64,000 bases of DNA from Chitinophaga sp. 180180018-3 (GTDB taxonomy: Bacteria > Bacteroidota > Bacteroidia > Chitinophagales > Chitinophagaceae): contig NZ_CP140772.1 in NCBI RefSeq assembly GCF_037893185.1, positions 3,782,001 through 3,846,000 of the forward strand, in the 5' to 3' direction. Shown piece by piece: positions 1 through 64,000 of this stretch. The translations under genes and the position numbers were made by a program. Position 1 is the first letter of the stretch. Each line of letters opens with the position of its first letter. A model generated the notes under the pieces. It was not told where the DNA came from, made no database searches, and saw nothing but the letters and a program-made list of their open reading frames with translations.

Positions 1-222
1 TTAGGGTCAAATTTGGTTAAATATACGATTGAGAAAGGGCTTTCCAGTGGTGGTAGTGATCCTAACCAACCTTTACCTTTTATGGCTATTGGTACATTTT
101 ATGTAAAAAGCTTAAGTGAATATAAAGCTGCCGTTACTCCAAATAGCAATGCGATTCGAGCAGATTTTGTAAACTATACCAATGTCATTCCTATAATTCT
201 GGTAAGTGAAGTCATAAGATAG
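1..222 (+). CDS. EthD-like small protein, 3' end only
   Basis: The frame is open from the first base, so this is the C-terminal ~73 residues of a gene that starts outside the window. The pattern of a 'MAIGTFYVKSLSEY' strand followed by an Ala/Asp-rich helix and 'FVNYTNVIPIILVSEV' resembles the end of the EthD fold (dimeric alpha-beta barrel, ferredoxin-like), where a helix precedes a last strand ending in a short hydrophobic run. EthD proteins are small and cytoplasmic, and their reaction is usually unknown. A TTG at 13 could serve as a start, but the open frame upstream and the incomplete fold argue that it is internal. Confidence 0.6.
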   Translation, partial: LGSNLVKYTIEKGLSSGGSDPNQPLPFMAIGTFYVKSLSEYKAAVTPNSNAIRADFVNYTNVIPIILVSEVIR

Positions 223-405
223 TTTACCATTCTACTTTTCGAAATCTTCTAATACCCGTGTAAGCAGTACTGAACAATTCCCTCTTCCGGGGTACCTTCC
301 GTTGAATATACGCTAACGCCCTGGCCAGACACATTTAATAATTGCTAAAGAAATCACGGAAGCTGATCCCCCGGTTGTCATAACTTTAAGAAAAATGTAG
401 GTAAC

Positions 406-1191
406 ATGGCAACGCAAACAGGCCCATTCTTCTTTACCGGCAAGTTGGATAACGTGATTGGCTACGAACGCAATGGAGTTCACTTCCTGCGTAGTATGCC
501 TGCCCGGGTAAAACAAACAACGGCCACCCGGCAGGCTGCCCGCAATTTTGGTATTGCCAGTCGTAAAGGTAGCCTCATACGTAAAGCATTCGCCCCTCAC
601 CTGAATCTTCGTTGCGACGGCGCTTTCGTAAACCGGCTGAACAAAGTGTTGATACAATCCGGCGTACAGGGCATAAAAGGATACCGGTTCAACCGGCATA
701 CTGGCCTGGAAAAATTCTTCTCTCACTCGCCCATATTCACATCCGATGGCATCCTGCGGATTCCTGCACAGGAATTATCACGATTGTCCGGATTCACCCA
801 TTTTGAGATAAAAGCCATCGCTGTGCGGGCTCATTTTGCCCACCGGCGGACTACCCCCGCAGTCTCCATCACAAAGAGGATTGACCTCAGTAAACCGTTC
901 GAAGGCATGGAACTGAACATGACCGTTCCGGGAAAAGGAACAGGGATCGTCGTATTACAGGTACGGGCTTTCCAGGGGAGCCTGGTTATGGACAACAACA
1001 AATACATGGCTGCAGAGGTGATTGCTGTAACTATAGCAGCATCTCCAATCCCACAAACCGGTAAAAAACACAGCAAGCCACTATCGAAACGGTGGCCATT
1101 GTACCACGACCTGCTGCTACTTAAGGGTCCTGCAATTGACCACTCTTCATTAGCCTTACAACAGGAACGAACAGCTATAACTTTCTCCTGA
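406..1191 (+). CDS. conserved hypothetical protein (Chitinophagaceae-type)
   Basis: A 261-residue soluble protein with no signal peptide or membrane segment. The first 60 residues have the pattern 'tGplfftGkldnvigYerNGvhflRs.P..vkqt..TrqaarnFg', a start I associate with a family of uncharacterised Bacteroidetes proteins that often occur in several copies per genome. The C-terminal 40 residues are rich in Lys, Ser and Leu and look less conserved. No catalytic motif is visible. The ATG at 406 is the first good start and follows an A-rich stretch. An opposite-strand open frame over 313-726 is taken as a shadow. Function unknown. Confidence 0.7.
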   Translation: MATQTGPFFFTGKLDNVIGYERNGVHFLRSMPARVKQTTATRQAARNFGIASRKGSLIRKAFAPHLNLRCDGAFVNRLNKVLIQSGVQGIKGYRFNRHTGLEKFFSHSPIFTSDGILRIPAQELSRLSGFTHFEIKAIAVRAHFAHRRTTPAVSITKRIDLSKPFEGMELNMTVPGKGTGIVVLQVRAFQGSLVMDNNKYMAAEVIAVTIAASPIPQTGKKHSKPLSKRWPLYHDLLLLKGPAIDHSSLALQQERTAITFS

Positions 1192-1611
1192 CCGGATATT
1201 GTTATCAGCTGCTCTTATATTGCTTCCAGTATTTCCTGGGAAATGGTTCATGGATACCTATGTCCGGATGTATGAATACCGGCCTTTTTTTCAGGTATAT
1301 GCCTGATTGTTGTTTAAAAAAATACCCGATACCTCACTGCATTCCTGCCCTGCACTGTTATACCCCAGGTAAAACTATCATCCACTATATCATCCATCCA
1401 TCTTCAGATCAACTCCACCTTACCTGCATCATTCTCCCATTAATCTCCCGCTTTCTCCCATCACGTCCTTATACTGCTGCACCGGCTTGTCCAATCTTGC
1501 AGCTATTTTGGGTGTATTCAGCAAGAGAAGAAATTATTACCGATATTGCCAAAGCAACCAGGAACTATTAGGCAACAGTATAACCTTCCTTTGCATAAAA
1601 ACAGCACCTCT
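1192..1611. other. intergenic stretch, no supported gene
   Basis: An open frame of 103 codons (1260-1571) is present. Its product is rich in Pro, His, Cys and Tyr with no recognisable pattern, and the DNA has repeated CATCCA-type runs around 1380-1400, as expected of non-coding sequence. The promoter of the serine hydrolase at 1612 must lie here, but I could not fix a clear TTG/TAnnTTTG pair. Confidence 0.5.
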
Positions 1612-2886
1612 ATGAATCCTATTTCCAGCTTTTTTGCTGATAAGCCTGTTTCAAAATTTATCATTTTATTCTTTCTGACTGGCGTGCTTTCTTTTAGCTC
1701 CAGTGCCCAATCTATCCGGGATTCACTTACGCAGTTAATAAGTGATCAATATAACCAGTCAGCATTTCCCGGCTTTAGTGTAGCCATAGTAAACAAGGAT
1801 AGCATTTTGTATGAACACGCCTTTGGGTATGCAGATCTTGAAAAGAAGATTCCGTATAGCACCTCCACTCTGCAACCTATAGCTTCCGTCAGTAAATTAT
1901 TCATAGGTATGGCAGTGATGAAGGCAATAGAACAAGGATTGTTTACGCCTGGCACGAATATCAATGATATTTTACCATTCAGGGTATTATCTCCCTATAC
2001 ACCGGAAACGCCCATCAGTATAAAGCAATTGGTTACACATACATCCGGCATCATAGATAATCAGGATATTTATAAGAAGACCTACATTTATTCCCCTCCC
2101 GTAAACGAAAACAACGCGCTTTATAAGCAACTGTTATCTAAAGGTTATGGCGCATCAGGGGTAGATACCAGCCTGGCCCTCTTTCTTAAGAACTATCTGG
2201 CGGTGGATGGCCATTTCTATAATAAAAGGAACTTTAACAAGGCCGCACCAGGAAAACGATATGAATATTCTAATCTTGCTTCCGATCTTGTTGCCTACCT
2301 GATAGAAGTAAAATCAGGGCTCTCTTTTGCGGCCTATACGGAAAAATACGTACTAAATCCCCTCCAAATGAATCATTCAGGATGGTTCAGGACAGCGGAC
2401 AGTGAGCGCAGCGCAGCTACTTTATACACCGGTTTAAAAGCTCCCTATCCCTGCTACAGCGCTATTTGCTATCCTGATGGAGGCCTGATTACCTCTTGTC
2501 ATGAATTAAGCCTCTTTCTAAAAGAGAATATTGCCGGGTATCAAGGGAAAGGCACACTCCTTACGCCGTCGTCATATTCAATGATGATGCAGCCAGCCTT
2601 CTCGGCAGCATATACACCGAAGGGCATAGATCCTGACGAACCCAATATCGGTGTACTTTATACCATAAAAAAGAATGGCATTATCGGTCATAGCGGCAGT
2701 GATGGCGGGGTAACATCGTTTCTTTTCTTTAATCCGGAAAAAGGATTTGGGATGCTTTTTATTGCCAATACAGAACTTGAAGGGCTAAATGGCGTCAACG
2801 AAAATCTGCTTTCAGATTTTCAAAAAATATGGAGTATCATGGGTAAGTATGGGGGAAAGATGAATTTGACAACATCTCCTCTTTAG
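1612..2886 (+). CDS. exported serine hydrolase, beta-lactamase / D-Ala-D-Ala carboxypeptidase family
   Basis: A 424-residue protein starting at the ATG at 1612; the frame extends 22 codons upstream, but that part is not signal-like. The N terminus is a signal peptide ending near 'SFSSSAQ'. The class C beta-lactamase-like fold is shown by the SxxK motif S92-V-S-K95, a Tyr-Ser-Asn motif near residue 219 (the YxN element), and 'GHSGSDGG' near residue 360, which corresponds to the third active-site box (HxG in place of KTG). Such proteins act in the periplasm as peptidases, esterases or carboxypeptidases; the substrate cannot be told from sequence. A broken copy of its 5' end lies downstream at 3603-3689. 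Confidence 0.85.
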   Translation: MNPISSFFADKPVSKFIILFFLTGVLSFSSSAQSIRDSLTQLISDQYNQSAFPGFSVAIVNKDSILYEHAFGYADLEKKIPYSTSTLQPIASVSKLFIGMAVMKAIEQGLFTPGTNINDILPFRVLSPYTPETPISIKQLVTHTSGIIDNQDIYKKTYIYSPPVNENNALYKQLLSKGYGASGVDTSLALFLKNYLAVDGHFYNKRNFNKAAPGKRYEYSNLASDLVAYLIEVKSGLSFAAYTEKYVLNPLQMNHSGWFRTADSERSAATLYTGLKAPYPCYSAICYPDGGLITSCHELSLFLKENIAGYQGKGTLLTPSSYSMMMQPAFSAAYTPKGIDPDEPNIGVLYTIKKNGIIGHSGSDGGVTSFLFFNPEKGFGMLFIANTELEGLNGVNENLLSDFQKIWSIMGKYGGKMNLTTSPL

Positions 2887-2982
2887 CAAATTCAGTTTGA
2901 GTGGCTACATTGCGTGTTTCTATCTCTTAACATGAATGGCAGGAGTCTGACCATACCTTCATCGGCAGGCCGATCGCCGGAG

Positions 2983-3021
2983 GGCAGCGTGTATACTTTC
3001 AGGTAAGTATACTTGGCTGCC
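2983..3021. repeat. strong stem-loop downstream of the serine hydrolase
   Basis: GGCAGC at 2983-2988 pairs with GCTGCC at 3016-3021, and GTATACTT at 2991-2998 pairs with AAGTATAC at 3005-3012, around a 6-base loop. There is no T-run on either side, so it is not a textbook terminator. It could be a 3'-end stabiliser of the hydrolase mRNA or a REP-like element. Confidence 0.6.
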
Positions 3022-3142
3022 TGCAAGGAAAAACATTTTCATCAGACAAGCCCGGACTGACACCGTTTACATATATTCGAGCCTTACTCTCATTACGCCG
3101 TTTTTTCGGTAACAGTCAAGCTTCTTTTTCAAGTCAATCAAA

Positions 3143-3478
3143 TCATTTACTATCCACTACGCGGGTGAACTCCGGCAGATTATGCCAGTGTATCCTGACC
3201 TCCTGCTCATCTTTATAGTTGTATTCCACATCCTGGAATATAGAGAGGTCAATTTGCAGCACCTTGCTTACCTGCGCCACTTCGGCCTTTTCATCAAAGC
3301 CGCCGATTTGCTCGAAGAAACAGGAAAGCCCATCCGGAAAATCGTCGCTACAAGCGCTCTTTTTATCCGGCACAAGAAAATAGGCCATACTTCTATGGAT
3401 GGGCGTAAGTGTCGCGGACGGTTTTGCGGAAAGGATTCCCAGGATAAGGAATATAGAAACTATTTTCATAGTATTCAT
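3143..3478 (-). CDS. small exported protein of unknown function
   Basis: A protein of about 111 residues. I chose the ATG at 3478 because the frame upstream reaches only a TTG; a second ATG three codons later is equally possible. The N terminus (MKIVSIFLILGILSAKPSA) looks like a signal peptide. The mature part has two cysteines ('SACSDD', 'LSCFFEQ') that could pair, and an acidic C-terminal half. No family recognised. A plus-strand open frame at 3182-3538 covers the same DNA but has no export signal and poorer composition, so the minus strand is preferred. Confidence 0.5.
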   Translation of the reverse strand: MNTMKIVSIFLILGILSAKPSATLTPIHRSMAYFLVPDKKSACSDDFPDGLSCFFEQIGGFDEKAEVAQVSKVLQIDLSIFQDVEYNYKDEQEVRIHWHNLPEFTRVVDSK

Positions 3479-3602
3479 TTCATACAATATTCGGCTTTTT
3501 TTATTCTATTCTATCCTTTCCCGACCACCCTATTTTAATGTTTGTTCTCTACCTGATGAGATATAAAGTGTTCGCTTAAGTCTGGTCTATCTATTATCTT
3601 TT

Positions 3603-3689
3603 GGTACCGGCATACAATCTATCCTGGATTCGCTTGCACAGTTTATAAATGACCAATATAACCAGTCGCGATTTGCGGCCTCAGTAAAA
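3603..3689 (+). pseudogene. relic of a second serine-hydrolase 5' end
   Basis: Reading from 3603, the frame gives 'GIQSILDSLAQFINDQYNQS', which matches 'AQSIRDSLTQLISDQYNQS' just after the signal peptide of the hydrolase at 1612. Similarity stops after about 29 codons and there is no matching signal sequence upstream. This is a remnant of a tandem copy, or of a recombination that used the hydrolase gene as homology. Confidence 0.75.
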
Positions 3690-3730
3690 TATTATCCCAT
3701 AACCTGATGTCTGATTAGTATCTTGGTGAT

Positions 3731-3973
3731 ATGATACTTTTACAAGCAGCTATAGGAGCTGGATTTCTCATATTCATTGTCGGCGGTATTATTCTCTTTT
3801 TGGGAACCGCCGGACTCGCCAGCCTTTTAACAAAGATGCTGCTTCCGCGACAACACTCCGCCGGATTACGTCTTCTATGCATTATTATTTCTCTGGCAAT
3901 AATGCTTTCAGTTATTTATGAATTACTTATATGGTTAGGCTTTACCAGTGCGGAATGGGGCCGTTATACCTGA
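3731..3973 (+). CDS. small integral membrane protein
   Basis: An 80-residue protein with two clear hydrophobic helices, residues ~5-30 (rich in Gly, Ile, Phe) and ~48-70, separated by a basic segment 'KMLLPRQHSAGLR'. No motif is recognised. The ATG at 3731 has no strong upstream purine run, which is normal in Bacteroidetes. It is isolated, with no obvious partner genes. Confidence 0.45.
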   Translation: MILLQAAIGAGFLIFIVGGIILFLGTAGLASLLTKMLLPRQHSAGLRLLCIIISLAIMLSVIYELLIWLGFTSAEWGRYT

Positions 3974-4251
3974 TAGCGTTTATTTGACCGATCCCGTCTG
4001 GCGCTGGGCAATTAATATATTTCGGCTAACATCCAACCGATTTCGCAAACAAATTCAACTATGTAATTCATTGATATTTGCTTCCCAGATAACCGTTGCC
4101 GCTGAAAAAAAGGTATCCACTCCTGCTATACGAAATATGATTAACGACAATTTCTGTCGTCAATAAAGGCAAAATTGTCGTTAAACGGAAATGCCGTAAA
4201 GAAATCGGGGTTATACAAAAGGAGCTCAACTAAACGCTCGACTAAAAAAGA
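3974..4251. other. intergenic region with an inverted repeat
   Basis: No convincing gene. The open frame at 3948-4166 is low-complexity in design and overlaps the preceding gene. The notable content is the inverted repeat at 4141-4184 and, beyond it, the terminator and direct repeat that close the restriction cassette. Confidence 0.5.
4141..4184. repeat. 13-bp perfect inverted repeat with a third half-site
   Basis: TTAACGACAATTT at 4141-4153 is repeated inverted as AAATTGTCGTTAA at 4172-4184. In between, CTGTCGTCAA (4154-4163) is an inverted near-copy of the first arm (8 of 10 bases), so the left half alone forms an imperfect palindrome with a 3-base centre. Arm spacing suits a dimeric DNA-binding protein or a tyrosine-recombinase crossover site. 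It lies just outside the restriction cassette. Confidence 0.6.
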
Positions 4252-4276
4252 AAACCCCGCGACTAGCGCGAGGTTT
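4245..4276 (-). terminator. terminator of the hsd operon
   Basis: Read on the minus strand, an AAACCTCGCG / CGCGGGGTTT stem (one mismatch, 4252-4276) is followed by a T-rich tract (TTTTCTTTTTT, 4245-4255). It is the first rho-independent terminator after hsdM, and the ~70-bp direct repeat at 4280-4349 lies between the two. Confidence 0.8.
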
Positions 4277-4279
4277 GTA

Positions 4280-4349
4280 ACTTCTCTATGATCCCTATGG
4301 TACAAAATTCGAACTCTTTTATCCTTGAATTGCGAAAATTGGCAGACAT
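4280..4349. repeat. left copy of ~70-bp direct repeat flanking the restriction operon
   Basis: My hand alignment with 11841-11910 gives 56 identities in 70 with no gaps. The core CCCTATGGTACAAAA (4293-4307) is identical in both copies, followed by YTCGAAC. Both copies lie in the same orientation and both have a hairpin terminator just to their left. The likely role is a site-specific recombination (attachment) site of a cassette. Confidence 0.75.
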
Positions 4350-4419
4350 TGCATAACCTTTGTCAGGGGTCGCAGTTTCGGCAATGTTTATGAAATTGAA
4401 TTTAAAAGTAGCTCTTCCC

Positions 4420-6024
4420 TCATATAGGATCCAGCCCCAAATCTTTTAAAAATTCATTATGCTTTTCTGTATTCACTTTTATACTCTCGTTTATTGAAGT
4501 AAGCTTTTTATTTACTTCTTTCAGATCAATTTCCACTTCCTGTACTGATGTACTTACATACCGTGAAATATTAAGATTATAGCCGTGCTGTTCAATTTCC
4601 TCCATTGAAACCCGTCGTGCATATCTTTCAATGTGCTCTGGTCTAAACTGATAAGTTTCAACTATCTTTTTTATATGCTCTTCCTCCAGCAAGTTTTGTC
4701 TTTTCCCTGGCTTGTAATGTTCACTGGCGTTGATAAACAAGACATCATCCTGTTTTTTACATTTTTTTAAAACCAGAATACAAACCGGAATACCAGTGGA
4801 ATAGAACAAATTGGAAGGCAAACCAATGACAGTATCTATGTGATTATCCTTTAAAAGCTTCGTACGTATTCTTTCTTCAGCACCACCACGAAATAATACA
4901 CCATGGGGCAAAATAATTGCCATTGTGCCTTCCTTGGCTAAATAGTGGAAACCATGCAATAAGAAAGCAAAGTCGGCCGCTGATTTTGGCACCAAACCAT
5001 AATTTTTAAACCGGAAGTCTTGCGCCAAAGTCTCAGTAGGATCCCATCTCAAGCTAAAGGGTGGATTCGCTACGATAGCATCGAACTCCATTTTCTTACT
5101 CGGATTCATTTCATTGAGCAGGGGCCAATGATTCTCCAAAGTATCTCCATGAAATATATCAAACTCACCATCTTTCATGCCATGCAAAAGCATATTCATC
5201 CGGGCGAGATTGTAGGTGGTGATATTTTTTTCCTGTCCGTATATCTTTCCTATACTCCCGCCATTATCTTTCATTTTCTTCCTTACGTTCAGCAACAGGG
5301 AACCTGATCCACATGCGAAATCCAACACTTTATCCAGTTTGCCCCTTTTTCCACTCGTGGGATCCTGACCATCTAAGGTCACAATTTCAGAAAGTACAGT
5401 TGAAATTGGTTGTGGGGTATAAAACTCGCCTGCTTTTTTTCCCGATCCAGCAGCAAACTGCCCGATAAGGTATTCATAAGCATCTCCCAGCGTGTCAGAA
5501 TCTGTAGAAAAATTTGCAATACCTTCCGCAATTTTCTGAATGATCGTGCAGAGCTTTTTGTTTCTGTCAGTATTGGTTTTTCCAAGCTTTTCAGAATTTA
5601 AATTGATTTCCGAAAATAATCCCTGAAAAGCACTTTCAAAGGATTCATTTTCTATATAGTGGAAACCTTCATCCAGAGTCTTTAGCAAATCCAAATGCTG
5701 AGTACGTGCCATTTCGCTGATACTGCTCCAAAGGTGCTCAGGCTTTATATTATAATGTACCTTTCGCCTCATCTGTTTCTCAAAATCCGGTACTTCGACT
5801 TTATTCTCCGCATACCAAACAGATAGTGGAATGCGATCATCACCTTCTGCTAACCTGGGATAGTCTTTTCCCAACTCCCTTCTTGCAGCTTCTTCGTAAT
5901 TGGACGATAAATACCTTAGGAATAAAAAAGATAGCATGTAATCACGAAAGTCATCCGCATTCATTGCACCACGCAAATCATCTGCTATAGCCCAAAGGGT
6001 TTTACCTAGTTGTTGTTGTGTCAT
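4420..6024 (-). CDS. hsdM: type I restriction-modification system, methyltransferase subunit HsdM
   Basis: 534 residues, normal for HsdM. The N-terminal HsdM helical domain (from 'LGKTLWAIADDLRGAM') is followed by the N6-adenine methyltransferase domain, with 'GEFYTPQPI' near residue 200, SAM-binding 'DFACGSGSLLL' near 234 and catalytic 'NPPF' near 320. With HsdS it forms the M2S1 enzyme that methylates adenine in a bipartite target and protects host DNA. The ATG at 6024 lies 23 bases inside the end of the preceding ATPase gene, so the two are translationally coupled. It is the last gene of the operon. Confidence 0.95.
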   Translation of the reverse strand: MTQQQLGKTLWAIADDLRGAMNADDFRDYMLSFLFLRYLSSNYEEAARRELGKDYPRLAEGDDRIPLSVWYAENKVEVPDFEKQMRRKVHYNIKPEHLWSSISEMARTQHLDLLKTLDEGFHYIENESFESAFQGLFSEINLNSEKLGKTNTDRNKKLCTIIQKIAEGIANFSTDSDTLGDAYEYLIGQFAAGSGKKAGEFYTPQPISTVLSEIVTLDGQDPTSGKRGKLDKVLDFACGSGSLLLNVRKKMKDNGGSIGKIYGQEKNITTYNLARMNMLLHGMKDGEFDIFHGDTLENHWPLLNEMNPSKKMEFDAIVANPPFSLRWDPTETLAQDFRFKNYGLVPKSAADFAFLLHGFHYLAKEGTMAIILPHGVLFRGGAEERIRTKLLKDNHIDTVIGLPSNLFYSTGIPVCILVLKKCKKQDDVLFINASEHYKPGKRQNLLEEEHIKKIVETYQFRPEHIERYARRVSMEEIEQHGYNLNISRYVSTSVQEVEIDLKEVNKKLTSINESIKVNTEKHNEFLKDLGLDPI

Positions 6025-7165
6025 TTATCATTTTTTTGGTTTCTTCCTCAAATATTTCTGGAAAATGAAACTCATATTTGGTGAGAAATCCATTTAAAAT
6101 TCGTTTAAAAAGTTCTTTGTTGTCGTCACCCATTTCCACCGGATCAAAAACTGAGTATTTGCCATGGCTAAATAGTTGTAATGCTCTTTCAAAAAGCACT
6201 TCATCTTCTGCCTTCAGACTTCCTATACATTTATCAATACTATCATACCCAAAGAAAGTTGCAGTTTTTTCCAATATACTTCTTAGAGAATTAAAATGAT
6301 AAGTATAAATCCTATTTAATTCAACGACTTGCTTTAGTTCACTTAATATTGCAATATGGTGAAAAAACGGCGTATCGCTAGTATCCTGTAAAGCATATCC
6401 AGTAGATCGCTTGCCATGCAGAAAATAACGTTTATTCTTTCCACTTCTGCCGAACTCATTGAATATTACATTAAAGAACAAACTATGATGTGTAGAAATT
6501 ACTGTTTTAATATGATTATCTTCCCTGGTCAATAAATTCGATAGATCACAGGCTACGGCAATAACATTATTTTCGTCGAGGGACGATATCGGATCATCAA
6601 TGTAAATGTACTTTACCCAACTATATGCGGGGTCTTTATCGATTGCCAATTGGCAAATAGCTAGAAAAAAACACCAGATAAAGAGATTCTCCTCTCCTCT
6701 CGAAATCTTTATATTTTCTATACGTTGCTCATGACCATCAACAATTATACTTCTTGAAAATGTAACGGTAGATATTTCGTAATTAATATCAAACTTTAAA
6801 TCAACATAATTATTAAAGAATGCTTCTATTTTGACATCTAAATCTAATTCGCGTAGTCCCTCAAAAAATACAGATTCCGAATTAAGTTTCAGAAATCGAT
6901 TTGTATCGTTCTCTAAATCATTATTCCATGAAAACAAATCTTCTGTAAACGCATTAAAATACAATGTGTCTCTTGCAATTACATTACCACTAGCATCAAA
7001 CTCCTTCCCCGCCTGTTTAAACTCCATCGAAAGCCTGGTTTTACCAGTACCATTATGCGCAAATAGCAGAATAAACTCTTTCAGTTTCCGATGATCACCG
7101 GTTAAGTCCTTTCGTAAATGCTGAGCGACTTCGGTCAGGTTATTGAATTTTATTACTGGCTTCAT
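6002..7165 (-). CDS. prrC: PrrC-like anticodon nuclease (ABC-type ATPase with ACNase-like C terminus)
   Basis: A 387-residue protein; E. coli PrrC is 396. The N-terminal ~260 residues form an ABC-type NTPase with Walker A 'AHNGTGKT' (36-43), 'RDTLYFNAFTEDLF' (65-78), signature 'SRGEEN' (155-160), Walker B/D-loop 'YIYIDDPISSLDE' (186-198) and the H-loop 'STHH' (224-227). The C-terminal part has R295-x3-E299 and H334, close in spacing to the Arg-Glu-His triad (320/324/356) of the PrrC tRNA-Lys nuclease. PrrC is kept silent by its type I restriction partner and is freed when a phage inhibits that enzyme. Here it lies between hsdS (2-base gap) and hsdM (overlap), which fits that role. The nuclease activity is inferred; it could instead be a related AAA_13 ATPase. 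Confidence 0.75.
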   Translation of the reverse strand: MKPVIKFNNLTEVAQHLRKDLTGDHRKLKEFILLFAHNGTGKTRLSMEFKQAGKEFDASGNVIARDTLYFNAFTEDLFSWNNDLENDTNRFLKLNSESVFFEGLRELDLDVKIEAFFNNYVDLKFDINYEISTVTFSRSIIVDGHEQRIENIKISRGEENLFIWCFFLAICQLAIDKDPAYSWVKYIYIDDPISSLDENNVIAVACDLSNLLTREDNHIKTVISTHHSLFFNVIFNEFGRSGKNKRYFLHGKRSTGYALQDTSDTPFFHHIAILSELKQVVELNRIYTYHFNSLRSILEKTATFFGYDSIDKCIGSLKAEDEVLFERALQLFSHGKYSVFDPVEMGDDNKELFKRILNGFLTKYEFHFPEIFEEETKKMINDTTTTR

Positions 7166-7167
7166 TT

Positions 7168-8376
7168 CTAATCATTCATTTTGGGAAACAGACCTTGCAT
7201 TAATCCTTTTTTATGTAGCTTTAATTGCTCTAGTTTTTGGGCTTGGGTGGTGATTAGTTTGTCTAAGGAAGAAAGGCATGAGGCGATTTTTTGCTGTTCT
7301 TTTGCATTCTTTGGTAATGGAATAGGAATAATATCAAGCTTCGCTCTATTAAGTTTGGGTTGGGCCATCCCTGTAAGGAAATCTTCGACATTGATAGAGT
7401 TAATGTAAGCCTCAACTACTAATTGAGTATCAATATTATTGAACTTTAACACGTGTGAGTGATTATTTACCCAAGTTTTGCCTGATATGTTAAAGGCAAT
7501 AGGGTAGTTTCTATCAATCAAATTCGCACCATCCTCCGAAATACAGAGAAGTGTTTCATCAAAGAGATAATCCTTTACATAATCGATTATTCCTGAAGCC
7601 CCATAATAAGGAACATCTCCTTTATCTCTGTGAGTCGAAGTAACAGGAATTCTCCTTGAATCTAGATTCTCAGCAATGTCGCCGAGCTTCCTCGTTTCCC
7701 ACTCTCCATCCTTCACAAACTCAGGAAATCGATACTTCGGCCCCTTCCTTCCCTCTTGCGGAAAAATATTTTGCATTAGGCCCTTTTTATGCTCCTTGAG
7801 CAATTCCAGCTTTTGGTTATGGGCAGCAATTGTTTCATCTAAGAAAGAAAGGCAAGAAGCGATTTTATCTTGTTCACCTAATTCTGGTAGCAATACCCTG
7901 GTCTCCCTTAGTTCATTCATATTTATCTTACACGGAACTGCGTTTAACAAAGATTTACTAAGAATCTCATATTGATAAGTATTGGATTGAAAATAGGAAT
8001 GTAAATAATAGGAATTAAAATACTTTGATTTTTTGATACACGCAAGAGTTACATAAATGCTAAATTCGTAATCCCAGTTCACGACTGAAGAGAATCCAAT
8101 TTTTCCAATTCTTGTAATTAAGACATCACCCTTTTCAGGTTTATTTTTGCTTGTGGCTATTTGGTAATCCTCTCTTGAAATGAACTTATTCTTGTTTCTG
8201 CTTACGATATTCTCTACACTGAAAAACGGTATTCCATCTCCAGTGTATTTCGGCGTTTGGTGTGTTCCATCAAAAATAGCATCAGTGATTTTTGACAAGA
8301 CCTTAACCTCCCACTCTCCATCCTTCTCAAACTCAGGAAACCTCAATTTCGGTATCAATTTTTTTTTCTTACTCAT
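7168..8376 (-). CDS. hsdS: type I restriction-modification system, specificity subunit HsdS
   Basis: 402 residues with the usual two target-recognition domains. Each half starts with a 'LRFPEF.KDGEWE' / 'YRFPEFVKDGEWE' element (residues ~10-25 and ~212-226). Each ends in a near-identical helical spacer, 'IASCLSFLDETIAAHNQKLE..' and 'IASCLSSLDKLITTQAQKLE..', followed by 'HKKGLMQ..FP'. These central and distal conserved regions bind HsdM and set the spacing of the two half-targets. The start overlaps the end of hsdR by 8 bases. The internal repeat could allow recombination between TRDs, but no second hsdS cassette is present. Confidence 0.95.
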   Translation of the reverse strand: MSKKKKLIPKLRFPEFEKDGEWEVKVLSKITDAIFDGTHQTPKYTGDGIPFFSVENIVSRNKNKFISREDYQIATSKNKPEKGDVLITRIGKIGFSSVVNWDYEFSIYVTLACIKKSKYFNSYYLHSYFQSNTYQYEILSKSLLNAVPCKINMNELRETRVLLPELGEQDKIASCLSFLDETIAAHNQKLELLKEHKKGLMQNIFPQEGRKGPKYRFPEFVKDGEWETRKLGDIAENLDSRRIPVTSTHRDKGDVPYYGASGIIDYVKDYLFDETLLCISEDGANLIDRNYPIAFNISGKTWVNNHSHVLKFNNIDTQLVVEAYINSINVEDFLTGMAQPKLNRAKLDIIPIPLPKNAKEQQKIASCLSSLDKLITTQAQKLEQLKLHKKGLMQGLFPKMND

Positions 8377-11371
8377 AAGCTACTAATCCAGAAATTTCAC
8401 GCCCTTGGGCTAATTTTTTTAATTGCGGTACCAAGTCTTCCATTAAAGCCAACTCTTTTACTCTTCGTTCCCTCCAACTTAACTCCAATGGCTCTAATAA
8501 ACCTGTTAATTTTTCACCGTCAAAAAACATCCGGCTTATAATCTCGTCTACAAAGGTCTTGATTGCCACTGTTTGCAAACCATGTTTCTCCGCAATGGCC
8601 GCAAGCTCCTTGTTGTTTTTATCTTCTTTGAATTTCTCGTAGCCCTTGCGCAAGCTTTCTACACTTTGTCCGCTTTCCCAATCCAGACTTTTGATATACT
8701 CCGTTAAATCCTCTTCTTCGTCTATGAAATTAGAATTGGATCTTAACAGGCTAATTATTTGTCCCTTGGTCATTTTTTGCTTAGCCGGCTTCTTTTGGGT
8801 ATTCGCGGCAATTAGATTCATAATATAATCATAATCAATCACTGCAGAGGCAAACAATACAAATTCAAAATCCAATTGCTGTATTTCCGAAGGTGCGTTA
8901 TCCCCTTCCTTCTGTTGTATTTCTCTAAATTGTTTTGCAGTTTCGAGATAGGAGCTTCTAAAATTTTGCAACCTCTCTTGTGGCAAAATAGACTCGATGG
9001 CAGTCTTTTGCTCTTCATCCAAATCTGTGTATTGGTCCAGCTGCGTCTTAAGCCGTTGTACCTCCTTAAAATTTTTCATAAAGGCCAATCGTGCTGCATC
9101 TCCTCTCAGGTTGTATACTTCTGATGGCTCGCTTACCAGGTCATGCTCCTGCATAAACACTCCCAGCTTTTCTACTGCCTCCTTAAATTTATCAATTACT
9201 ACAGGTGCAGGATCTACCAACCAAATCTTCCTGGCTTTTCCATTGTCCTCACCCGAAAATAATTCAATTGCCTTGTTTACTGCTGCTTCCTGCGAACGAA
9301 AATCCAGGATATTACCATATGGTTTAGTATCGTTGAGTACACGATTTGTTCTGGAAAATGCCTGGATCAATCCATGGTATCTAAGGTTTTTGTCAACATA
9401 CAAGGTGTTCAGGTATTTAGAATCAAACCCTGTAAGCAGCATATCCACGACTATAGTAATGTCAATCTTGTTTTTATGAGGATAATCTTCATTGCTATAT
9501 TGCTGGTCTTTGATCCGCTTTTGCACATCCTGGTAATACAAATCAAATTCGTTGATAGAATGATTGGTGCCAAATTGCTTATTATAATCGTCAATGATTT
9601 CTATTAACGCCTTTTTCTTCTCTTCAGGGTTCTCTTTGTTATCTTCCTTTTCCTGGCTCAGATCTTCCTGCAATTGCTTAATATCAGCCGCATTTTTCTG
9701 GCTTTGCTGATCACCGTCTTTGCCCATCAATTGAGCTGGTGGAGAAAACACACACGCAATGTTCAATGGAGTGTAATCCGGATTTTCTACAAGTTTTGCC
9801 TTTTGTGCCATATTGAAAAGCTGATAATATTCTATGGCATTATTAATAGAGGCTGTCGCCAATAGTCCATTAAAACGCCTCGAATTAGTGGCGGCATTGT
9901 GCTTGTCTAAAATTGCATCAACCACAGCCTTTTGTGCAATAGCTTCGCCCGGCTTGGGATTGATGTTGCCGCTGCCTTTGAAATAATCGATATGAAAACG
10001 CAATACATTCTTATCGTCTATCGCATGTGTAATGGTATAGGCGTGTAATCTTTTTTCAAAAATATCCTGTGTCGTTTTGTAAGAACCTTCTTCTCCTTCC
10101 CTAATGTTATAAGTAGCATTTTCATCAAAGATAGGCGTACCCGTAAAACCGAATAGTTGAGCATTCGGGAAAAACTCTTTAATCGCTTTGTGATTGTCTC
10201 CGAACTGCGAACGATGACACTCATCAAAAATGAAAACCATACGTTTTTGTCTTAACAGCTCCAGGCGTTCTTTATAGTTTTTCTTATAGGTTCCATCAAG
10301 TGCCAAACCCAGCTTTTGTATAGTAGTAACAATTACTTTGTCAGCATAATCGGTAGAAAGCAAACGCCTTACAAGAGTTTCCGTATTGGTATTTTCTTCT
10401 ACGCTGCCTTCCTGAAATTTATTAAACTCTTCCCTGGTTTGACGGTCAAGGTCCTTTCTGTCTACAACAAACAGGCATTTTTCTATATCGGGGTTATCCT
10501 TTAGTAAAGTAGATGCCTTGAATGAGGTCAGCGTTTTACCACTTCCGGTGGTGTGCCAGATATACCCATTTCCTCTGTTGTCTTTAATACAATCCACAAT
10601 GGCTTTTACAGCATAGATCTGGTATGGTCGCATAACAAGCAATTTCTGCTCTGTTTCAACAAGTACCATATATTTACTGACCATTTCTGCCAACGTACAT
10701 TTGGATAGAAACTTATCAGTAAAAGCATAGAGATTATTTATCTTTTGATTATCAATGTCTGCCAACTCATAAACTGGCAAAAATTGTTCATCTGCATTAA
10801 AAGCAAAGTGTTGATTTTTGTTATTTGCAAAATAAATAGTACGATTTACATTGCTTACAATAAACAGCTGCATAAAGCAGAGCAATGAATTTCCATAACC
10901 ATTGCCAGGTTCATTTTTATAATCCACAAGCTGCTGCATCGCCTTGCGATGTGATATATCTCCTCTTTTCAATTCGATTTGCACCATAGGCAAACCATTA
11001 ATCAGCAAGATAATATCATAGCGCTGATGACTGTTCTCTGTGTTAATACGCAACTGACTAATGACTTCAAAATCATTCTTGCACCATTCTTTATGGTTCA
11101 CCAAAGTGTAATATAAGGGTGTTCCATCGTCGCGTTGGAAATACTGCTTCTCTCTTAATAATTTAGATGCAAAAAAAACGTCCGGGTGAATAATTTCCTC
11201 TCTTAGCCTTAAAAATTCATTGTCAGTAAGTCGCACACGATGAAGCGCCTCAAATTTATTTTTAAAGTTCTGCTCAAGTGTTCTTCGATCGACTATATCA
11301 GGCCGATGAATATACTTAAGACCGGTGAGTTGCTTGATAAGGTTATTCTCTATTTCCTTTTCTTTGCTCAT
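8369..11371 (-). CDS. hsdR: type I restriction endonuclease subunit R
   Basis: 1000 residues. The N-terminal nuclease domain has the PD-(D/E)xK core 'VQIELKRG' near residue 132. The SF2 translocase follows, with Walker A 'WHTTGSGKT' near 274, DEAD-box-like 'DECHRSQFG' near 385, motif III 'GFTGTP' near 410 and motif VI 'QAFSRTNRV' around 670. A helical C-terminal domain docks on the methylase. The enzyme cuts unmethylated DNA after ATP-driven translocation. It is the first gene of the operon hsdR-hsdS-prrC-hsdM; in the E. coli prr locus hsdR is last. Lys-rich, AT-rich gene like the rest of the cassette. Confidence 0.95.
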   Translation of the reverse strand: MSKEKEIENNLIKQLTGLKYIHRPDIVDRRTLEQNFKNKFEALHRVRLTDNEFLRLREEIIHPDVFFASKLLREKQYFQRDDGTPLYYTLVNHKEWCKNDFEVISQLRINTENSHQRYDIILLINGLPMVQIELKRGDISHRKAMQQLVDYKNEPGNGYGNSLLCFMQLFIVSNVNRTIYFANNKNQHFAFNADEQFLPVYELADIDNQKINNLYAFTDKFLSKCTLAEMVSKYMVLVETEQKLLVMRPYQIYAVKAIVDCIKDNRGNGYIWHTTGSGKTLTSFKASTLLKDNPDIEKCLFVVDRKDLDRQTREEFNKFQEGSVEENTNTETLVRRLLSTDYADKVIVTTIQKLGLALDGTYKKNYKERLELLRQKRMVFIFDECHRSQFGDNHKAIKEFFPNAQLFGFTGTPIFDENATYNIREGEEGSYKTTQDIFEKRLHAYTITHAIDDKNVLRFHIDYFKGSGNINPKPGEAIAQKAVVDAILDKHNAATNSRRFNGLLATASINNAIEYYQLFNMAQKAKLVENPDYTPLNIACVFSPPAQLMGKDGDQQSQKNAADIKQLQEDLSQEKEDNKENPEEKKKALIEIIDDYNKQFGTNHSINEFDLYYQDVQKRIKDQQYSNEDYPHKNKIDITIVVDMLLTGFDSKYLNTLYVDKNLRYHGLIQAFSRTNRVLNDTKPYGNILDFRSQEAAVNKAIELFSGEDNGKARKIWLVDPAPVVIDKFKEAVEKLGVFMQEHDLVSEPSEVYNLRGDAARLAFMKNFKEVQRLKTQLDQYTDLDEEQKTAIESILPQERLQNFRSSYLETAKQFREIQQKEGDNAPSEIQQLDFEFVLFASAVIDYDYIMNLIAANTQKKPAKQKMTKGQIISLLRSNSNFIDEEEDLTEYIKSLDWESGQSVESLRKGYEKFKEDKNNKELAAIAEKHGLQTVAIKTFVDEIISRMFFDGEKLTGLLEPLELSWRERRVKELALMEDLVPQLKKLAQGREISGLVAYE

Positions 11372-11807
11372 AAAAGTCTTTTCTATAAGTCTTTGATATT
11401 AATTCTGAATTTTACCCTAAACATCAATCAGTAATACTCTTTGGTCTCAGAATTGGAGCTTACAAATGATTATTGTAAAAGGTTTACAACTATCCACAAG
11501 TCCCGCCAGTGAAACACTTCTGGAAATTCAGGTTAATGGTCCCAATATAGTAAAAAACATCGATTAACCTTCAAATACACACGGCATCTCGTGAAAGGAA
11601 ACGCAAAGTTTTTTGTTATTCTTTCCAGAGTGTTCAATGTCTTTTTGCAAACCCATTTTAAAGGTTAATAAATTAGCTCATTCAGCACATCCATTAAACT
11701 CTTTTTGATGAAAATTATCAAATAAGTAAGTAACGAGCAGAAGCGAATAATGGACAAATAATAATGTGAATTGACATCATACGGAACAACAATCCCATTC
11801 AAACCAA
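11372..11807. other. leader region upstream of hsdR
   Basis: About 440 bases without a convincing gene. A 33-codon frame at 11467-11568 on the plus strand (starting MIIVKGLQLSTSPASE) has coding-like composition but is too short to assert. The promoter of the restriction operon should lie near 11380-11450 on the minus strand; no clear -33/-7 pair is visible. Confidence 0.4.
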
Positions 11808-11839
11808 AAAAGGCTTCAGAAAATATTCTGAAGCCTTTT
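11808..11839 (-). terminator. hairpin terminator adjoining the right direct repeat
   Basis: A perfect 14-bp stem, AAAAGGCTTCAGAA (11808-11821) with TTCTGAAGCCTTTT (11826-11839), has a 4-base loop and a T-run on the minus-strand 3' side. Like the hairpin at 4252-4276 it lies directly left of the direct repeat, so repeat plus terminator is a repeated unit. Confidence 0.8.
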
Positions 11840-11840
11840 C

Positions 11841-11910
11841 ATTTCTCTGTGAACCCTATGGTACAAAACTCGAACCTTTTTATTTTTGACCTACGCAAAT
11901 TAGCAGAAAT
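11841..11910. repeat. right copy of ~70-bp direct repeat flanking the restriction operon
   Basis: Shares the core CCCTATGGTACAAAA (11854-11868) and flanking ~80% identity with 4280-4349, in the same orientation. Together the copies bracket 7.5 kb holding only the hsd operon. Confidence 0.75.
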
Positions 11911-12014
11911 ATGCTGACATACTGATAAATACGTTAAAATAACATTATTAAATATTATTACTTTTGCAAACACTACAGTTATTATCTTTTTTCTTTATAA
12001 AAGCTATCCCCAAA

Positions 12015-12041
12015 AAGGGGCCACCGCAAATGGCCCCTTTC
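12015..12041 (-). terminator. terminator of the small XRE gene
   Basis: AAAGGGGCCA (12015-12024) pairs perfectly with TGGCCCCTTT (12032-12041) around a 7-base loop. It begins right after the stop codon of the XRE gene at 12043, and the minus-strand 3' side continues into a T-containing stretch. Confidence 0.8.
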
Positions 12042-12042
12042 C

Positions 12043-12291
12043 TTATAATGGCTTTTCGGGCCAAAATTCTTTAGGGGAACATTCCAGAGCCTTAGCCAAC
12101 TCATTAAGTATTTTTGTATTATAATGCTTTCCTCTTTTGGGACTTTCAACGTTCCCAATATATCCCTCAGCCTTCCCGATCAACCCAGATAAATGCTCTT
12201 GACTGTAACCTTTGGCCGTTCTCAACTCTTTCACTTTGTCTATTATATACCTATCAATAGCTGATAATTCTACCATTATCTCTTTTGACAT
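12043..12291 (-). CDS. XRE-family HTH transcriptional regulator
   Basis: 82 residues from the ATG at 12291; the frame reaches back to 12363, but those 24 residues are hydrophobic and non-homologous. One Cro/CI-type helix-turn-helix: 'KVKELRTAKGYSQEHLSGLIG' carries helices 1-2 and 'GYIGNVESPKRGKHYNTKILNELAKAL' the recognition and following helices. It ends 'ECSPKEFWPEKPL', typical of short Bacteroidetes XRE proteins. It probably binds an operator in the 12292-12510 gap and may act on itself or on the divergent histidine kinase. Confidence 0.85.
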   Translation of the reverse strand: MSKEIMVELSAIDRYIIDKVKELRTAKGYSQEHLSGLIGKAEGYIGNVESPKRGKHYNTKILNELAKALECSPKEFWPEKPL

Positions 12292-12510
12292 GGAAAGTGC
12301 CAAACCTCGAACTAATAAACACATGACTATAGGCATGTACTTATTAGGTATATTTATATACACAACAAACTATTCTTATCATGCTATAGCATATAGAAGT
12401 GATTATAAATTAAAACTTTTTATCATCTATTTTCGTTTATCTATACATATCCGGCTATCACCCCTCAAAAGCCGGTTTTATGTTCATTGCTTTACCAAAA
12501 CAATATCCTA

Positions 12511-13320
12511 ATGAAGCAAACCATTGAAGTTCCACATTCAGACTGCTCAGAAGAAGAAACCCTTCGCGTAGAATTACAAAACCTTAAAGTAGAGAATCAC
12601 CATCTCCAGGTCGAGTTACAACAAATGAAAGATTTCATGATTGCAGTCGGGCATGATCTCGGCGCTCCGCTCAATGGCTTAGAGCATCTATTGAGTGACT
12701 TTAACATACCATCTTTCACAGCTAACTTTGCAATATATTATGAAATATACCATCTTGCTTGCAGAGGCATACGCGACCTGATGGAAAATACCAAAGCCTA
12801 TTTAAGTGCAGGCAATGATGATCCTGTAATAACTTCCGTTGATACCATCAACCTAATAGATTCAATAAGCCAGTTATCTAAAATTATAGCCTCAGCTAAT
12901 GATATTGATCTTAAACTAAAAATCGCACCTGAAACACCAGAAACAATACAAACTGATCGAGCGAAACTAACACGAATAACCTTTAACCTTCTTTCAAATG
13001 CTATTAAATTCAGTCCAAAAAATTCCACTATCAATTTATCTACTGGCGGCAATGATACAACTTTTATACTCGAAGTGAAAGATCAGGGTATCGGGATAGC
13101 CCCTGAAAAGATCCATTCGATATTTCAGCCAGGTGTTAGACTAGACAAATCTAAAGAAGGCTTAGGAGTTGGGCTGCATATATCAAAAAGATATGCAACA
13201 CAACTTAATGGCTCATTACAAGTAGTCAGCCAGTTAAAACAAGGCAGCAGGTTTACATTAACGTTACCTTTAGCACAGCAACCAAAAACCATAATTATAG
13301 GAGCTTCTGAAATTGACTAG
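12511..13320 (+). CDS. soluble sensor-type histidine kinase
   Basis: 269 residues from the ATG at 12511 (a TTG eight codons upstream is less likely). A short N-terminal coiled coil (residues ~14-40) leads to the dimerisation/phosphoacceptor helix 'VGHDLGAPLNGL' with H48. The HATPase_c domain has the N box 'NLLSNAIKFSP', G1 'DQGIGIAPE' and G2 'EGLGVGLHIS', and ends near 'GSRFTLTLPL'. There is no membrane or sensory domain, and no response regulator is adjacent. It is likely an orphan cytoplasmic kinase fed by a protein partner. A shared terminator separates it from the convergent tra operon. Confidence 0.9.
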   Translation: MKQTIEVPHSDCSEEETLRVELQNLKVENHHLQVELQQMKDFMIAVGHDLGAPLNGLEHLLSDFNIPSFTANFAIYYEIYHLACRGIRDLMENTKAYLSAGNDDPVITSVDTINLIDSISQLSKIIASANDIDLKLKIAPETPETIQTDRAKLTRITFNLLSNAIKFSPKNSTINLSTGGNDTTFILEVKDQGIGIAPEKIHSIFQPGVRLDKSKEGLGVGLHISKRYATQLNGSLQVVSQLKQGSRFTLTLPLAQQPKTIIIGASEID

Positions 13321-13351
13321 AAAAAATAAATCATGTGATGTTCAATATATA

Positions 13352-13380
13352 AAATGGAGCAGGTTATGCCTGCTCCATTT
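13352..13380. terminator. bidirectional terminator between histidine kinase and tra operon
   Basis: AAATGGAGCAGG (13352-13363) pairs perfectly with CCTGCTCCATTT (13369-13380) around a 5-base loop, with A/T-rich flanks on both sides. It lies between two convergent genes ending at 13320 and 13383. Confidence 0.9.
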
Positions 13381-13382
13381 CC

Positions 13383-13685
13383 TTATTCCTTTTTCCCAAT
13401 TTCACGCAAGGTAATTAGACTTGCTACATCAGGCTTAAAAGAGGGATTGATCTTTATATACCCCCACTGCTTCAAATCTTTCATACAGTAATAGTAGATT
13501 CTTTCAGATCGGATTTTCGCTTGATCCCGTAGTTGCATTGAAAAAACCCGAACTGGATTGATACCACCTTGCTTACGGAAAAAATAAAGAATAGCCAACA
13601 TCAAGCTAATATGCTTAGGGCTAAACTTTGCATCTTCACCTACCATATCCATAAAATCATCTATATAGCTATCAAAGCAAATCAT
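13383..13685 (-). CDS. small winged-helix-like protein at end of tra operon
   Basis: 100 residues. The middle ('SPKHISLMLAILYFFRKQGGINPV' in two parts, then 'QLRDQAKIRSERIYYYCMKDLKQWGYIKI') looks like a helix-turn-helix plus wing: a helix, a short 'MQLRDQAKI' helix, a recognition-like helix 'SERIYYYCMKDLKQWG' and a strand 'YIKINPSF'. It overlaps the preceding gene by 4 bases (ATGA-type coupling) and is the last gene before the terminator, so it belongs to the transfer operon. It may regulate the operon or plasmid-like replication; the role is inferred from shape only. Confidence 0.65.
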   Translation of the reverse strand: MICFDSYIDDFMDMVGEDAKFSPKHISLMLAILYFFRKQGGINPVRVFSMQLRDQAKIRSERIYYYCMKDLKQWGYIKINPSFKPDVASLITLREIGKKE

Positions 13686-14560
13686 CCTGTAGTCTGTTTA
13701 CGCTGCTTTCTTGGAGGCTTTGCCTCACCATCCTTCTGTTTCTGACCTTTCTTTGCAGACTGCTGCTGCTTCTCCTTTTGGTTATCAGATTGTCTATTCG
13801 TCTGTTTATTATCCTGCGGTTCCTTCTTTTGTTCCTTTTGCTGCTGTTCAAGCTGTCGCTGTTTTAATTTTTCTCCTAACTCCTGACTGATAAACCCTTT
13901 CTCAATCTGCTGATCCAAAGGAATCAGCTTTTTATCCAGGTCATAAAGAATTAAACTACCAGACCGGATAGCAGGAGTAGTGTACAATTCTTCCTGCTTC
14001 CCATCTTTATTTAAAAACTTCTCCTTTTGAAAATTGCCACGTTCCAGCGATTCTTTCAATGAAGATTTGTATACTACAGAATATTCGTCAATTACCTTTC
14101 CTACATCGTAGCCATAGGCTTTATCAAATCTTTCCGAATTGTAATTGCCATTTTGTAGTTTCTCCTTTGGCTTTATCCTTTCCCAAGAATCACTTTTAGC
14201 ATGGTGAACAGGTCTACCTTGCAGGAAGTTATATGCCATTTTATAAGTAAAATTATCCTTCACTTTCTGGCCTTCTTCCTCCTTTCTATGGTTCAGGTAA
14301 AAGGTTTGTGTCCGAGTTTCTCCGTTCTCACCTTTCTGAGCAGTCATGTCGAACTTATGAAGAAAATAATCTCCAGTTGTAGCTGACTTCCTCAAGTGAA
14401 ATACAGTGTCACTATTTCCTTCATCATATTTTTTAGAATACGGATGCTCAATAGAGGGAAGCCCTTCCTGCATTTTCTTTATAAGAGCATCGTTATATGC
14501 TTCCTTCATGCCAATCAGCATAAAGTGTTTTTGCGTTATATTAACTTCATTTCCATCCAT
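13682..14560 (-). CDS. conjugative-element protein of unknown function, paralogue 1
   Basis: 292 residues, no signal peptide. Residues ~1-230 align with the neighbouring gene at 14617, sharing 'H..IG.KEA', 'FHLRKSA', 'Q.FY.NHR', 'F..AYNFLQGRPV', 'F..A.GYD.GKV.D.YS', 'PAI.S.SL.L.D...KL.P...QIE' and 'LGEK'. The last 60 residues are a Gln/Lys-rich, disordered tail not present in the paralogue, ending in basic 'PPRKQRKQTTG'. The tail could bind nucleic acid. I do not recognise the family; the position at the end of the tra operon suggests a cytoplasmic partner of transfer or element control. Confidence 0.75.
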   Translation of the reverse strand: MDGNEVNITQKHFMLIGMKEAYNDALIKKMQEGLPSIEHPYSKKYDEGNSDTVFHLRKSATTGDYFLHKFDMTAQKGENGETRTQTFYLNHRKEEEGQKVKDNFTYKMAYNFLQGRPVHHAKSDSWERIKPKEKLQNGNYNSERFDKAYGYDVGKVIDEYSVVYKSSLKESLERGNFQKEKFLNKDGKQEELYTTPAIRSGSLILYDLDKKLIPLDQQIEKGFISQELGEKLKQRQLEQQQKEQKKEPQDNKQTNRQSDNQKEKQQQSAKKGQKQKDGEAKPPRKQRKQTTG

Positions 14561-14616
14561 AGAATAAACTTTTTACTGGTGACATTCATAGGCTGAATAT
14601 TGCCTAACACCTATTA

Positions 14617-15444
14617 TCAAATCTTTCTAAGTAACTTTTTAATTGGCGCGATCTTCTCAATTATTGCCTGCTTAATAGACTTCTTTTTTCCAATATCAGC
14701 ACGTTGTTCAACGTTCAATTTTAGATTTTTGCCTGCCTGCCTTTGAATTTTTTCGCCCAGTTTCCTACTAACTAATTTTTGCTCAATTTGTTCCTTTATC
14801 GGCACCAGTTTCCTATTCTCATCAAATAAATCTAGGCTATCTGAAGTAATCGCTGGGGTAATGAAATAATCACGTTGTGAACCATCTCTAGTAGTGAATT
14901 TTTGCTTTTCCAAATTCCCAGCTTGCAAGGATTCCAGAATGGATAGCTTATCATGTGGATTGAAAAAAGAATACTGGTCAAGCACCTTCCCCAAATCATA
15001 ACCATAGCTTTGATCGAAAGCCTCGAAAAAGAAACCATGTTTATAGGATGGGCTTGGCACTTCCTGTTCCCAAATTTTATTATTAGGGAAGAATACCGGC
15101 CTACATTGGAGAAAGTTATATGCTTGTAAAAAGGTGGCATTATCTGGTTGATCACCGCGTTCGTAATTCCGATGATTGAAATAAAATGTATTCTGATGCT
15201 TGATGTTTGTCCCTGCTATAATCGTTGACATATCCATCTCGGATAAGAAGTAATTTTCCATATTAGCAGACCTTTTGACATGAAAAACAGCATGAGCATC
15301 GCCATCAGGATATGCCTTTATGTACTCATGTTTGATTAAAGGCTCATACGCTTTCAATTTTTCAACCAAATCCGCCGTGAATGCCTCCTTTGCCCCAATA
15401 TGAATAAATTGATTTTTAACAAATTCCAACTGCCTATCTTCCAT
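14617..15444 (-). CDS. conjugative-element protein of unknown function, paralogue 2
   Basis: 275 residues, homologous along ~230 residues to the gene at 13682. The same skeleton is visible: 'FIHIGAKEAF', 'AVFHVKRSAN', 'NTFYFNHRNYERGD', 'AYNFLQCRPVFF', 'YGYDLGKVLDQYSFF', 'PAITSDSLDLFDENRKLVP'. Its C terminus is short and basic instead of Gln-rich. The two genes are 56 bases apart in the same orientation, so they look like a tandem duplication that diverged. Not identified with a named family. Confidence 0.75.
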   Translation of the reverse strand: MEDRQLEFVKNQFIHIGAKEAFTADLVEKLKAYEPLIKHEYIKAYPDGDAHAVFHVKRSANMENYFLSEMDMSTIIAGTNIKHQNTFYFNHRNYERGDQPDNATFLQAYNFLQCRPVFFPNNKIWEQEVPSPSYKHGFFFEAFDQSYGYDLGKVLDQYSFFNPHDKLSILESLQAGNLEKQKFTTRDGSQRDYFITPAITSDSLDLFDENRKLVPIKEQIEQKLVSRKLGEKIQRQAGKNLKLNVEQRADIGKKKSIKQAIIEKIAPIKKLLRKI

Positions 15445-15496
15445 ATGTTATATTTAACCACTACAGTAATCAGCCACCACCAGGTTAAAAAGTAAA

Positions 15497-16375
15497 CTAT
15501 TGAATGCCGGTGCCAGAGGTACGTAAAAACGGAAAGTCTGATATGAGGGTTCTTGCCCGAAGCAGATACCGATGCCTGAGTTTCAGCAAAAGTGTCCTTC
15601 CACCATTCATTTCTCCAACCTGAATAAGCAAATCCTGATTACGAGGAATAGTAAATGCCGGAAATACTATAACAACACTACCAGAGCTATCACCATCTAT
15701 ACTAGGCTGTTCAGTAGAGAACAATGGATTCAGCACTTTTTCCTGAATGGCTGTTTTCTTTGCCTTCTTTCTATCCTTAACAATAAACTTTATGTAGTCA
15801 GGCGTATAACTGATTTGAGAATTGTTGCGAACCGTAAGTTTAAAAAACATAATATTTTCCCGCATGTAAATACTACCTAGTGAGAGGCTCACCTTTTGTT
15901 CAGAAGTCCGCTTACGCAAAAATCCCCGATGTTCCATTACCTGTAGGCTCGAATTTTCGTAGAACTCTTTATCATGCTCAAACCCTTTCAGCATTACTCC
16001 TTTGCCATCTTCTTCACCTTTATAGAATCGCAAATTCAATACGGATGGTTCGTTAGCATACTTTAGCAGGAAAGAATACAAACGTCCATCTGCTGTAATT
16101 ACAGACAGATTTGTTTCAGGGAAATTTACTGCCGCAGCTTTCACCTGCAATACATTTTCTGCCCCCTTTGCCTTCTGAGCGAGGATGGCACTGCTGCCTC
16201 GGTCAACACTTTTAATTTCGTATGGGAAAATGAGATTGCTGGTCTGATTAAGGCTCACCCATAAATAATAGGGATCAATTTTCTTTGCCTTCATTTCAGG
16301 ATAACCTGTTACTTGCCCGAAAGCCGTAACGAAAAGAATACAACTCACAATCCATGTAGCACAAAACCTTTTCAT
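15497..16375 (-). CDS. traN: conjugative transposon protein TraN (VirB9-like)
   Basis: 292 residues with an N-terminal signal peptide ending near 'TAFGQ'. The DUF4138/TraN pattern is visible: 'LWVSLNQTSNLIFPYEIKSVDRGS' (shown in part) near residues 40-60, 'VLQVKAAA..FPETNLSVIT.DG..YSF' near 80-110, and beta-rich sequence after. TraN is the outer-membrane-side VirB9 analogue of the Bacteroidetes type IV secretion channel and pairs with TraM. It lies 21 bases downstream of traM in the operon order found in CTnDOT-like elements. Confidence 0.9.
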   Translation of the reverse strand: MKRFCATWIVSCILFVTAFGQVTGYPEMKAKKIDPYYLWVSLNQTSNLIFPYEIKSVDRGSSAILAQKAKGAENVLQVKAAAVNFPETNLSVITADGRLYSFLLKYANEPSVLNLRFYKGEEDGKGVMLKGFEHDKEFYENSSLQVMEHRGFLRKRTSEQKVSLSLGSIYMRENIMFFKLTVRNNSQISYTPDYIKFIVKDRKKAKKTAIQEKVLNPLFSTEQPSIDGDSSGSVVIVFPAFTIPRNQDLLIQVGEMNGGRTLLLKLRHRYLLRARTLISDFPFLRTSGTGIQ

Positions 16376-16396
16376 ATTCTCTTTTTTAATTGATTA

Positions 16397-17704
16397 TTAC
16401 CGATTTTTCACGTTGTTATCCACAAGAAGCACATCGTAACCACTGCGGATATTAACTTTCACCACTTTTAATTTCCTGCCGACTAAAGACTTCGCGGCCT
16501 GAATGCCTGCACTGGCCGCCTGCGCACCAATACTGGGATCAAGACTGGCAATACTTAAACTTTGTATAGCCTGATCCGTTGTCTGCTTAGTAACCTCCGT
16601 TGCCATGTTTGCATTAACATCTACGCCCAGGATTCCATCCATGTCAAATACACTCAAATCAACAGGGAGAATATTGTTACCATATTGTATTGAGGTTACG
16701 TTTATTACAAATCTGCCATCAGCTAACTTTCCTTTACCCCAAACAAAGGTGTTTCGTGGTATAGGCACACCAGCAACAAAAATTTCCTCCAACAACCGCA
16801 GCTGAACTTTTGAGCCATCCATCACCTCTTTAGATTCCGCGATTACCGCCCGGACAGTGTTCTGTTTTACCTCACCGGCTTCATCGTCCGATGAATAAAA
16901 CTTATTAGAAGTCCCCAATCGCGCCGCCCTTAACGAATCCAAAAAGGTGTTTCTCCTTCCGGTATCTGCTTCCATAAGCGATACCACATCATTTCCCCGT
17001 GAAGATTTGACACTAAAAACCTGACTTCGATTCGATTCGGACATTTCCTGCAAACGATCCTTAACACGTCCCGGATGCTGTATGTCTAAAATTTTTTCAA
17101 GCACACCAGAAATCTGTTCCATTTGTTTATCGGGTTTATCTTCACTCATTTCCTTCATCATAGCTTCCAATCTGTCTACACCTTGCAAATCCGCTTTTTC
17201 CCTCGGAATTTCTAAGGTTGACGTAGCTGTTTGTTCCTTAGTCGTACTCCTTTCAAGTTCGCTGTTGATTGCGGCAATCTTACGGTACACTTTTTCCTCG
17301 TTCTCATCTTTACTTGAAATTCCATAAGGGCTTTTCATCTGCGGATCACCTTTTACATATCCAATTCCTGACGTGTCGGCCCTAAAAATATTCTCATACA
17401 CCGATGGAGTAGAGTAATACGGATCTTTCTCTTTCAGTGTGCGCATCTTAGCTGAATCCTTATCCGCCATTTCATAGTACATCAATTTATTCCAGCTACT
17501 ATCACCGGATGCCTTAGCCCACGGCAAATCCATGTTGATACCATCTTTTTTAACAACTGTAACAATACCTTTGCTTCCATTGCCAATAACACCAAAAGAC
17601 GATAACAGGATAGTCAAAAATGGAATCACCAAAACAGGCATTACCATCAGAAACTGTCGTTGTTTTCGCAGCTTTTCATTAACTACACTTTCATCACTTT
17701 TCAT
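16397..17704 (-). CDS. traM: conjugative transposon protein TraM (VirB10-like)
   Basis: 435 residues. One membrane helix at ~18-38 ('FLMVMPVLVIPFLTILLSSF') with a short cytoplasmic N terminus, then a long low-complexity, charged periplasmic linker (~60-260). A VirB10-type beta domain is at the C terminus: 'VQLRLLEEIFVAGVPIPRNT', then 'VWGKGKLADGRFVINVTSI', then 'DMDGILGVDVN'. TraM spans the periplasm and links inner-membrane ATPases to the outer pore. Its stop is separated by 21 bases from traN. Confidence 0.9.
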   Translation of the reverse strand: MKSDESVVNEKLRKQRQFLMVMPVLVIPFLTILLSSFGVIGNGSKGIVTVVKKDGINMDLPWAKASGDSSWNKLMYYEMADKDSAKMRTLKEKDPYYSTPSVYENIFRADTSGIGYVKGDPQMKSPYGISSKDENEEKVYRKIAAINSELERSTTKEQTATSTLEIPREKADLQGVDRLEAMMKEMSEDKPDKQMEQISGVLEKILDIQHPGRVKDRLQEMSESNRSQVFSVKSSRGNDVVSLMEADTGRRNTFLDSLRAARLGTSNKFYSSDDEAGEVKQNTVRAVIAESKEVMDGSKVQLRLLEEIFVAGVPIPRNTFVWGKGKLADGRFVINVTSIQYGNNILPVDLSVFDMDGILGVDVNANMATEVTKQTTDQAIQSLSIASLDPSIGAQAASAGIQAAKSLVGRKLKVVKVNIRSGYDVLLVDNNVKNR

Positions 17705-17707
17705 AAA

Positions 17708-18172
17708 CTATTTTTTATTGTTATCTAATGCTTCCATTTGATAAAGGCTGTCTATAAGACCGGGCCTAGCAACCAGCAGACTATCATAAACACCCTTTCC
17801 GATCTTATCATTTCTCAGACTATCTAGGTATTTCCGAAATAGTTTCATTTTTTCTGTCACATATAGCGATGCTGGTGTGTTACTGTGATTGTCTGACGGC
17901 AAAACATTCTTGGGTATCAATATTGGCTGGATGCGAACATGGCTACCTGCGGATTTTCCAGCGTTTATCAGCACCAAAGCGGTAACAGTTACATAGCTGA
18001 AAATAAATACCACCAATATAACCTTTACCTTAAATGATGACCAGTTAGCCACCTTTGCATTCAGCCTATCAGCCCATCTTCTTTGCAAATGTTCCGCCTT
18101 CCCGGAGAAACGTTGTGAAAGAGCATCAACAACAGTAATACGACCTGCCTTCCGTCTAAATAATTTCCACAT
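17708..18172 (-). CDS. tra operon single-pass membrane protein in the traL position
   Basis: 154 residues with one membrane helix at ~50-68 ('VKVILVVFIFSYVTVTALVL'), a basic cytoplasmic N terminus (~45 residues) and a periplasmic tail. The gene sits between traK and traM, where CTnDOT-like elements have traL, 3 bases before traM. I see no sequence match to TraL that I can vouch for, so the identity is by position only. It probably is an inner-membrane accessory of the secretion channel. Confidence 0.75.
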   Translation of the reverse strand: MWKLFRRKAGRITVVDALSQRFSGKAEHLQRRWADRLNAKVANWSSFKVKVILVVFIFSYVTVTALVLINAGKSAGSHVRIQPILIPKNVLPSDNHSNTPASLYVTEKMKLFRKYLDSLRNDKIGKGVYDSLLVARPGLIDSLYQMEALDNNKK

Positions 18173-18182
18173 ATAAAACAGT

Positions 18183-18800
18183 TTAACGTTCCGTAGTATT
18201 TATATCCCGATTTTCCAGCGTAGACCACCTCTCTATTAAAAAACCGTGTGAATTGTTGTCACTACGACTGATATTTCGTATATACCCTTCTGTAGTAAGG
18301 CTTCTTATCAATATACTTGTTGCTCTTATAATTCGCTGGTGGGCATAACACCTGAAATAATACGGATACTGATCCACATTCACGGAAACACTGTCTACTT
18401 CAATTTTCTGTGAAATATTTCCTGAGATCACATTGTTATAATACCCGCTTTCCTTTAGATTTTCATACTGCCTTTTCGCAGAAGCATCCGCCATGTATAA
18501 GGCACGGACGATATTGTTCTTAATGACAGTTTCATCGGGGTCTAGTGTGAAGAAATAGTAGTGAAACATTTTCACGTGATCCCGTGCTTCTACGGGAATA
18601 TTGTCTTTCTTTTCGCTGGCAAATGCTTCCAGAACTTTTCCATTAGCCAGGACATAAATTCTATCCTGTGTTTTTGATGCCAGCAACATAGATTTGTAAA
18701 TGGTAAACGCTGACAAAAAAAAAGACAACAGCACTATAAGAAGGGTGAATATCCGCACATGCGCAAAGGCACCCTGAATACTTTTCATTTTTTGAAACAT
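18183..18800 (-). CDS. traK: conjugative transposon protein TraK (VirB8-like)
   Basis: 205 residues: a short cytoplasmic N terminus, a membrane helix at ~17-37 ('FTLLIVLLSFFLSAFTIYKS'), then a periplasmic domain. TraK features are 'VLANGKVLEAF', 'EARDHVKMFHYYFFTLDPDE' near residue 75-94 and 'YYFRCYAHQRIIRATSI' near 150-167. VirB8-like proteins nucleate assembly of the channel at the inner membrane. Located between traJ (58 bases) and the traL-position gene (10 bases). Confidence 0.9.
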   Translation of the reverse strand: MFQKMKSIQGAFAHVRIFTLLIVLLSFFLSAFTIYKSMLLASKTQDRIYVLANGKVLEAFASEKKDNIPVEARDHVKMFHYYFFTLDPDETVIKNNIVRALYMADASAKRQYENLKESGYYNNVISGNISQKIEVDSVSVNVDQYPYYFRCYAHQRIIRATSILIRSLTTEGYIRNISRSDNNSHGFLIERWSTLENRDINTTER

Positions 18801-18858
18801 ACACTTTCACTTTTCATTCAACACATTGTTTCATTTCAATAATCCGCCAATCCTATAC

Positions 18859-20148
18859 TCACGAGGTATCACCCCCCTTTAACTTATTAGCCATATGCCC
18901 ATAAGCACGACCTGCATCCGCAGCCAATCCTTTACCTGTACTTCCAGAATCATATCCATCTTTGATATTATCCGGAGCATTATATAGGTTCCTCAAACCT
19001 GCTTCTACAGAATTGTTATCGGCAAACATGAGATCACCGAAACCGTCAGCAGCAGCACCGGCAGCCCTACCAGCCATTCCCGCAGCACCTTTGGCAGCAC
19101 CAGCAGCAGCACCAGCTACTCCACCCACCGCAGCTGTCATTTTACCAGTAAGCGCGTCCCCGCCAACAAACATGATATGGTTAGCGATACTAGGAATAGT
19201 GGTATATCCGTAAATTCCTATTATCAAAAAAACCATATACCCCAAATCTGTTCTGCTAAAAAACGTATCACCGGTCTGACCGATTTGTGTAAGGTCAATT
19301 TTCAGCATCTCAGCTTGAATAGTCGCTATTACGGCACCGAATATCTGCGCAATCGGCAACCAAAGAAATACATTTATATACCTTGCCAACCAGTGTTTAA
19401 GCGTATGCTGAAATCCGTCAAATACAGAAAGCCCAAAAACCAATGGCCCCAATATTGCCAAGATGATCAAATTGAAAGTTCGCATGGTATTAATACACAG
19501 AGAAACAGCTGCAAATAAAAGCTGTAGTACTTCCGCAATCACCTCCTTTATCGCATTTCTGAAATTGTATGATGCCTTTGCAAAAGCGAATCGTATATCG
19601 TTGCCCACACTAGCAAAAAAACCTTCATCGGTACTGGGCTTTCCATCATGCGTGTATTTATACCATTGTTCCCTGCCGCCTTCACCAGTTGGGCCAACGT
19701 ACATCTGCCATACATCTGTTTTCTTGATCGCTTCTTCTTTTTGTTTTAGCAGTGCAGCCACAGATACATCAGCCTTATCAACCATCTTTGCCGTCCCTGT
19801 AACAGTGGGTTGCATTACTCCATTAATCATGGTAATAACAGACGGAAATATGAGAATAGCAAAACCAATAATGAATGGCCTAAACAGCGGATAAAAATCA
19901 ATAGGTTCCGCCCGTGATAAATGCCCCCATACCCGTGCGGCTATATACCATAGAGCAGCAAAACCAGCGATACCGCGCCCAACACCAATCAGTTCAGCAC
20001 ATAGTGGCATCAACTTGTTATATAGTTCAGCCAACACTACATGCAAACTTTTTATATCATCCGCTGCGCCTCCCGATTGTGCAAAGAGAAAACAAGGGAA
20101 AAAGAGAAATAAAGAACCAGCTAAAACAGCTTTCAACCACACATTCAT
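18859..20148 (-). CDS. traJ: conjugative transposon protein TraJ (VirB6-like)
   Basis: 429 residues. An N-terminal signal-like helix ending in 'FAQS', then 'LCAELIGVGRGIAGFAALWY', 'EPIDFYPLFRPFIIGFAILI' and several further membrane helices (~190-320) with 'LGPLVFGLSVFDGFQ' and 'WLPIAQIFGAVI', the hallmarks of TraJ. The last ~100 residues are rich in Ala/Gly ('AAAGAAKGAAGMAGRAAGAA') and end cytoplasmic-like. TraJ is the polytopic VirB6-type inner-membrane component through which DNA is thought to pass. Confidence 0.93.
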   Translation of the reverse strand: MNVWLKAVLAGSLFLFFPCFLFAQSGGAADDIKSLHVVLAELYNKLMPLCAELIGVGRGIAGFAALWYIAARVWGHLSRAEPIDFYPLFRPFIIGFAILIFPSVITMINGVMQPTVTGTAKMVDKADVSVAALLKQKEEAIKKTDVWQMYVGPTGEGGREQWYKYTHDGKPSTDEGFFASVGNDIRFAFAKASYNFRNAIKEVIAEVLQLLFAAVSLCINTMRTFNLIILAILGPLVFGLSVFDGFQHTLKHWLARYINVFLWLPIAQIFGAVIATIQAEMLKIDLTQIGQTGDTFFSRTDLGYMVFLIIGIYGYTTIPSIANHIMFVGGDALTGKMTAAVGGVAGAAAGAAKGAAGMAGRAAGAAADGFGDLMFADNNSVEAGLRNLYNAPDNIKDGYDSGSTGKGLAADAGRAYGHMANKLKGGDTS

Positions 20149-20171
20149 ACCCCACGATTTTAAAATGATAA

Positions 20172-20822
20172 TTATTTCAACCCCTCCATACTTCTCATGC
20201 GCTCCACTTCCTTCTGTTCTTTCATACGCTGAATAGCCATAACAGTATTGGAAGAATTGAAGTGCCTTAAAAATGTCAACTTATCCAACACCTCAGCGTG
20301 TATCTTATCAATTGCATTCAACCGTTCCTCATCTGACATTCTAAGATTACTCGCTGTGATAACAGTTACCAAGTCATCCAGATTTTGAAGTGAAGCATCG
20401 AATAGCCGTCCATACACTCTCCCCATATACTCAATTTCTTCTATTGTAAAACTGCCTGATTCCTTCGCATACTGGAAAGCCCTTTTATACTCCTTCACCA
20501 ACAAAACCTGATTGTTAACTATATCTGCCACACGGCTGTATTTCTTAATCGCCGGGTTCACCTCCATTAATCCATCCAAAAAAACTTTGTGTAATTGAAA
20601 ATTACCCTGACTGATATTTTTGATTGTATTATAGCCGCCAGATAGAATTTCGTAACCCTTTTTGAGATCAGAAAGAATTTGTTTGAATTGCGCCAATTTT
20701 TCGATATTGAGAGCGAGTTGCGCCAGTTCTTTTGCCTGCGCATTGCTTTGCCCAGGTGCGGCCAACAACAAAAGAAACAAACTACATAAATAACAATAGA
20801 ACCACTTCCTGCACTTTTTCAT
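20172..20822 (-). CDS. TraI-like (DUF4141-type) periplasmic transfer protein, copy 1
   Basis: 216 residues from the ATG at 20822 (the open frame goes back to 20939, but that overlaps the preceding gene). A signal peptide 'FLLLLAAPGQSNAQ' is followed by an all-helical body with heptad-like spacing and 'LRMSDEERLNAIDKIHAEV' near residue 165. It ends in 'QRMKEQKEVERMRSMEGL'. The same endings occur in the two upstream paralogues and, from memory, in CTnDOT TraI. TraI occupies the VirB5-like periplasmic slot between the ATPase and TraJ genes. Confidence 0.8.
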   Translation of the reverse strand: MKKCRKWFYCYLCSLFLLLLAAPGQSNAQAKELAQLALNIEKLAQFKQILSDLKKGYEILSGGYNTIKNISQGNFQLHKVFLDGLMEVNPAIKKYSRVADIVNNQVLLVKEYKRAFQYAKESGSFTIEEIEYMGRVYGRLFDASLQNLDDLVTVITASNLRMSDEERLNAIDKIHAEVLDKLTFLRHFNSSNTVMAIQRMKEQKEVERMRSMEGLK

Positions 20823-20833
20823 AGACACTAGTT

Positions 20834-21442
20834 TTATTCTGTTACTTTTCGCATTGTCTTTACGTCCCGCATTTCCTGCTGTCGCTGTAGCACCTGCACT
20901 TTTGTAGATGAACAAAAGGATTTTGTGAACAGATAACAATCTTGCATATCAGCATAGATGGCATCTATTCGTTTGATGCGCTCATCATCACTCAGTTCCA
21001 TCTTCCCGGACGTGATCAACGGCACGAGGTCAGATAACATATTCTCGCAGCTTGTGAGCAATCTGATCCTAATGTCCGCTACGTAAGAAACCTCAGATCC
21101 AGCGAATAGATTACTCTCTCGCATGTCTTTTAATACTCCGGTAAAGTCCCTTGATATTTCAAGACTACTGCTGATAACCTCAGCAATGCGTGTATAATTG
21201 CGGATTTTCGAGTTTATAGTTTCTAGCGAAAGAAAAAAGTTTTTATCAAGGCTGAAGTGTCCGTCCTTTACATTGCCTATAAACGTTAAACCTTGACGGG
21301 CGATCTTATAACCTTTCTGTAGGTATTCTAAATAAACCTTGTTAGCTGCTATCTGCTGGAGATATACCTTTATCTGGTTACTCTGAGAAAAAACAGGCAG
21401 GTGCAGAAACAGAACCGAGCAAAAAATTATCAGAAGTTTCAT
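20834..21442 (-). CDS. TraI-like periplasmic transfer protein, copy 2
   Basis: 202 residues with a signal peptide ('LLIIFCSVLFLHLPVFSQS'). The body is helical and parallels copies 1 and 3: 'YLEYLQKGYKIARQGL..IGNVKDGHFSLDK', 'YTRIAEVI..SLEISRDF', 'MELSDDERIKRIDAIYADM' and a C-terminal 'RQQEMRDVKTMRKVTE'. The start at 21442 lies 6 bases after the previous gene, and its end is 11 bases before copy 1. Three such genes in a row suggest a hetero-oligomer or relaxed copy specialisation. Confidence 0.8.
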   Translation of the reverse strand: MKLLIIFCSVLFLHLPVFSQSNQIKVYLQQIAANKVYLEYLQKGYKIARQGLTFIGNVKDGHFSLDKNFFLSLETINSKIRNYTRIAEVISSSLEISRDFTGVLKDMRESNLFAGSEVSYVADIRIRLLTSCENMLSDLVPLITSGKMELSDDERIKRIDAIYADMQDCYLFTKSFCSSTKVQVLQRQQEMRDVKTMRKVTE

Positions 21443-21448
21443 AACACA

Positions 21449-22120
21449 CTATTTAATTCCGTACATCATTTTTATCTGCTTAACGTCCTTTTGATCCCTC
21501 GCTCGTTGCAGCACCAACTTCTTATTTTCGTTATTGAACGAGCGCAGGTCGTTTAGGTTTATATCAATACTTTCAGCAACGCCATTAAGGATTTCGATTC
21601 TTTTACCATCAGTCATTTTGGTACTGAAAGAATTAATGACCAGGAACAGATTATCTACGTTCTTCAAACTTTCGTCAATAATGCCGGTATAAACTTTGGT
21701 CATGTAATCAATCTCCTGCGAGTTGAAATGCTTGTCCTTTTTGAAAAGTTTGAACGCAGCATTATATTCGTCCACAATAGCCACTTGTTTATTGATAATC
21801 TCTTTTACTCGTTTATATCCGCTGATAGCCTGCTTTACTTTACTCAGTTCATCAAAATATTGCTGGTATTGTTCTTTGTGCTTTTTCGCCCAGTCCGAAA
21901 TTTCATCGAGTTTCAATTTTGTTAGAATATTCTCTACCTCCTTTTGAGCATTTTGCAACCATATGGTTTTGTTTTGCAAACGTTGTACAGCAAGATCGGC
22001 GGCTTTAATTGCAGCAATGAGCGCCTGCCTTGCAACTTCCCAGATAATCGCGTGGCTTTTCTTTGTCGGTGCAAGCACCAAGCAAAAACAAAGCATCACC
22101 GTCACAAAAACCTTGTTCAT
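21449..22120 (-). CDS. TraI-like periplasmic transfer protein, copy 3
   Basis: 223 residues with a signal peptide ending near 'KKSHA'. Long amphipathic helices follow ('QKEVENILTKLKLDEISDWA', 'KHKEQYQQYFDELSKVKQAI'), then 'STKMTDGKRIEILNGVAESI' and the C-terminal 'QRARDQKDVKQIKMMYGIK'. This 'R...DvK.ikmmYG' ending is the closest of the three to classical TraI/DUF4141. The gene directly follows traG by 18 bases. Confidence 0.8.
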   Translation of the reverse strand: MNKVFVTVMLCFCLVLAPTKKSHAIIWEVARQALIAAIKAADLAVQRLQNKTIWLQNAQKEVENILTKLKLDEISDWAKKHKEQYQQYFDELSKVKQAISGYKRVKEIINKQVAIVDEYNAAFKLFKKDKHFNSQEIDYMTKVYTGIIDESLKNVDNLFLVINSFSTKMTDGKRIEILNGVAESIDINLNDLRSFNNENKKLVLQRARDQKDVKQIKMMYGIK

Positions 22121-22138
22121 ACACTTTGAGATTATGGG

Positions 22139-24586
22139 TTACACAATTTTTTTTCTATCTGCCACCATTTGCTCAATCGCTTTTTCCATGCTACCCAAAC
22201 TTTCCGCGTACTCCAATACCTTTACCCTTTCCTTCCCCTCCGTAGTAAAAGCGTAGTACTCATGCGGGCATAAGTCATTTTTATATACCTTAGCAACCTG
22301 ACCGCCTATCTCCATGAATATTTCCCGGTTGTCTTTATTCACACTAAGCAGGATGGATTTAGCTTTTTCTGATAGGCCCAGTGCAGCTTGCAGATGATCG
22401 AACTTGTTCATGAACTTTCGCATATCCATGAGAATCTTTACATCTGCGTTTGCTATTATTGCATCCTTGATGATGGGGGAAGAAATCAAGTCGTCTAACT
22501 CTTGCGTGATGACGATGGGAACGCCATTGAACTTTCTGAATGTTTTAAATCCGTACTTAGTAAACTCCGCCATAGATGGCTTTGCGATGGCTTTCCAAGC
22601 CTCATCAATTACAAAAACTTTTCTGATGCCTGCCAGCTTCCGAACTTTAGAAATGAACAGCTCCATGCAGATCAGCGTCACTACACTAAAGAGGACTGGA
22701 TGCTCTTTGATATTGTCCATTTCTATCACCGTGAATCGCTGATTCAACAAGTCCTGCTTACCTTCTGCATTCAACAGGTAATCAAACTCGCCTCCGCGAT
22801 AAAATGGTCTTAGCACATACAGGAAGTTGTCAATATCGAAATCCCGGTCTTTGAGCCGATGTAGTTTCAGTTCATCAATGAAAAAGTTCTGTAGGTATTC
22901 GTAGAAAGTATTGAAGCAAGGGAATGCTGTGGGATTCTCAGAAAGGTATTTATAGTATCCAGTGAGTGCATTGGAGAGGGCAACATATTCAGAGCGGTTA
23001 AAGGATTCACTTTCCTGCTTCCACAGCGCAACGAGCAGAGATTTCAGGCTTTCCTTCTTTTCGGTATCAAGTACCTGGCCTTCCGGGATATAAAAGGGAT
23101 TAAAACGGATAGGGTTCTGTTCCGTATAGGTAAAATAATAACCGCCTACAAGATCACAAAGCCCACGATAACTACCACCAATGTCGAGGATCACACAATG
23201 CGCACCCTGTTCGTACATGGAATTTAGCATGTGATTTACGGTCATGCTTTTGCCTCCGCCCGATGTACCGCAAACTAGTGTACCCATATTCGAGCTAATC
23301 CCCTTCATACGCGGTGCTGTGTACGGATCTACGAATACAGGTTTACCGGTCAATCTGTCACAGAAGCGAATACTTTCCTGTGGGTTATCCGAACGATAAT
23401 TACTTTCAAGGTTCAGAAAACAACATGCCTGTTCAGCAAAAGTATCAAAGGTGTCATTTGCTGGGAAATCAGCAGCGTTACCGGGAATACCACTCCAAAA
23501 TATTTGGGCTGCACCTATCGTTTCTTGTTTTGCAATGGCGTCCATCTGCGCTAACGCAGACGTAACCAAATTGCGAATATCCTTTGCTTCTTCCGCCGAT
23601 TCCGACCATGCCAAAACATTGAAGTGGGCCTTGACGGGAAGGCGCTGCTGGCTGATACTTTCATTCAGAAAGTCATTGACAGCATCGCGGCTGATCGCGT
23701 TCTCTCTGCTGTATGCAGCCAGTGATTGCAAGCGCAATCTCTTACTCTCGAATTTCTTTAGCGTCTGTTGGGCATCATCGATGATGATGTACTGATTGTA
23801 AATATGATTGCAAGGCAACAATAATCCCAGGTGCGAAGCAAAACCAATGGAAAACTTTGTCCGGTCGGTACTATACTTGTCATAGTTGATTCGTGATCCG
23901 CAAACACTCGGTAAACTATCATTGCCAGATAATGTAAATAACTGGCAATCTTTATTACCAACTCTCAGCTGATCTCGTAACTCAATATCCTGTACCAATA
24001 ACTCATCTTCCTTATCCAGCAGGTAAAGGTATTTTTCAACCAGTCCGGCGCGTCTATCATGACTGAGCAATTCATCATTACCCATTCGATGCAGGATGAT
24101 TCCAACATCTGACAAAACTTTTTGAAACTGACCTGCTACATCTTCAAATTCCTGTAATGCTACTGCGCTTAATGTTTGCTCAGGTACAATATTGGGCCTG
24201 ATAAGGTTTGACATTAAGGACGTAGATCCTTTGCGGGCCAACGACCTTTTTGTTAGCATGATGTAACACTGATGGTCAAGAAACGGCCTGTTATTAAAGT
24301 ACTCCTGACTACGTTTTTTCAGAAAGCTATCTGCATCTGAAAACTCGCCTTTATAGCGGTTTTTCACAAACCAATCTTGTTTATGAAACACGGTATTTTT
24401 GGGCAACAGTTTAATAGCTTTTATAAGCCCCTGATGCCATCCCTCAAAATCCTCTGCATGTCCGGTGAAAATCTCCGGCAAATCAACCCGGTAGGCGATT
24501 GTTATATCACCTTGTTTACTTAATATGCAGTTATGCTCTATATCTGCAATCGGGAAAATATTCTTTAGCCACTTTTCCATCTTCAC
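22139..24586 (-). CDS. traG: conjugation ATPase TraG (VirB4 family)
   Basis: 815 residues. The N-terminal VirB4 domain ('YRVDLPEIFTGHAEDFEGWH' near residue 32) is followed by the RecA-like ATPase with Walker A 'GTSGGGKSMT' near 441, 'DIGGSYRGL' near 470, Walker B 'VFVIDEAWK' near 660, and 'VPIVITQELDDLI' after it. It is a cytoplasmic, membrane-associated motor needed for channel assembly and transfer. It lies 42 bases from traF. No coupling protein (TraD/VirD4 type) is present in the window. Confidence 0.95.
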   Translation of the reverse strand: MKMEKWLKNIFPIADIEHNCILSKQGDITIAYRVDLPEIFTGHAEDFEGWHQGLIKAIKLLPKNTVFHKQDWFVKNRYKGEFSDADSFLKKRSQEYFNNRPFLDHQCYIMLTKRSLARKGSTSLMSNLIRPNIVPEQTLSAVALQEFEDVAGQFQKVLSDVGIILHRMGNDELLSHDRRAGLVEKYLYLLDKEDELLVQDIELRDQLRVGNKDCQLFTLSGNDSLPSVCGSRINYDKYSTDRTKFSIGFASHLGLLLPCNHIYNQYIIIDDAQQTLKKFESKRLRLQSLAAYSRENAISRDAVNDFLNESISQQRLPVKAHFNVLAWSESAEEAKDIRNLVTSALAQMDAIAKQETIGAAQIFWSGIPGNAADFPANDTFDTFAEQACCFLNLESNYRSDNPQESIRFCDRLTGKPVFVDPYTAPRMKGISSNMGTLVCGTSGGGKSMTVNHMLNSMYEQGAHCVILDIGGSYRGLCDLVGGYYFTYTEQNPIRFNPFYIPEGQVLDTEKKESLKSLLVALWKQESESFNRSEYVALSNALTGYYKYLSENPTAFPCFNTFYEYLQNFFIDELKLHRLKDRDFDIDNFLYVLRPFYRGGEFDYLLNAEGKQDLLNQRFTVIEMDNIKEHPVLFSVVTLICMELFISKVRKLAGIRKVFVIDEAWKAIAKPSMAEFTKYGFKTFRKFNGVPIVITQELDDLISSPIIKDAIIANADVKILMDMRKFMNKFDHLQAALGLSEKAKSILLSVNKDNREIFMEIGGQVAKVYKNDLCPHEYYAFTTEGKERVKVLEYAESLGSMEKAIEQMVADRKKIV

Positions 24587-24628
24587 AAATCTTTAAATGC
24601 TTCAAAATCATAAACCCTTTCTCAATGT

Positions 24629-24949
24629 TTACCGGTGTTCCTTTTTGAAGATGTGCCGGTCATTACTCTTTACAACCTTCGGAATACCTCTGCTGGCGAT
24701 CTTCTTCATCATTCCATGCTCTCCATATTTGTTACTTAGTTTATACACCTTCGTAAATAGAAAAATGGTAAGACCTGCCACCAGGACAATGCAGAAGTAA
24801 GAATTGACCCCAACGAGATAGAGTATGGCAAATAGTAATAGCGCGATTACTAAACCTCCACCTAAGTACCAGATGTATTGCGCCTTCAAGCCTTTAAACT
24901 CTATGGCGTTGTTCACCCCTTTGTTAATCCTGTATACACTATTTGCCAT
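24629..24949 (-). CDS. traF: conjugative transposon protein TraF (DUF4133)
   Basis: 106 residues. The TraF start 'YRINKGVNNAIEFKGLKAQY' (residues 6-25) is followed by two membrane helices (~27-45 and ~50-67) and the basic end 'KYGEHGMMKKIASRGIPK'. TraF corresponds to VirB3 and sits in the inner membrane beside the VirB4 ATPase. Its start is 12 bases downstream of traE. Confidence 0.93.
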   Translation of the reverse strand: MANSVYRINKGVNNAIEFKGLKAQYIWYLGGGLVIALLLFAILYLVGVNSYFCIVLVAGLTIFLFTKVYKLSNKYGEHGMMKKIASRGIPKVVKSNDRHIFKKEHR

Positions 24950-24961
24950 ACATCACATAAT

Positions 24962-25297
24962 TTATAATCCAAAGAAGGAGCGCAGCACAGTGGCTACGAT
25001 TACGAGGAAAACACAACTGCCGAACCATGCTGCCGCAGTCGAACCCGTGTCCGGATGGCCTGATGACCATTTCTGATAAACCCGTACTGCACCGATCAAG
25101 CCGAGAATTGCGCCTACAGCATACATTAAATCACACCCCACATCGAAATATCCACGCACTTTGGTATTCGCCTCCTGAATCCCCGCTTTACCGTCCTGCG
25201 CATATGCACAGACAGTAACCATTAATGAAACCACTGTCAGCATGGAGGCTTGCAGTGAACGCACTTTTAAGCGATTTAGCAACAACTTCATTTTCAT
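24962..25297 (-). CDS. traE: conjugative transposon protein TraE (DUF4134)
   Basis: About 111 residues; the ATG at 25297 gives a proper signal-anchor ('SMLTVVSLMVTVCAYAQDG') while the longer open frame only runs through the leader. The mature part has two membrane helices and the TraE features 'VRGYFDVGCDLMYAVGAILG', 'RVYQKWSSGHPDT' and 'AAAWFGSCVFLVIVATVLRS'. TraE matches the VirB2 slot. It is preceded by a 200-base leader with two stem-loops. Confidence 0.92.
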   Translation of the reverse strand: MKMKLLLNRLKVRSLQASMLTVVSLMVTVCAYAQDGKAGIQEANTKVRGYFDVGCDLMYAVGAILGLIGAVRVYQKWSSGHPDTGSTAAAWFGSCVFLVIVATVLRSFFGL

Positions 25298-25342
25298 ACA
25301 CACTTCGCTTTTATTGTTATCAAAAAAGTAAGGACAATAAAA

Positions 25343-25406
25343 GGCCCTACGCGCTACCTGACCCGATTTCACTAACCATCCAACACTATCAGGTAACGGC
25401 AGGGCC
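25343..25406 (-). ncRNA. stem-loop 1 in traE leader
   Basis: GGCCCT (25343-25348) pairs with AGGGCC (25401-25406), and TACCTGA (25355-25361) pairs with TCAGGTA (25389-25395), with unpaired ACGCGC / ACGGC bulges between. It lies 46 bases upstream of traE. It shares CCCTACGCGCT (25345-25355) with the matching part of stem-loop 2 (one difference), so the two are related. It is a candidate regulatory leader structure. Confidence 0.6.
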
Positions 25407-25436
25407 GAATACACTACAACAACAACTATTTAAAAA

Positions 25437-25500
25437 GAAACACTCCGCACCGTTCCCTACGCACTTGGTTTTCCTGCACACCGGTGCTGACGAGTGTTTC
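25437..25500 (-). ncRNA. stem-loop 2 in traE leader
   Basis: GAAACACTC (25437-25445) pairs with GAGTGTTTC (25492-25500), and GCACCG (25447-25452) pairs with CGGTGC (25482-25487). CCCTACGCACT at 25455-25465 matches stem-loop 1 except for one base. It begins 11 bases after the stop of the gene at 25512. It could also act as a 3' end of that gene, but there is no T-run. Confidence 0.6.
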
Positions 25501-25511
25501 CTTTACGGTAC

Positions 25512-25943
25512 TCATTCATCCCACATAGCACTTAATTCCTCCGCACTGAAATGAATACCGCATTGATCTTCCGCGATTACTTCGATTAGGTTGGTAATAC
25601 CATTCTGATAGATACTACCTTTTGTTCCGGGATATTTGTTCAGCAGCGTTTTTAGGCGATCCGACAACTCATCTTTCTCCATCTTTTCTTTTCCCGCCTG
25701 ATTAACCAACGCTTGTAACTCGTCAACCAGTGAATGCACAGGAGCCATCGTAGACACATCGGTGCTTTCCTGTGCAGTTGGCTTACCTTTGAACAAAACA
25801 TCATCCACTGCTTTCTTTTCGACAGCTTTTCTTTTAACCCGTAAAATCGAACTGCCTTTTGCTTTGAAAAAGAAAACCACAACGGCATAATAAATTACCA
25901 GACCTAAGCCAAGCCACATCGCGTAAGTAGTCCATGAGATCAT
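25512..25943 (-). CDS. first gene of tra operon: small membrane-anchored protein
   Basis: 143 residues from the ATG at 25943 ('MISWTTYAMWLGLGLVIYYA'), which places a membrane helix at ~5-26. A Lys-rich, then acidic cytoplasmic domain follows, with helices 'LVDELQALVNQAGKEKMEK' and a C terminus 'CGIHFSAEELSAMWDE'. The longer frame to 26000 adds a Ser/Asn-rich stretch without signal character. No family is certain; its place before traE suggests an element-encoded accessory of the channel. The promoter should lie in 25944-26220. Confidence 0.7.
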   Translation of the reverse strand: MISWTTYAMWLGLGLVIYYAVVVFFFKAKGSSILRVKRKAVEKKAVDDVLFKGKPTAQESTDVSTMAPVHSLVDELQALVNQAGKEKMEKDELSDRLKTLLNKYPGTKGSIYQNGITNLIEVIAEDQCGIHFSAEELSAMWDE

Positions 25944-26341
25944 AATTGCATTGTTTGATTTACTACACAAAAATGAATCACTTTGAAAACTGGTTTTCAC
26001 ACTATGATCAGACGCAGGAGAAATATTTATTTACAGGAAGGAATATTCAAACAAAAGCGTTGGTGCGTGCATATATGTATATATAGGGGTACGTCCACGC
26101 ATACATATATTTCCTGAATGCTACCTACAAAAGTTAAGCGGGTATATGTCTACCACCAAACAGATGTGTGCATTAGAATCTGACCTTATATATATCCATA
26201 CACGCATACATTCAATTTTGAGGAAAAAAAAATCCCACTTCTGACAGAAGTGGGATTTCTCGCATTGTGCGACAATTATTACTGACTTTAGTTTAGAGAC
26301 ACAGGCTGGCTGGAATACCGTTGCCACTATTGCAACGCTTT
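25944..26341. other. intergenic region between rteC and tra operon
   Basis: AT-rich stretch with alternating TATATG/CATACA runs; ACGCATACAT occurs twice, at about 26096 and 26203. It should hold the promoter of the leftward tra operon and ends with the rteC-proximal terminator at 26230-26258. No gene is supported; the 68-codon frame inside is low complexity. Confidence 0.5.
26230..26258. terminator. terminator downstream of rteC
   Basis: A perfect 13-bp stem AAATCCCACTTCT / AGAAGTGGGATTT has a 3-base loop. On the minus strand it is followed by a T-run (the plus strand reads AAAAAAAA before it), so it ends rteC transcription before the tra promoter. Confidence 0.85.
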
Positions 26342-27211
26342 CTACTGCTTCGGGTTTTCATCCCAGTAGTTCATCCTATCTTCCAGCCGGTCGATAAGTT
26401 GATTCATGAAAGAAAACCGATCTTTCTTTCTCAGACGGATTTCCTGAAATGTCCGATAGAAATTACCAATATCAATGTTAAACAATTGGGAAAGCTCGGC
26501 TGCAATATCCTTTACTTCCGCGTTACCATCATTGATAACGCCAGCTGAAAAGAGGGCATAGATAAGTTCGGTAAGAGCGGTCTTTGAGCCAGTCCAACGC
26601 AAACCCTTATTTCCTTCTCGTTGCACAAGTCTGACCTGTTGCTGCGATGCGTCTACCAGTGCCAATTGCTCGTACAGGTACTCGCAGTAAAGTTCATTGG
26701 CAATAAATTCGGCAATGGTGCTATCGTGCTGTGTTTGAAACTGGCTATCTACTATCATGTAAGTACCATCTGCATACATCAGATCATTCACCTTCCTGAT
26801 AAAATAAACTTTATCTAAAAATGTCTGCCCTGATTTATAGTAATAATGCAGATCGGCATTTTTCTTAACGTGTTTCTTTATCCTGCGGATCTCACGTTTG
26901 AAGTATTTAACAGAGTTTAGTTTATCTGCCGGTATCGGTCGGTTAACCTCCAGGTCATAGAGCTTCCGAAAGAAAATAAGTCGGCTCATAAATTGGGGCT
27001 TCATTTCCTTGAAAAAGGAAATTTCACTTTCTTCATCAGCAAAGCCATTTTTTATTACCTGCTGTCTTAAACGCTCTATAGCTAACTTTACCACTTCAAT
27101 TCCACGCCGTGCGTATTCAATTCCGCTAAGGTTTTCTATTTCTAATCCATCTAACTCATTTACCATTTCGCTATGGAGCGATACGTATATGGAATATCGC
27201 TGCTTCTGCAT
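26342..27211 (-). CDS. rteC: RteC-domain protein, regulator of conjugative element
   Basis: 289 residues. RteC features: an N-terminal helical part, 'FFKEMKPQFMSRLIFFRKLY' near residue 66, 'HYYYKSGQTFLDKVYFIR', 'ANELYCEYLYEQL' and the C-terminal winged-helix-like part 'LRWTGSKTALTELIYAL' to 'IDIGNFYRTFQEIRLRKK'. In CTnDOT, RteC activates the excision operon; here it most likely couples element excision and transfer. The excision genes are not visible nearby. It is transcribed toward, but terminated before, the tra operon. Confidence 0.92.
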   Translation of the reverse strand: MQKQRYSIYVSLHSEMVNELDGLEIENLSGIEYARRGIEVVKLAIERLRQQVIKNGFADEESEISFFKEMKPQFMSRLIFFRKLYDLEVNRPIPADKLNSVKYFKREIRRIKKHVKKNADLHYYYKSGQTFLDKVYFIRKVNDLMYADGTYMIVDSQFQTQHDSTIAEFIANELYCEYLYEQLALVDASQQQVRLVQREGNKGLRWTGSKTALTELIYALFSAGVINDGNAEVKDIAAELSQLFNIDIGNFYRTFQEIRLRKKDRFSFMNQLIDRLEDRMNYWDENPKQ

Positions 27212-27489
27212 AGGGAATAGTTTTATAACTTTATATTACCCACACAATCAGCACAAAAGCCGTGCAAATCAGACTTTCACGATAGGTCAAAAAGGAAGTT
27301 TAAAACAGCAAATCGGAAATATTTCAACTGCGTTGATTCTGGCCTTCATTTCCCTATATTTCGGCCTAGAAAATAGACACTCAGGGTTTTAAAGAGGATG
27401 AAAAAACGTGGATAAAATTATGGGGAATAGAGGCCCGCAAGCATAGTTTTTGTATTGCAGGTAGTATGTACTTTCTAAACAAAAAGATC

Positions 27490-27915
27490 ATGAACTATAT
27501 GAGCATTCCTGATGGAGCATTGCGGTGGAGCGGCAGTAGGGAAGAATTTATTGAATTTGTAATGATAGTGGCAGACTTTTGCATCTGTAGTCATGAAAAA
27601 TACTCAGCAATAAATAAACAGGATTTTTTCAGTCTATGTGATGCGCTGGGTAACGACTTATCAGTGTTCTTTAAAGTTGACATTTCCCCACATACTTGTT
27701 TTACAGACTTCCGAAAAAATACCACAATAGATAACCGCTTCACTAAACGTATAATTAGTTTAATGAAGCGGTTAAGGGATGATGAACAGTTTTTATTGTT
27801 TCTTTACGAACAAAAGATTATGCCATCAATAGAGTATATAAGTGATGAAACAATTAAATGGAACAACGCAGAAAAGATAGCCACCCTTCTCTGGCTTTAC
27901 ATTAGTCAGCGATAA
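27490..27915 (+). CDS. RteC C-terminal-domain homologue, divergent from rteC
   Basis: About 141 residues from the ATG at 27490 (eight residues into the frame). Most of it parallels only the C-terminal ~90 residues of RteC: 'LRWSGSREEFIEFVMI' against 'LRWTGSKTALTELIYA', a middle 'FFSLCDALGNDLSVFF' against 'IAAELSQLFNIDIGNF', and 'NRFTKRIISLMKRL' against 'FMNQLIDRLED'. It lacks RteC's N-terminal half. It could be an independent DNA- or protein-binding module that competes with RteC. It reads in the opposite direction and is separated by ~280 bases holding both promoters. Confidence 0.65.
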   Translation: MNYMSIPDGALRWSGSREEFIEFVMIVADFCICSHEKYSAINKQDFFSLCDALGNDLSVFFKVDISPHTCFTDFRKNTTIDNRFTKRIISLMKRLRDDEQFLLFLYEQKIMPSIEYISDETIKWNNAEKIATLLWLYISQR

Positions 27916-28031
27916 CTAAAAATCAAACTCACTAAACTATTAACGCATTGAAAAAACGTCAATGCGGAAAAAAAGCGCTCCCTGTCAGTATCATCATCGC
28001 ATATAATCACCGATTCGAGCATACACAATAA

Positions 28032-28442
28032 TTATGCCCGGACATACCGTTTCTTATAGGATTTTGCGAACTCGGTCAATACGGGAGCCGTGTTCTCCCT
28101 TTCTTCCTTTGATAGCGCAACGCATTTATTTAACTTTTTAAATAACTTTCTTGCCTCGCCTTTGAGCATTTGCAAACCCTTTTCCCGTGCCTTACTTTCA
28201 ATATAGAAGGCTTCAATAACCCGCTCCAAATCATCACAAAACGCCATCAGCTTTTTCCGATCTTCACCGGTATCATAACCTCCATAATCATTTGTCAGGC
28301 AAATATGCAACCACGCCTGTAATCGCTCTCTCATGCTATCAAGGTCAAAATTGGAAAACACTATAGAAAGTATCTCCTGCCGAGATCCCCTTAATTGATA
28401 GTGCAAAGTATACTCCATTTTTTTGTCCTGATATTTCTTCAT
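28032..28442 (-). CDS. conserved small helical protein of conjugative element
   Basis: 136 residues with no signal peptide; an alternative start at 28418 (MEYTLHYQ) would drop the charged first eight residues. The protein starts with a beta-rich 'YTLHYQLRGSRQEIL' and continues in helices with an acidic then basic surface ('EDRKKLMAFCDDLERVIEAF', 'KGEARKLFKKLNKCVALSKEE'). I do not recognise the family. The gene is 23 bases after the HEPN gene and likely cotranscribed. Confidence 0.65.
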   Translation of the reverse strand: MKKYQDKKMEYTLHYQLRGSRQEILSIVFSNFDLDSMRERLQAWLHICLTNDYGGYDTGEDRKKLMAFCDDLERVIEAFYIESKAREKGLQMLKGEARKLFKKLNKCVALSKEERENTAPVLTEFAKSYKKRYVRA

Positions 28443-28465
28443 ACGACTACAAATTTAGAGATTAT

Positions 28466-29326
28466 TCAAGATGCTTTCACATCTAATAATCCAGACTTGC
28501 CCGCATCTACCAGTATATCCAGTACCAAATTGGCCTTTCCTCTTAACTTCAAAACATTGGGCATTGTCGGAGAAAAATCATAAGCATATCGAGCGCCAAC
28601 GTAGGATTTCTGTAGCAGTTCCAGCAGTTTTTTGCGATCAACCTGGTCAGCAGGGAAAACCTCCAGCAATTTATAAGTTACAAGACCGGCATATCTCAGG
28701 AGCCTATCGACACTATGAGTATCAACAACAAAGCCACTACCAATCAAAATGAGTGTTTTCAATGACTGTTCAAAACACTGATGAATCATAAATGCAGCTA
28801 ACTCCGCTTCATCCCGTGCAATGTATAAATCTGCACCCGCAAGAAACTCTGTGGCACGATGTACGGTTTTTTCATACTCTTTTTGCCACTCTCTCGGCTG
28901 CTTTACTTCTATTTCGTTGAGAGCAGGAAGATCAATACAACCAGCGTCATAAAGAACAGCGCCAGCCTTTTGCGCAGACGTTGCAAATATGTTCCCTTCC
29001 TTGTACTTTTCAGTAAAGCGGCCCTTCTCCATAACTATAATCGTTGTCCTCATTACTGGGGCGCATTTCTGCTCCAAAACATCTTCCCATTCGCTCATCG
29101 GCCTACCTTCCAAATCCGGTATTATTACTAACAGAAAATAATCGCCCATATAGTTTGATGCAGGAGAGGTACAATTGAAAATCGTTTCAGTACGGCGCTG
29201 GTAAAGTGACGACCCCAACAGATAAATCATTTCCGCAGGTATTGCCTCTCTAATTATTCGGACAATTTCAGGTTGTGCATTGTGAAAAAGACTGCTATGG
29301 GAATTGAACAAATTAAAGGTTCGCAT
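28466..29326 (-). CDS. MNT/HEPN-like two-domain protein
   Basis: 286 residues. The C-terminal ~120 residues fit a HEPN domain: 'ATEFLAGADLYIARDEAELA', then 'AFMIHQCFEQSLKTLILI' and 'VDTHSVDRLLRYAG'. The N-terminal part (~20-140) has 'MIYLLGSSLYQRRTE' and 'NYMGDYFLLVIIPD', resembling the GS...(D) layout of minimal nucleotidyltransferases but without a clean DxD. HEPN proteins often act as RNases or as partners of nucleotidyltransferases in toxin-antitoxin pairs. The HEPN catalytic Rx4-6H is not evident, so the protein may be non-catalytic. Common on Bacteroidetes elements. Confidence 0.75.
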   Translation of the reverse strand: MRTFNLFNSHSSLFHNAQPEIVRIIREAIPAEMIYLLGSSLYQRRTETIFNCTSPASNYMGDYFLLVIIPDLEGRPMSEWEDVLEQKCAPVMRTTIIVMEKGRFTEKYKEGNIFATSAQKAGAVLYDAGCIDLPALNEIEVKQPREWQKEYEKTVHRATEFLAGADLYIARDEAELAAFMIHQCFEQSLKTLILIGSGFVVDTHSVDRLLRYAGLVTYKLLEVFPADQVDRKKLLELLQKSYVGARYAYDFSPTMPNVLKLRGKANLVLDILVDAGKSGLLDVKAS

Positions 29327-29358
29327 CGGTTGTAGTTTTGTATTATTAAAATTATCGG

Positions 29359-30045
29359 CTATAGTTTATTACCATTTTTTGAACAACTAGCCAGTTCGAT
29401 CATTTCAGTTGTAAGTATGGAAAAGTTCTTTGTTGTTACACGACCTATCATTTCAGCGTCAGCATTGGATAAAGCCATGTTGTACTTTCTATGGTATGTT
29501 GAAGTAGACCAATTGCATTGTTCCATGATGTCTGTTCTATTTCTTACCATAAAATTCTGGATGACATTATTAACATCTGCCAAAATATTTCCGCTCATAT
29601 GCTGCGCTGCCGCTTCGATCTCGCTGCCAATAAACTGCGACTTTTGATTGCTATAAACAGTACTGGATGATGATGTAAATTCGGGCGCATTTGTATAACT
29701 CATATTTGGTGAATGCCGGTCTTTTTTATCCCTATTCTTGCTTCCAATAGGCCGTCCTGCTTTCCGTTTACTTTTATTGGGTTCGTCATCACTATTTTGC
29801 ACAGGCAACACTGAATACCGAACCGCTCTACTATTTTCCCAGGCGAATGCCGTTGTCGGTTCAAGCGTATTAGGATCAATCTTTGGCCTTACACCTAAAG
29901 ATTTCCAATTTCCGGGCTTACCGGGAAGCCCCTGATTAGATTTCTTCCCGGAGCCTGCACGAGTGACAGCTTCCGGCCTTGCATTCAGTAACTTTTTGTT
30001 TTCATTCGTATAATCATTCATTTCAAATTCCTGTAGACTGTTCAT
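29359..30045 (-). CDS. AT-hook-containing hypothetical protein
   Basis: 228 residues, mostly low complexity (Asn, Ser, Lys) in the first 120. A 'KRKAGRPIGSKNRDKK' segment near residue 92-107 resembles an AT-hook (GRP core) and suggests minor-groove DNA binding. The last ~80 residues are more ordered ('GNILADVNNVIQNFMVRNRTD', 'STYHRKYNMALSNADAEMIG'), perhaps a helix-turn-helix-like fold. No family recognised. It lies 23 bases before the next gene in the same direction, so it probably belongs to an operon with 30068. Confidence 0.6.
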   Translation of the reverse strand: MNSLQEFEMNDYTNENKKLLNARPEAVTRAGSGKKSNQGLPGKPGNWKSLGVRPKIDPNTLEPTTAFAWENSRAVRYSVLPVQNSDDEPNKSKRKAGRPIGSKNRDKKDRHSPNMSYTNAPEFTSSSSTVYSNQKSQFIGSEIEAAAQHMSGNILADVNNVIQNFMVRNRTDIMEQCNWSTSTYHRKYNMALSNADAEMIGRVTTKNFSILTTEMIELASCSKNGNKL

Positions 30046-30067
30046 TATAGAATAAGCGTTTAATTGG

Positions 30068-30346
30068 TTATTTTTTAATTTTCTTTTGCCACATCAACCA
30101 CGTAGCCTCTAAAAGCATTTCCATTTCAGTATAAAAAAACAACGACTGATGTGCTTTGTCGTGATGGATACTTTCACGGCAATAATACCCTACGCAACAG
30201 CTGTAGAAATCCCACAAGAGTGTTCTCGCATCCTGCAAAGTGAAATTGTTATAGAAACATTCAATTGCGTCCAATGATGAATGGATATTATTTTCCTCCA
30301 TTCTGGATTGCCTGAAGCATAGTTCAGCTGCATACTTTTTTTCCAT
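30068..30346 (-). CDS. small helical hypothetical protein
   Basis: 92 residues, with aromatic- and acidic-rich helices ('DARTLLWDFYSCCVGYYC', 'FFYTEMEMLLEATWLMWQKK'). A Cys pair and a Cys-x4-Cys-like arrangement are visible, but no metal-binding pattern is clear. The gene lies 13 bases after the SWIM protein gene and 23 bases before the AT-hook protein gene. Function unknown; similar small proteins are common on Chitinophagaceae elements. Confidence 0.6.
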   Translation of the reverse strand: MEKKYAAELCFRQSRMEENNIHSSLDAIECFYNNFTLQDARTLLWDFYSCCVGYYCRESIHHDKAHQSLFFYTEMEMLLEATWLMWQKKIKK

Positions 30347-30358
30347 ATCGCGTAATTT

Positions 30359-31594
30359 TTATGCGATGGTATATTTTTCTGAAAGGGGAGTTAAAATGGC
30401 TTCGCTAAAATCCTTCTTATGCTCTTTAAAAAATGAGATATGACCTATTCTATTGTACCATTGGGCAATGGCTGCATCCTGATAGGTTGAAAACATATAC
30501 AAACGGCCTTGATGTATAACAAAGAAAGGATAGTTGATATTGAACCCTGAGATGGGTTTGCCTTTGATCTTTATTCCTAAATCCATTTGGAATCGCTCTT
30601 TTGTATAGATTACCTTGAAATAGATAACTGGTGTATCTCCACAAACAGCTATCCGATTAGCATTTGTTTTATTAGGGCGTGGCCTTCTACGGAATATCCG
30701 CGACCCAAAGTAATGATAAGTATATATGAATACTTCATTTTGTAATATTGGCAACAACTTTTTCCATTCGTTAAAAATTACCTGCGTATGCTTATCCCAG
30801 TTAGGTTCCCTGCAATAATCACGTTGCTCTCCTAATGCGTCTGACTTCTCCCTGAGCTGATCGGCTTTAATAGCCAGGTCAAGCTGGTATACGTTCATTA
30901 GCTTTTCATGTTCACTTTCCACCATAGGCAGAAATTTCACCCACGACAACACTTTATCATTCCCTATGGTCAACCTGCCGAGGGCTGGTATCAAAAAAGG
31001 CAATTGCCTGCCACTGTGGGGCAACATAACGAAAAATGCAAGTGATTCACGTTTCGCAGGGAATCCTACTTCCGGTGGAACTTTCAATTTCAGCATTTCT
31101 TCTAACGGCAGCGGGAAAGCTGATTTCTCAAATGGGAACAACTGCATGACCTCCTTTCTTTTTTTAACTGAGATCCCGCGCTCATTTTCTTCTTTGTCAA
31201 AAGATGCCGGATAACTAAAGGCAAGATCAAACACATCATTTCTCAACAGCTGAGAAAAGTAGCCCCTGCCGTATTTACCGGTTATCGCCTCTATTGTTTT
31301 GTAGGCATGTAGACAGGTGCCGGGTCTTTTCTCTTTACAGCTGCAAACAACCTGTAATGAATTGTCAACGATTTTAAATTTCACTACATAGTCGTTGGAA
31401 GGGAAGAAACTATTGAGCGTAAGTTGATGACTTTTGTACTCCATGAATTTAATGGTAGGTGCGCCTATTCCTGTGAGCAAATCTGCATCCAGACAATTTT
31501 CTTTGAGAATTTCAAGGGAGATACCGTAGTCTTTGGTCAATGGTAGGATCGCAGTCCCCGCTGCTGATCTTGGAAATGATTTAGCTGTAACCAT
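30359..31594 (-). CDS. SWIM zinc-finger domain protein
   Basis: 411 residues. A SWIM finger is seen near residues 79-92: 'CSCKEKRPGTCLH' has the CxCx(n)CxH ligand pattern. The protein after it is large and mixed alpha/beta with several basic stretches ('IFRRRPRPNKTNAN'), but no SNF2 helicase motifs are visible, so it is a stand-alone SWIM protein. SWIM fingers bind DNA or proteins. It is the first gene of a four-gene leftward run. A second, tiny SWIM-like protein is at 44202. Function within the element is unknown. Confidence 0.75.
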   Translation of the reverse strand: MVTAKSFPRSAAGTAILPLTKDYGISLEILKENCLDADLLTGIGAPTIKFMEYKSHQLTLNSFFPSNDYVVKFKIVDNSLQVVCSCKEKRPGTCLHAYKTIEAITGKYGRGYFSQLLRNDVFDLAFSYPASFDKEENERGISVKKRKEVMQLFPFEKSAFPLPLEEMLKLKVPPEVGFPAKRESLAFFVMLPHSGRQLPFLIPALGRLTIGNDKVLSWVKFLPMVESEHEKLMNVYQLDLAIKADQLREKSDALGEQRDYCREPNWDKHTQVIFNEWKKLLPILQNEVFIYTYHYFGSRIFRRRPRPNKTNANRIAVCGDTPVIYFKVIYTKERFQMDLGIKIKGKPISGFNINYPFFVIHQGRLYMFSTYQDAAIAQWYNRIGHISFFKEHKKDFSEAILTPLSEKYTIA

Positions 31595-31672
31595 GATTGT
31601 TTTGTTTCTCGCAAATCACGGAGTTATCAAAACGAAAACCACATTTTCAAATCTGTATTTTACCATTCCTTA

Positions 31673-31684
31673 GTTGACTTTTAC
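31673..31684. promoter_or_regulatory. putative operator half-site upstream of plus-strand XRE gene
   Basis: GTTGACTTTTAC is the exact inverse of GTAAAAGTCAAC at 33370-33381 in the operator of the leftward XRE array. It lies ~40 bases upstream of the XRE start at 31719. An array repressor could therefore act on both ends of the cluster. Confidence 0.5.
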
Positions 31685-31718
31685 AAATACTGAAAGACAT
31701 ATACTTGTATTGATTATT

Positions 31719-32144
31719 ATGCTTATGACAAATTGTTCAATACACGAAGGGAAAAATGTTAGAAAGCTAAGGCTGATCTTAGGACTAAAGCAGAATCGGA
31801 TGGCATTTATACTGGGAAAGAATTGGAACCAACAGAAAATATCTTACTGGGAAGGAAGGCATAAAATAGAGATTTCCACGTTAAATGAAATTTCCCATGT
31901 CTTACAGGTTCCTGTTTGGATTTTTCAGATTCCTGAAAATATATTTAATGGAATTGTATTACAGATTCTGAAGCCGATAATACTTGATGATTATTTCTAT
32001 ATGCAAAAAATTGTAGAACTTTACGAACGGTTATTACAAAGCGAAAGAGAGAGGTATGCCCTTTTAGAAGCAGTAGAGCGGGTTAAATGTGCAATGAGCA
32101 GCAGCGAATCAAAAGAAAGCACTAATCAATCTTTTGATTTTTAG
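31719..32144 (+). CDS. XRE-like regulator with shared C-terminal helix
   Basis: About 142 residues from the ATG at 31719 (an ATG two codons later is equally good; the TTG at 31674 would place a hydrophobic run first). The N-terminal HTH is 'NVRKLRLILGLKQNRMAFIL' followed by 'NWNQQKISYWEGRHKIEIST'. Its C-terminal 'MQKIVELYERLLQSERERYALLEAVE' segment parallels the ends of the genes at 32519 and 32942. It converges with the XRE gene at 32122 (23-base overlap of the 3' ends). Confidence 0.8.
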   Translation: MLMTNCSIHEGKNVRKLRLILGLKQNRMAFILGKNWNQQKISYWEGRHKIEISTLNEISHVLQVPVWIFQIPENIFNGIVLQILKPIILDDYFYMQKIVELYERLLQSERERYALLEAVERVKCAMSSSESKESTNQSFDF

Positions 32145-32514
32145 CGTTCAAAGATTTTAATATCAATTCGAGTGTTTCTGAAATTTTATCGTATTGATTT
32201 GAATTGTTTGTCTGATGAAAGTTATTAGCAATTGTTGAAGTTTGAACTCCGCAATTTTCATAAAAATTCAATGTATTATATTGTACCTTTTCGTCACTAA
32301 AATCGATTAGCCCTTGTTCTGTTACTCCTAAAGCAACAGCGATTTCTTTTAGCCTTGAAATTTCAATTTCGCTTAACTGTTCAAGTTGCGATACCTCTTG
32401 CGCAGATATGCCCAAGGCGTTGCCCAAATCAATTTCGGTAAAACCCCGTAATTGACGTACAGCACTAATTTTTCGGCCTAGATGTTTACTATAATTATTT
32501 TCAATCACTGTCAT
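32122..32514 (-). CDS. XRE-family regulator, array member 3
   Basis: 130 residues with a clean Cro/CI HTH: 'GRKISAVRQLRGFTEIDLGN' and 'ALGISAQEVSQLEQLSEIE'. Then 'EVTEQGLIDFSDEKVQYNTL..FY' follows a linker shared with the other two array members. The C-terminal acidic helix ('ISETLELILKSLNAKNQKID') is the divergent member of the shared tail. It starts 4 bases downstream of the previous array gene. Confidence 0.85.
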   Translation of the reverse strand: MTVIENNYSKHLGRKISAVRQLRGFTEIDLGNALGISAQEVSQLEQLSEIEISRLKEIAVALGVTEQGLIDFSDEKVQYNTLNFYENCGVQTSTIANNFHQTNNSNQYDKISETLELILKSLNAKNQKID

Positions 32515-32518
32515 TCAA

Positions 32519-32929
32519 CTATTGTTTATCTTTTCTCAATTTTTCAGCTTTCAATCGTTCTCCTGCAATCAATTTTTCATACAAAGACATAGCCTGATGA
32601 ATATCGAAAGTATTAAGATTCTCGATGTTATTGCAACAGATCCCGGAAGCAGATACACCACTTGAATCATAGAAATTAATAGTATTATATAATACCTGAT
32701 CCTCATGGTATTTTTTTAGTCCCTCTACGGTGACTTCCAGAGCTTCTGCAACTCTCTCTATTTTTTCATCATCTAATTTCTCACTTTGTTCTAATTTTGA
32801 AACGGCTTGTTTCGACATTCCACCCAGTCTTTCGCCTAACTGAGTTTGTGAAAACCCACGCAAACGTCTTATCCTTTCAATCTTTCTGCCCATGTGTGCA
32901 GAGTTATTGCTATTTATAGACTTTTCCAT
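32519..32929 (-). CDS. XRE-family regulator, array member 2
   Basis: 136 residues. The HTH is 'MGRKIERIRRLRGFSQTQLG' plus 'MSKQAVSKLEQSEKLDDEKI', followed by 'VTVEGLKKYHEDQVLYNTINFYD' and the shared coiled helix 'DIHQAMSLYEKLIAGERLKAEK'. It has the same architecture as array members 1 and 3. The 4- and 12-base gaps on either side suggest one transcript from the operators at 33373-33406. Confidence 0.88.
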   Translation of the reverse strand: MEKSINSNNSAHMGRKIERIRRLRGFSQTQLGERLGGMSKQAVSKLEQSEKLDDEKIERVAEALEVTVEGLKKYHEDQVLYNTINFYDSSGVSASGICCNNIENLNTFDIHQAMSLYEKLIAGERLKAEKLRKDKQ

Positions 32930-32941
32930 TTGATTTTATAT

Positions 32942-33346
32942 TTATACTTTGGTAGAAATTTTCTTTAACATTTCAACTTTCTCTTTTTCACTGGTTAAAA
33001 GCCTTTCGTAAAGTTCTACAATTTTCTCAACGGGATTAAATGTACCTGCAACTGAATTTATTGAATTATCAGAGAACGTGCAATCTCTAACGTTATTTAT
33101 ATTATTGATAACATTTCTTTCATCAAACTCTTTGATTACCTCAGCCGATACTCCTAATGCCTCCGCTACTTTTACCAACATAGCATCATCGATATTTTCC
33201 TGCTTTTCAAGTGCAGAAATGTCCTGCTGAGTTAATCCTAAATCTGTAGCTAAGGCATTTTGCTTAACATTCATATAGACCCTGATCTTTTGAATGTTCT
33301 TTCCATGATGCTTAGTCGTTTGTATTTCGGGAGAACCTGTAACCAT
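32942..33346 (-). CDS. XRE-family regulator, array member 1
   Basis: 134 residues. The HTH is 'NIQKIRVYMNVKQNALATDL' plus 'TQQDISALEKQENIDDAML', then 'VIKEFDERNVINNINNV' and the tail 'EKIVELYERLLTSEKEKVEM'. It is the first gene of the leftward three-gene array and lies directly downstream of the two operator copies. Because the array members share both their DNA-binding type and their tail, they may form mixed dimers. Confidence 0.88.
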   Translation of the reverse strand: MVTGSPEIQTTKHHGKNIQKIRVYMNVKQNALATDLGLTQQDISALEKQENIDDAMLVKVAEALGVSAEVIKEFDERNVINNINNVRDCTFSDNSINSVAGTFNPVEKIVELYERLLTSEKEKVEMLKKISTKV

Positions 33347-33372
33347 AAACGAATTTTAAGCACAATATAGTA

Positions 33373-33406
33373 AAAGTCAACCAAATTCCAGTTAAAGTCA
33401 ACCAAA
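33373..33406 (-). promoter_or_regulatory. two direct operator copies upstream of XRE array
   Basis: AAAGTCAACCAAA occurs at 33373-33385 and again at 33394-33406, identical, with starts 21 bases (two helical turns) apart. Each copy contains TTTGGTTGAC on the minus strand, where a Bacteroidetes -33 TTTG element could lie. This is consistent with autoregulation by the XRE proteins, with an inverted partial copy at 31673-31684. Confidence 0.6.
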
Positions 33407-33545
33407 AATCCCATGAAAGTAGGACAACTACGACTAATTTGCTAGTAAAGTTAATTTCCCTTGCCGTTGGCGATAATATAAACATGGATACGAGTGGCAT
33501 TTTACCCGGCACCAGTCAATATTTCTAATACAATCTAAATCACGC

Positions 33546-34124
33546 ATGAAGTTTTTCCTTTTCATTGCGCTGGCCGTTATTTGGCCGGCACGATCCCCCT
33601 TTGCGCAGGATCTCCAACCTGCAAAACCTCATCGCCTCTCCGTGGGTGATACTGTACCGGATATTTCCTTCTTTCTGTGGCCTGAATCCAAGCCCACACA
33701 GCTAAGTGACTTTTCCGGCCAACTGGTTATTCTGGACTTCTGGGCTACATGGTGTAATAGCTGCATACGGATGTTCCCTAAAACCGATTCCCTGCAAAAG
33801 CAGTTTTCCGGGCAGGTGCAGTTCTTACTAGTAAATAGTTGCCGGTCTACACAGGACAGCACCCCGCAGCTACAAAAGTTTTTCCGGCGCTGGCAGGACA
33901 CGAAAGGACAGCCCTTTACCCTTGCTACAGCCACCAACGACACTACCGCATTCAAACTGTTCCCGCACATCTACATACCACACTACGTATGGATTTCAGC
34001 AGATCGAAGGGTATTAGGCATCACCAGCGCGGAAGCAGTTACTACCAGCAATATACAGAAAGCATTGAACGGACACATTCTACAGGAGCCTATTAAGGGC
34101 GACAGATACGACAAGGATTATTGA
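33546..34124 (+). CDS. TlpA-like thioredoxin-fold disulfide reductase
   Basis: 192 residues with an N-terminal signal peptide ('FIALAVIWPARSPFAQ'). The thioredoxin-fold core shows 'LVILDFWATWCNSCIRMFP' with the CxxC active site W-C-N-S-C, then 'VQFLLVNSC' and 'LFPHIYIPHYVWI' with the cis-Pro. It is a periplasmic redox protein that most likely reduces or isomerises disulfides. The stop overlaps a possible TTG of the SusC gene; the ATG of SusC is 42 bases later, so they form one transcription unit. Confidence 0.88.
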   Translation: MKFFLFIALAVIWPARSPFAQDLQPAKPHRLSVGDTVPDISFFLWPESKPTQLSDFSGQLVILDFWATWCNSCIRMFPKTDSLQKQFSGQVQFLLVNSCRSTQDSTPQLQKFFRRWQDTKGQPFTLATATNDTTAFKLFPHIYIPHYVWISADRRVLGITSAEAVTTSNIQKALNGHILQEPIKGDRYDKDY

Positions 34125-34165
34125 CACAACCAAAACAGCATTTTTCACCAAAACACCTTTTATCA

Positions 34166-37100
34166 ATGAGATTTATTTTTGTAGGATTTCTCTTTTTCTT
34201 AACCGCAGCAGCATCGGCGCAGCCGATTGCCCGTGTAAAGGTCAGTGGGCGGATATTTTCCAATGAACAACTGCCGCTGGCTGGTATTTCCATATCAGCT
34301 TCCCAAAGCAGTGTAAAAACTACGTCAGGCGCAGATGGGACTTTTAGTATCACGTTATCAAATATTCCCGACACCCTTCAATTTACCCATATAGGATACC
34401 AACCGCTGCGGATACCGGTTACCAGCGTGGCAAAGCCGCTGGAAATCATTATGAACATCGTTGCTACCGAACTTTCACAGGTTACCGTCAGTACAGGTTA
34501 CCAGCGGATGAAACCTAACCAGGTCAACGGCTCATTTTCTGTGGTTGATAATAAACTGCTTAACCAGCAGACAGGAACCAATATCCTGAACCGTCTGGAA
34601 AGCGTCACACCGGGCCTGAGCTTCAATAAGGGTTACGGAAATGCCACCCGCAACCGTAATAGTACTGGCATTAATATTCGTGGCCTTAGTACAATCAATG
34701 GATCGTTAGAGCCACTGATCGTACTGGATAATTTTGTGTTTCAGGGGGACATTTCCAATATCAACCCCAATGATATTGAAAGTATTACTGTTCTCAAAGA
34801 TGCAGCGGCAGCTTCCATTTGGGGGGCGCGGGCCGGAAATGGGGTCATTGTTATCACCACTAAGAAAGGGCGCTTTAATCAGAAACCAACCATTTCCCTT
34901 TCTTCCGGTGTGATAGTGCAGGAAAAACCCGATCTCTCCACCCTGCGGGATATGAGCGTAGCCGATTACATGGGCCTTGAAACCTTTCTTTTCGGAAGGA
35001 ATTACTTCAACTCCGCCCTGAATCGCAGATACGTACCTGTTCCACCGTTGATTGAAGTATTACAGAAACGTAAAATAGGATTGATCTCGGCAGCAGACAG
35101 TGCGGCGCAGGTAAAGGCATTGCAGGGACAGGATAGCAAAGCCCAATACGAAGAACACTTCTATCGTCCGGCAGTAACGCAGCAATATGCTTTGAGTGTA
35201 AGCGGTGGTAATAACAACATGATGTGGCTATTGGCCGGAGCCATCGACCGCAACACGGACAATCTCAGTGCCACCTACGACAAGGCAAACCTGCATCTTT
35301 CCAACACCTTTAAACTTTCAGATAAACTACAGGTAGAAGTAAACGCCTACTATACCAATAGCAAAGCCAGTACCGGTAAGGAAAGTTTCGGCACCGTGGC
35401 AAGTGTGAATGGCAGGTATGCACCGTATCTTTCCTTTGCAGATGCGGATGGCAATCCATTATCCGTACCCAAATACTACAGGAATAACTATGTTGATACG
35501 GCGGGGGCAGGTCACCTGCTGGATTGGAAGTACTACCCACTGGCTGAATATAAGCAGCGCAGGGGTACGACCCGAACAGATGAATTACTAGCCAATATCA
35601 GAATGAGTTATAAAGTACTTCCATTCCTGCAGGCGAGTGTCCTCTATCAATATCAGCAACAGCGTACCGACCAGCAGAACCTTTCCGGGGCCGAAAGTTT
35701 TGATGCACGTAATACGATCAACCTCCTTAGCCAGGTCAACCGAACCACCGGGGAAGTGACCCGCGTAGTACCTGTTGGCGATATACTGAATACTACTTTT
35801 ACCAATCTCAGAAGCCAGAACCTCCGGGGCCAGCTGGATTTTAACCGCAACTGGAAAGACCACAGCATAATCGCAATAGCCGGTGGCGAAATTCAGGATA
35901 TTAATACCGACAGTTACAAGAATATCTATTACGGATATTCTGCAAAGCCGCTTACCGCTGCAAAAATGGACTACATTAATCCGTACCCTACTTTTATAAA
36001 TGGCGTGGAGCAGATCATACCTGACGCCGGGCCACCGTCCAGCACCACGAGCCGCTTTGTATCGCTTTTCGCTAACCTGAATTACACCTACAAAGACAAA
36101 TACAGCGTATCACTCAGTACACGGCGTGATGGCAGTAACGTCTTTGGAGTAAAAACCAATGATAAGTGGAAACCATTGTGGTCGGCTGGTATTGGGTGGG
36201 ATATAAGTCAGGAGGGCTTTTACAGGCTGCAATGTCTGCCGCAGCTGAAAATCCGCGCGACTTATGGAACATCAGGCAACGTTGATCTATCACGCACCGC
36301 TCTGCCGGTTGCAGTGTATTCGGTAGATCCTCTGACCAACCTGCCTATAGCCGCTATTACCACCCTGAACAACCCGCGTTTACGATGGGAAACGGTTAAG
36401 CAATTCAACGTAGGCGTTCAATTTTCCAATAACTTCTTATCCGGCAGTGTTGATTACTATACTAAGCACGGCGCTGATCTATATGGGCCTATGGCATATG
36501 ACTATACAGCATGGGGAGCGTCCAATTTTATTACTGCTAATGTTGCAGACATGCGTGGTAGTGGCATTGACGCTATCATAAATACCCAAAACTTAAAAGG
36601 AAAATTCAAATGGAATACTACTTTCATTTACAATTATGTCAACAATAAAACCACAAAATATTTTGAGGATCAGGCCCAAACAATAAATACCCTGTTAAGT
36701 GGAGGCAAGAGCATTACACCGGTGATCGGCAAACCGCTGTATTCAATCGCAGCTTTCAATTGGGCGGGCCTCGATGCAACAGGAAATCCGCAAGGCTACT
36801 TAAATGGATCGATAAGCACCGACTATTCGGCAATGCTGACCTCTACCCTCGGTAAAGACGGGCAACCCAGTATCGTTTACATCGGTTCTTCCATTCCCAC
36901 TTCCACAGGAAGCGTGACGAATACTTTCAGCATTTCAAATTTCGAGGTATCGGTAAATATTGCCTATAAGTTTGGTTATTGGTTCCGTAAACCGGCAATT
37001 TCTTATTCCGGCATCGTTGCAGGCGCAATGGGAGATAAAGAATATACAGACAGGTGGCAGCAACCCGGCGATGAACTCCGTACCAATGTACCTTCATTCG

Positions 37101-37372
37101 CTTACCCGAATAATGCCAGCCGGGATATGTTCTATGCCTACAGTACAATCAATGCGCTTAAAGGCGATCATATAAGGTTGCAGTACATAAACCTGACCTA
37201 CACGCCGGTTAAGCCGTTTGGCATTACCTCTTTGAAATTACTACAGTTCTATTTCAATGTAGCGAATCTCGGCATTATTTGGCGGGCAAATGACTATCGT
37301 TTAGACCCGGATTATCCAAAGGGCATACCTGCACCGAAAACATTTTCCGCAGGCATTAGAGCCTCCTTCTAA
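34166..37372 (+). CDS. SusC/RagA-family TonB-linked outer-membrane protein
   Basis: 1068 residues from the ATG at 34166, where a signal peptide starts ('MRFIFVGFLFFLTAAASAQ'); a TTG at 34121 overlapping tlpA is possible but leaves a poor leader. Domains in order: carboxypeptidase-regulatory-like N-terminal fold ('RVKVSGRIFSNEQLPLAGIS', 'HIGYQPLRIPV'), plug ('QVTVSTGYQRMKPNQVNGSF', 'GLSTINGSLEPLIVLDNF', 'SIWGARAGNGVIVIT'), then a beta-barrel ending 'TFSAGIRASF'. It imports a ligand as a lid-gated complex with the following SusD protein. Its substrate cannot be told from sequence. Confidence 0.95.
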   Translation: MRFIFVGFLFFLTAAASAQPIARVKVSGRIFSNEQLPLAGISISASQSSVKTTSGADGTFSITLSNIPDTLQFTHIGYQPLRIPVTSVAKPLEIIMNIVATELSQVTVSTGYQRMKPNQVNGSFSVVDNKLLNQQTGTNILNRLESVTPGLSFNKGYGNATRNRNSTGINIRGLSTINGSLEPLIVLDNFVFQGDISNINPNDIESITVLKDAAAASIWGARAGNGVIVITTKKGRFNQKPTISLSSGVIVQEKPDLSTLRDMSVADYMGLETFLFGRNYFNSALNRRYVPVPPLIEVLQKRKIGLISAADSAAQVKALQGQDSKAQYEEHFYRPAVTQQYALSVSGGNNNMMWLLAGAIDRNTDNLSATYDKANLHLSNTFKLSDKLQVEVNAYYTNSKASTGKESFGTVASVNGRYAPYLSFADADGNPLSVPKYYRNNYVDTAGAGHLLDWKYYPLAEYKQRRGTTRTDELLANIRMSYKVLPFLQASVLYQYQQQRTDQQNLSGAESFDARNTINLLSQVNRTTGEVTRVVPVGDILNTTFTNLRSQNLRGQLDFNRNWKDHSIIAIAGGEIQDINTDSYKNIYYGYSAKPLTAAKMDYINPYPTFINGVEQIIPDAGPPSSTTSRFVSLFANLNYTYKDKYSVSLSTRRDGSNVFGVKTNDKWKPLWSAGIGWDISQEGFYRLQCLPQLKIRATYGTSGNVDLSRTALPVAVYSVDPLTNLPIAAITTLNNPRLRWETVKQFNVGVQFSNNFLSGSVDYYTKHGADLYGPMAYDYTAWGASNFITANVADMRGSGIDAIINTQNLKGKFKWNTTFIYNYVNNKTTKYFEDQAQTINTLLSGGKSITPVIGKPLYSIAAFNWAGLDATGNPQGYLNGSISTDYSAMLTSTLGKDGQPSIVYIGSSIPTSTGSVTNTFSISNFEVSVNIAYKFGYWFRKPAISYSGIVAGAMGDKEYTDRWQQPGDELRTNVPSFAYPNNASRDMFYAYSTINALKGDHIRLQYINLTYTPVKPFGITSLKLLQFYFNVANLGIIWRANDYRLDPDYPKGIPAPKTFSAGIRASF

Positions 37373-37388
37373 TCAAAATATACAAATC

Positions 37389-38741
37389 ATGAAACACACC
37401 ATAACTATCATTCTCATTGCACTTTTAGGCGGTTTACCCGCTTGCAAAAAATACTTAGATGTACAACAGGATAAGAGCATTTCCAGTCCTAAAACTTTGC
37501 CTGAACTGCAAGGCTTGCTGGATAACACCGATAAAATGAACCTGCAAAGGACACCCAATTTATCCGAAGCATCAGCGGATGATTATTTTCTGCCTGCCGA
37601 CCAGTACGATAACATCGAGGTAGAACAGCAGCGTATCTATACATGGAAACTGAAAGACTACCTATTTCAGAATGATTGGTCGATTGGGTACGAACCCATT
37701 TACATAGCCAACTTTTGTTTGGAGCAATTGCAGGAACAACCTGCCTCCGTTACTCAGTCAGCACGTAACCAAGTGAGAGGTGCAGCCTTGTTTTTCCGCA
37801 GTTATTATTACCAGCAGTTACTATGGACATATGCACCTGCTTACGATGCAGCTACCGCCGGGTCAGATTATGGAATAGTGCTACGCAACACTTCCGATTT
37901 TAACGAGCCTAGCAAGCGGGCCAGCGTTCAGCAGTCCTACATCCAGGTCTTACAAGATGCAAAAGAAGCAGCTGCGCTACTGCCGAATCTGCCATCATTA
38001 CCCACAAAGCCATCGCGGGCAGCTGCATACGGTTTGTTGGCGCGTACCTACCTTTCCATGCGCAACTACGATAGCGCGTATCATTACGCGGATGCTGCAT
38101 TGCAATTAAAAGGCAACCTGATGAACTTTAACGGCGATGATGATATTAACGGCAGCATTACCGAGCAAACCCCGTTCCGCAGGTTCAATAAAGAAATCAT
38201 TTTCTATTCCGAAATGAACACCAATAATCCGCTGCTTAATTCTACTCGGATAGCTATTGATTCCGGTATCATGCAATCTTATGATCCGGACGATCTCCGG
38301 TTTACAGCATTCTATTACAAGGTGGATAACTTTTATCGGTTTAAGGGAAGTTATACAGGTAACGAGTGGCAGTATTTTACCGGCATTGCGACCGATGAAC
38401 TCTACCTGATGCGTGCTGAATGTGCTGCACGTACCGGGAAAATGCAACAGGCAACATCTGACTACCAGCAATTGCTTTCTACCAGATGGCAACAGTTAGG
38501 CAACCCTCCGCCACTTGATCCCGCAAAAGCTGTCAACAATATATTAGTGGAACGTAGGAAAGAATTGTACATGCGCGGGCTTCGATGGATGGACATAAAA
38601 AGGTTGAATAAAGAAGGCTATAACATATCCCTGCAAAGAAGCGTAGCAGGAACAAAATTCCGATTGAATGCAAACGATCCATATTTCGCACTGCCACTAC
38701 CTAAAGACATAGTGAGCAGTTCTGTACCTCAAAACCCGTAA
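37389..38741 (+). CDS. SusD/RagB-family substrate-binding lipoprotein
   Basis: 450 residues. The lipobox 'LGGLPAC' puts the lipidated Cys at residue 19. The SusD/RagB helical repeat shows 'YIANFCLEQL', 'GAALFFRSYYYQQLLWTYAP', 'AAAYGLLARTYLSMRNYD', and a C-terminal 'ERRKELYMRGLRWMDIKRLN' followed by 'PYFALPLPKDIV'. It caps the SusC barrel and holds ligand. It lies 16 bases after SusC. Somewhat shorter than typical sugar-binding SusDs, in line with SusC/SusD pairs of non-glycan cargo modules. Confidence 0.93.
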   Translation: MKHTITIILIALLGGLPACKKYLDVQQDKSISSPKTLPELQGLLDNTDKMNLQRTPNLSEASADDYFLPADQYDNIEVEQQRIYTWKLKDYLFQNDWSIGYEPIYIANFCLEQLQEQPASVTQSARNQVRGAALFFRSYYYQQLLWTYAPAYDAATAGSDYGIVLRNTSDFNEPSKRASVQQSYIQVLQDAKEAAALLPNLPSLPTKPSRAAAYGLLARTYLSMRNYDSAYHYADAALQLKGNLMNFNGDDDINGSITEQTPFRRFNKEIIFYSEMNTNNPLLNSTRIAIDSGIMQSYDPDDLRFTAFYYKVDNFYRFKGSYTGNEWQYFTGIATDELYLMRAECAARTGKMQQATSDYQQLLSTRWQQLGNPPPLDPAKAVNNILVERRKELYMRGLRWMDIKRLNKEGYNISLQRSVAGTKFRLNANDPYFALPLPKDIVSSSVPQNP

Positions 38742-38761
38742 CGCCACATCGATGAAAAACC

Positions 38762-38789
38762 AAGCGGGCTGCCAACTGGCAGCCCGCTT
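38762..38789. terminator. bidirectional terminator after susD
   Basis: AAGCGGGCTGCC (38762-38773) pairs perfectly with GGCAGCCCGCTT (38778-38789) around a 4-base loop, followed by TTTT on the plus strand. It separates SusD from the convergent lipoprotein gene. Confidence 0.9.
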
Positions 38790-38791
38790 TT

Positions 38792-39328
38792 CTATTTTAT
38801 GGAAGCTATTTCCCACCCTTTATCAGATAGCACCAGAAGTGCTTTTTCTTTTTCTACCCCTTCCAGTTTGTAGTGGGTGAGTTCTGCAAACGGTGTATTA
38901 TTCTTATGCTCAATCGTATATTCTACAATTGCCTCCTGACCTTTTCCTTTCCCTTTGCCTTTTCCATCCATTTGAATGCTGGTGATTTCTTTGAAATGCA
39001 ATTCACCAATTTTTACCTTCTGAATACTGTACTCTTTATCTTTCTCAGTATTCGTTATCAGGTAGGGTTGTGCCTTTTCCGTAAATGTAATAAATGGTTG
39101 CCCTGCCTCCGCCAATGATTGTGTTTTCTGCACCTTGATATAACCCTCCGTTTCTAGTTTTGATCCAAGAGCGCGGGCGGCGTGACTGGGATCAGCCCGG
39201 AATATATCCCAATCAAGGGTTTTCGGATATTTCTTTGCAATAATTTCTGCGGCCTTTTCTCTGGACAATTCCTCAGATCCGCAGGACATAAGTACCATTG
39301 CTGTCAGTACATAGAAAAATGTTCGCAT
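38792..39328 (-). CDS. lipoprotein of unknown function
   Basis: 178 residues with a lipobox 'LTAMVLMSC' (Cys near residue 16), so an outer- or inner-membrane lipoprotein. The mature part is mixed alpha/beta with a stretch 'MDGKGKGKGKGQEA', a Gly-Lys dipeptide run coded by near-repeats of a GGxAAA hexamer. No family is recognised; it is transcribed with or separately from the small secreted protein gene and lies between SusD and MauE. Confidence 0.7.
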   Translation of the reverse strand: MRTFFYVLTAMVLMSCGSEELSREKAAEIIAKKYPKTLDWDIFRADPSHAARALGSKLETEGYIKVQKTQSLAEAGQPFITFTEKAQPYLITNTEKDKEYSIQKVKIGELHFKEITSIQMDGKGKGKGKGQEAIVEYTIEHKNNTPFAELTHYKLEGVEKEKALLVLSDKGWEIASIK

Positions 39329-39416
39329 AGTAGTATTTTGTTTATCTGCAATTTACTAAAATAATCCGTTGAAATACCGCACCATAGCTACTTTAGTTAC
39401 CGACCACAAATAGCGA

Positions 39417-39446
39417 AAGACCGCCTCCCGCGAAGGAGGCAGTCTT
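39417..39446 (-). terminator. terminator downstream of the DUF6520-like gene
   Basis: AAGACCGCCTCC (39417-39428) pairs with GGAGGCAGTCTT (39435-39446), one mismatch, 6-base loop. On the minus strand the stem is followed by TTCGCTATTTG, not a clean T-run, so confidence is moderate. It lies between the small protein gene (ends 39470) and the lipoprotein gene. Confidence 0.65.
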
Positions 39447-39469
39447 TTATGTATGCTACTAAAAATTAC

Positions 39470-39838
39470 TCAGTCCGGCTGATTGGAATACAGGTTACCG
39501 CTACCAGAAATACCGCTTACATGGGCAGTTGTTCCGCTTTGTACTGCGGTAATAGTTAATCCTGACAGCTCAGAAGGACTAGACGGATTATCAACATAAG
39601 CCGCACCTACCAACACCCTGCAGGCTTTCTGATTAAGACTTGCGCAGCCTGCTAGGTTCTTTCCTTTGTATTCCCAATAGGTATTAGAAATATCCTGAAC
39701 GTTCGCCTGCGAGTAAGGCTGCGTGCTGCGGAACTCGAAAACATACATATCAGCGCGTTTTGCACTTTTCGCTTCCTTAAAAGCAAAGCCAGTAAAGGCT
39801 ACCACTACGGCACATATGCCGATTAAATACTTTTTCAT
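39470..39838 (-). CDS. DUF6520-like small exported protein with a Cys pair
   Basis: 122 residues. A signal peptide ('IGICAVVVAFTGFAFKEA') is followed by a compact domain in which two Cys occur as 'GCASLNQKAC' (8-9 residues apart). I associate proteins of this size and layout next to MauE genes in Bacteroidetes with the DUF6520 group, but cannot confirm it. The neighbouring MauE and TlpA proteins are disulfide-related, so this could be their substrate. Ends in 'SGNLYSNQPD'. Confidence 0.7.
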   Translation of the reverse strand: MKKYLIGICAVVVAFTGFAFKEAKSAKRADMYVFEFRSTQPYSQANVQDISNTYWEYKGKNLAGCASLNQKACRVLVGAAYVDNPSSPSELSGLTITAVQSGTTAHVSGISGSGNLYSNQPD

Positions 39839-39888
39839 AAAATGAGAATTTGAATGTTATAGATGAATGTTTACAATAAACCGGACAG

Positions 39889-40377
39889 TTAACCCTGATT
39901 GGAAGGTGGTGCGCGTGTACCATCGTTGCTTCGTTTACCACAGGCGATTAAGCCTAGTATGGCTATTACAATCAGTACCGCATTCAATGCAAGGTGCATC
40001 CTCCAGGACAGAGATTCCAGCAACCCCGCGCACATGCACGGTAATTTCCGAGCAAACACCATCATATAAGTGAGGTACAGCGTGAATGCTGACAGTAGCA
40101 CCACAGACGCTTTAAAGCCATACTTGCGCGTCTGTGGTATAAATAGCAGCAATGCAATAAAGAGTTCTGACGTAGGAAGTGACCAAGCCAATAAGGTTGC
40201 ATACCCTGATAAGACAGGTGATTTTTGAAGGGCATCCTTAAACTGCGATTGATGGTAATATTTATCAATGCCAGTATATAGGAACAGGCATATCAACAAA
40301 CCCGCTGTGCTATCGGCCAGCAACCTCCACCGTCTATTGAAGGCAAATTCTGTGTCGTATGTTTTATTGAGGTTCAT
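39889..40377 (-). CDS. MauE/DoxX-type membrane redox protein
   Basis: 162 residues from the ATG at 40377 (MNLNKTYD); the frame runs to 40398 but the first ATG lies in a Cys-rich stretch less likely to be translated. Four to five membrane helices with 'SLPTSELFIALLLFI' and 'LYLTYMMVFARKLPCMCAGL', where CxC/CMC cysteines fit the MauE family. MauE-like proteins pass reducing power or form disulfides in the periplasm. It is 50 bases upstream of the small exported protein on the same strand, so the two are cotranscribed. Confidence 0.85.
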   Translation of the reverse strand: MNLNKTYDTEFAFNRRWRLLADSTAGLLICLFLYTGIDKYYHQSQFKDALQKSPVLSGYATLLAWSLPTSELFIALLLFIPQTRKYGFKASVVLLSAFTLYLTYMMVFARKLPCMCAGLLESLSWRMHLALNAVLIVIAILGLIACGKRSNDGTRAPPSNQG

Positions 40378-40614
40378 GTTACAGTATGGGCAAAGCAATT
40401 CCAGATAAGGACTAACCTTATTGTCTATACGCTTCCATCTTTTGTTGGTAATTAAATGTTCCTCTGCAATTGTCTTAAAGCTGCTGGCTACAGGATTACT
40501 ATTTTCTCCGTTGATTCTATACTAAAGTTAGTAACCTGTTTATTTGCTAACAATACGCTACAGTTGAAATTTCCTTTTTGATGCAAAAAATTTCCTTTTT
40601 GACATACCAGAAAC

Positions 40615-41619
40615 TCAGAGCATTTCACTTAACAATAATTCGATCAGGAGTTGAAAAGCCATTCCTAAATTCTTATCACGCCATAATGATAGCTTGGTTT
40701 TATCCGATGAATAAAAAGCCCGGCGTAGATTATTATACGTACCAAATCCGCATCGCCGCGCCACTTCACTGAGCGGCAATTGCGGGTCTGCAAGCATTAT
40801 CTCTTTTGCTGCGTTGATCCTTTGGAACGTGAGGTATTTATAAGCAGGTAAGCCGAACACCTGACGGAATTTGTATTTAAAATCCGTAGTGTTCATCCTT
40901 GATTCCTTAGCCCATTGCTGCAAGGTCATTGCTTCAGGGAATCTACGCTGGATCATTTCTCTTATAAGAAAAATATTTTCTACCTGCTCATAGGTAATCT
41001 TCTTATCATGCCCTTTATTTTTGATGAGCGTGGTGACTACCTGCTGCACAATCTCTACCGCAATTTTATCTTGTGTTGGATCTTGCAATAGAATTTCCAT
41101 ATTATCCAATACAGTATAACTGCTCCATGCTGGCTTATCAGAAATCCAAGCAGGCTTATCTGATCCTATCATAGCGGCAAAGGCTTCAAATGTACGTCCA
41201 CGTTGTTTTAGCTGATAAAATAAGGATGGCGATACCTGCATATCCACTACTTCATATATTTCATTTCCTTTCAGCATCAGCTCTGCATCTGTAAGTGGAG
41301 AATATGCGAAGTGCATCTGGCCCTGCATAATGGCGATAGGTCGGCCCAGGAACAGATGTGATATGTGTTTCTTTAGCATCATTCTGAACCCTAGCCATTT
41401 TACATCTCTTTTTACCCGCAGTGAAACATCCTCATACGGTCGGTACGTACTTCTCCATATTGTAAAATTTTCCTGCTGAACTTCCTGATAATAAAAATCG
41501 CCAAAATTGTTGGTGGACTGATAAGCGAGGCTTCCGGGAATGTAGGACTGTGGCAGTTCTTTGGGATCATTTGGAACAAAGCTAACTATCCCCTTGTGCC
41601 TTTCGGATAAGGTAAACAT
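40615..41619 (-). CDS. AraC-family transcriptional regulator
   Basis: 334 residues. The C-terminal AraC DNA-binding domain has two HTHs: 'MTLQQWAKESRMNTTDFKYKF', cut here after 'FKYK', then 'YLTFQRINAAKEIMLA', and 'PLSEVARRCGFGTYNNLRRAF'. The N-terminal ~210 residues are mixed alpha/beta with no recognised effector fold. It sits alone in front of the MauE module, reading the same way, and is a good candidate for the module's activator. A long AT-rich upstream region (41620-42247) may hold its promoter. Confidence 0.9.
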   Translation of the reverse strand: MFTLSERHKGIVSFVPNDPKELPQSYIPGSLAYQSTNNFGDFYYQEVQQENFTIWRSTYRPYEDVSLRVKRDVKWLGFRMMLKKHISHLFLGRPIAIMQGQMHFAYSPLTDAELMLKGNEIYEVVDMQVSPSLFYQLKQRGRTFEAFAAMIGSDKPAWISDKPAWSSYTVLDNMEILLQDPTQDKIAVEIVQQVVTTLIKNKGHDKKITYEQVENIFLIREMIQRRFPEAMTLQQWAKESRMNTTDFKYKFRQVFGLPAYKYLTFQRINAAKEIMLADPQLPLSEVARRCGFGTYNNLRRAFYSSDKTKLSLWRDKNLGMAFQLLIELLLSEML

Positions 41620-42247
41620 ATAGGGTGGGTTTAAATGTGATTAATGGGTTTGCTGCTTATAGCATTGCTGGCATTTTTTCCGTGTTTTAAATGGTTACTG
41701 AATAACAGGGAATTGTCCGGTCATTTTGTCCCTATATAAATTTACTAAACTCCACCGATTATTGGTTACACAACTTTGCTGGCATCATTTACATATTTAT
41801 CTAGTGAGGTATTGAATCCTAATTATTTCGACGAAATCGGGGTAAACATTTATGTTGACACGAGGCTACCGTCTATAGTTAGGGTATTTGGGTAGTCGGC
41901 GTAGGAACATCAATAAGACTGCCGTTGCGTCGCACTCTTGTACGCATATATCGCTATTCTCCACCACTATCTGCACAGTATATGATGTAAGGTTTCCTTT
42001 CCACTTCACAATAACGTCCACGTACACACGATAACCACTCCATTCCTTCAATATTCAATAAGGCTGTATTGTTTTTCTACGAGCATACGAACAGCCCTGG
42101 AAAAAATTTTCACCTCGCCATTTCAGGTAAAATTTTTTTCTGGCGGGCAGTTCTCCTGCCTCCGAAAAACAATGAACAGCGTTGCTGGCGAAAAAGAAGA
42201 AAGCGGCACACAGATAAGCCGCAGTTATAAACTCAAAACTTTTCGTT
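41620..42247. other. long intergenic region between AraC gene and the small-gene operon
   Basis: About 630 bases. On the minus strand a 61-codon frame at 41866-42051 (starting from a TTG) has coding-like composition ('WSGYRVYVDVIVKWKGNL'), but no ATG, so it is only a possible small protein. The rest is AT-rich and includes a promoter region for the rightward genes at 42248, preceded by an A-rich leader. No other feature supported. Confidence 0.4.
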
Positions 42248-42499
42248 ATGCAAACAATTCCTAACAACTTATCAGAGATCGCAAAGATCATCCGCGCAGA
42301 CTGGCAGAAAGTACACTACACCGCCGCCCCTTATTTATCTGCAATGGAAACATTAGACAGCATCAACGATTCTTTCTATGAAGACAGCGCACGCAGTATC
42401 GTTGTTTACTTCCTCAGCAATGCGCACTCATGGCATGGTGATACAGCAAAAGCAGTCAAGCAGAAATTAAATGAACTGCTGAAAGAACCCAAACAATAA
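42248..42499 (+). CDS. small conserved protein of conjugative element
   Basis: 83 residues, no signal peptide; helical throughout ('NNLSEIAKIIRADWQKVHYT', 'SAMETLDSINDSFYED', 'AKAVKQKLNELLKE'). It is the first of a run of six small same-strand genes, several followed by hairpins. The closely spaced 'DSINDSFYEDSARSIVVYFLSNAHSW' core (shown in part) is of a type common on Bacteroidetes elements next to DUF3560. Function unknown. Confidence 0.7.
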   Translation: MQTIPNNLSEIAKIIRADWQKVHYTAAPYLSAMETLDSINDSFYEDSARSIVVYFLSNAHSWHGDTAKAVKQKLNELLKEPKQ

Positions 42500-42506
42500 G
42501 CCTACC

Positions 42507-42534
42507 GCCGGGGGCTTTGTCCCCGGCCTTTTTT
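42507..42534 (+). terminator. hairpin terminator after first small gene
   Basis: GCCGGGGG (42507-42514) pairs with CCCCGGC (42521-42527) around a 6-base loop, followed by CCTTTTTTC. It is a classical rho-independent terminator within a run of same-strand genes, so the next gene needs its own promoter or antitermination. Confidence 0.85.
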
Positions 42535-42556
42535 CTCACTAATAAACTTTATCAAA

Positions 42557-42760
42557 ATGAATAATCAAACACTTTCCCGCCTGATGCGCATGTCATGGCA
42601 AATACAGCGCCGCCGTCATACAACAAGATCAAACGCCCTGTTTTCCGCGTGGGTGATCCTGAAAAATGATGATATAACGGTGAACTACTTACGTGCGAAA
42701 CATAGCACCCGCACAAGCAAACCCGTAACGTCTACCAACTTTTCCCTCTTTCACTTCTAA
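42557..42760 (+). CDS. very small basic protein of element
   Basis: 67 residues, Arg/Lys-rich ('LSRLMRMSWQIQRRRHTTRS'), with 'SNALFSAWVILKNDD' in the middle, resembling short element proteins with 'lMk.aWei.r' starts that I have seen in this group. It is preceded by the shared leader TCACTAATAAACTTT. Function unknown; possibly an RNA- or DNA-binding peptide. Confidence 0.55.
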   Translation: MNNQTLSRLMRMSWQIQRRRHTTRSNALFSAWVILKNDDITVNYLRAKHSTRTSKPVTSTNFSLFHF

Positions 42761-42771
42761 AAATTACGGTC

Positions 42772-43245
42772 ATGAAATATTTCAATAATTGCAAAAATGT
42801 AGAAGAAGTAAAAACACTTTACCGCGAACTGGCAAAAATACATCACCCCGACAAAGGCGGCGACACTGCCACAATGCAGGAGATCAACGGTGAATATGCC
42901 TTCGCCCTCGCCTTCATCGGTAAAGCCTCCGGCATGACGGATGAACAGATAGACTATGAAATTAAACTATCCGAAGAATACACGGCAGTCATTGAAAAAA
43001 TACAGCACTTACCCGGTATCAACATTGAAGTAGTACGCAATTGGATTTGGGTAACTGGCAACACTAAGCCGGTAAAAGAAATCCTTAAAGCTGCCGGGTT
43101 CTTTTTCGCCTCCAAAAAGGTTGCATGGTACTACCGGAATGAAGCCTTTAAAGTTCGTGGCAACGGCGCACCGCTGGAAAAAATACGCGCCAAATACGGC
43201 TCTCAAACCGTAGCGGGAAAATACAAAAAAGAATTGCAGGATTAA
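42772..43245 (+). CDS. J-domain protein of mobile element
   Basis: 157 residues. The N-terminal J domain shows 'VEEVKTLYRELAKIHHPDKGG' with the HPD tripeptide; helices II and III look short. The C-terminal half has 'WIWVTGNTKPVKEILKAAGF' and 'KVAWYYRNEAF', a pattern I know from other element-encoded J proteins. J domains stimulate Hsp70 ATPase; mobile elements use them in replication control. A second J protein is at 44448. It follows the previous gene by 12 bases. Confidence 0.85.
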   Translation: MKYFNNCKNVEEVKTLYRELAKIHHPDKGGDTATMQEINGEYAFALAFIGKASGMTDEQIDYEIKLSEEYTAVIEKIQHLPGINIEVVRNWIWVTGNTKPVKEILKAAGFFFASKKVAWYYRNEAFKVRGNGAPLEKIRAKYGSQTVAGKYKKELQD

Positions 43246-43256
43246 TAACAACTAAC

Positions 43257-43278
43257 GGGGCGGAATATACGCCGCTCC
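43257..43278 (+). terminator. small hairpin after J-domain gene
   Basis: GGGGCGG (43257-43263) pairs with CCGCTCC (43272-43278), one mismatch, 8-base loop. There is no T-run, so it is a weak candidate; it belongs to the series of hairpins between the genes of this run. Confidence 0.5.
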
Positions 43279-43316
43279 GCTTATCCCCTCATTTATTCAC
43301 CTCAAATTTTACAGTC

Positions 43317-43751
43317 ATGAAAAAGATTAATCAACAGGCAACGCAAATTTTTAGTCAGATCATTGATAAAATGGGCAACCGTTCCCATATGAAGTTGGAA
43401 TCTTCCGGTTATATGCCCCTTACGGTGGAATTATTAAGCCAATTCATTACAACAGCAGCAGGACAAGGCAGGCTGTATAGCCTGTGTCATTACTATAAGC
43501 TAAACGGGGATTTAATGCGAGATCCTGAAATGTGCTTTTTAGTGGTGGACAACAGAACAGAACCTAACGACTTTAAGCAACTGCATATATGCCCGCAAAT
43601 GTATCAGGACGATAATTTCGGCAAGTACGAAGAAAGCATCGAACTAGAGAATAACGCTGTAATGGTTTTTTGGCCCGCCATTCAACATAAGCACTGCGTT
43701 TTTGCAAACTACTGGTTAAATAATCTCCAAAAACAAGGTTTTATCAGCTAA
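43317..43751 (+). CDS. conserved hypothetical protein of element (DUF6908-like)
   Basis: 144 residues. A helical start ('QIFSQIIDKMGNRSHMKLES'), then alpha/beta segments 'LYSLCHYYKLNGDLMRDPEM' and 'KYEESIELENNAVMVFWPAI'. The size and pattern resemble a family found near DUF3560 on Bacteroidetes elements that I know as DUF6908; the name is not certain. Function unknown. Confidence 0.65.
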   Translation: MKKINQQATQIFSQIIDKMGNRSHMKLESSGYMPLTVELLSQFITTAAGQGRLYSLCHYYKLNGDLMRDPEMCFLVVDNRTEPNDFKQLHICPQMYQDDNFGKYEESIELENNAVMVFWPAIQHKHCVFANYWLNNLQKQGFIS

Positions 43752-43758
43752 CAAAAAT

Positions 43759-43778
43759 AGCGCGGAGCAATCCGCGCT
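43759..43778 (+). terminator. hairpin after 43317 gene
   Basis: AGCGCGGA (43759-43766) pairs perfectly with TCCGCGCT (43771-43778) around 4 bases, followed by CCTTCTCTC. It is one of the evenly placed hairpins of the small-gene run. Confidence 0.65.
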
Positions 43779-43806
43779 CCTTCTCTCACTATAAAATTTA
43801 CATCAT

Positions 43807-44178
43807 ATGTCAGCACTTCATGAAATGAACAACGTTCAAAAGGCAAAATTAATCTGTCAACTCTTACCGGCAGATATTCCCGGCTTCCTCGACTTCGCAA
43901 AGGCTCTTTCAAATTCTATAACTGCCGATCCTGATGGCTTGCGTAAGCAATGGAAAGATAACCCAATCATCGGGCCGCAGCATTGGATTGCTTACGCTGC
44001 TGAAACTATCCGCGTTATTGATGAATGCGGCAACAAGTTAGCCAGGTCACCGAAAATATTTTCAGATCAACTTTTCGATGGCATGTTAGCATTGTACACT
44101 GTTCACTGCCTACAACAATACGCCAAACAAGAAACAACAAGCGCCAATTTCAAACTCGCCTGCGACCTCATTTTTTAA
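43807..44178 (+). CDS. conserved helical protein of element
   Basis: 123 residues, all-alpha, no signal peptide ('NVQKAKLICQLLPADIPGFL', 'SDQLFDGMLALYTVHCLQQY'). It starts after a leader that shares TCTCACTA with that of the gene at 42557. No family recognised. The next gene starts 23 bases later. Confidence 0.65.
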   Translation: MSALHEMNNVQKAKLICQLLPADIPGFLDFAKALSNSITADPDGLRKQWKDNPIIGPQHWIAYAAETIRVIDECGNKLARSPKIFSDQLFDGMLALYTVHCLQQYAKQETTSANFKLACDLIF

Positions 44179-44201
44179 TCACACAGCTAAATACAACACA
44201 A

Positions 44202-44444
44202 ATGAAACCGACAATTTTTGTAGGGCCTGATATGGCCTTGCCAGATAATGACCAATGGCAAAACCGATTCAACATTAAGAGCGAAAGCTCTAACCGCTTA
44301 TATGTAATCTCCCAAAACAAGAAGGGCCGACACTGGGGCTGTTCCTGCCCAGGTTGGAGAGTTCACCGCACCTGCAAACATCTTTCCGCCCTCGGACTGC
44401 CCGGCAACTGCACACCGCATGAAGTAAACCTAATAAATGAGTAA
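44202..44444 (+). CDS. mini SWIM zinc-finger protein
   Basis: 80 residues from the ATG at 44202; the longer frame back to 44025 overlaps the previous gene. A central 'CSCPGWRVHRTCKH' has the SWIM-type CxCx(n)CxH ligands. A beta strand before and a short helix after complete the finger. It is essentially a bare zinc finger, likely a DNA-binding or partner-binding adaptor. It has the same motif type as the large SWIM protein at 30359. The next gene begins 3 bases after its stop. Confidence 0.75.
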   Translation: MKPTIFVGPDMALPDNDQWQNRFNIKSESSNRLYVISQNKKGRHWGCSCPGWRVHRTCKHLSALGLPGNCTPHEVNLINE

Positions 44445-44447
44445 AAA

Positions 44448-44756
44448 ATGGCTAAAAAGAGTTTCCTCGATGGTTACAAAACCTACGATACAACCAGCGG
44501 TTACGGCAATGCTGAAAACTGGCGGGATGACTTTAAACAACGCATGAGTAATGAAGATGCAACCCGGATTATCACCGATGCGGTACGAACACCGCATGAG
44601 GTACTAGCATTAAAACCGGGAGCATCGGCTACCGAAATTAAAACCGCATTCCGCAACCTTATTCGCCAGTGGCATCCAGACGTAAACCAGCATAGGCTTG
44701 CAGAGGCCGAGGCCATGAGCAAGAAGATTATTGCAGCATACACACTTCTTTCCTAA
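44448..44756 (+). CDS. second J-domain protein
   Basis: 102 residues. A C-terminal J domain: 'PHEVLALKPGASATEIKTAF' and 'FRNLIRQWHPDVNQHRLAEA', with HPD, and a final helix 'MSKKIIAAYTLLS'. The N-terminal ~45 residues are Lys/Asp/Gly-rich and could be a flexible extension. It is coupled to the SWIM gene (3 bases apart). Paired J protein and zinc finger on the same transcript suggest a shared role in replication or DNA processing. Confidence 0.85.
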   Translation: MAKKSFLDGYKTYDTTSGYGNAENWRDDFKQRMSNEDATRIITDAVRTPHEVLALKPGASATEIKTAFRNLIRQWHPDVNQHRLAEAEAMSKKIIAAYTLLS

Positions 44757-44776
44757 AAAATATTTTTTAACCGGCT

Positions 44777-44800
44777 TGCCTTCCGTCAATATGGAAGGCA
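44777..44800 (+). terminator. hairpin after second J-domain gene
   Basis: TGCCTTCC (44777-44784) pairs perfectly with GGAAGGCA (44793-44800) with an 8-base loop, and the outer bases GGCT / GGCC extend it partly. No T-run follows. Confidence 0.6.
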
Positions 44801-44818
44801 GGCCACAAATTCAGTAGT

Positions 44819-45193
44819 ATGAAACACAATTATGAAGAACGCAAACAAAATCGCATCGATCATGCTAACGACCAGGTAGCTAAACTGCAAAAGGAATCTG
44901 ATCGCCTGCATAATCAAGCAAAAAAAATGGCCTCCGTTATTCCTATGGGCCAGCCAATACTTGTAGGGCATCACTCCGAAAAAAAAGATCGCAACTACAG
45001 GGAGAAAATACATGATACTTACGGTAAAGCATTCGCCGCAAGTAATAAGGCAGAATATTATGAGAACAAGGCTGCCACGATAGAGGCCAACGATGCCATA
45101 TCCTCTGATGATCCGCAAGCACTCCCCAAACTAAAGGACAAAATTGCATCATTGGAGAGTGCGCATGCCTTCATGAAAGCCGCTAACAAATAA
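44819..45193 (+). CDS. DUF3560 protein, N-terminal half before in-frame stop
   Basis: The DUF3560 start 'YEERKQNRIDHANDQVAKLQ' is followed by helices with 'SDRLHNQAKKMASVIPMGQP', cut here, then 'HHSEKKDRNYREKIHDTYGK' and 'AEYYENKAATIEANDAISSD'. DUF3560 proteins are usually ~230 residues or longer and element-encoded, with an unknown role in replication or conjugation control. Translation here stops at TAA 45191-45193; the same frame continues without change into the downstream half (45224-45583). The N-terminal half may still be made. Confidence 0.8.
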   Translation: MKHNYEERKQNRIDHANDQVAKLQKESDRLHNQAKKMASVIPMGQPILVGHHSEKKDRNYREKIHDTYGKAFAASNKAEYYENKAATIEANDAISSDDPQALPKLKDKIASLESAHAFMKAANK

Positions 45194-45583
45194 TACGTCA
45201 AATCCGGTAATAAAGAGGCATTTATGGAACTCCCACATGCTACTGAAAGAATCTGGCAGGAGATCACAACGCCTGATTATTTAAGACGTACTGGCTTTGC
45301 GGACTACACACTAAAGAACAATAACGCCAATATCCGCAGGGTAAAACAACGTATTGCCCAACTGGAGAAGCTAGAGAAGCTCAAAACATTTGAAAAAACG
45401 ATCAACAACGTGCGCGTGGTAGTAAATGCGGAGGCAAACCGGGTACAGTTATTCTTTCCCAAAAAACCCGGCGAGGATATTATCGAACGTTTGCGTAGCA
45501 GGGGGTTTCGATTCTCCCGGTCAGAAGGAAATGCCTGGCACAATTTATCAGTAACAGCGCGGTCAGCTATGCTTACATGGTAG
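45194..45583 (+). pseudogene. DUF3560 C-terminal half, separated by one in-frame stop
   Basis: From 45194 the frame reads on in phase with the half above ('YVKSGNKEAFMELPHATERI'), with 'TPDYLRRTGFADYTLKNNNA' and 'IRRVKQRIAQLEKLEKLKT', and ends in 'FPKKPGEDIIERLRSRGFRF' and 'SRSEGNAWHNLS'. That is the usual C-terminal part of DUF3560 proteins. The ATG at 45224 could restart translation, but the sequence before it is conserved-looking, so the TAA at 45191 is most simply a nonsense mutation. A sequencing error in one base would give the same picture. Confidence 0.75.
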
Positions 45584-45628
45584 CTAGTCTTTACCAACCT
45601 GACAAAAGCGCAGAATAAGAACTACACA

Positions 45629-45650
45629 GCGGTGCCCCTACTGGCGCCGC
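45629..45650 (+). terminator. hairpin after DUF3560
   Basis: GCGGTGCC (45629-45636) pairs with GGCGCCGC (45643-45650) with one G-T pair and a 6-base loop. It is 45 bases after the DUF3560 stop. Confidence 0.6.
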
Positions 45651-45825
45651 CATTTCTTCACCTTCCCAAAATCCCATATGCCCATAGAAAAAAAGTAAAG
45701 CCTATGATTTTTTCTGCCTGAATGCCTTCAAAGCATGAATCCGATGAACTTGCAGTGTTTTAGGGTTTCTCAGTTTTCCCACGTATTAGCCAATGCACCA
45801 CAACCATCCACATCCACAGCATCCA
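45651..45825. other. region before the primase relic, no gene
   Basis: No coding pattern supported. The 45793 ATG precedes only His/Pro-rich residues (HHNHPHPQHP) that do not match the primase and look like random sequence fused to the relic. Confidence 0.4.
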
Positions 45826-46104
45826 AGCACCTATTTAGTGCTAAACTCTCTGTCTTTTTTCGACAACAATTTGCCAAGAAGGAACTCGCATAATCATGTG
45901 TACTTGTTTCTCGATAATGATAAAACTGGTGACAAATTCACCAAGCAGGCGCTAGCCACTGACTGCGAAAAATTCAGTGATTAGCGCAAGCTATATACCC
46001 CATACAATGACGGCAATGAATGGGTGCTGAACATTCCCATGCTGCATTTCCCAGAGAGTTTAAAGACCTTTGATATAATAAAGTTAACCAATTTATTTTG
46101 CTGA
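45826..46104 (+). pseudogene. decayed C-terminal (Toprim) part of a mobile-element primase
   Basis: Translation gives 'TYLVLNSLSFFDNNLPRRNS', then 'HVYLFLDNDKTGDKFTKQAL', the Toprim DxD region (F-L-D-N-D) of primases, followed by an in-frame TAG at 45982-45984. The frame then carries on as 'RKLYTPYNDGNEWVLNIPML', which again looks like the end of such primases, to a TGA at 46102. The N-terminal CHC2-like and core parts are missing. It resembles the tail expected of the intact gene starting at 63447, but that tail is outside the window, so identity cannot be compared directly. Confidence 0.8.
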
Positions 46105-46144
46105 ACCAGTCTACACCAGTGTAATTAAGGACAATGGTACTATT

Positions 46145-47374
46145 TCAGAAATACGTCGAAAACCCAAACTGAAAACCCACTAGCTTAGAGGGTGGATTTC
46201 CCAAAATATCCCGTTGCCAGTTATGCCGGTAATTAAAACGGATAACTGTTTGAGCAGTAGGTCGCCAACTGATAGCAGGAACAATGGAGAATACATCATC
46301 TGCAATATTTCCGCCTGTTGATTTGAAGGTACCTTTATTCCAATCCACATATTCTAACCTTACAGCCGCGTTTAATACAGCACTTTCAAAACCGAACATT
46401 GGCTTTCTTAAAACCGGTTGCACAAAATCTATAAAGCCACCTTGTTGTCTGCGGCCAAACTGTTCAGTATAGCTATCTGGCACATCAACATTCACCCAGG
46501 TCCATTCACCATTGATATAGGTATTGGTTTTTGAAATGGTAGTATTAAAATCTATTGCATATACATTTACACCTCTTTTCTTATCCAGTATTAAACCATC
46601 TTCTTTATATTTATTGTAAACACCCACCATATAGGATAAACCCAACTCGCCGATTTTCCTGTTGCGTACCGCAACCTTTCCAGTAAATAAAGGACTGCCA
46701 TTAAAACTTTCTTCAAAACGATTAGGGTTTTCTTTGCTGGCGGGCAAAAAGGTCTTATTCTCTGAATTAGCGATGATTTTATCATCAAAGCCATTGGTTA
46801 AATAGGCTTCATAAGCATATACCCAGTTATCAGTATATTTTTTGCCGTATAATCCAAAGCCCACATTGCTCCAGGTGGCGGGTAACATCTGTGTTGCTGA
46901 AATGGGCCTGTCCACAAACTCCCATTTAGGGCCATCATGATTTTGATTGAATGCGCCTATTGGGTTCATTACTACACCACCCCGTACATTTAACAGCGGT
47001 GCTAGTTCAATATCAACGGAAGCAAATTCAATATTGATCTCCTTAGTGCCATCCTCAAATTCTATTTCAGATAAAAATTTTATCCGTTTATTAATGGTGG
47101 ATGCCACAAATAGTGTTAACCGCCTCATCTGGAACTGATGGCCTTCGCTATCACCATCTTCGCTCAAATACTGATAATTGGCTTCTACATAGCCACCCAA
47201 TGCTACCGGTAGTTTGCCTATCTGCAAAAAAGGACGGTTGTACACTGCATCCATATTCATTTGCGGTTTGACAGTATCTTTAGGTGCGCGCCGTAATAAA
47301 GATGGATCAACCTGCGCTGTGATGCCAGTTGTAAGTATAAGCGGCAGTATTAAAATGAGTATAAGTTTTTTCAT
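46145..47374 (-). CDS. phosphate-selective-porin-like (OprO/P-type) outer-membrane channel
   Basis: 409 residues: signal peptide ending near 'TTGITA', then beta-barrel sequence. OprO/OprP-type features are 'LQIGKLPVALGGYVEANYQY', 'QFQMRRLTLFVASTINKRIK', 'SEIEFEDGTKEINIEFAS' and 'RGGVVMNPIGAFNQNHDGPK', with a C-terminal aromatic 'FSTYF'. The start overlaps the Rieske gene's end by 4 bases. It is the last gene of an operon with Rieske and di-haem proteins, where it may let substrate or cofactor pass. Confidence 0.85.
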   Translation of the reverse strand: MKKLILILILPLILTTGITAQVDPSLLRRAPKDTVKPQMNMDAVYNRPFLQIGKLPVALGGYVEANYQYLSEDGDSEGHQFQMRRLTLFVASTINKRIKFLSEIEFEDGTKEINIEFASVDIELAPLLNVRGGVVMNPIGAFNQNHDGPKWEFVDRPISATQMLPATWSNVGFGLYGKKYTDNWVYAYEAYLTNGFDDKIIANSENKTFLPASKENPNRFEESFNGSPLFTGKVAVRNRKIGELGLSYMVGVYNKYKEDGLILDKKRGVNVYAIDFNTTISKTNTYINGEWTWVNVDVPDSYTEQFGRRQQGGFIDFVQPVLRKPMFGFESAVLNAAVRLEYVDWNKGTFKSTGGNIADDVFSIVPAISWRPTAQTVIRFNYRHNWQRDILGNPPSKLVGFQFGFSTYF

Positions 47375-47811
47375 TTTGCTTTCAGGTCAATAAAAAGTTG
47401 ATTTTTGTCAATTGTTACAGGAAAAGTACGTAGGTCTTTATCGGCGGGGCCATTTGTAACCCGGCCATGATTATTAAACTCGCTGCCATGAGCAGGGCAT
47501 TGCAAGTAGTTGCCGGCTGCCTGTAACTCTGTTCCCTGGTGGGTGCAGCGCATCCATAAAGCGGTATAATTGTCTTCTCCAAAGCGGTATACGCAAATGG
47601 GATATTGCAAGGCTTCGTTACGGACAATAATAAATGAATGATAGGCCGCTTTGTTTTTTGTCCTGAACGCCTCTTTATCTATAGTTATACCATCCTTTCC
47701 TAATGTGCCTGTTAAATAATGTGTAGCATTGCAGGATGAAAATGCGGCTGAAAGGCCGGTTATAGCAAGGCAAGTACCACAAGTATCTGCAAGAAATTTC
47801 CTCCGGTTCAT
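47371..47811 (-). CDS. exported Rieske [2Fe-2S] protein
   Basis: 146 residues. The Rieske cluster ligands are seen in 'CTHQG' (near residue 91) and 'CPAHGSEFN' (near 108), i.e. CxH...CxxH. The N terminus is 'MNRRKFLADTCGTCLAITGL', a twin-arginine-like start with a lipobox-like 'FSSC', so it is exported, probably lipid-anchored. Electrons would go to or from the di-haem protein 26 bases upstream. Confidence 0.9.
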   Translation of the reverse strand: MNRRKFLADTCGTCLAITGLSAAFSSCNATHYLTGTLGKDGITIDKEAFRTKNKAAYHSFIIVRNEALQYPICVYRFGEDNYTALWMRCTHQGTELQAAGNYLQCPAHGSEFNNHGRVTNGPADKDLRTFPVTIDKNQLFIDLKAK

Positions 47812-47837
47812 TGGTAAAGTATAAACATTTTAATTAT

Positions 47838-49037
47838 TTACAATGATTCAAGAAAGCTGATCAGCGTATTCTTTTCATCGGCTGTTAATTGCTGAAAGTT
47901 GTTTTTGCTTTGCTGGCCTTCACCACCATGTAGCAAAACAGCTTCCTCAATACTTTTGGCTCTGCCATCATGCAATAAAAAATACTGTCCTCCCTGTGAT
48001 CTTTTTGAAAGCCCCAACCCCCAAAGTGCCGGTGTTCGCCACTCTGGCGTTGTTGCAGAACCTTCCGTATAACCATCATCCAGACCGCGACCCATATCAT
48101 GCAGCAACAGATCTGTATAGGGGTGAAATGTTTTGTTGGCTAATGCTACAATAGAAGATGGCCCAGTTGTAAGCGTTGGCGTATGGCATTTGCCACAGCC
48201 CATTTTAATAAAAAGCTGTTTGCCATTATTTACTTTTATATCACTCTGACTACGCTGAACAGGCGCTTTGAGCGTTCTTAAATAAAATACCACATTCAGC
48301 ACTGTTTGATTGGAGATTTCCGGGTCAATTGCTTCACCGGAATAAGTATCATAGGGTTCATACGTTGAAGTGATCCCTATATCCTGGTTGTAGGCCGTTG
48401 CCGTTTGTTGCATCAGGTCATAGGCTGCTGCTTTTTTCCCAAACCTGCCTATGTATTTGCCGTTTCGTTCTAAAGTGCCGGGCCTGAGTGTGATATAAGC
48501 TGGGTGCGATATCCAGTTGGGATGGCCTGAAATGCCATCGCCGTTAGCATCGTTTTCATCTGCTAATGCAAGTAATGTTGTATCGGGTACCGCATCCAAG
48601 AAGCCAAGCCCGGTATTGGCAGGCGGTGTAAAATTGGAAAACGTGGCCCCTGCAGGGATTTGTTCAGGCCGGAAGCCTGGTATTGCCCGTTGTTGTAATT
48701 GCGGCCCACCCAGGTGGAGGAAATGGTTGCCGGCACTGTCTGTCTGTCCAAATCTTGTTAATGTAGTAAAGGGATGGCCTTTCCCATCGCCGGCGTGGCA
48801 GGTACCGCAGGAAGTAGCGACAAATAAAGGCCCCAATCCTGTTTTTGTTGTAAATATATCAGAATTAAAAGCGACATCTCCCCTCAGGAATAGTTGATGT
48901 TGTTCGGGCGTTAAGCCCTCTACAGGGCCATCGAGTATTTCATCATCGGCAGGAGCTTTGGGAAAGACTTTCTCACAGGCAATGCCCCCGGCTATAAAAA
49001 GGAGAACACCTCCTAAAACTAATATTTTTGTTCGCAT
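47838..49037 (-). CDS. di-haem oxidoreductase (DUF1111, c-type cytochrome)
   Basis: 399 residues with a signal peptide/lipobox ('LLFIAGGIACE'). Two haem-c attachment motifs are seen: 'SCGTCHAGDG' near residue 80 and 'GCGKCHTPTL' near 283. Family marks are 'GLGPLFVATSC', 'ANTGLGFLDAVPDTTLLALA', 'DENDANGDGISGHPNW' and 'HDMGRGLDDGYTEG'. Such proteins are peroxidase-like or thiol oxidoreductases associated with metal-uptake operons. It is the first gene of a DtxR-regulated operon. Confidence 0.9.
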   Translation of the reverse strand: MRTKILVLGGVLLFIAGGIACEKVFPKAPADDEILDGPVEGLTPEQHQLFLRGDVAFNSDIFTTKTGLGPLFVATSCGTCHAGDGKGHPFTTLTRFGQTDSAGNHFLHLGGPQLQQRAIPGFRPEQIPAGATFSNFTPPANTGLGFLDAVPDTTLLALADENDANGDGISGHPNWISHPAYITLRPGTLERNGKYIGRFGKKAAAYDLMQQTATAYNQDIGITSTYEPYDTYSGEAIDPEISNQTVLNVVFYLRTLKAPVQRSQSDIKVNNGKQLFIKMGCGKCHTPTLTTGPSSIVALANKTFHPYTDLLLHDMGRGLDDGYTEGSATTPEWRTPALWGLGLSKRSQGGQYFLLHDGRAKSIEEAVLLHGGEGQQSKNNFQQLTADEKNTLISFLESL

Positions 49038-49089
49038 AAAAGTATAAGTAGATAAGCAAAATTATATAATTAAACATACAAAACAAATA

Positions 49090-49109
49090 TATTTAGGCTC
49101 ATCTAAATA
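49090..49109. promoter_or_regulatory. DtxR/MntR-type palindromic operator
   Basis: TATTTAG (49090-49096) and CTAAATA (49103-49109) form a perfect 7-bp palindrome with a 6-base spacer in the divergent gap between the di-haem gene and the DtxR-type gene. The layout (AT-rich, TTTAGG..CTAAA) fits manganese/iron repressor boxes. It is expected to control both promoters. Confidence 0.75.
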
Positions 49110-49156
49110 AAAAATTATGCCTTTTCCCTTATATTGCGCTAAAATCACTAACTACT

Positions 49157-49813
49157 GTGCAGTCATTTACAGAAGAAAATTATCTGAAGGCGATCTATAA
49201 GTTGCAGGAAGCAAATGGCGAAATGGTTGCCACTTCGGAAGTGGCAAGGGCATTAGCCATTAACGCCGCCTCTGTTACGGATATGGTGAAGAAGATGGCT
49301 AAAAAGAAACTCATCCTTTACCAGAAAATGAAAGGGGTTAAACTTTCTGAAAAAGGGAAGCAGATAGCTGTGGGTATTATCCGTAACCACCGGATCTGGG
49401 AGGTTTTCCTGGTTGATAAATTAGGCTTCCGGTGGGATGAGGTACACGAGCTGGCGGAACAGTTGGAACATATTCAAAGCGAAGCACTGATCAATAAATT
49501 AGATGCTTACCTGGGCAATCCGAAAGCAGACCCACATGGTGATCCCATACCGGATACCAATGGGGTATTTGCAAAATCAAAATCTGTTTTGCTGACTACT
49601 ATAAATGCCGGGAAGCATGGCAAATTCACCGGCGTTACTGATCATTCCCCTGCCTTTTTAAAACATCTTGATAAAATTGGTGTTTCTTTAGGCGATACCA
49701 TTAAATTAATACAGGTAGAGGAATTTGATAAAAGTTATACCCTGCAATTGAAAACAAAGAAGGAAATAACCGTCAGCTTTAAGGTGGCGAATAGTCTGCT
49801 TGTTACCACGTAG
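49157..49813 (+). CDS. DtxR/MntR-family metal-dependent transcriptional repressor
   Basis: 218 residues starting at a GTG. N-terminal winged HTH: 'ENYLKAIYKLQEANGEMVAT' then 'VARALAINAASVTDMVKKMA' and wing 'LILYQKMKGVKLSEKGKQ'. The dimerisation/metal domain has 'RNHRIWEVFLVDKLGFRWDE' and 'VHELAEQLEHIQSEALINKL' with His and Glu ligands, and a C-terminal SH3-like/FeoA domain ('SPAFLKHLDKIGVSLGDTIK'). It represses the divergent di-haem/Rieske/porin operon via the palindrome at 49090, in response to Mn(II) or Fe(II). Confidence 0.93.
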   Translation: MQSFTEENYLKAIYKLQEANGEMVATSEVARALAINAASVTDMVKKMAKKKLILYQKMKGVKLSEKGKQIAVGIIRNHRIWEVFLVDKLGFRWDEVHELAEQLEHIQSEALINKLDAYLGNPKADPHGDPIPDTNGVFAKSKSVLLTTINAGKHGKFTGVTDHSPAFLKHLDKIGVSLGDTIKLIQVEEFDKSYTLQLKTKKEITVSFKVANSLLVTT

Positions 49814-49843
49814 CTGTTGTTCAGCTCAAATATATGAGCAAAT

Positions 49844-49872
49844 AAACCGGGCAACCTTACCTTGCCCGGTTT
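49844..49872 (+). terminator. terminator after the DtxR-type gene
   Basis: AAACCGGGCAA (49844-49854) pairs perfectly with TTGCCCGGTTT (49862-49872), 7-base loop, ending in TTTATTA. It ends the regulator's transcript. Confidence 0.88.
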
Positions 49873-49899
49873 ATTATAAAAATGAATTTTTTTTTTACT

Positions 49900-50245
49900 C
49901 CTACTGTATGAAATCCTTTTTTGTCATCTTTCTTTTTCTGTTCTACCAGTTTCATTCCGCATTTTGGGTATTTACCAGGCTTATCACTTCCGCATGTGAC
50001 GGGCAGGTATATATTTTAGTGACTTCTCTTTTCATCTGCTACTTTTTTGAAAGCGTTAAATCCATATTGCATTTTGGGCATTTTCCCGGCTTATCGCTCA
50101 TTACATGCGGGTGCATAGGACAGGTGTATAATTCTACATGCTTAGTCGTGTCCTTTCTCCCGGCTTTTTCCTGGGCAAATGTTTCAAAGGAAGTAGTTAC
50201 GGCGATCAGTAGGGTGATTAATTTTTCCTTTGTGCTTTGTTTTAT
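49900..50245 (-). pseudogene. broken two-domain heavy-metal-binding (HMBD) protein
   Basis: From about 50245 the minus strand reads a signal-like stretch (KLITLLIAVTTSFETFAQ), then 'VELYTCPMHPHVMSDKPGKC' and 'PKCNMDLT', the heavy-metal-binding domain of CusB-type and copper/lead systems. The start would be an ATA, not an ATG, and the frame stops at TAG 50039-50041. Further down, 'KIYTCPSHAE', then after a shift 'DKPGKYPKCGMKLVE', is a second such domain. Missing start, stop and shift make this a decayed gene. The plus-strand frame over the same DNA is a shadow. Confidence 0.75.
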
Positions 50246-50278
50246 GTCATTTGAAAACTGGTTGTCGGATTATATGGA

Positions 50279-50867
50279 TTAATTATGGGCAACTGTAGCA
50301 ACAGTGGCTTCCAGCAGCCGGTTTACTTTGAATTTCCTTGCAAAGCCATCATATAACGATAGCTCGGCATCGCTCCTGAACAGTGCATCCAGAAAATTCT
50401 GGAATAAATACTTATCAGGAAACGAATGTTTTAGGTTGTTGATGGTTAATGGAATGATTTCGCTATTGCCGAACATCGAATAGAAATATTTCCTTTGCCT
50501 TTGTATGCCTTTCCCCTGTGAAACATTCACATCCCAGTAGTAAATCCAGTTATTACCCTGTTCACTAAAGGTGTACGGTATCCTATTCCAGGTACGGATG
50601 ACCTGGCCGTTGTTCCTCTGGTAAGCATAGATTTCATCTTTAAACAGCTTTTTCTTTTCGCCATTGTGATTTACTGTAATGAAATCCTTTCTTAAAAACT
50701 CATGAAGCCTGATCTTTGTTTTTCTCAGATGCAGTATTGCCGGCATAAGAAAGTTTGTTATTATTAAAATCGGTATAGTTCAGATAAATACCGCTTTGAT
50801 TGCGTTGCGCATCAGCATACATGCCAAAATAAGCCTGTCAATGACAATGACATGAATATCTTTTCAT
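50279..50867 (-). pseudogene. frameshifted exported protein of metal cluster
   Basis: The ORF at 50279-50746 starts at an arbitrary ATG. Upstream, another frame reads 'GMYADAQRNQSGIYLNYTDF' and 'NNNKLSYAGNTASEKNK', which looks like a mature N terminus. It is shifted by one base (near 50710) relative to the C-terminal part 'IRLHEFLRKDFITVNHNGEK'. The signal peptide region from ~50867 is also out of phase. The remaining ORF (155 codons) reads 'YIDYAYQ'-type beta sequence and ends 'EATVATVAHN'. Family not recognised; the neighbourhood is metal-related. Confidence 0.6.
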
Positions 50868-51148
50868 ACACTAAATTTTTAACTGTTTTCTCTTGAAAAT
50901 GAGAAGTTCCAAAGCGTTAATCCAATAAGGCAGCTTAAATGTCTATAACCCGCTCATGGAATTAAGTTCGAGTAGGTTGTTGAGTAGGAAATCAAATGCG
51001 GAAAACACAATTACAAACAAACAGGGCAACTTTTCTTGTAGACGGGGGCGCCTGTGTTGTTGGATAAGCTAGTTTAAACAAAAGAGGCAACGAAGCTAAA
51101 AGGTAAATAAGTGGCTACTGCTAAAGCTGATTTTACCAGCTTAAAACT
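50868..51148. other. gap between two decayed genes
   Basis: 281 bases without a gene I can support. No repeat or terminator stands out. Confidence 0.4.
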
Positions 51149-51407
51149 TTAATCTACCGCCTTCTGATCTTTATCAATTTCAATATGCTGAAGCTCATCA
51201 TGGTAGCAACCCCTTACCCAGCTATTACAATGCCCGGCGTTATCGGTTTGGGCCAATGCGGGAACAAGGGCAGGCATCCTGTCCATCCCTCTTTCGCCTA
51301 ACTCCCAAGGCTATGAGCCTGTCAATGCAGTAATGGCGATAAATAGTAGCGCCTACCGACGAGGAAAGATAAATTAAGGCCAATATGGTAACCAGCTCCC
51401 TTTTCAT
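51149..51407 (-). pseudogene. frameshifted HYC_CC_PP-type small exported protein
   Basis: From the ATG at 51407 the frame reads a signal peptide 'LVTILALIYLSSSVGATI' followed by 'YRHYCIDRLI', which fits the 'HYC' start of the HYC_CC_PP family often found in Bacteroidetes metal clusters. The frame then ends at a TAA after 'CPCSRIGPNR'. A shifted frame continues with 'GCYHDELQHIEIDKDQKAVD' and a stop at 51149, the expected family ending. At least one indel separates the two. Confidence 0.7.
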
Positions 51408-51448
51408 TACCTGTTTAAAAACTGTACCGTAAAATTACTACAATAAAA

Positions 51449-51475
51449 GCCAGGAATTGTTATACAATTCCTGGC
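51449..51475 (-). terminator. terminator downstream of the P1B ATPase gene
   Basis: GCCAGGAATTGT (51449-51460) pairs perfectly with ACAATTCCTGGC (51464-51475) around a 3-base loop; minus-strand downstream has TTTTATTG. It lies 48 bases after the ATPase stop. Confidence 0.85.
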
Positions 51476-51522
51476 GGGATCTATAAAATTTTGTCGCGGT
51501 AAAAGATTGATTATTGGAAAAA

Positions 51523-53517
51523 TTAAAATTTCATCCTTTGTATCCTTACGGCATTCAGAATTGCCAGCAGCGCCACACCCACATCCGCAATTACCGCCTC
51601 CCATAACGTCGCAACTCCACCAGCACCTAAAATCAGTACAAATACCTTAACTGTCATTGCCAAAATAATGTTCTGCCAAACGATACTCCGGGTGATCTTA
51701 CCTATCCTGATTGCTGAGACTATTTTATGTGGCTGGTCGTTTTGAATTACGACGTCTGCTGTTTCAATCGTGGCATCGCTCCCTAACCCGCCCATAGCAA
51801 TTCCGGCATCTGCTAGAGCAACAACAGGAGCGTCATTAACTCCATCCCCAACAAAAGCAATGTGTCGCCCTGCGTCTTTCAGTTTTTGCACTTTTTCAAC
51901 TTTGCCTTCCGGCAACAAATCACCGTAAGCTTCATCTATACCAATTTTCTTTGCTACTTCGTCAACAACAGACTGCTTATCACCAGAGAGCATCACTGTT
52001 TTTATATTAAGATCATGCATATCTTTAACGGCCTGCACAGCATCTTCTTTTATTTCATCAGCAATAGTTATATATCCTGCATACTGATTGTTTATTGCTA
52101 CAACTACAATTGTGTCAACAATGTTTACTATTTCGCGGGGGTAGGATACATTGTATTTCTTCAAGAGTTTTACATTACCTGCAAGCAAGTCCTTTCCATC
52201 CACTTTTCCTAATAGTCCATAGCCGCCAATTTCTTCTACGGCATCTGCTTTGATTCCATTTACCCCTTCACCGGCATATTCTGCTATAGCTTTGGCTATT
52301 GGATGAGTAGAGTTTTTCTCCAACGCAGCTGTAAGCCTTATTAGTTCCTTTTCATCCATGTTGGCCGGAACGACTTGTTGCACTCTAAATACCCCCTTTG
52401 TCAGCGTTCCGGTTTTATCCATTACTACTGCATTAACCTTTGTCATTACATCGAGAAAATTCCCTCCCTTAAATAAAATGCCATTGCGGGAGGCAAGACC
52501 TATACCACCAAAATATCCCAATGGGATTGATACCACTAATGCGCAGGGACAACTGATCACCAGGAAAACCAGTGCTCTGTAAAACCAGGTTTGAAAATTA
52601 TAATCCTCCACAAAAGAGTATGGAACAACACATACAGCAACAGCAAGAAAAAAAACGATTGGTGTGTAGATTTTAGCAAATCTGGAAATGAATAGTTGCG
52701 TTTGTGATTTTCTTGCAGTTGCATCCTGTACCATTTCTAGGATCTTGCTCAATTTGCTATCCTTGAACAAAGCCTTCACTCTAATTTCAGCAACGGTATT
52801 CAGATTAATCATGCCTGCTAATATCGTTTCACCTTTATATTTTGTATCTGGTTTACTTTCTCCGGTTAAAGCTGCGGTATTGAATGACGCATTCTCTGAA
52901 ATCAATTCGCCGTCCAATGCCACTTTTTCACCCGGTTTCACCTGAATGGTTTCGTCTAATTCAATGACCGAAGGGTCAGCAACAAGTGGCGAACCGTTTC
53001 TTATTACAGTTACTTCGTCGGGTCTCACATCGAGCAAGGCTTTGATGCTTCTCTTTGCATTATTGACAGCTACATCCTGGAACCATTCACCAATCTGGTA
53101 AAAAACCATGACAGCCACACCTTCTTCATATTCTCCAATAACGAAAGCCCCGATTGTTGCGACGCTCATCAAAACAAATTCATTGAAAACGTCGCCCCGC
53201 TTTGACTTTCTGAATGCGAGGTCTAACACTTTGCGCCCCGCCAATAAATAAGCAACCAGATTGATTATCAAAGAAGGGATTTTGGGCAGCTCAATTTTGA
53301 ATCCATATTCTAAAACAAGTAGTACAATTAATATGAACAGTGCTAACAATAAATCCCAATGCGTTTTCCATCCTGCTTCATCTTTATCCTCTCTTCCGTG
53401 GTCATGCCCATCACTCCCTGAATGCTGCGTAGCGCCTTTGGTATCATTCAACTTTTCATCGAGATTGCAACAGGTATCCCGTTCTATAATTTTTGTTTCA
53501 TCATGTTTATGTGCCAT
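51523..53517 (-). CDS. P1B-type heavy-metal transporting ATPase (Zn/Cd/Pb type)
   Basis: 664 residues. The N terminus is His/Cys/Asp-rich ('KHDETKIIERDTCCNLDEKL', 'SGSDGHDHGRED') and replaces the usual HMA domain. Core motifs: A-domain 'AALTGESKP' near residue 217, membrane 'SCPCAL' near 324 (CPC metal site), P-domain 'DKTGTLTKG' near 368 and 'GDGVNDAPV' near 560. It pumps soft divalent cations out of the cytoplasm. It leads a cluster with the NicO-like, CDF and MgtC genes, all leftward; the next is 10 bases away. Confidence 0.93.
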   Translation of the reverse strand: MAHKHDETKIIERDTCCNLDEKLNDTKGATQHSGSDGHDHGREDKDEAGWKTHWDLLLALFILIVLLVLEYGFKIELPKIPSLIINLVAYLLAGRKVLDLAFRKSKRGDVFNEFVLMSVATIGAFVIGEYEEGVAVMVFYQIGEWFQDVAVNNAKRSIKALLDVRPDEVTVIRNGSPLVADPSVIELDETIQVKPGEKVALDGELISENASFNTAALTGESKPDTKYKGETILAGMINLNTVAEIRVKALFKDSKLSKILEMVQDATARKSQTQLFISRFAKIYTPIVFFLAVAVCVVPYSFVEDYNFQTWFYRALVFLVISCPCALVVSIPLGYFGGIGLASRNGILFKGGNFLDVMTKVNAVVMDKTGTLTKGVFRVQQVVPANMDEKELIRLTAALEKNSTHPIAKAIAEYAGEGVNGIKADAVEEIGGYGLLGKVDGKDLLAGNVKLLKKYNVSYPREIVNIVDTIVVVAINNQYAGYITIADEIKEDAVQAVKDMHDLNIKTVMLSGDKQSVVDEVAKKIGIDEAYGDLLPEGKVEKVQKLKDAGRHIAFVGDGVNDAPVVALADAGIAMGGLGSDATIETADVVIQNDQPHKIVSAIRIGKITRSIVWQNIILAMTVKVFVLILGAGGVATLWEAVIADVGVALLAILNAVRIQRMKF

Positions 53518-53527
53518 AAGACCTTAT

Positions 53528-54145
53528 TTAGTGTAAGAAGAATGTAACAATGCCAACTATAATTAATACCATGCCGGTAATTCGTTTTTCGTTGTGCTCA
53601 ATAAATTGTGACTTCATCATTTGAACTCCTTTAAATGCTAGCAATACAAGAGTGATAATTCCGGTGACACTGATTGCTGCGTATACCAGGGCCAGCATTA
53701 AAATATTGTTCCATCCATAGGCGCCTGACGCAAGAAAAAGACTTTCCACTTCCAGACAAGGAGATAAAAACATAGTAGTTGCAAAAATCAATATCCATTT
53801 GGTTTTTGATCTTTTATATTGCTGCACGTCTTTATTTGCGGTATGGTGATGATGGGGCAGATTAACAGTAAAATATATCAATCCGAATATTATCAACAAT
53901 ACCGGGGCAAATACATGTACATATCCTTCATATTGATGCGCCAATTTTGCCCCTACTATTCCCAGTGCAATGCCAAGAAAAACAGTGCCAAGCACATGCG
54001 CAGATGCAGTGATCGAAGCCACCAGCATCAATTCATACTTTTCCCATTTCTCCGACCTTGCAATTGCTACCAACGGCAACCAATGGTTAGGAATGAGTGC
54101 ATGAGTAATGCCTAAAAATATTGTGCCAGTTATGATGCTGTACAT
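53528..54145 (-). CDS. NicO/RcnA-like membrane protein
   Basis: 205 residues with about six membrane helices. A His-rich loop 'NLPHHHHTANKD' near residue 95 and 'GITHALIPNHWLPLV' near the N terminus (His motifs in helices) recall nickel/cobalt transporters of the NicO family, with 'LSPCLEVESLFLASG' in the second half. Substrate unknown. It lies 14 bases after the CDF gene and 10 before the ATPase gene, so it is part of the same operon. Confidence 0.75.
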   Translation of the reverse strand: MYSIITGTIFLGITHALIPNHWLPLVAIARSEKWEKYELMLVASITASAHVLGTVFLGIALGIVGAKLAHQYEGYVHVFAPVLLIIFGLIYFTVNLPHHHHTANKDVQQYKRSKTKWILIFATTMFLSPCLEVESLFLASGAYGWNNILMLALVYAAISVTGIITLVLLAFKGVQMMKSQFIEHNEKRITGMVLIIVGIVTFFLH

Positions 54146-54159
54146 ATCTTTGCCAGGGG

Positions 54160-55059
54160 TTAAACGATATTCTGTTTATACTTGTCATCTTGTAGGTGAA
54201 CTTCGATTGTTGAATGGCCAATTTTAAATTCCGATTCAAGACTTTCTTTAATATTCTGAACAAACTCACTTATCTGTGAAAGTTGAATTTCACCTTGCAT
54301 GATTACATGAACGCTTAATGCGGTAACGCCGGATGTAATAGTCCAGATATGTAGGTCATGTAAAGATACCACGCCTTGCCGTTCACTAATACATTTTTCT
54401 ACAGCACCATAGTCAATGTGGGCTGGAACAGCTTCAAGAAGGATATCCACAGATTCTTTAAGCAGGCGGAAAGTACGGGGCAGAATGAATAGTCCGATCA
54501 AGGCGCTTATAATAGGATCTATATATAACCATCCAGTAGCAAGAATAACTATACCTGCTATGATAACTCCTATTGAACTGAGCATGTCGCTTACCACTTC
54601 CAGAAAGGCCCCTTTAATATTAATGCTTTCTTTGGAACCGGCACTTAATATCTTCATCCCTATAAGGTTGATTATTAATCCACAGAAGGCCACAATAAGC
54701 ATAGATATACCGGCCACAGAAGGCGGGTTCTGAAACCGTTGCCATGCTTCATATAGAATAAATCCTGAAATAAATAACAGCACGATGGCATTGGTAAGAG
54801 CCGAAAGAATTTCAACCCGATAGTAGCCGTAAGTTTTACGGTTGTTACGAGGCTTCGATGTCATCCAGATAGCAAACAAGGCCAGAGCCTGTCCGCCTAC
54901 GTCAGTAAGCATGTGAGCTGCATCAGAAAGCAAAGCGAGGCTATTAGAAATAAATCCTACTACCACTTCTATTACCAAATAAGTGGCCGTGATGGCCAAT
55001 ACAATTTTGAGGGACTTATTGTGCTTTGCTCCTGCTGATGTTGAGTTTAATAATGACAT
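54160..55059 (-). CDS. cation diffusion facilitator (CzcD/ZitB-like)
   Basis: 299 residues with six membrane helices. The HxxxD metal site is seen in 'LLSDAAHMLTDVGGQALALF' (helix II) and the D-containing 'FLEVVSDMLSSIGVIIAGI' (helix V). The cytoplasmic C-terminal domain ('LHIWTITSGVTALSVHVIMQ', 'FKIGHSTIEVHLQDDK') is the CDF dimer domain. CDF proteins exchange Zn(II), Co(II) or Cd(II) for protons across the inner membrane. It lies 30 bases after the MgtC gene. Confidence 0.93.
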   Translation of the reverse strand: MSLLNSTSAGAKHNKSLKIVLAITATYLVIEVVVGFISNSLALLSDAAHMLTDVGGQALALFAIWMTSKPRNNRKTYGYYRVEILSALTNAIVLLFISGFILYEAWQRFQNPPSVAGISMLIVAFCGLIINLIGMKILSAGSKESINIKGAFLEVVSDMLSSIGVIIAGIVILATGWLYIDPIISALIGLFILPRTFRLLKESVDILLEAVPAHIDYGAVEKCISERQGVVSLHDLHIWTITSGVTALSVHVIMQGEIQLSQISEFVQNIKESLESEFKIGHSTIEVHLQDDKYKQNIV

Positions 55060-55088
55060 AAACTTATCGATGTATTCTTAATAAAAAC

Positions 55089-55556
55089 TTAATCCGTGTT
55101 GCCATTTCCGTTATGCTTGCTTGTTATTTTATTTTTCCATTTTATATACCAATGCTGATGATGTAATGAGAGCAGGAAATATAGAGCAATCGCCCCGACT
55201 ATACCTATAATAAACATATTGAGACCTACTGCTACACCAACAGCGGCAGTACACCAAACAGTGGCTGCTGTTGTGAGACCATGCGATGTTCCGGCACTGT
55301 TGTTTCGATAAATAATACCAGCTCCGAGAAATCCCACACCTGTGACAATATTCGCTATCACCCGTGAAGCAGCGGCTACGTCACTTATAAGATGTGCTGC
55401 TACTGCGGTAAATAAAGTGGCACCAATACACACAGCAGCATAGGTTCTTAATCCCGCGTCCCGGCTGTGTTTCTCTCTGTCAAAGCCAATAAATGCTCCT
55501 AACAGGAAAGAAACAAGAAGCTTCACAACTATTATCAACTCAAATTTAACATCCAT
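55089..55556 (-). CDS. MgtC/SapB family membrane protein
   Basis: 155 residues with four membrane helices. MgtC marks: 'VSFLLGAFIGFDREKHSRDA', 'GLRTYAAVCIGATLFTAVA', 'NIVTGVGFLGAGIIYRNN' and 'GLTTAATVWCTAAVGVAVGL'. MgtC proteins are linked to growth at low Mg(II) and to regulation of P-type ATPases in other bacteria; here it is with metal-efflux genes. First gene of the leftward cluster. Confidence 0.93.
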   Translation of the reverse strand: MDVKFELIIVVKLLVSFLLGAFIGFDREKHSRDAGLRTYAAVCIGATLFTAVAAHLISDVAAASRVIANIVTGVGFLGAGIIYRNNSAGTSHGLTTAATVWCTAAVGVAVGLNMFIIGIVGAIALYFLLSLHHQHWYIKWKNKITSKHNGNGNTD

Positions 55557-55932
55557 TCTCTTTTATTTACATAATGTAATACGTAGTTGAAGGATTTACT
55601 ACAGGTAGCTTTTTATCTCCAATCATCTGCCTCAAATTAATTTCCAATCTATATGTCTTTCTATGTCTCTCGAATAAATAAAATTCATTTTCCCATAGTT
55701 CAATTCGATTAACACGTCTTCTAAAAAAACAACTATCTATAAAATATTCCCAACATAATTTTTCAGTTTTATCTTCAGTTCCATTACTCCGCCTTCAGGA
55801 TTTATTCCGATCAGAAATAATATCTTTTGCCTATAGAAAAGGTTTTATTGATTCACTTGGCGGGTTCGGAAACCCTGCTCCCGAAACGGGGCTATTCTCA
55901 GATAGCATAGCAGGGGTCCGACCCATATTCAT
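55557..55932. other. intergenic region with a long imperfect hairpin
   Basis: 376 bases without a supported gene. At 55861-55925, CGGGTTCGGAAACCCTGCT is mirrored by AGCAGGGGTCCGACCC, an imperfect inverted repeat close after the CzcB stop, likely part of its 3' end. The promoter of the MgtC cluster lies nearer 55560-55650. Confidence 0.5.
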
Positions 55933-57180
55933 CTATTCTTCTTCACTGTTCTTCAATTTTGACAAAAGATCATAAGTCCCTTTTGTCACTATTTTTGCTG
56001 TAGCTCTGTCAATATTGTTTGGTAACTGTACCTCAATATATCCTTCTTCACTGATGCCGGTAGAAACCTCAACGATTTCAAAGAGATAAGATTCGCCCAT
56101 TTCCTCCTTCATAACATTTTTCTCATTTGCATCGTGCGGATGTTCCTTTTGTGAATGCCCTTCTTTAAGAATGAATACATATTTCTTCCCTTCAAAGTCT
56201 ACTACTGCCGCAGCAGGCAAGGCATCCACTTCAACGGTATTTGTTTCTATGACAGCGCTGAAATAAGTACCGGGAATAAAGTTGACACCCATTCCATCGA
56301 CTGTAACAGAATGCACCCTGATTGTCTTATCAGGATTAATTTCTTTGCCAATCAGGGATATTGTAGCTATCCTTTCTGTATTGTCATTTGCCAGTTTAAA
56401 GCGCACTTTTTGGTTTACTTTTATTTTAGGAATATCTTTTTCAAATACATTCAGCTCTACATGAAGATTGGCGCCATTTACAATTTCAAACATTACATCA
56501 TTTGAATTAACAAATTTACCAACATTCACATTTACTTTGGTTACATAACCATCCACTGGAGAATAAACATTGATGCTGCCTGATATATTGTCGGCTGTAA
56601 GCCGCTCAGGGTTTACTTTCAATATTAACAACTTTTGCTTTATTCCACTCAACTTAGCCTGTAAACTATAAAATTGAGATTTTGCCTGCTGCAAAGTTTT
56701 CTTGGCATTTACATTTTCCCTGGCAAGTTCCTGTTGCCTGTCATACTCCGCAGATGCAAAATCCAATTGGCTTTTGGTATCCAGGTAATCCTGTTGTAGC
56801 TGTACGTAGTCTTGATTTTGCATAACGGCTATTACTTGTCCTTTCTTAACAGCACTGCCTTGCAAAAGTGGTGTTGATTGTATTATACCTCCCATTTGTG
56901 CAGTTATACTTACCAGATTCTGGGGCGGAACCTCCAGGTATCCGTTAACTTTTAGTGTGCCGCTTAATGAACGTTTTTCTAATGTTCGGGTCTCAATACC
57001 GACCATTTTATATTGTTCTTCTGTAAATTTGATCTCTGTTTCACTTTTTCCTTCTGTAGAATCACCTTTCGCTTCCGTTGCTTCTTTCTGTGGCTCCTGC
57101 TTTTTGTTCCCACCACAAGATCCCATGACCATTGCGCTGAATATCAAGCCAGTCAAAATAATATGTTTATACTGGTTCAT
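55933..57180 (-). CDS. czcB: RND efflux periplasmic adaptor (CzcB/CusB-like)
   Basis: 415 residues. A lipobox ('MVMGSCGG') gives a lipidated Cys near residue 23. The barrel-sandwich/biotinyl-lipoyl half ('VNGYLEVPPQNLVSITAQMG', 'GSAVKKGQVIAVMQNQDYVQ'), the helical hairpin (150-190), second lipoyl half ('NVYSPVDGYVTKVNVNVGKF') and beta-barrel ('LHVELNVFEKDIPKIKVNQK') are visible. A His-rich 'SQKEHPHDANEK' loop near residue 345 suggests metal contact. It links the CzcA-type pump to the outer-membrane part and starts 26 bases after it. Confidence 0.92.
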   Translation of the reverse strand: MNQYKHIILTGLIFSAMVMGSCGGNKKQEPQKEATEAKGDSTEGKSETEIKFTEEQYKMVGIETRTLEKRSLSGTLKVNGYLEVPPQNLVSITAQMGGIIQSTPLLQGSAVKKGQVIAVMQNQDYVQLQQDYLDTKSQLDFASAEYDRQQELARENVNAKKTLQQAKSQFYSLQAKLSGIKQKLLILKVNPERLTADNISGSINVYSPVDGYVTKVNVNVGKFVNSNDVMFEIVNGANLHVELNVFEKDIPKIKVNQKVRFKLANDNTERIATISLIGKEINPDKTIRVHSVTVDGMGVNFIPGTYFSAVIETNTVEVDALPAAAVVDFEGKKYVFILKEGHSQKEHPHDANEKNVMKEEMGESYLFEIVEVSTGISEEGYIEVQLPNNIDRATAKIVTKGTYDLLSKLKNSEEE

Positions 57181-57206
57181 ATAAATTTTATTACAGTTAA
57201 ATTGAA

Positions 57207-60200
57207 TTATTTTCCGATCAGGTATTGAATTGTTACTATAGATTGATTGTATAAGTTGATTGCTTGCAGGTAGTTGGTTTGAATATCTGTATATGTCTTC
57301 GTAGCCTGTAAAAATTCAACATAACCAATCTCACCATTAATTAATGCAGTCTGTGCCTGCTTTAATATCAAATCAGCATTCGGTTTAGCACTTTTCTCAT
57401 AGTAATCAATACTTGTTTTATTCTTCATATACTCCTGTACAGCCTGTTCATATTGTCCTTTAAGGTTCAGGCTATATAAATCATAATTGCTTTCAACAAT
57501 CTTTTTCTCTGTTTGCGCCGCCTTGATACGATAGGAGTATGCTTTGTAAAATATTGGGACCAGTATACCAGCCTGGAAACCATTGAAACGAAATCCGCTG
57601 CCGTAATATTTTTCTAATCCATTGATAGTTTGCGTGCCAATAATAGACTGATTAAAATAGCCGACTGTAAAATCAGGTTTTGCTTTAGCCTTCTCCAGAC
57701 CAATACTTCGGTCTGCAATTTCTATTTGTTGACGCAGATAGGCTGCAAGAGGGTTCCTCAGGGAATCCTTATATAATGTTTCCGGGCTAAATGTTATCAT
57801 TGACAATGAGTCAATGTCAATCGAAACTGGTTCAGTTGCATTCAAGAGTGTTTGTAATTGACGCTGATATATCTTAATATCTGCGTCGTTTTTGCGCAGC
57901 GTGTTTCTGACCTCTATTAGCTGTGTTTCGGCAGTCTTTTGTTCTAGCAGATTAGTTTCACCACTTTTATAACGGGCTGCTGCTGCTTTCAAAAAATTAC
58001 CATAAATGGTATCCTGACTTAGCAGTAAGTGTTTCAACTCCACAAAGAATGCCAGTTGATACCAGGTAGTCTTGACCTGGTAAATAAGTTCACTCTGATT
58101 TGCCCGTACATTTAGTTCACTCCCCTTTATTTGGGCATCACTCAGTAATTTTCCATTTCTGAATAAGGATGGATTCGGTATGGCTTGGGTAATACTGCCA
58201 TAATTATCCCATTTAATGCTATTGGCCTGACCATATTGCAGCTGTACAGCAGTTTTACCGAAATCGACAACCGTCTTTCTTAATTGTCGTTGTTGCTCTA
58301 CTTGCAGGTTAGCCGAACGAATACCCGGATTGTTTTGTAATGCAATCTTAGCAGCCTCTTCCACACTCAATTTTTTATTTTGAGATTGCTGGGCTTTCCC
58401 CAGGAAAGGAGAGCCAAGCAGTAATAACAGGATAACTGTTGCTGGTGGTATTTTCCCTTTTTTCAATTTTATCTTTTCAAAATATGTGTACAATACTGGC
58501 AATACTACCAGCGTGAGAATGGTGGCTGTAATAAGTCCTCCTATAACTACTGTGGCAAGCGGTTTCTGAACTTCGGCTCCACTGCCATTCGATAAAGCCA
58601 TTGGCAAAAAGCCCAATGAAGCCACTGTTGCAGTCATTAAAACAGGGCGCAACCTGACATTAGTACCACGCAAAACGATCTCATACAGGTTATGAAGTCC
58701 GCCCTGCTTCAGCCTGTTAAATTCACTGATAAGCACAATGCCATTCAACACAGCTACACCAAACAATGCGATAAAACCAACACCTGCGGATATACTGAAA
58801 GGCATCCCTCTTAATAATAAGGCGAATACACCTCCAATGGCAGACATGGGAATAGCTGTGAAGATGAGAATTGATTGTTTCAGCGAACCGAATGTAAAGA
58901 AAAGGAGCAGCAGAATTAACACCAATGCCAATGGCACAGCAATCGACAGTCTTCCCTTTGCCTCTTCCAGGTTTTTAAATTGTCCACCATAAGTTATATA
59001 GTAACCAGGAGGCATTTTTACTTGTTGTTCTATCTTCTGTTCGATGTCGCGTACAACACTTTCAATATCCCGGCCACGTACGTTGAATCCAACAATAATC
59101 CTCCGCTTGGTATCTTCTCGTTGTACCTGGTTCGGACCAACCTCAAATTCAATATTTGCCAATTGAGATAGCGGTACCTGGTTTCCACTTGGAGTAGTTA
59201 TATAGATGTTTCTCACATCATCAATATTCTGGCGGTTTTCTTCTGACAACCGTACCACTAAATCATACCTTTTTTCACCTTCATATACCAAACCTGCTGA
59301 TTGGCCGGCGAAGGCGGCACTAATGGCCTGGTTGATAGTTTCAACACTCAAACCATACTGGGCCACTCTGGCTCTATTGATGTTTATGACAATCTGCGGC
59401 AATCCGCTTACCTTTTCCAGGTAAAGGTCTTTTGCTCCGGGAACGGTGGTTACTATTTTGCCAATTTTTTCTGAGAGCGCTGTTAGCTGGGTAAGATCTT
59501 CACCAAAAATTTTGATGCCTACATCCTGTCGCACCCCTGCAATTAGTTCATTCATCCTCAGTTGAACCGGCTGCGAAAAACCAAACGAGATACCGGGCAT
59601 TGCTGCTTCCAGCTTTTCTGCCATTTTATTGGCAAGATCTTCTCTATTGTTTGCGCTAACCCATTCTTTTTTATCTTTTAATAAGATCGTAAGATCGCAT
59701 GCTTCCATTGGCATGGGATCAGTAGGTATTTCCGCTGCTCCTATTTTACCAATTACTTCCTTTACTTCTGGAAACTCTTTCATTAGTAATTTGGACGCTT
59801 GGTCCACTTTATCTATGGTCTGCGATAAGGAACTACCGGTCAATAACCTTGTTTCAACTGCAAAATCCCCTTCTTCAAGAGTAGGAATAAATTCACCGCC
59901 CATCCTAAGGAATACCACAATACTTATAACAAGTAACAGTATTGCGCTAACAACTACAAGCAAACGCTTTTTTAATGCTGCATTGATTATAGGAGTATAG
60001 ATCCGATGAAAAAAATTCATCATCCTATCCGAAAAGGTTTCTTTGGTAGTAATTTTCTTACTAAGTAAAACTGCAGACATCATGGGAACATAAGTAAGCG
60101 AAAGTATGAAAGCTCCCAAAATCGCAAAGGAAACGGTTTGCGCCATCGGGCGAAACATTTTCCCCTCAATTCCTACCAAAGCTAAAATAGGTAGATATAC

Positions 60201-61577
60201 AATTAATATGATAATTTCTCCAAATGCAGCTGAATTCCTAATTCGAGAAGATGCTTCATATACTTTTACATCCATTTCATCCTGAGTTAACACCTGTTGA
60301 CCTGCTTTCCTATTTGTTATATGATGAAGAGTGGCCTCCACAATAATTACAGCGCCATCCACTATCAGACCAAAATCTATTGCGCCAAGGCTCATGAGGT
60401 TACCGCTTACGCCAAACAGGTTCATCATACTGATGGCAAACAGCATAGCTAGGGGAATAACAGATGCTACCACGAAACCTGCTCTAAAATTACCAAGAAA
60501 AAGCACCAATACAAAGATTACGATCAATGCGCCTTCTATTAGGTTTTTGGTGACGGTATGTACCGCTCTGTCAACCAATGCACTTCTATCCAGAAAAGGT
60601 TCGACTGTAACACCTTCAGGCAGGGATTTATTGATCTGTATCATCTTTTCCTTTACGCGGTCTACCACGGCACTGGAGTTCTCTCCTTTTAGCATCATTA
60701 CAATACCTCCTACAGCTTCTCCTTCTCCGTTTCTTGTTAATGCTCCATAACGGATAGCCTCCCCGATATTCACTGTAGCAATATCCCTTATCAATACAGG
60801 GATACCATTTGAAGTATTTTTTACAACTATCTGCTCTATATCGGGAATACTTCCTATGAGCCCTTCACTCCGTATAAAGTAAGCGTTAGGCTTTTTGTCT
60901 ATATAGGCACCGCCGGTATTCTGATTGTTTTGTTCCAAAGCCTTGAAGACATCCGTAATACTTAGATCATAGCTTCGCAGTTTATCAGGGTTCAGGGAAA
61001 TTACGTATTGTTTGAGCAGCCCCCCAAAACTGTTCACCTCTGCTATACCTGCAGTACCAAGTAGCTGACGCCGAACGATCCAGTCCTGTATGGAACGTAA
61101 TTCACGGGCATCATATTTTTTCTCGTAACCCTTCTTCGGATGCACTACGTATTGATAAATTTCCCCCAGCCCCGTAGAAATAGGCGCCATCTCCGGGTTA
61201 CCAATGCCTGCAGGAATATTGTTCTTTGCCTCACCCAATTTTTCATTTACCTGCTGCCTTGCCCAATAAACATCCACATCATCATGAAAAATGACGGTAA
61301 CTACGGATAACCCAAATCTTGACATGGAACGTATTTCCTGTATTTTTGGGATCGTTGACATGGTTTGCTCAACAGGAAATGAGATGAGCCTTTCGATTTC
61401 CTGTGCTGCAAGCGAAGGCGACAACGTGATCACTTGCACCTGGTTATTGGTAATATCCGGGACCGCATCAATGGGCAATCTCTTTATAGAGTAAACGCCC
61501 CAGAGCACCAGCCCCAGTACCATTATCCCTATAATCAATTTATTTTTTATCGAGAATTCAATGATTTTGTTGAGCAT
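57207..61577 (-). CDS. czcA: CzcA-type heavy-metal RND pump fused to a CzcC-like outer-membrane channel
   Basis: 1456 residues. Residues ~1-1035 are a CzcA/CusA RND transporter: 'PAGIGNPEMAPISTGLGEIY' near the porter domain, DFG-type 'GAIDFGLIVDGAVIIVEA' in TM4 with acidic residues, and 12 membrane helices. After 'LYTYFEKIKLKKGKIPPATV', near residue 1040, a second signal-like helix ('LLLLLGSPFLGKAQQ') starts a TolC-like repeat domain ('SVEEAAKIALQNNPGIRSAN', 'RQQIEIADRSIGLEKAKAKP') to the end. Normal CzcA is ~1040 and CzcC ~420, so this is a fusion known in Bacteroidetes. It exports Co/Zn/Cd or Cu/Ag. Confidence 0.93.
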   Translation of the reverse strand: MLNKIIEFSIKNKLIIGIMVLGLVLWGVYSIKRLPIDAVPDITNNQVQVITLSPSLAAQEIERLISFPVEQTMSTIPKIQEIRSMSRFGLSVVTVIFHDDVDVYWARQQVNEKLGEAKNNIPAGIGNPEMAPISTGLGEIYQYVVHPKKGYEKKYDARELRSIQDWIVRRQLLGTAGIAEVNSFGGLLKQYVISLNPDKLRSYDLSITDVFKALEQNNQNTGGAYIDKKPNAYFIRSEGLIGSIPDIEQIVVKNTSNGIPVLIRDIATVNIGEAIRYGALTRNGEGEAVGGIVMMLKGENSSAVVDRVKEKMIQINKSLPEGVTVEPFLDRSALVDRAVHTVTKNLIEGALIVIFVLVLFLGNFRAGFVVASVIPLAMLFAISMMNLFGVSGNLMSLGAIDFGLIVDGAVIIVEATLHHITNRKAGQQVLTQDEMDVKVYEASSRIRNSAAFGEIIILIVYLPILALVGIEGKMFRPMAQTVSFAILGAFILSLTYVPMMSAVLLSKKITTKETFSDRMMNFFHRIYTPIINAALKKRLLVVVSAILLLVISIVVFLRMGGEFIPTLEEGDFAVETRLLTGSSLSQTIDKVDQASKLLMKEFPEVKEVIGKIGAAEIPTDPMPMEACDLTILLKDKKEWVSANNREDLANKMAEKLEAAMPGISFGFSQPVQLRMNELIAGVRQDVGIKIFGEDLTQLTALSEKIGKIVTTVPGAKDLYLEKVSGLPQIVININRARVAQYGLSVETINQAISAAFAGQSAGLVYEGEKRYDLVVRLSEENRQNIDDVRNIYITTPSGNQVPLSQLANIEFEVGPNQVQREDTKRRIIVGFNVRGRDIESVVRDIEQKIEQQVKMPPGYYITYGGQFKNLEEAKGRLSIAVPLALVLILLLLFFTFGSLKQSILIFTAIPMSAIGGVFALLLRGMPFSISAGVGFIALFGVAVLNGIVLISEFNRLKQGGLHNLYEIVLRGTNVRLRPVLMTATVASLGFLPMALSNGSGAEVQKPLATVVIGGLITATILTLVVLPVLYTYFEKIKLKKGKIPPATVILLLLLGSPFLGKAQQSQNKKLSVEEAAKIALQNNPGIRSANLQVEQQRQLRKTVVDFGKTAVQLQYGQANSIKWDNYGSITQAIPNPSLFRNGKLLSDAQIKGSELNVRANQSELIYQVKTTWYQLAFFVELKHLLLSQDTIYGNFLKAAAARYKSGETNLLEQKTAETQLIEVRNTLRKNDADIKIYQRQLQTLLNATEPVSIDIDSLSMITFSPETLYKDSLRNPLAAYLRQQIEIADRSIGLEKAKAKPDFTVGYFNQSIIGTQTINGLEKYYGSGFRFNGFQAGILVPIFYKAYSYRIKAAQTEKKIVESNYDLYSLNLKGQYEQAVQEYMKNKTSIDYYEKSAKPNADLILKQAQTALINGEIGYVEFLQATKTYTDIQTNYLQAINLYNQSIVTIQYLIGK

Positions 61578-61713
61578 TATCTATATCCTTTAGTCGCTGA
61601 TTGTATTGTTTTAAAATTTGCCACTCCCAGTAAGCAAGAAAAATGCTTATTAGAATAAGGAACACTGCAAACATTTTTTCTTTAAATCCCCATTTCCGGT
61701 ATCTTCTTTTCAT
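61558..61713 (-). CDS. tiny membrane protein overlapping czcA
   Basis: 51 residues: 'RYRKWGFKEKMFAVFLILIS' then 'IFLAYWEWQILKQYNQRLKD', one membrane helix flanked by basic residues and an acidic/polar tail. The stop (61560-61558) lies 18 bases past the czcA ATG, giving translational coupling. Such tiny proteins before czcA/cusA genes are common in this phylum; the role is unknown, possibly assembly or regulation of the pump. Confidence 0.65.
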   Translation of the reverse strand: MKRRYRKWGFKEKMFAVFLILISIFLAYWEWQILKQYNQRLKDIDNAQQNH

Positions 61714-61719
61714 AAACAC

Positions 61720-61860
61720 TTATCGAGTAACTAGCCTGTAATACTGGATAATTCTGGCAATAATTGCCAGAATCATCAATATGCTTAACATCACAAGTGT
61801 AATGCGGAAAGCAATTGACCTTTGGGGATACTTTTTTTTCTTTTTGCGTTTAACAGTCAT
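61720..61860 (-). CDS. second tiny membrane protein upstream of czcA
   Basis: 46 residues: a Lys/Arg-rich start ('TVKRKKKKKYPQRSIAFRIT') and one membrane helix ('LVMLSILMILAIIARIIQYY'). It precedes the other tiny gene by 6 bases, and both are cotranscribed with czcA and czcB. No homology claim is made. Confidence 0.55.
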   Translation of the reverse strand: MTVKRKKKKKYPQRSIAFRITLVMLSILMILAIIARIIQYYRLVTR

Positions 61861-61946
61861 TAATATAATGTATATAATCAATAACCAATACAATTAGCAA
61901 CATGTAGCTAATTGCGATATCCGAAAAGAATTAAAAAGAGAAGAAA

Positions 61947-62252
61947 CTACAATTGAGGAGGTTGCCAAATGGCAGAAGGAACTTCAACAATAAAAGATCG
62001 CAGGAAAGCTGCGTATGTAGGTTTAGACATGATGTCTATAGAACTATATTGAACATACGTATGATTAACATAAAATCCCGCACAACAGGAACAAATGCAA
62101 AATGGGGAACATTGATCACTTTTATTGTTCGAGTGATTTTGTGCTTTAGAAATTTCCAGCTTTGCCTTAGTCGGAAATACAGGCGCATCAGTACATGGCA
62201 TACAGCTAAGTGCAATTATAATAAACACTAATATGATGGCCCCAATACGCAT
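61947..62252 (-). CDS. small Cys-rich exported protein (DUF6660-like)
   Basis: 101 residues with a signal peptide and lipobox-like 'IIIALSCMPCTDA'. The mature part has 'CSPFCICSCCAGFYVNHTY', five Cys in a short run, and a beta-rich end 'PSAIWQPPQL'. The pattern matches a family often found as the first gene of czc-type operons in Bacteroidetes (I know it as DUF6660). It may bind metal in the periplasm. First gene of the pump operon. Confidence 0.75.
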   Translation of the reverse strand: MRIGAIILVFIIIALSCMPCTDAPVFPTKAKLEISKAQNHSNNKSDQCSPFCICSCCAGFYVNHTYVQYSSIDIMSKPTYAAFLRSFIVEVPSAIWQPPQL

Positions 62253-62652
62253 GATCCAAAAATAGACGTTTTTTTGGAAAATTCACATGATCATTATAAA
62301 AAAAAATGAATACACGTTGCAAATAGTATCTTATTTTAGGCTGTAAGTGCCATTTCAATATTATTATTACAGAGATATTTCTGCAAATTTCAACATGGGC
62401 AGGATCATCAATAGAAAGACTAAAGTTGTGTGGATTGATCCACGTTGTACCTATTCTTTGCAAATCTATAAACAGGCTCTTTAACTCTCCTAGGTTAACA
62501 TCGTCGATAGCTGCAAAGAACGATTGCAATTTATTTATAGCTAAAGATTCCTTTTATAAATTCTGTTCAATAAGCTGCCGCCATGGGTAGCTGCATATGA
62601 ATACAGCATCGCAAGCGGCAGCCAAATATTCTAATAAATAATCAAAAACAAT
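62253..62652. other. intergenic region with hairpin and possible gene fragment
   Basis: On the minus strand a frame from ~62529 reads 'MQSFFAAIDDVNLGELKSLF', then 'IDLQRIGTTWINPHNFSLSI', which looks coding but has no ATG and loses shape after ~80 codons; possibly a remnant. At 62574-62622, GCTGCCGC / GCGGCAGC form an 8-bp hairpin after the next gene's stop, with no T-run. The DNA is AT-rich and presumably holds the czc promoter. Confidence 0.4.
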
Positions 62653-62994
62653 CTATACTTCTAAACATCGCATAGATTCAAAAAACGGCTTACTTTTTTT
62701 TATTCCTATCTTCAACTCATATCTGCTATCCACCGGGCAAAAGGAAAAATCAATCGTCTCTTTATTTAGCTGGTAATTCCGTAATTGCTTATTGAGAAAA
62801 ACGGTTAACTGAAACCTTAATCCCCCTTCCTGCGAGAAATACCCATTAATCCCCATTACATTCTTTGCCCATATTTTGAAATCCAACCGAGCAACCACTA
62901 TGCCTGTAGGTATCAGCTTCAATTCAAATGGATAATCTTTCGGTCGAAGCCCCATCTGTAGGGCTTTACCCCATGCCAGCACATTACCTTTCAT
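62653..62994 (-). CDS. element-encoded protein of unknown function
   Basis: 113 residues, mixed alpha/beta with conserved-looking 'YPFELKLIPTGIVVARLDFK' and 'VDSRYELKIGIKKSKPFFES'. It follows the 63001 gene by 6 bases and lies divergent to the primase start. No family recognised; typical of small genes beside element primases. Confidence 0.65.
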   Translation of the reverse strand: MKGNVLAWGKALQMGLRPKDYPFELKLIPTGIVVARLDFKIWAKNVMGINGYFSQEGGLRFQLTVFLNKQLRNYQLNKETIDFSFCPVDSRYELKIGIKKSKPFFESMRCLEV

Positions 62995-63000
62995 ACTTCA

Positions 63001-63276
63001 TCATTTCTGTGTTAACAAAGAAATTTTTTCATTCAGTTCAGTAAGACCTGCTTTTTTCAGCAGTTCTTCTGCAATGCTCTTAATTGCATCTACAGTGGCA
63101 TCATTCATTCCATTCAGTAAACTGTCCTCCTTGTTTTTCAGTCCAGCATCGATTACCTTCGCCAAAAGCAGAATTAGTTTGCGGGGTTGAACAATGCTAA
63201 CCTTTACAGAATCTCCCATTCCAGGACTTGCAAGCAATGTTTCAAAAATTACTGTTACATCTTTAGCACTTAACAT
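63001..63276 (-). CDS. small helical element protein
   Basis: About 91 residues from the ATG at 63276 ('MLSAKDVTVIFETLLASPGM'); the eight residues before it are basic. Helices 'PRKLILLLAKVIDAGLKNKE' and 'AIKSIAEELLKKAGLTELNE'. Its start is 170 bases from the divergent primase start. Function unknown. Confidence 0.65.
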   Translation of the reverse strand: MLSAKDVTVIFETLLASPGMGDSVKVSIVQPRKLILLLAKVIDAGLKNKEDSLLNGMNDATVDAIKSIAEELLKKAGLTELNEKISLLTQK

Positions 63277-63446
63277 ACACTTGAATTTTGTTTTGAACAA
63301 TATTTTTCAATTACAAAATTATCTACATTCAGATCCTTTACAGGATTTTACCTACTTCCTTATTTGCAGAGGTATATTCTCCGCTGTGTGACATAACTAC
63401 TTTTGTATGAGCAATATTGATTTGTGGATTCTGAAAACTGTGAGTT

Positions 63447-64000
63447 ATGACAATAGAGCAAGCAAAGGCGCTGGACATGGTGGATTACTTAGCCAAACTG
63501 GGCTTCCAGCCGGAAAAAATTAATGAGCCTCATTACTGGTATATCTCCCCACTTCGTCCTGACGAAAAAACGCCATCGTTTAAGATTAATCGGCGGATGA
63601 ATAAATGGAAGGATTGGGGTAGTGGGGAAAGCGGCAACATCATCGATTTTGGTATTCAATACCACCAATGTTCCGTAAAAGAACTCCTGCAAAAACTGGA
63701 TGTAAATGCGCCGCTATTCAAACCTGCTCCACAACATTCACCCACTTATAAACCTGATAGCGATATTACCATCCAACAGGTGAAGCCTATTACCTCAATA
63801 CCGTTAATTCAATATGTGCGACAACGCGGCATTCCTTTGGATACTGCCGAAAAGTTTTTAAAAGAGGTACACTATAGTCTTAAAGGCAAAAATTACTATG
63901 CGCTAGGCTTCAAAAATGATGCTGGCGGCTATGAACTCCGTAATCAATATATCAAAGCCAGCAGCTCCCCCAAGACCTCCACTTTCATAGACAACAAGAC
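63447..64000 (+). CDS. CHC2-type primase of mobile element, 5' part only
   Basis: The gene starts at the ATG at 63447 and is open to the end of the window (184 codons). The N terminus has a CHC2 zinc-finger fold in outline ('WYISPLRPDEKTPSFKINRR', 'NKWKDWGSGESGNIIDFGIQ'), but the usual Cys/His zinc ligands are not seen, a state common in Bacteroidetes element primases. The Toprim domain expected later is outside the window. Such primases start synthesis on transferred single-stranded DNA. Confidence 0.85.
   Translation, partial: MTIEQAKALDMVDYLAKLGFQPEKINEPHYWYISPLRPDEKTPSFKINRRMNKWKDWGSGESGNIIDFGIQYHQCSVKELLQKLDVNAPLFKPAPQHSPTYKPDSDITIQQVKPITSIPLIQYVRQRGIPLDTAEKFLKEVHYSLKGKNYYALGFKNDAGGYELRNQYIKASSSPKTSTFIDNK

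Follow-up and report, generated by a model that had tools for sequence, protein, structure and literature searches.

The window analysed here, a stretch of 64,000 nucleotides from Chitinophaga sp. 180180018-3 (contig NZ_CP140772.1), contains an intact type I restriction operon with a standard PrrC, a kind of system that is already known. The locus is best read as a PrrC guardian system housed in a type IC-like restriction-modification operon and acting by the mechanism set out below, a reading to which a probability of about 0.92 was given. It is carried by the gene identities, the motifs and triad of the nuclease, the operon layout and the gene order across the family.

Operon organization

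Four contiguous open frames were read on the minus strand in the order hsdR-hsdS-ATPase-hsdM, running from position 11371 down to 4420 of the window (Table 1). The genes hsdR and hsdS overlap by eight bases, two bases separate hsdS from the ATPase gene, and the end of the latter overlaps the start of hsdM by 23 bases. Reading of the frames bore out the four genes, coordinates and junctions given in the preliminary description. HsdR matched TIGR00348 (368.8 bits against a cut-off of 284.55), the PADLOC model REase_I (1061 bits) and the Pfam domain EcoR124_C, a domain of type IC enzymes (E = 3.4e-61). HsdM scored 386 bits with TIGR00497 (cut-off 242.75) and HsdS was recognized by Pfam Methylase_S (E = 3.4e-36). 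The linkage of prrC to a type IC restriction-modification system is therefore present in the window, with prrC sitting between hsdS and hsdM. Promoter-like and terminator-like sites occurred at close to the frequency expected from shuffled sequence (33 versus 27.2, sd 4.6, and 7 versus 5.9, sd 2.7, respectively). It should also be noted that hsdS contains a 44-bp repeat (86%) at 7697–7740 and 8309–8352, near the start of each half, which is a possible site for recombination between the two recognition halves.

Table 1. Features of the restriction operon, its PrrC protein and the flanking repeats (positions in the window).
Feature	Position	Strand	Remarks
Left copy of imperfect 75-bp direct repeat	4275..4349	+	flanks operon
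hsdM	4420..6024	-	N6-adenine methyltransferase subunit, 534 aa
prrC	6002..7165	-	ABC-ATPase and anticodon nuclease, 387 aa; from PADLOC and alignment
C-terminal anticodon-nuclease (HEPN-like) domain, residues 262-387	6005..6382	-	assigned from model, fold comparison and alignment
R327-x6-H334	6164..6187	-	third triad residue and HEPN Rx4-6H-type motif; R327 in 90/91, H334 in 91/91
R295-x3-E299	6269..6283	-	first two triad residues; conserved 91/91
D264	6374..6376	-	aligned with E. coli PrrC Asp287; D in 69/83 of window lineage, 8/8 E. coli-like
Walker B / D-loop YIYIDDPISSLDENN, residues 186-200	6566..6610	-	D197 aligned with E. coli D222
ABC-signature-like SRGEEN, residues 155-160	6686..6703	-	from alignment
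Walker A AHNGTGKT, residues 36-43	7037..7060	-	A36, N38, G41, K42, T43 at least 97% conserved
hsdS	7168..8376	-	specificity subunit, 402 aa, two Methylase_S stretches
hsdR	8369..11371	-	type I restriction subunit, 1000 aa, type IC-like (EcoR124_C domain)
Right copy of imperfect 75-bp direct repeat	11836..11910	+	79-81% identical to left copy

Identification of the PrrC protein

The ATPase was matched by the PADLOC PrrC model (PDLC02360) over residues 6–377 of 387 with an E value of 2.2e-134, compared with 1.5e-147 for protein L086 and 2.1e-142 for L085. The first of these, a 396-aa PrrC from an E. coli IncY plasmid, was used as the reference, as its residues D222, D287, R320, E324 and H356 have the published E. 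coli PrrC numbering (taken from the available text of PMC2610378 and PMC3014915). The window protein is 34% identical to it (119 of 352 aligned residues). An alignment was then built from 91 PrrC proteins, comprising 83 of the window lineage and eight of an E. coli-like lineage, with frames of 330 aa or shorter omitted (3 of 94, namely L029, L079 and L080).

The N-terminal ABC-ATPase part of the window protein has its Walker A motif, degenerate signature, Walker B motif and linchpin His all present, and STHHSLF occupies residues 224–230. The NAFTEDLF and SRGEEN elements reported earlier from the sequence were found again, the former at residues 71–78 and present in L086 as well. This former element could be, but need not be, the PrrC Box, which the accessible part of PMC2610378 gives as described only in PrrC.

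In the C-terminal part, R295, E299 and H334 aligned with R320, E324 and H356 of the E. coli type, and all three were kept in 91 of 91 proteins, in agreement with the PrrC-like triad proposed beforehand. The pair S333-H334 is present. In the predicted model R295 and E299 would lie one turn apart on the same helix, with H334 just past another helix. The window residue D264 aligned with Asp287, which in E. coli PrrC contacts the modified wobble base (PMC3014915, in the part available); this alignment is less firm than that of the triad because gaps lie close by. A fold search with the whole protein returned matches covering the ATPase part only; with the C-terminal domain alone, HEPN matches were obtained at middling Z, within reach of unrelated helical bundles. 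The RNase domains of PrrC and RloC have been assigned to HEPN (PMC3710099, as stated in the section available). Taken together, the PADLOC match, the ATPase motifs and the triad argue for the PrrC-like anticodon nuclease that the preliminary description had put forward.

A single match to prrC was found in the 8.13-Mb, one-contig genome of the strain itself at E <= 0.001. Elsewhere at least 7,999 candidate homologues were detected at the same threshold, far beyond chance, the best of them being 91% identical. The close relatives listed (proteins P0001–P0120 and loci L002–L081) were mostly from Bacteroidota, with proteins up to 91% and loci up to 84% identical to the window. Nine of the 120 listed relatives were named anticodon nuclease or wobble nucleotide-excising tRNase, most carrying no such name. 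Among 50,697 phage records no PrrC match was found at E <= 1e-5. Searches of the PDB gave two chance-level matches with the window protein alone as query and one weak match to Rad50 (E = 0.0078) with the PrrC alignment as query, so that no solved PrrC was found by sequence.

Gene order across PrrC lineages

The order of the E. coli prr locus is hsdM-hsdS-prrC-hsdR, or M-S-C-R (PMC3014915, available text), and the order R-S-C-M of the window had accordingly been regarded as unusual. This view did not hold, as R-S-C-M was the sole order in all 76 four-gene loci of the window PrrC lineage (70 loci from named genomes, the window and five plasmids), and a system cloned as HsdR, HsdS, PrrC, HsdM has already been tested (PMC11555353, in the part available). 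What was read as a surprising order is standard in a large PrrC lineage. The sample for this lineage consisted of the best 80 of 103 relatives, all from named genomes, of which 70 had all four genes and nine were cut by contig ends, the last being L053; split genes were collapsed in the count and inserted other genes ignored. The order M-S-C-R was found in eight of eight E. coli-like plasmid loci examined, a hand-picked set, the plasmid regions examined being 13 from 113 matching records per search. The latter layout is also represented in the window's own family, by locus L133 of one genome, which begins M-S-C as in the E. coli-like set. A search of the literature found no survey of PrrC gene order, which does not mean that none exists.

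In a tree of the 91 PrrC proteins the eight E. coli-like members were set apart by a branch with 100/100 support. The Hsd partners of the window and of L086 also differ, being 32% (HsdR) and 37% (HsdM) identical. Gene order thus goes with the restriction-modification subfamily. The junction of hsdS and prrC is shared by both orders: of the 88 loci that have hsdS and prrC, 84 carry prrC directly after hsdS with no more than 58 bases between them, and another gene is inserted in three of the remaining four. Two orders, two partner subfamilies and one shared junction offer a natural comparison for determining which Hsd subunit silences PrrC.

Against this background, E. coli PrrC with EcoprrI resembles the window system in its ABC-ATPase, its triad, the Asp287 equivalent, a prrC directly after hsdS and a type IC-like partner; it differs in its order, in a PrrC identity of about 34% and in its other Hsd subfamily. 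The loci of the close relatives share R-S-C-M with the window, some having one more gene at the S-C or the C-M junction.

The PrrC170 system of Klebsiella quasipneumoniae has the same gene order as the window but an enterobacterial host, and was cloned as HsdR, HsdS, PrrC, HsdM. According to the available part of the report, it acts against T1 and T7, its toxin arrests growth and targets tRNA-Lys, and the stated identity to EcoPrrC is 35% (PMC11555353). A K. quasipneumoniae plasmid locus examined here, which may or may not be the PrrC170 system, has the order R-S-C-M with two further genes between R and S. The PrrC encoded there shares 34.7% identity with the E. coli type and 53.7% with the window protein.

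Several variant loci were also encountered. Locus L053 (321–6090) is an R-C-M operon with no recognisable hsdS between hsdR and prrC. In six loci (L028, L030, L039, L047, L064 and L071) the C-M or S-C junction is interrupted by a gene for a protein of about 320–341 aa; these proteins share a MAELF-containing start and are presumably RhuM-like. Two enterobacterial plasmids typed to IncC and IncA (L082 and L085) carry two extra genes between hsdR and hsdS, encoding a TrlF-like ATPase and an RNA-binding-domain protein.

Proposed mode of action

By analogy with EcoprrI (PMC3014915) and PrrC170 (PMC11555353), as far as the available text of both reports describes them, silencing by Hsd, the trigger, the tRNA-Lys target and an abortive outcome may be expected of the window system as well. 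Host DNA would be methylated by HsdM and HsdS, which together with HsdR would cleave DNA lacking the modification. PrrC, in which an ABC-ATPase is joined to a HEPN-like RNase, probably shares its transcript with the Hsd genes and is most likely kept silent in a complex with Hsd subunits; in EcoprrI, PrrC is silenced by the Hsd complex and released by an anti-restriction factor (PMC3014915, in the portion available). Were a phage product to disable the restriction enzyme, the PrrC ATPase would hydrolyse nucleotide and thereby free the RNase, which would cut tRNA-Lys (UUU) in the anticodon loop and stop translation, and the infected cell would die or arrest before the phage multiplies. The putative target is encoded by the host: four of the 30 tRNA loci scanned are tRNA-Lys(UUU) genes, with the loop CTTTTAA. 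The suicide "second layer of defence" suggested for this locus in the preliminary description would, judging from the studied relatives, be the result.

A PrrC-family nuclease with another target or trigger than E. coli PrrC, such as another tRNA or gating by HsdS-HsdM instead of HsdR, is unlikely but is the alternative that fares best. The R-S-C-M and M-S-C-R proteins, at about 34% identity, lie on opposite sides of a long branch and their Hsd partners belong to different subfamilies, and 14 of 83 window-lineage proteins differ at the D264 column. Against another target, the tested system with HsdR, HsdS, PrrC and HsdM targets tRNA-Lys (PMC11555353, same portion), and the window protein has an Asp at position 264.

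Considerably less probable is the view that the gene is a relic, or that its product is an AAA_13 ATPase without nuclease function which travels passively with the restriction operon. Pfam assigned the ATPase to AAA_13 alone (E = 1.2e-16), and membership in an AAA_13 group other than the anticodon nucleases was one of the checks suggested beforehand; the family search assigned the protein to PrrC instead, by far its best family. The prrC frame is full-length with its ATPase and nuclease residues intact, including the whole triad, and the hsd frames are open too. RloC, which shares the triad R-x3-E ... H and the ABC motifs (PMC2610378, in the part available), was rejected as an identity at a probability close to nil, because the window protein has only 387 aa, compared with the 658–897 aa of RloC, and lacks the CxxC of the zinc-hook coiled-coil insert found there, and because it lies inside a type I operon, where RloC is rare (linkage to type I or III systems in 8 of 73 RloC genes, according to the same source).

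A third PrrC lineage upstream of hsdM

The window HsdM was used in searches of the family, where 13 of 60 genomes matched at E <= 1e-60, and of the phylum, where 27 of 296 matched at E <= 1e-200, own genome included. Four of the 13 family genomes, again with the strain itself, carry the window HsdM lineage (at least 74% identity). Across 29 loci with this HsdM lineage, the window PrrC lineage was found upstream of HsdM in five, window included, and a third PrrC lineage in eight (L126, L141, L142, L143, L147, L149, L155 and L164). No PrrC was found in the other 16, where the stretch read reached at most about 1.5 kb upstream, less in some; two of these, L128 and L158, are R-S-M operons without prrC.

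The third-lineage proteins are about 353–377 aa long, 29–31% identical to the window PrrC and 30–34% to the E. coli type. In six of the eight loci a fragment of hsdS lies ahead of the gene. The member at L155 is incomplete and was omitted from the triad count and the family scan. All seven full-length members keep the triad and give E values of 2.8e-86 to 1.7e-98 with the PADLOC PrrC model, so this lineage too is recognised by current models. In the Asp287 column they have Lys or Asn, with Asp residues close by in at least one member, so that no weight is placed on the difference.

It is tempting, though doubtful at present, to view the slot just after hsdS as an exchange point for guardian nucleases, filled by the window PrrC, by the third lineage or by none within one HsdM lineage, presumably a Bacteroidota one. 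Should the third lineage or the R-S-C-M one respond to another Hsd subunit or cleave another tRNA, the restriction-modification operon would amount to a chassis whose suicide effectors are interchangeable modules. The third lineage in this slot is the only part of the system that might repay new work.

Flanking repeats and genomic setting

Two copies of an imperfect 75-bp repeat lie in the same orientation just outside the R-S-C-M operon, each beside a hairpin (Table 1). They look like footprints of attachment sites. No further copy was detected in the strain's own genome at E <= 0.01. A 19-base core of the repeat occurs three times there, the third near a tRNA-Arg gene and near a gene which we take to be ParA-like. 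Within a family draw of 98 genomes the repeat gave short matches in five others (six with the strain itself), and no integrase was recognised in the four repeat-match stretches with frames read. Flanking direct repeats were seen at five of 74 other loci, those with less than 300 bases of flank having been dropped, and are therefore not a general feature.

Beside the operon, at 13383–27211 of the window, lie conjugative-transposon genes (DUF4138, TraM, TraJ, TraG and RteC, at 15.5–27.2 kb), near which no integrase or relaxase was recognised among the frames read or scanned, a part of the total. The GC content of the operon is 37.5% and that of prrC 33.5%, against 41–43% in three other measured stretches. 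The operon, bracketed by direct repeats and lying next to these transposon genes, is probably a horizontally moved cassette.

Other genes of the window were noted in passing. Near the transposon genes, at 28466–29326, lies the gene for a 286-aa protein that has a HEPN domain at its C-terminal end (E = 1.2e-10), and at 57207–61577 a single frame encodes a 1456-aa protein combining a full RND pump (ACR_tran) with an outer-membrane efflux (OEP) domain. An 85-bp stretch (1690–1774) of the gene for a beta-lactamase-fold serine hydrolase (1546–2886) recurs at 3597–3681 with 75% identity and is likely the remnant of a second serine hydrolase copy downstream.
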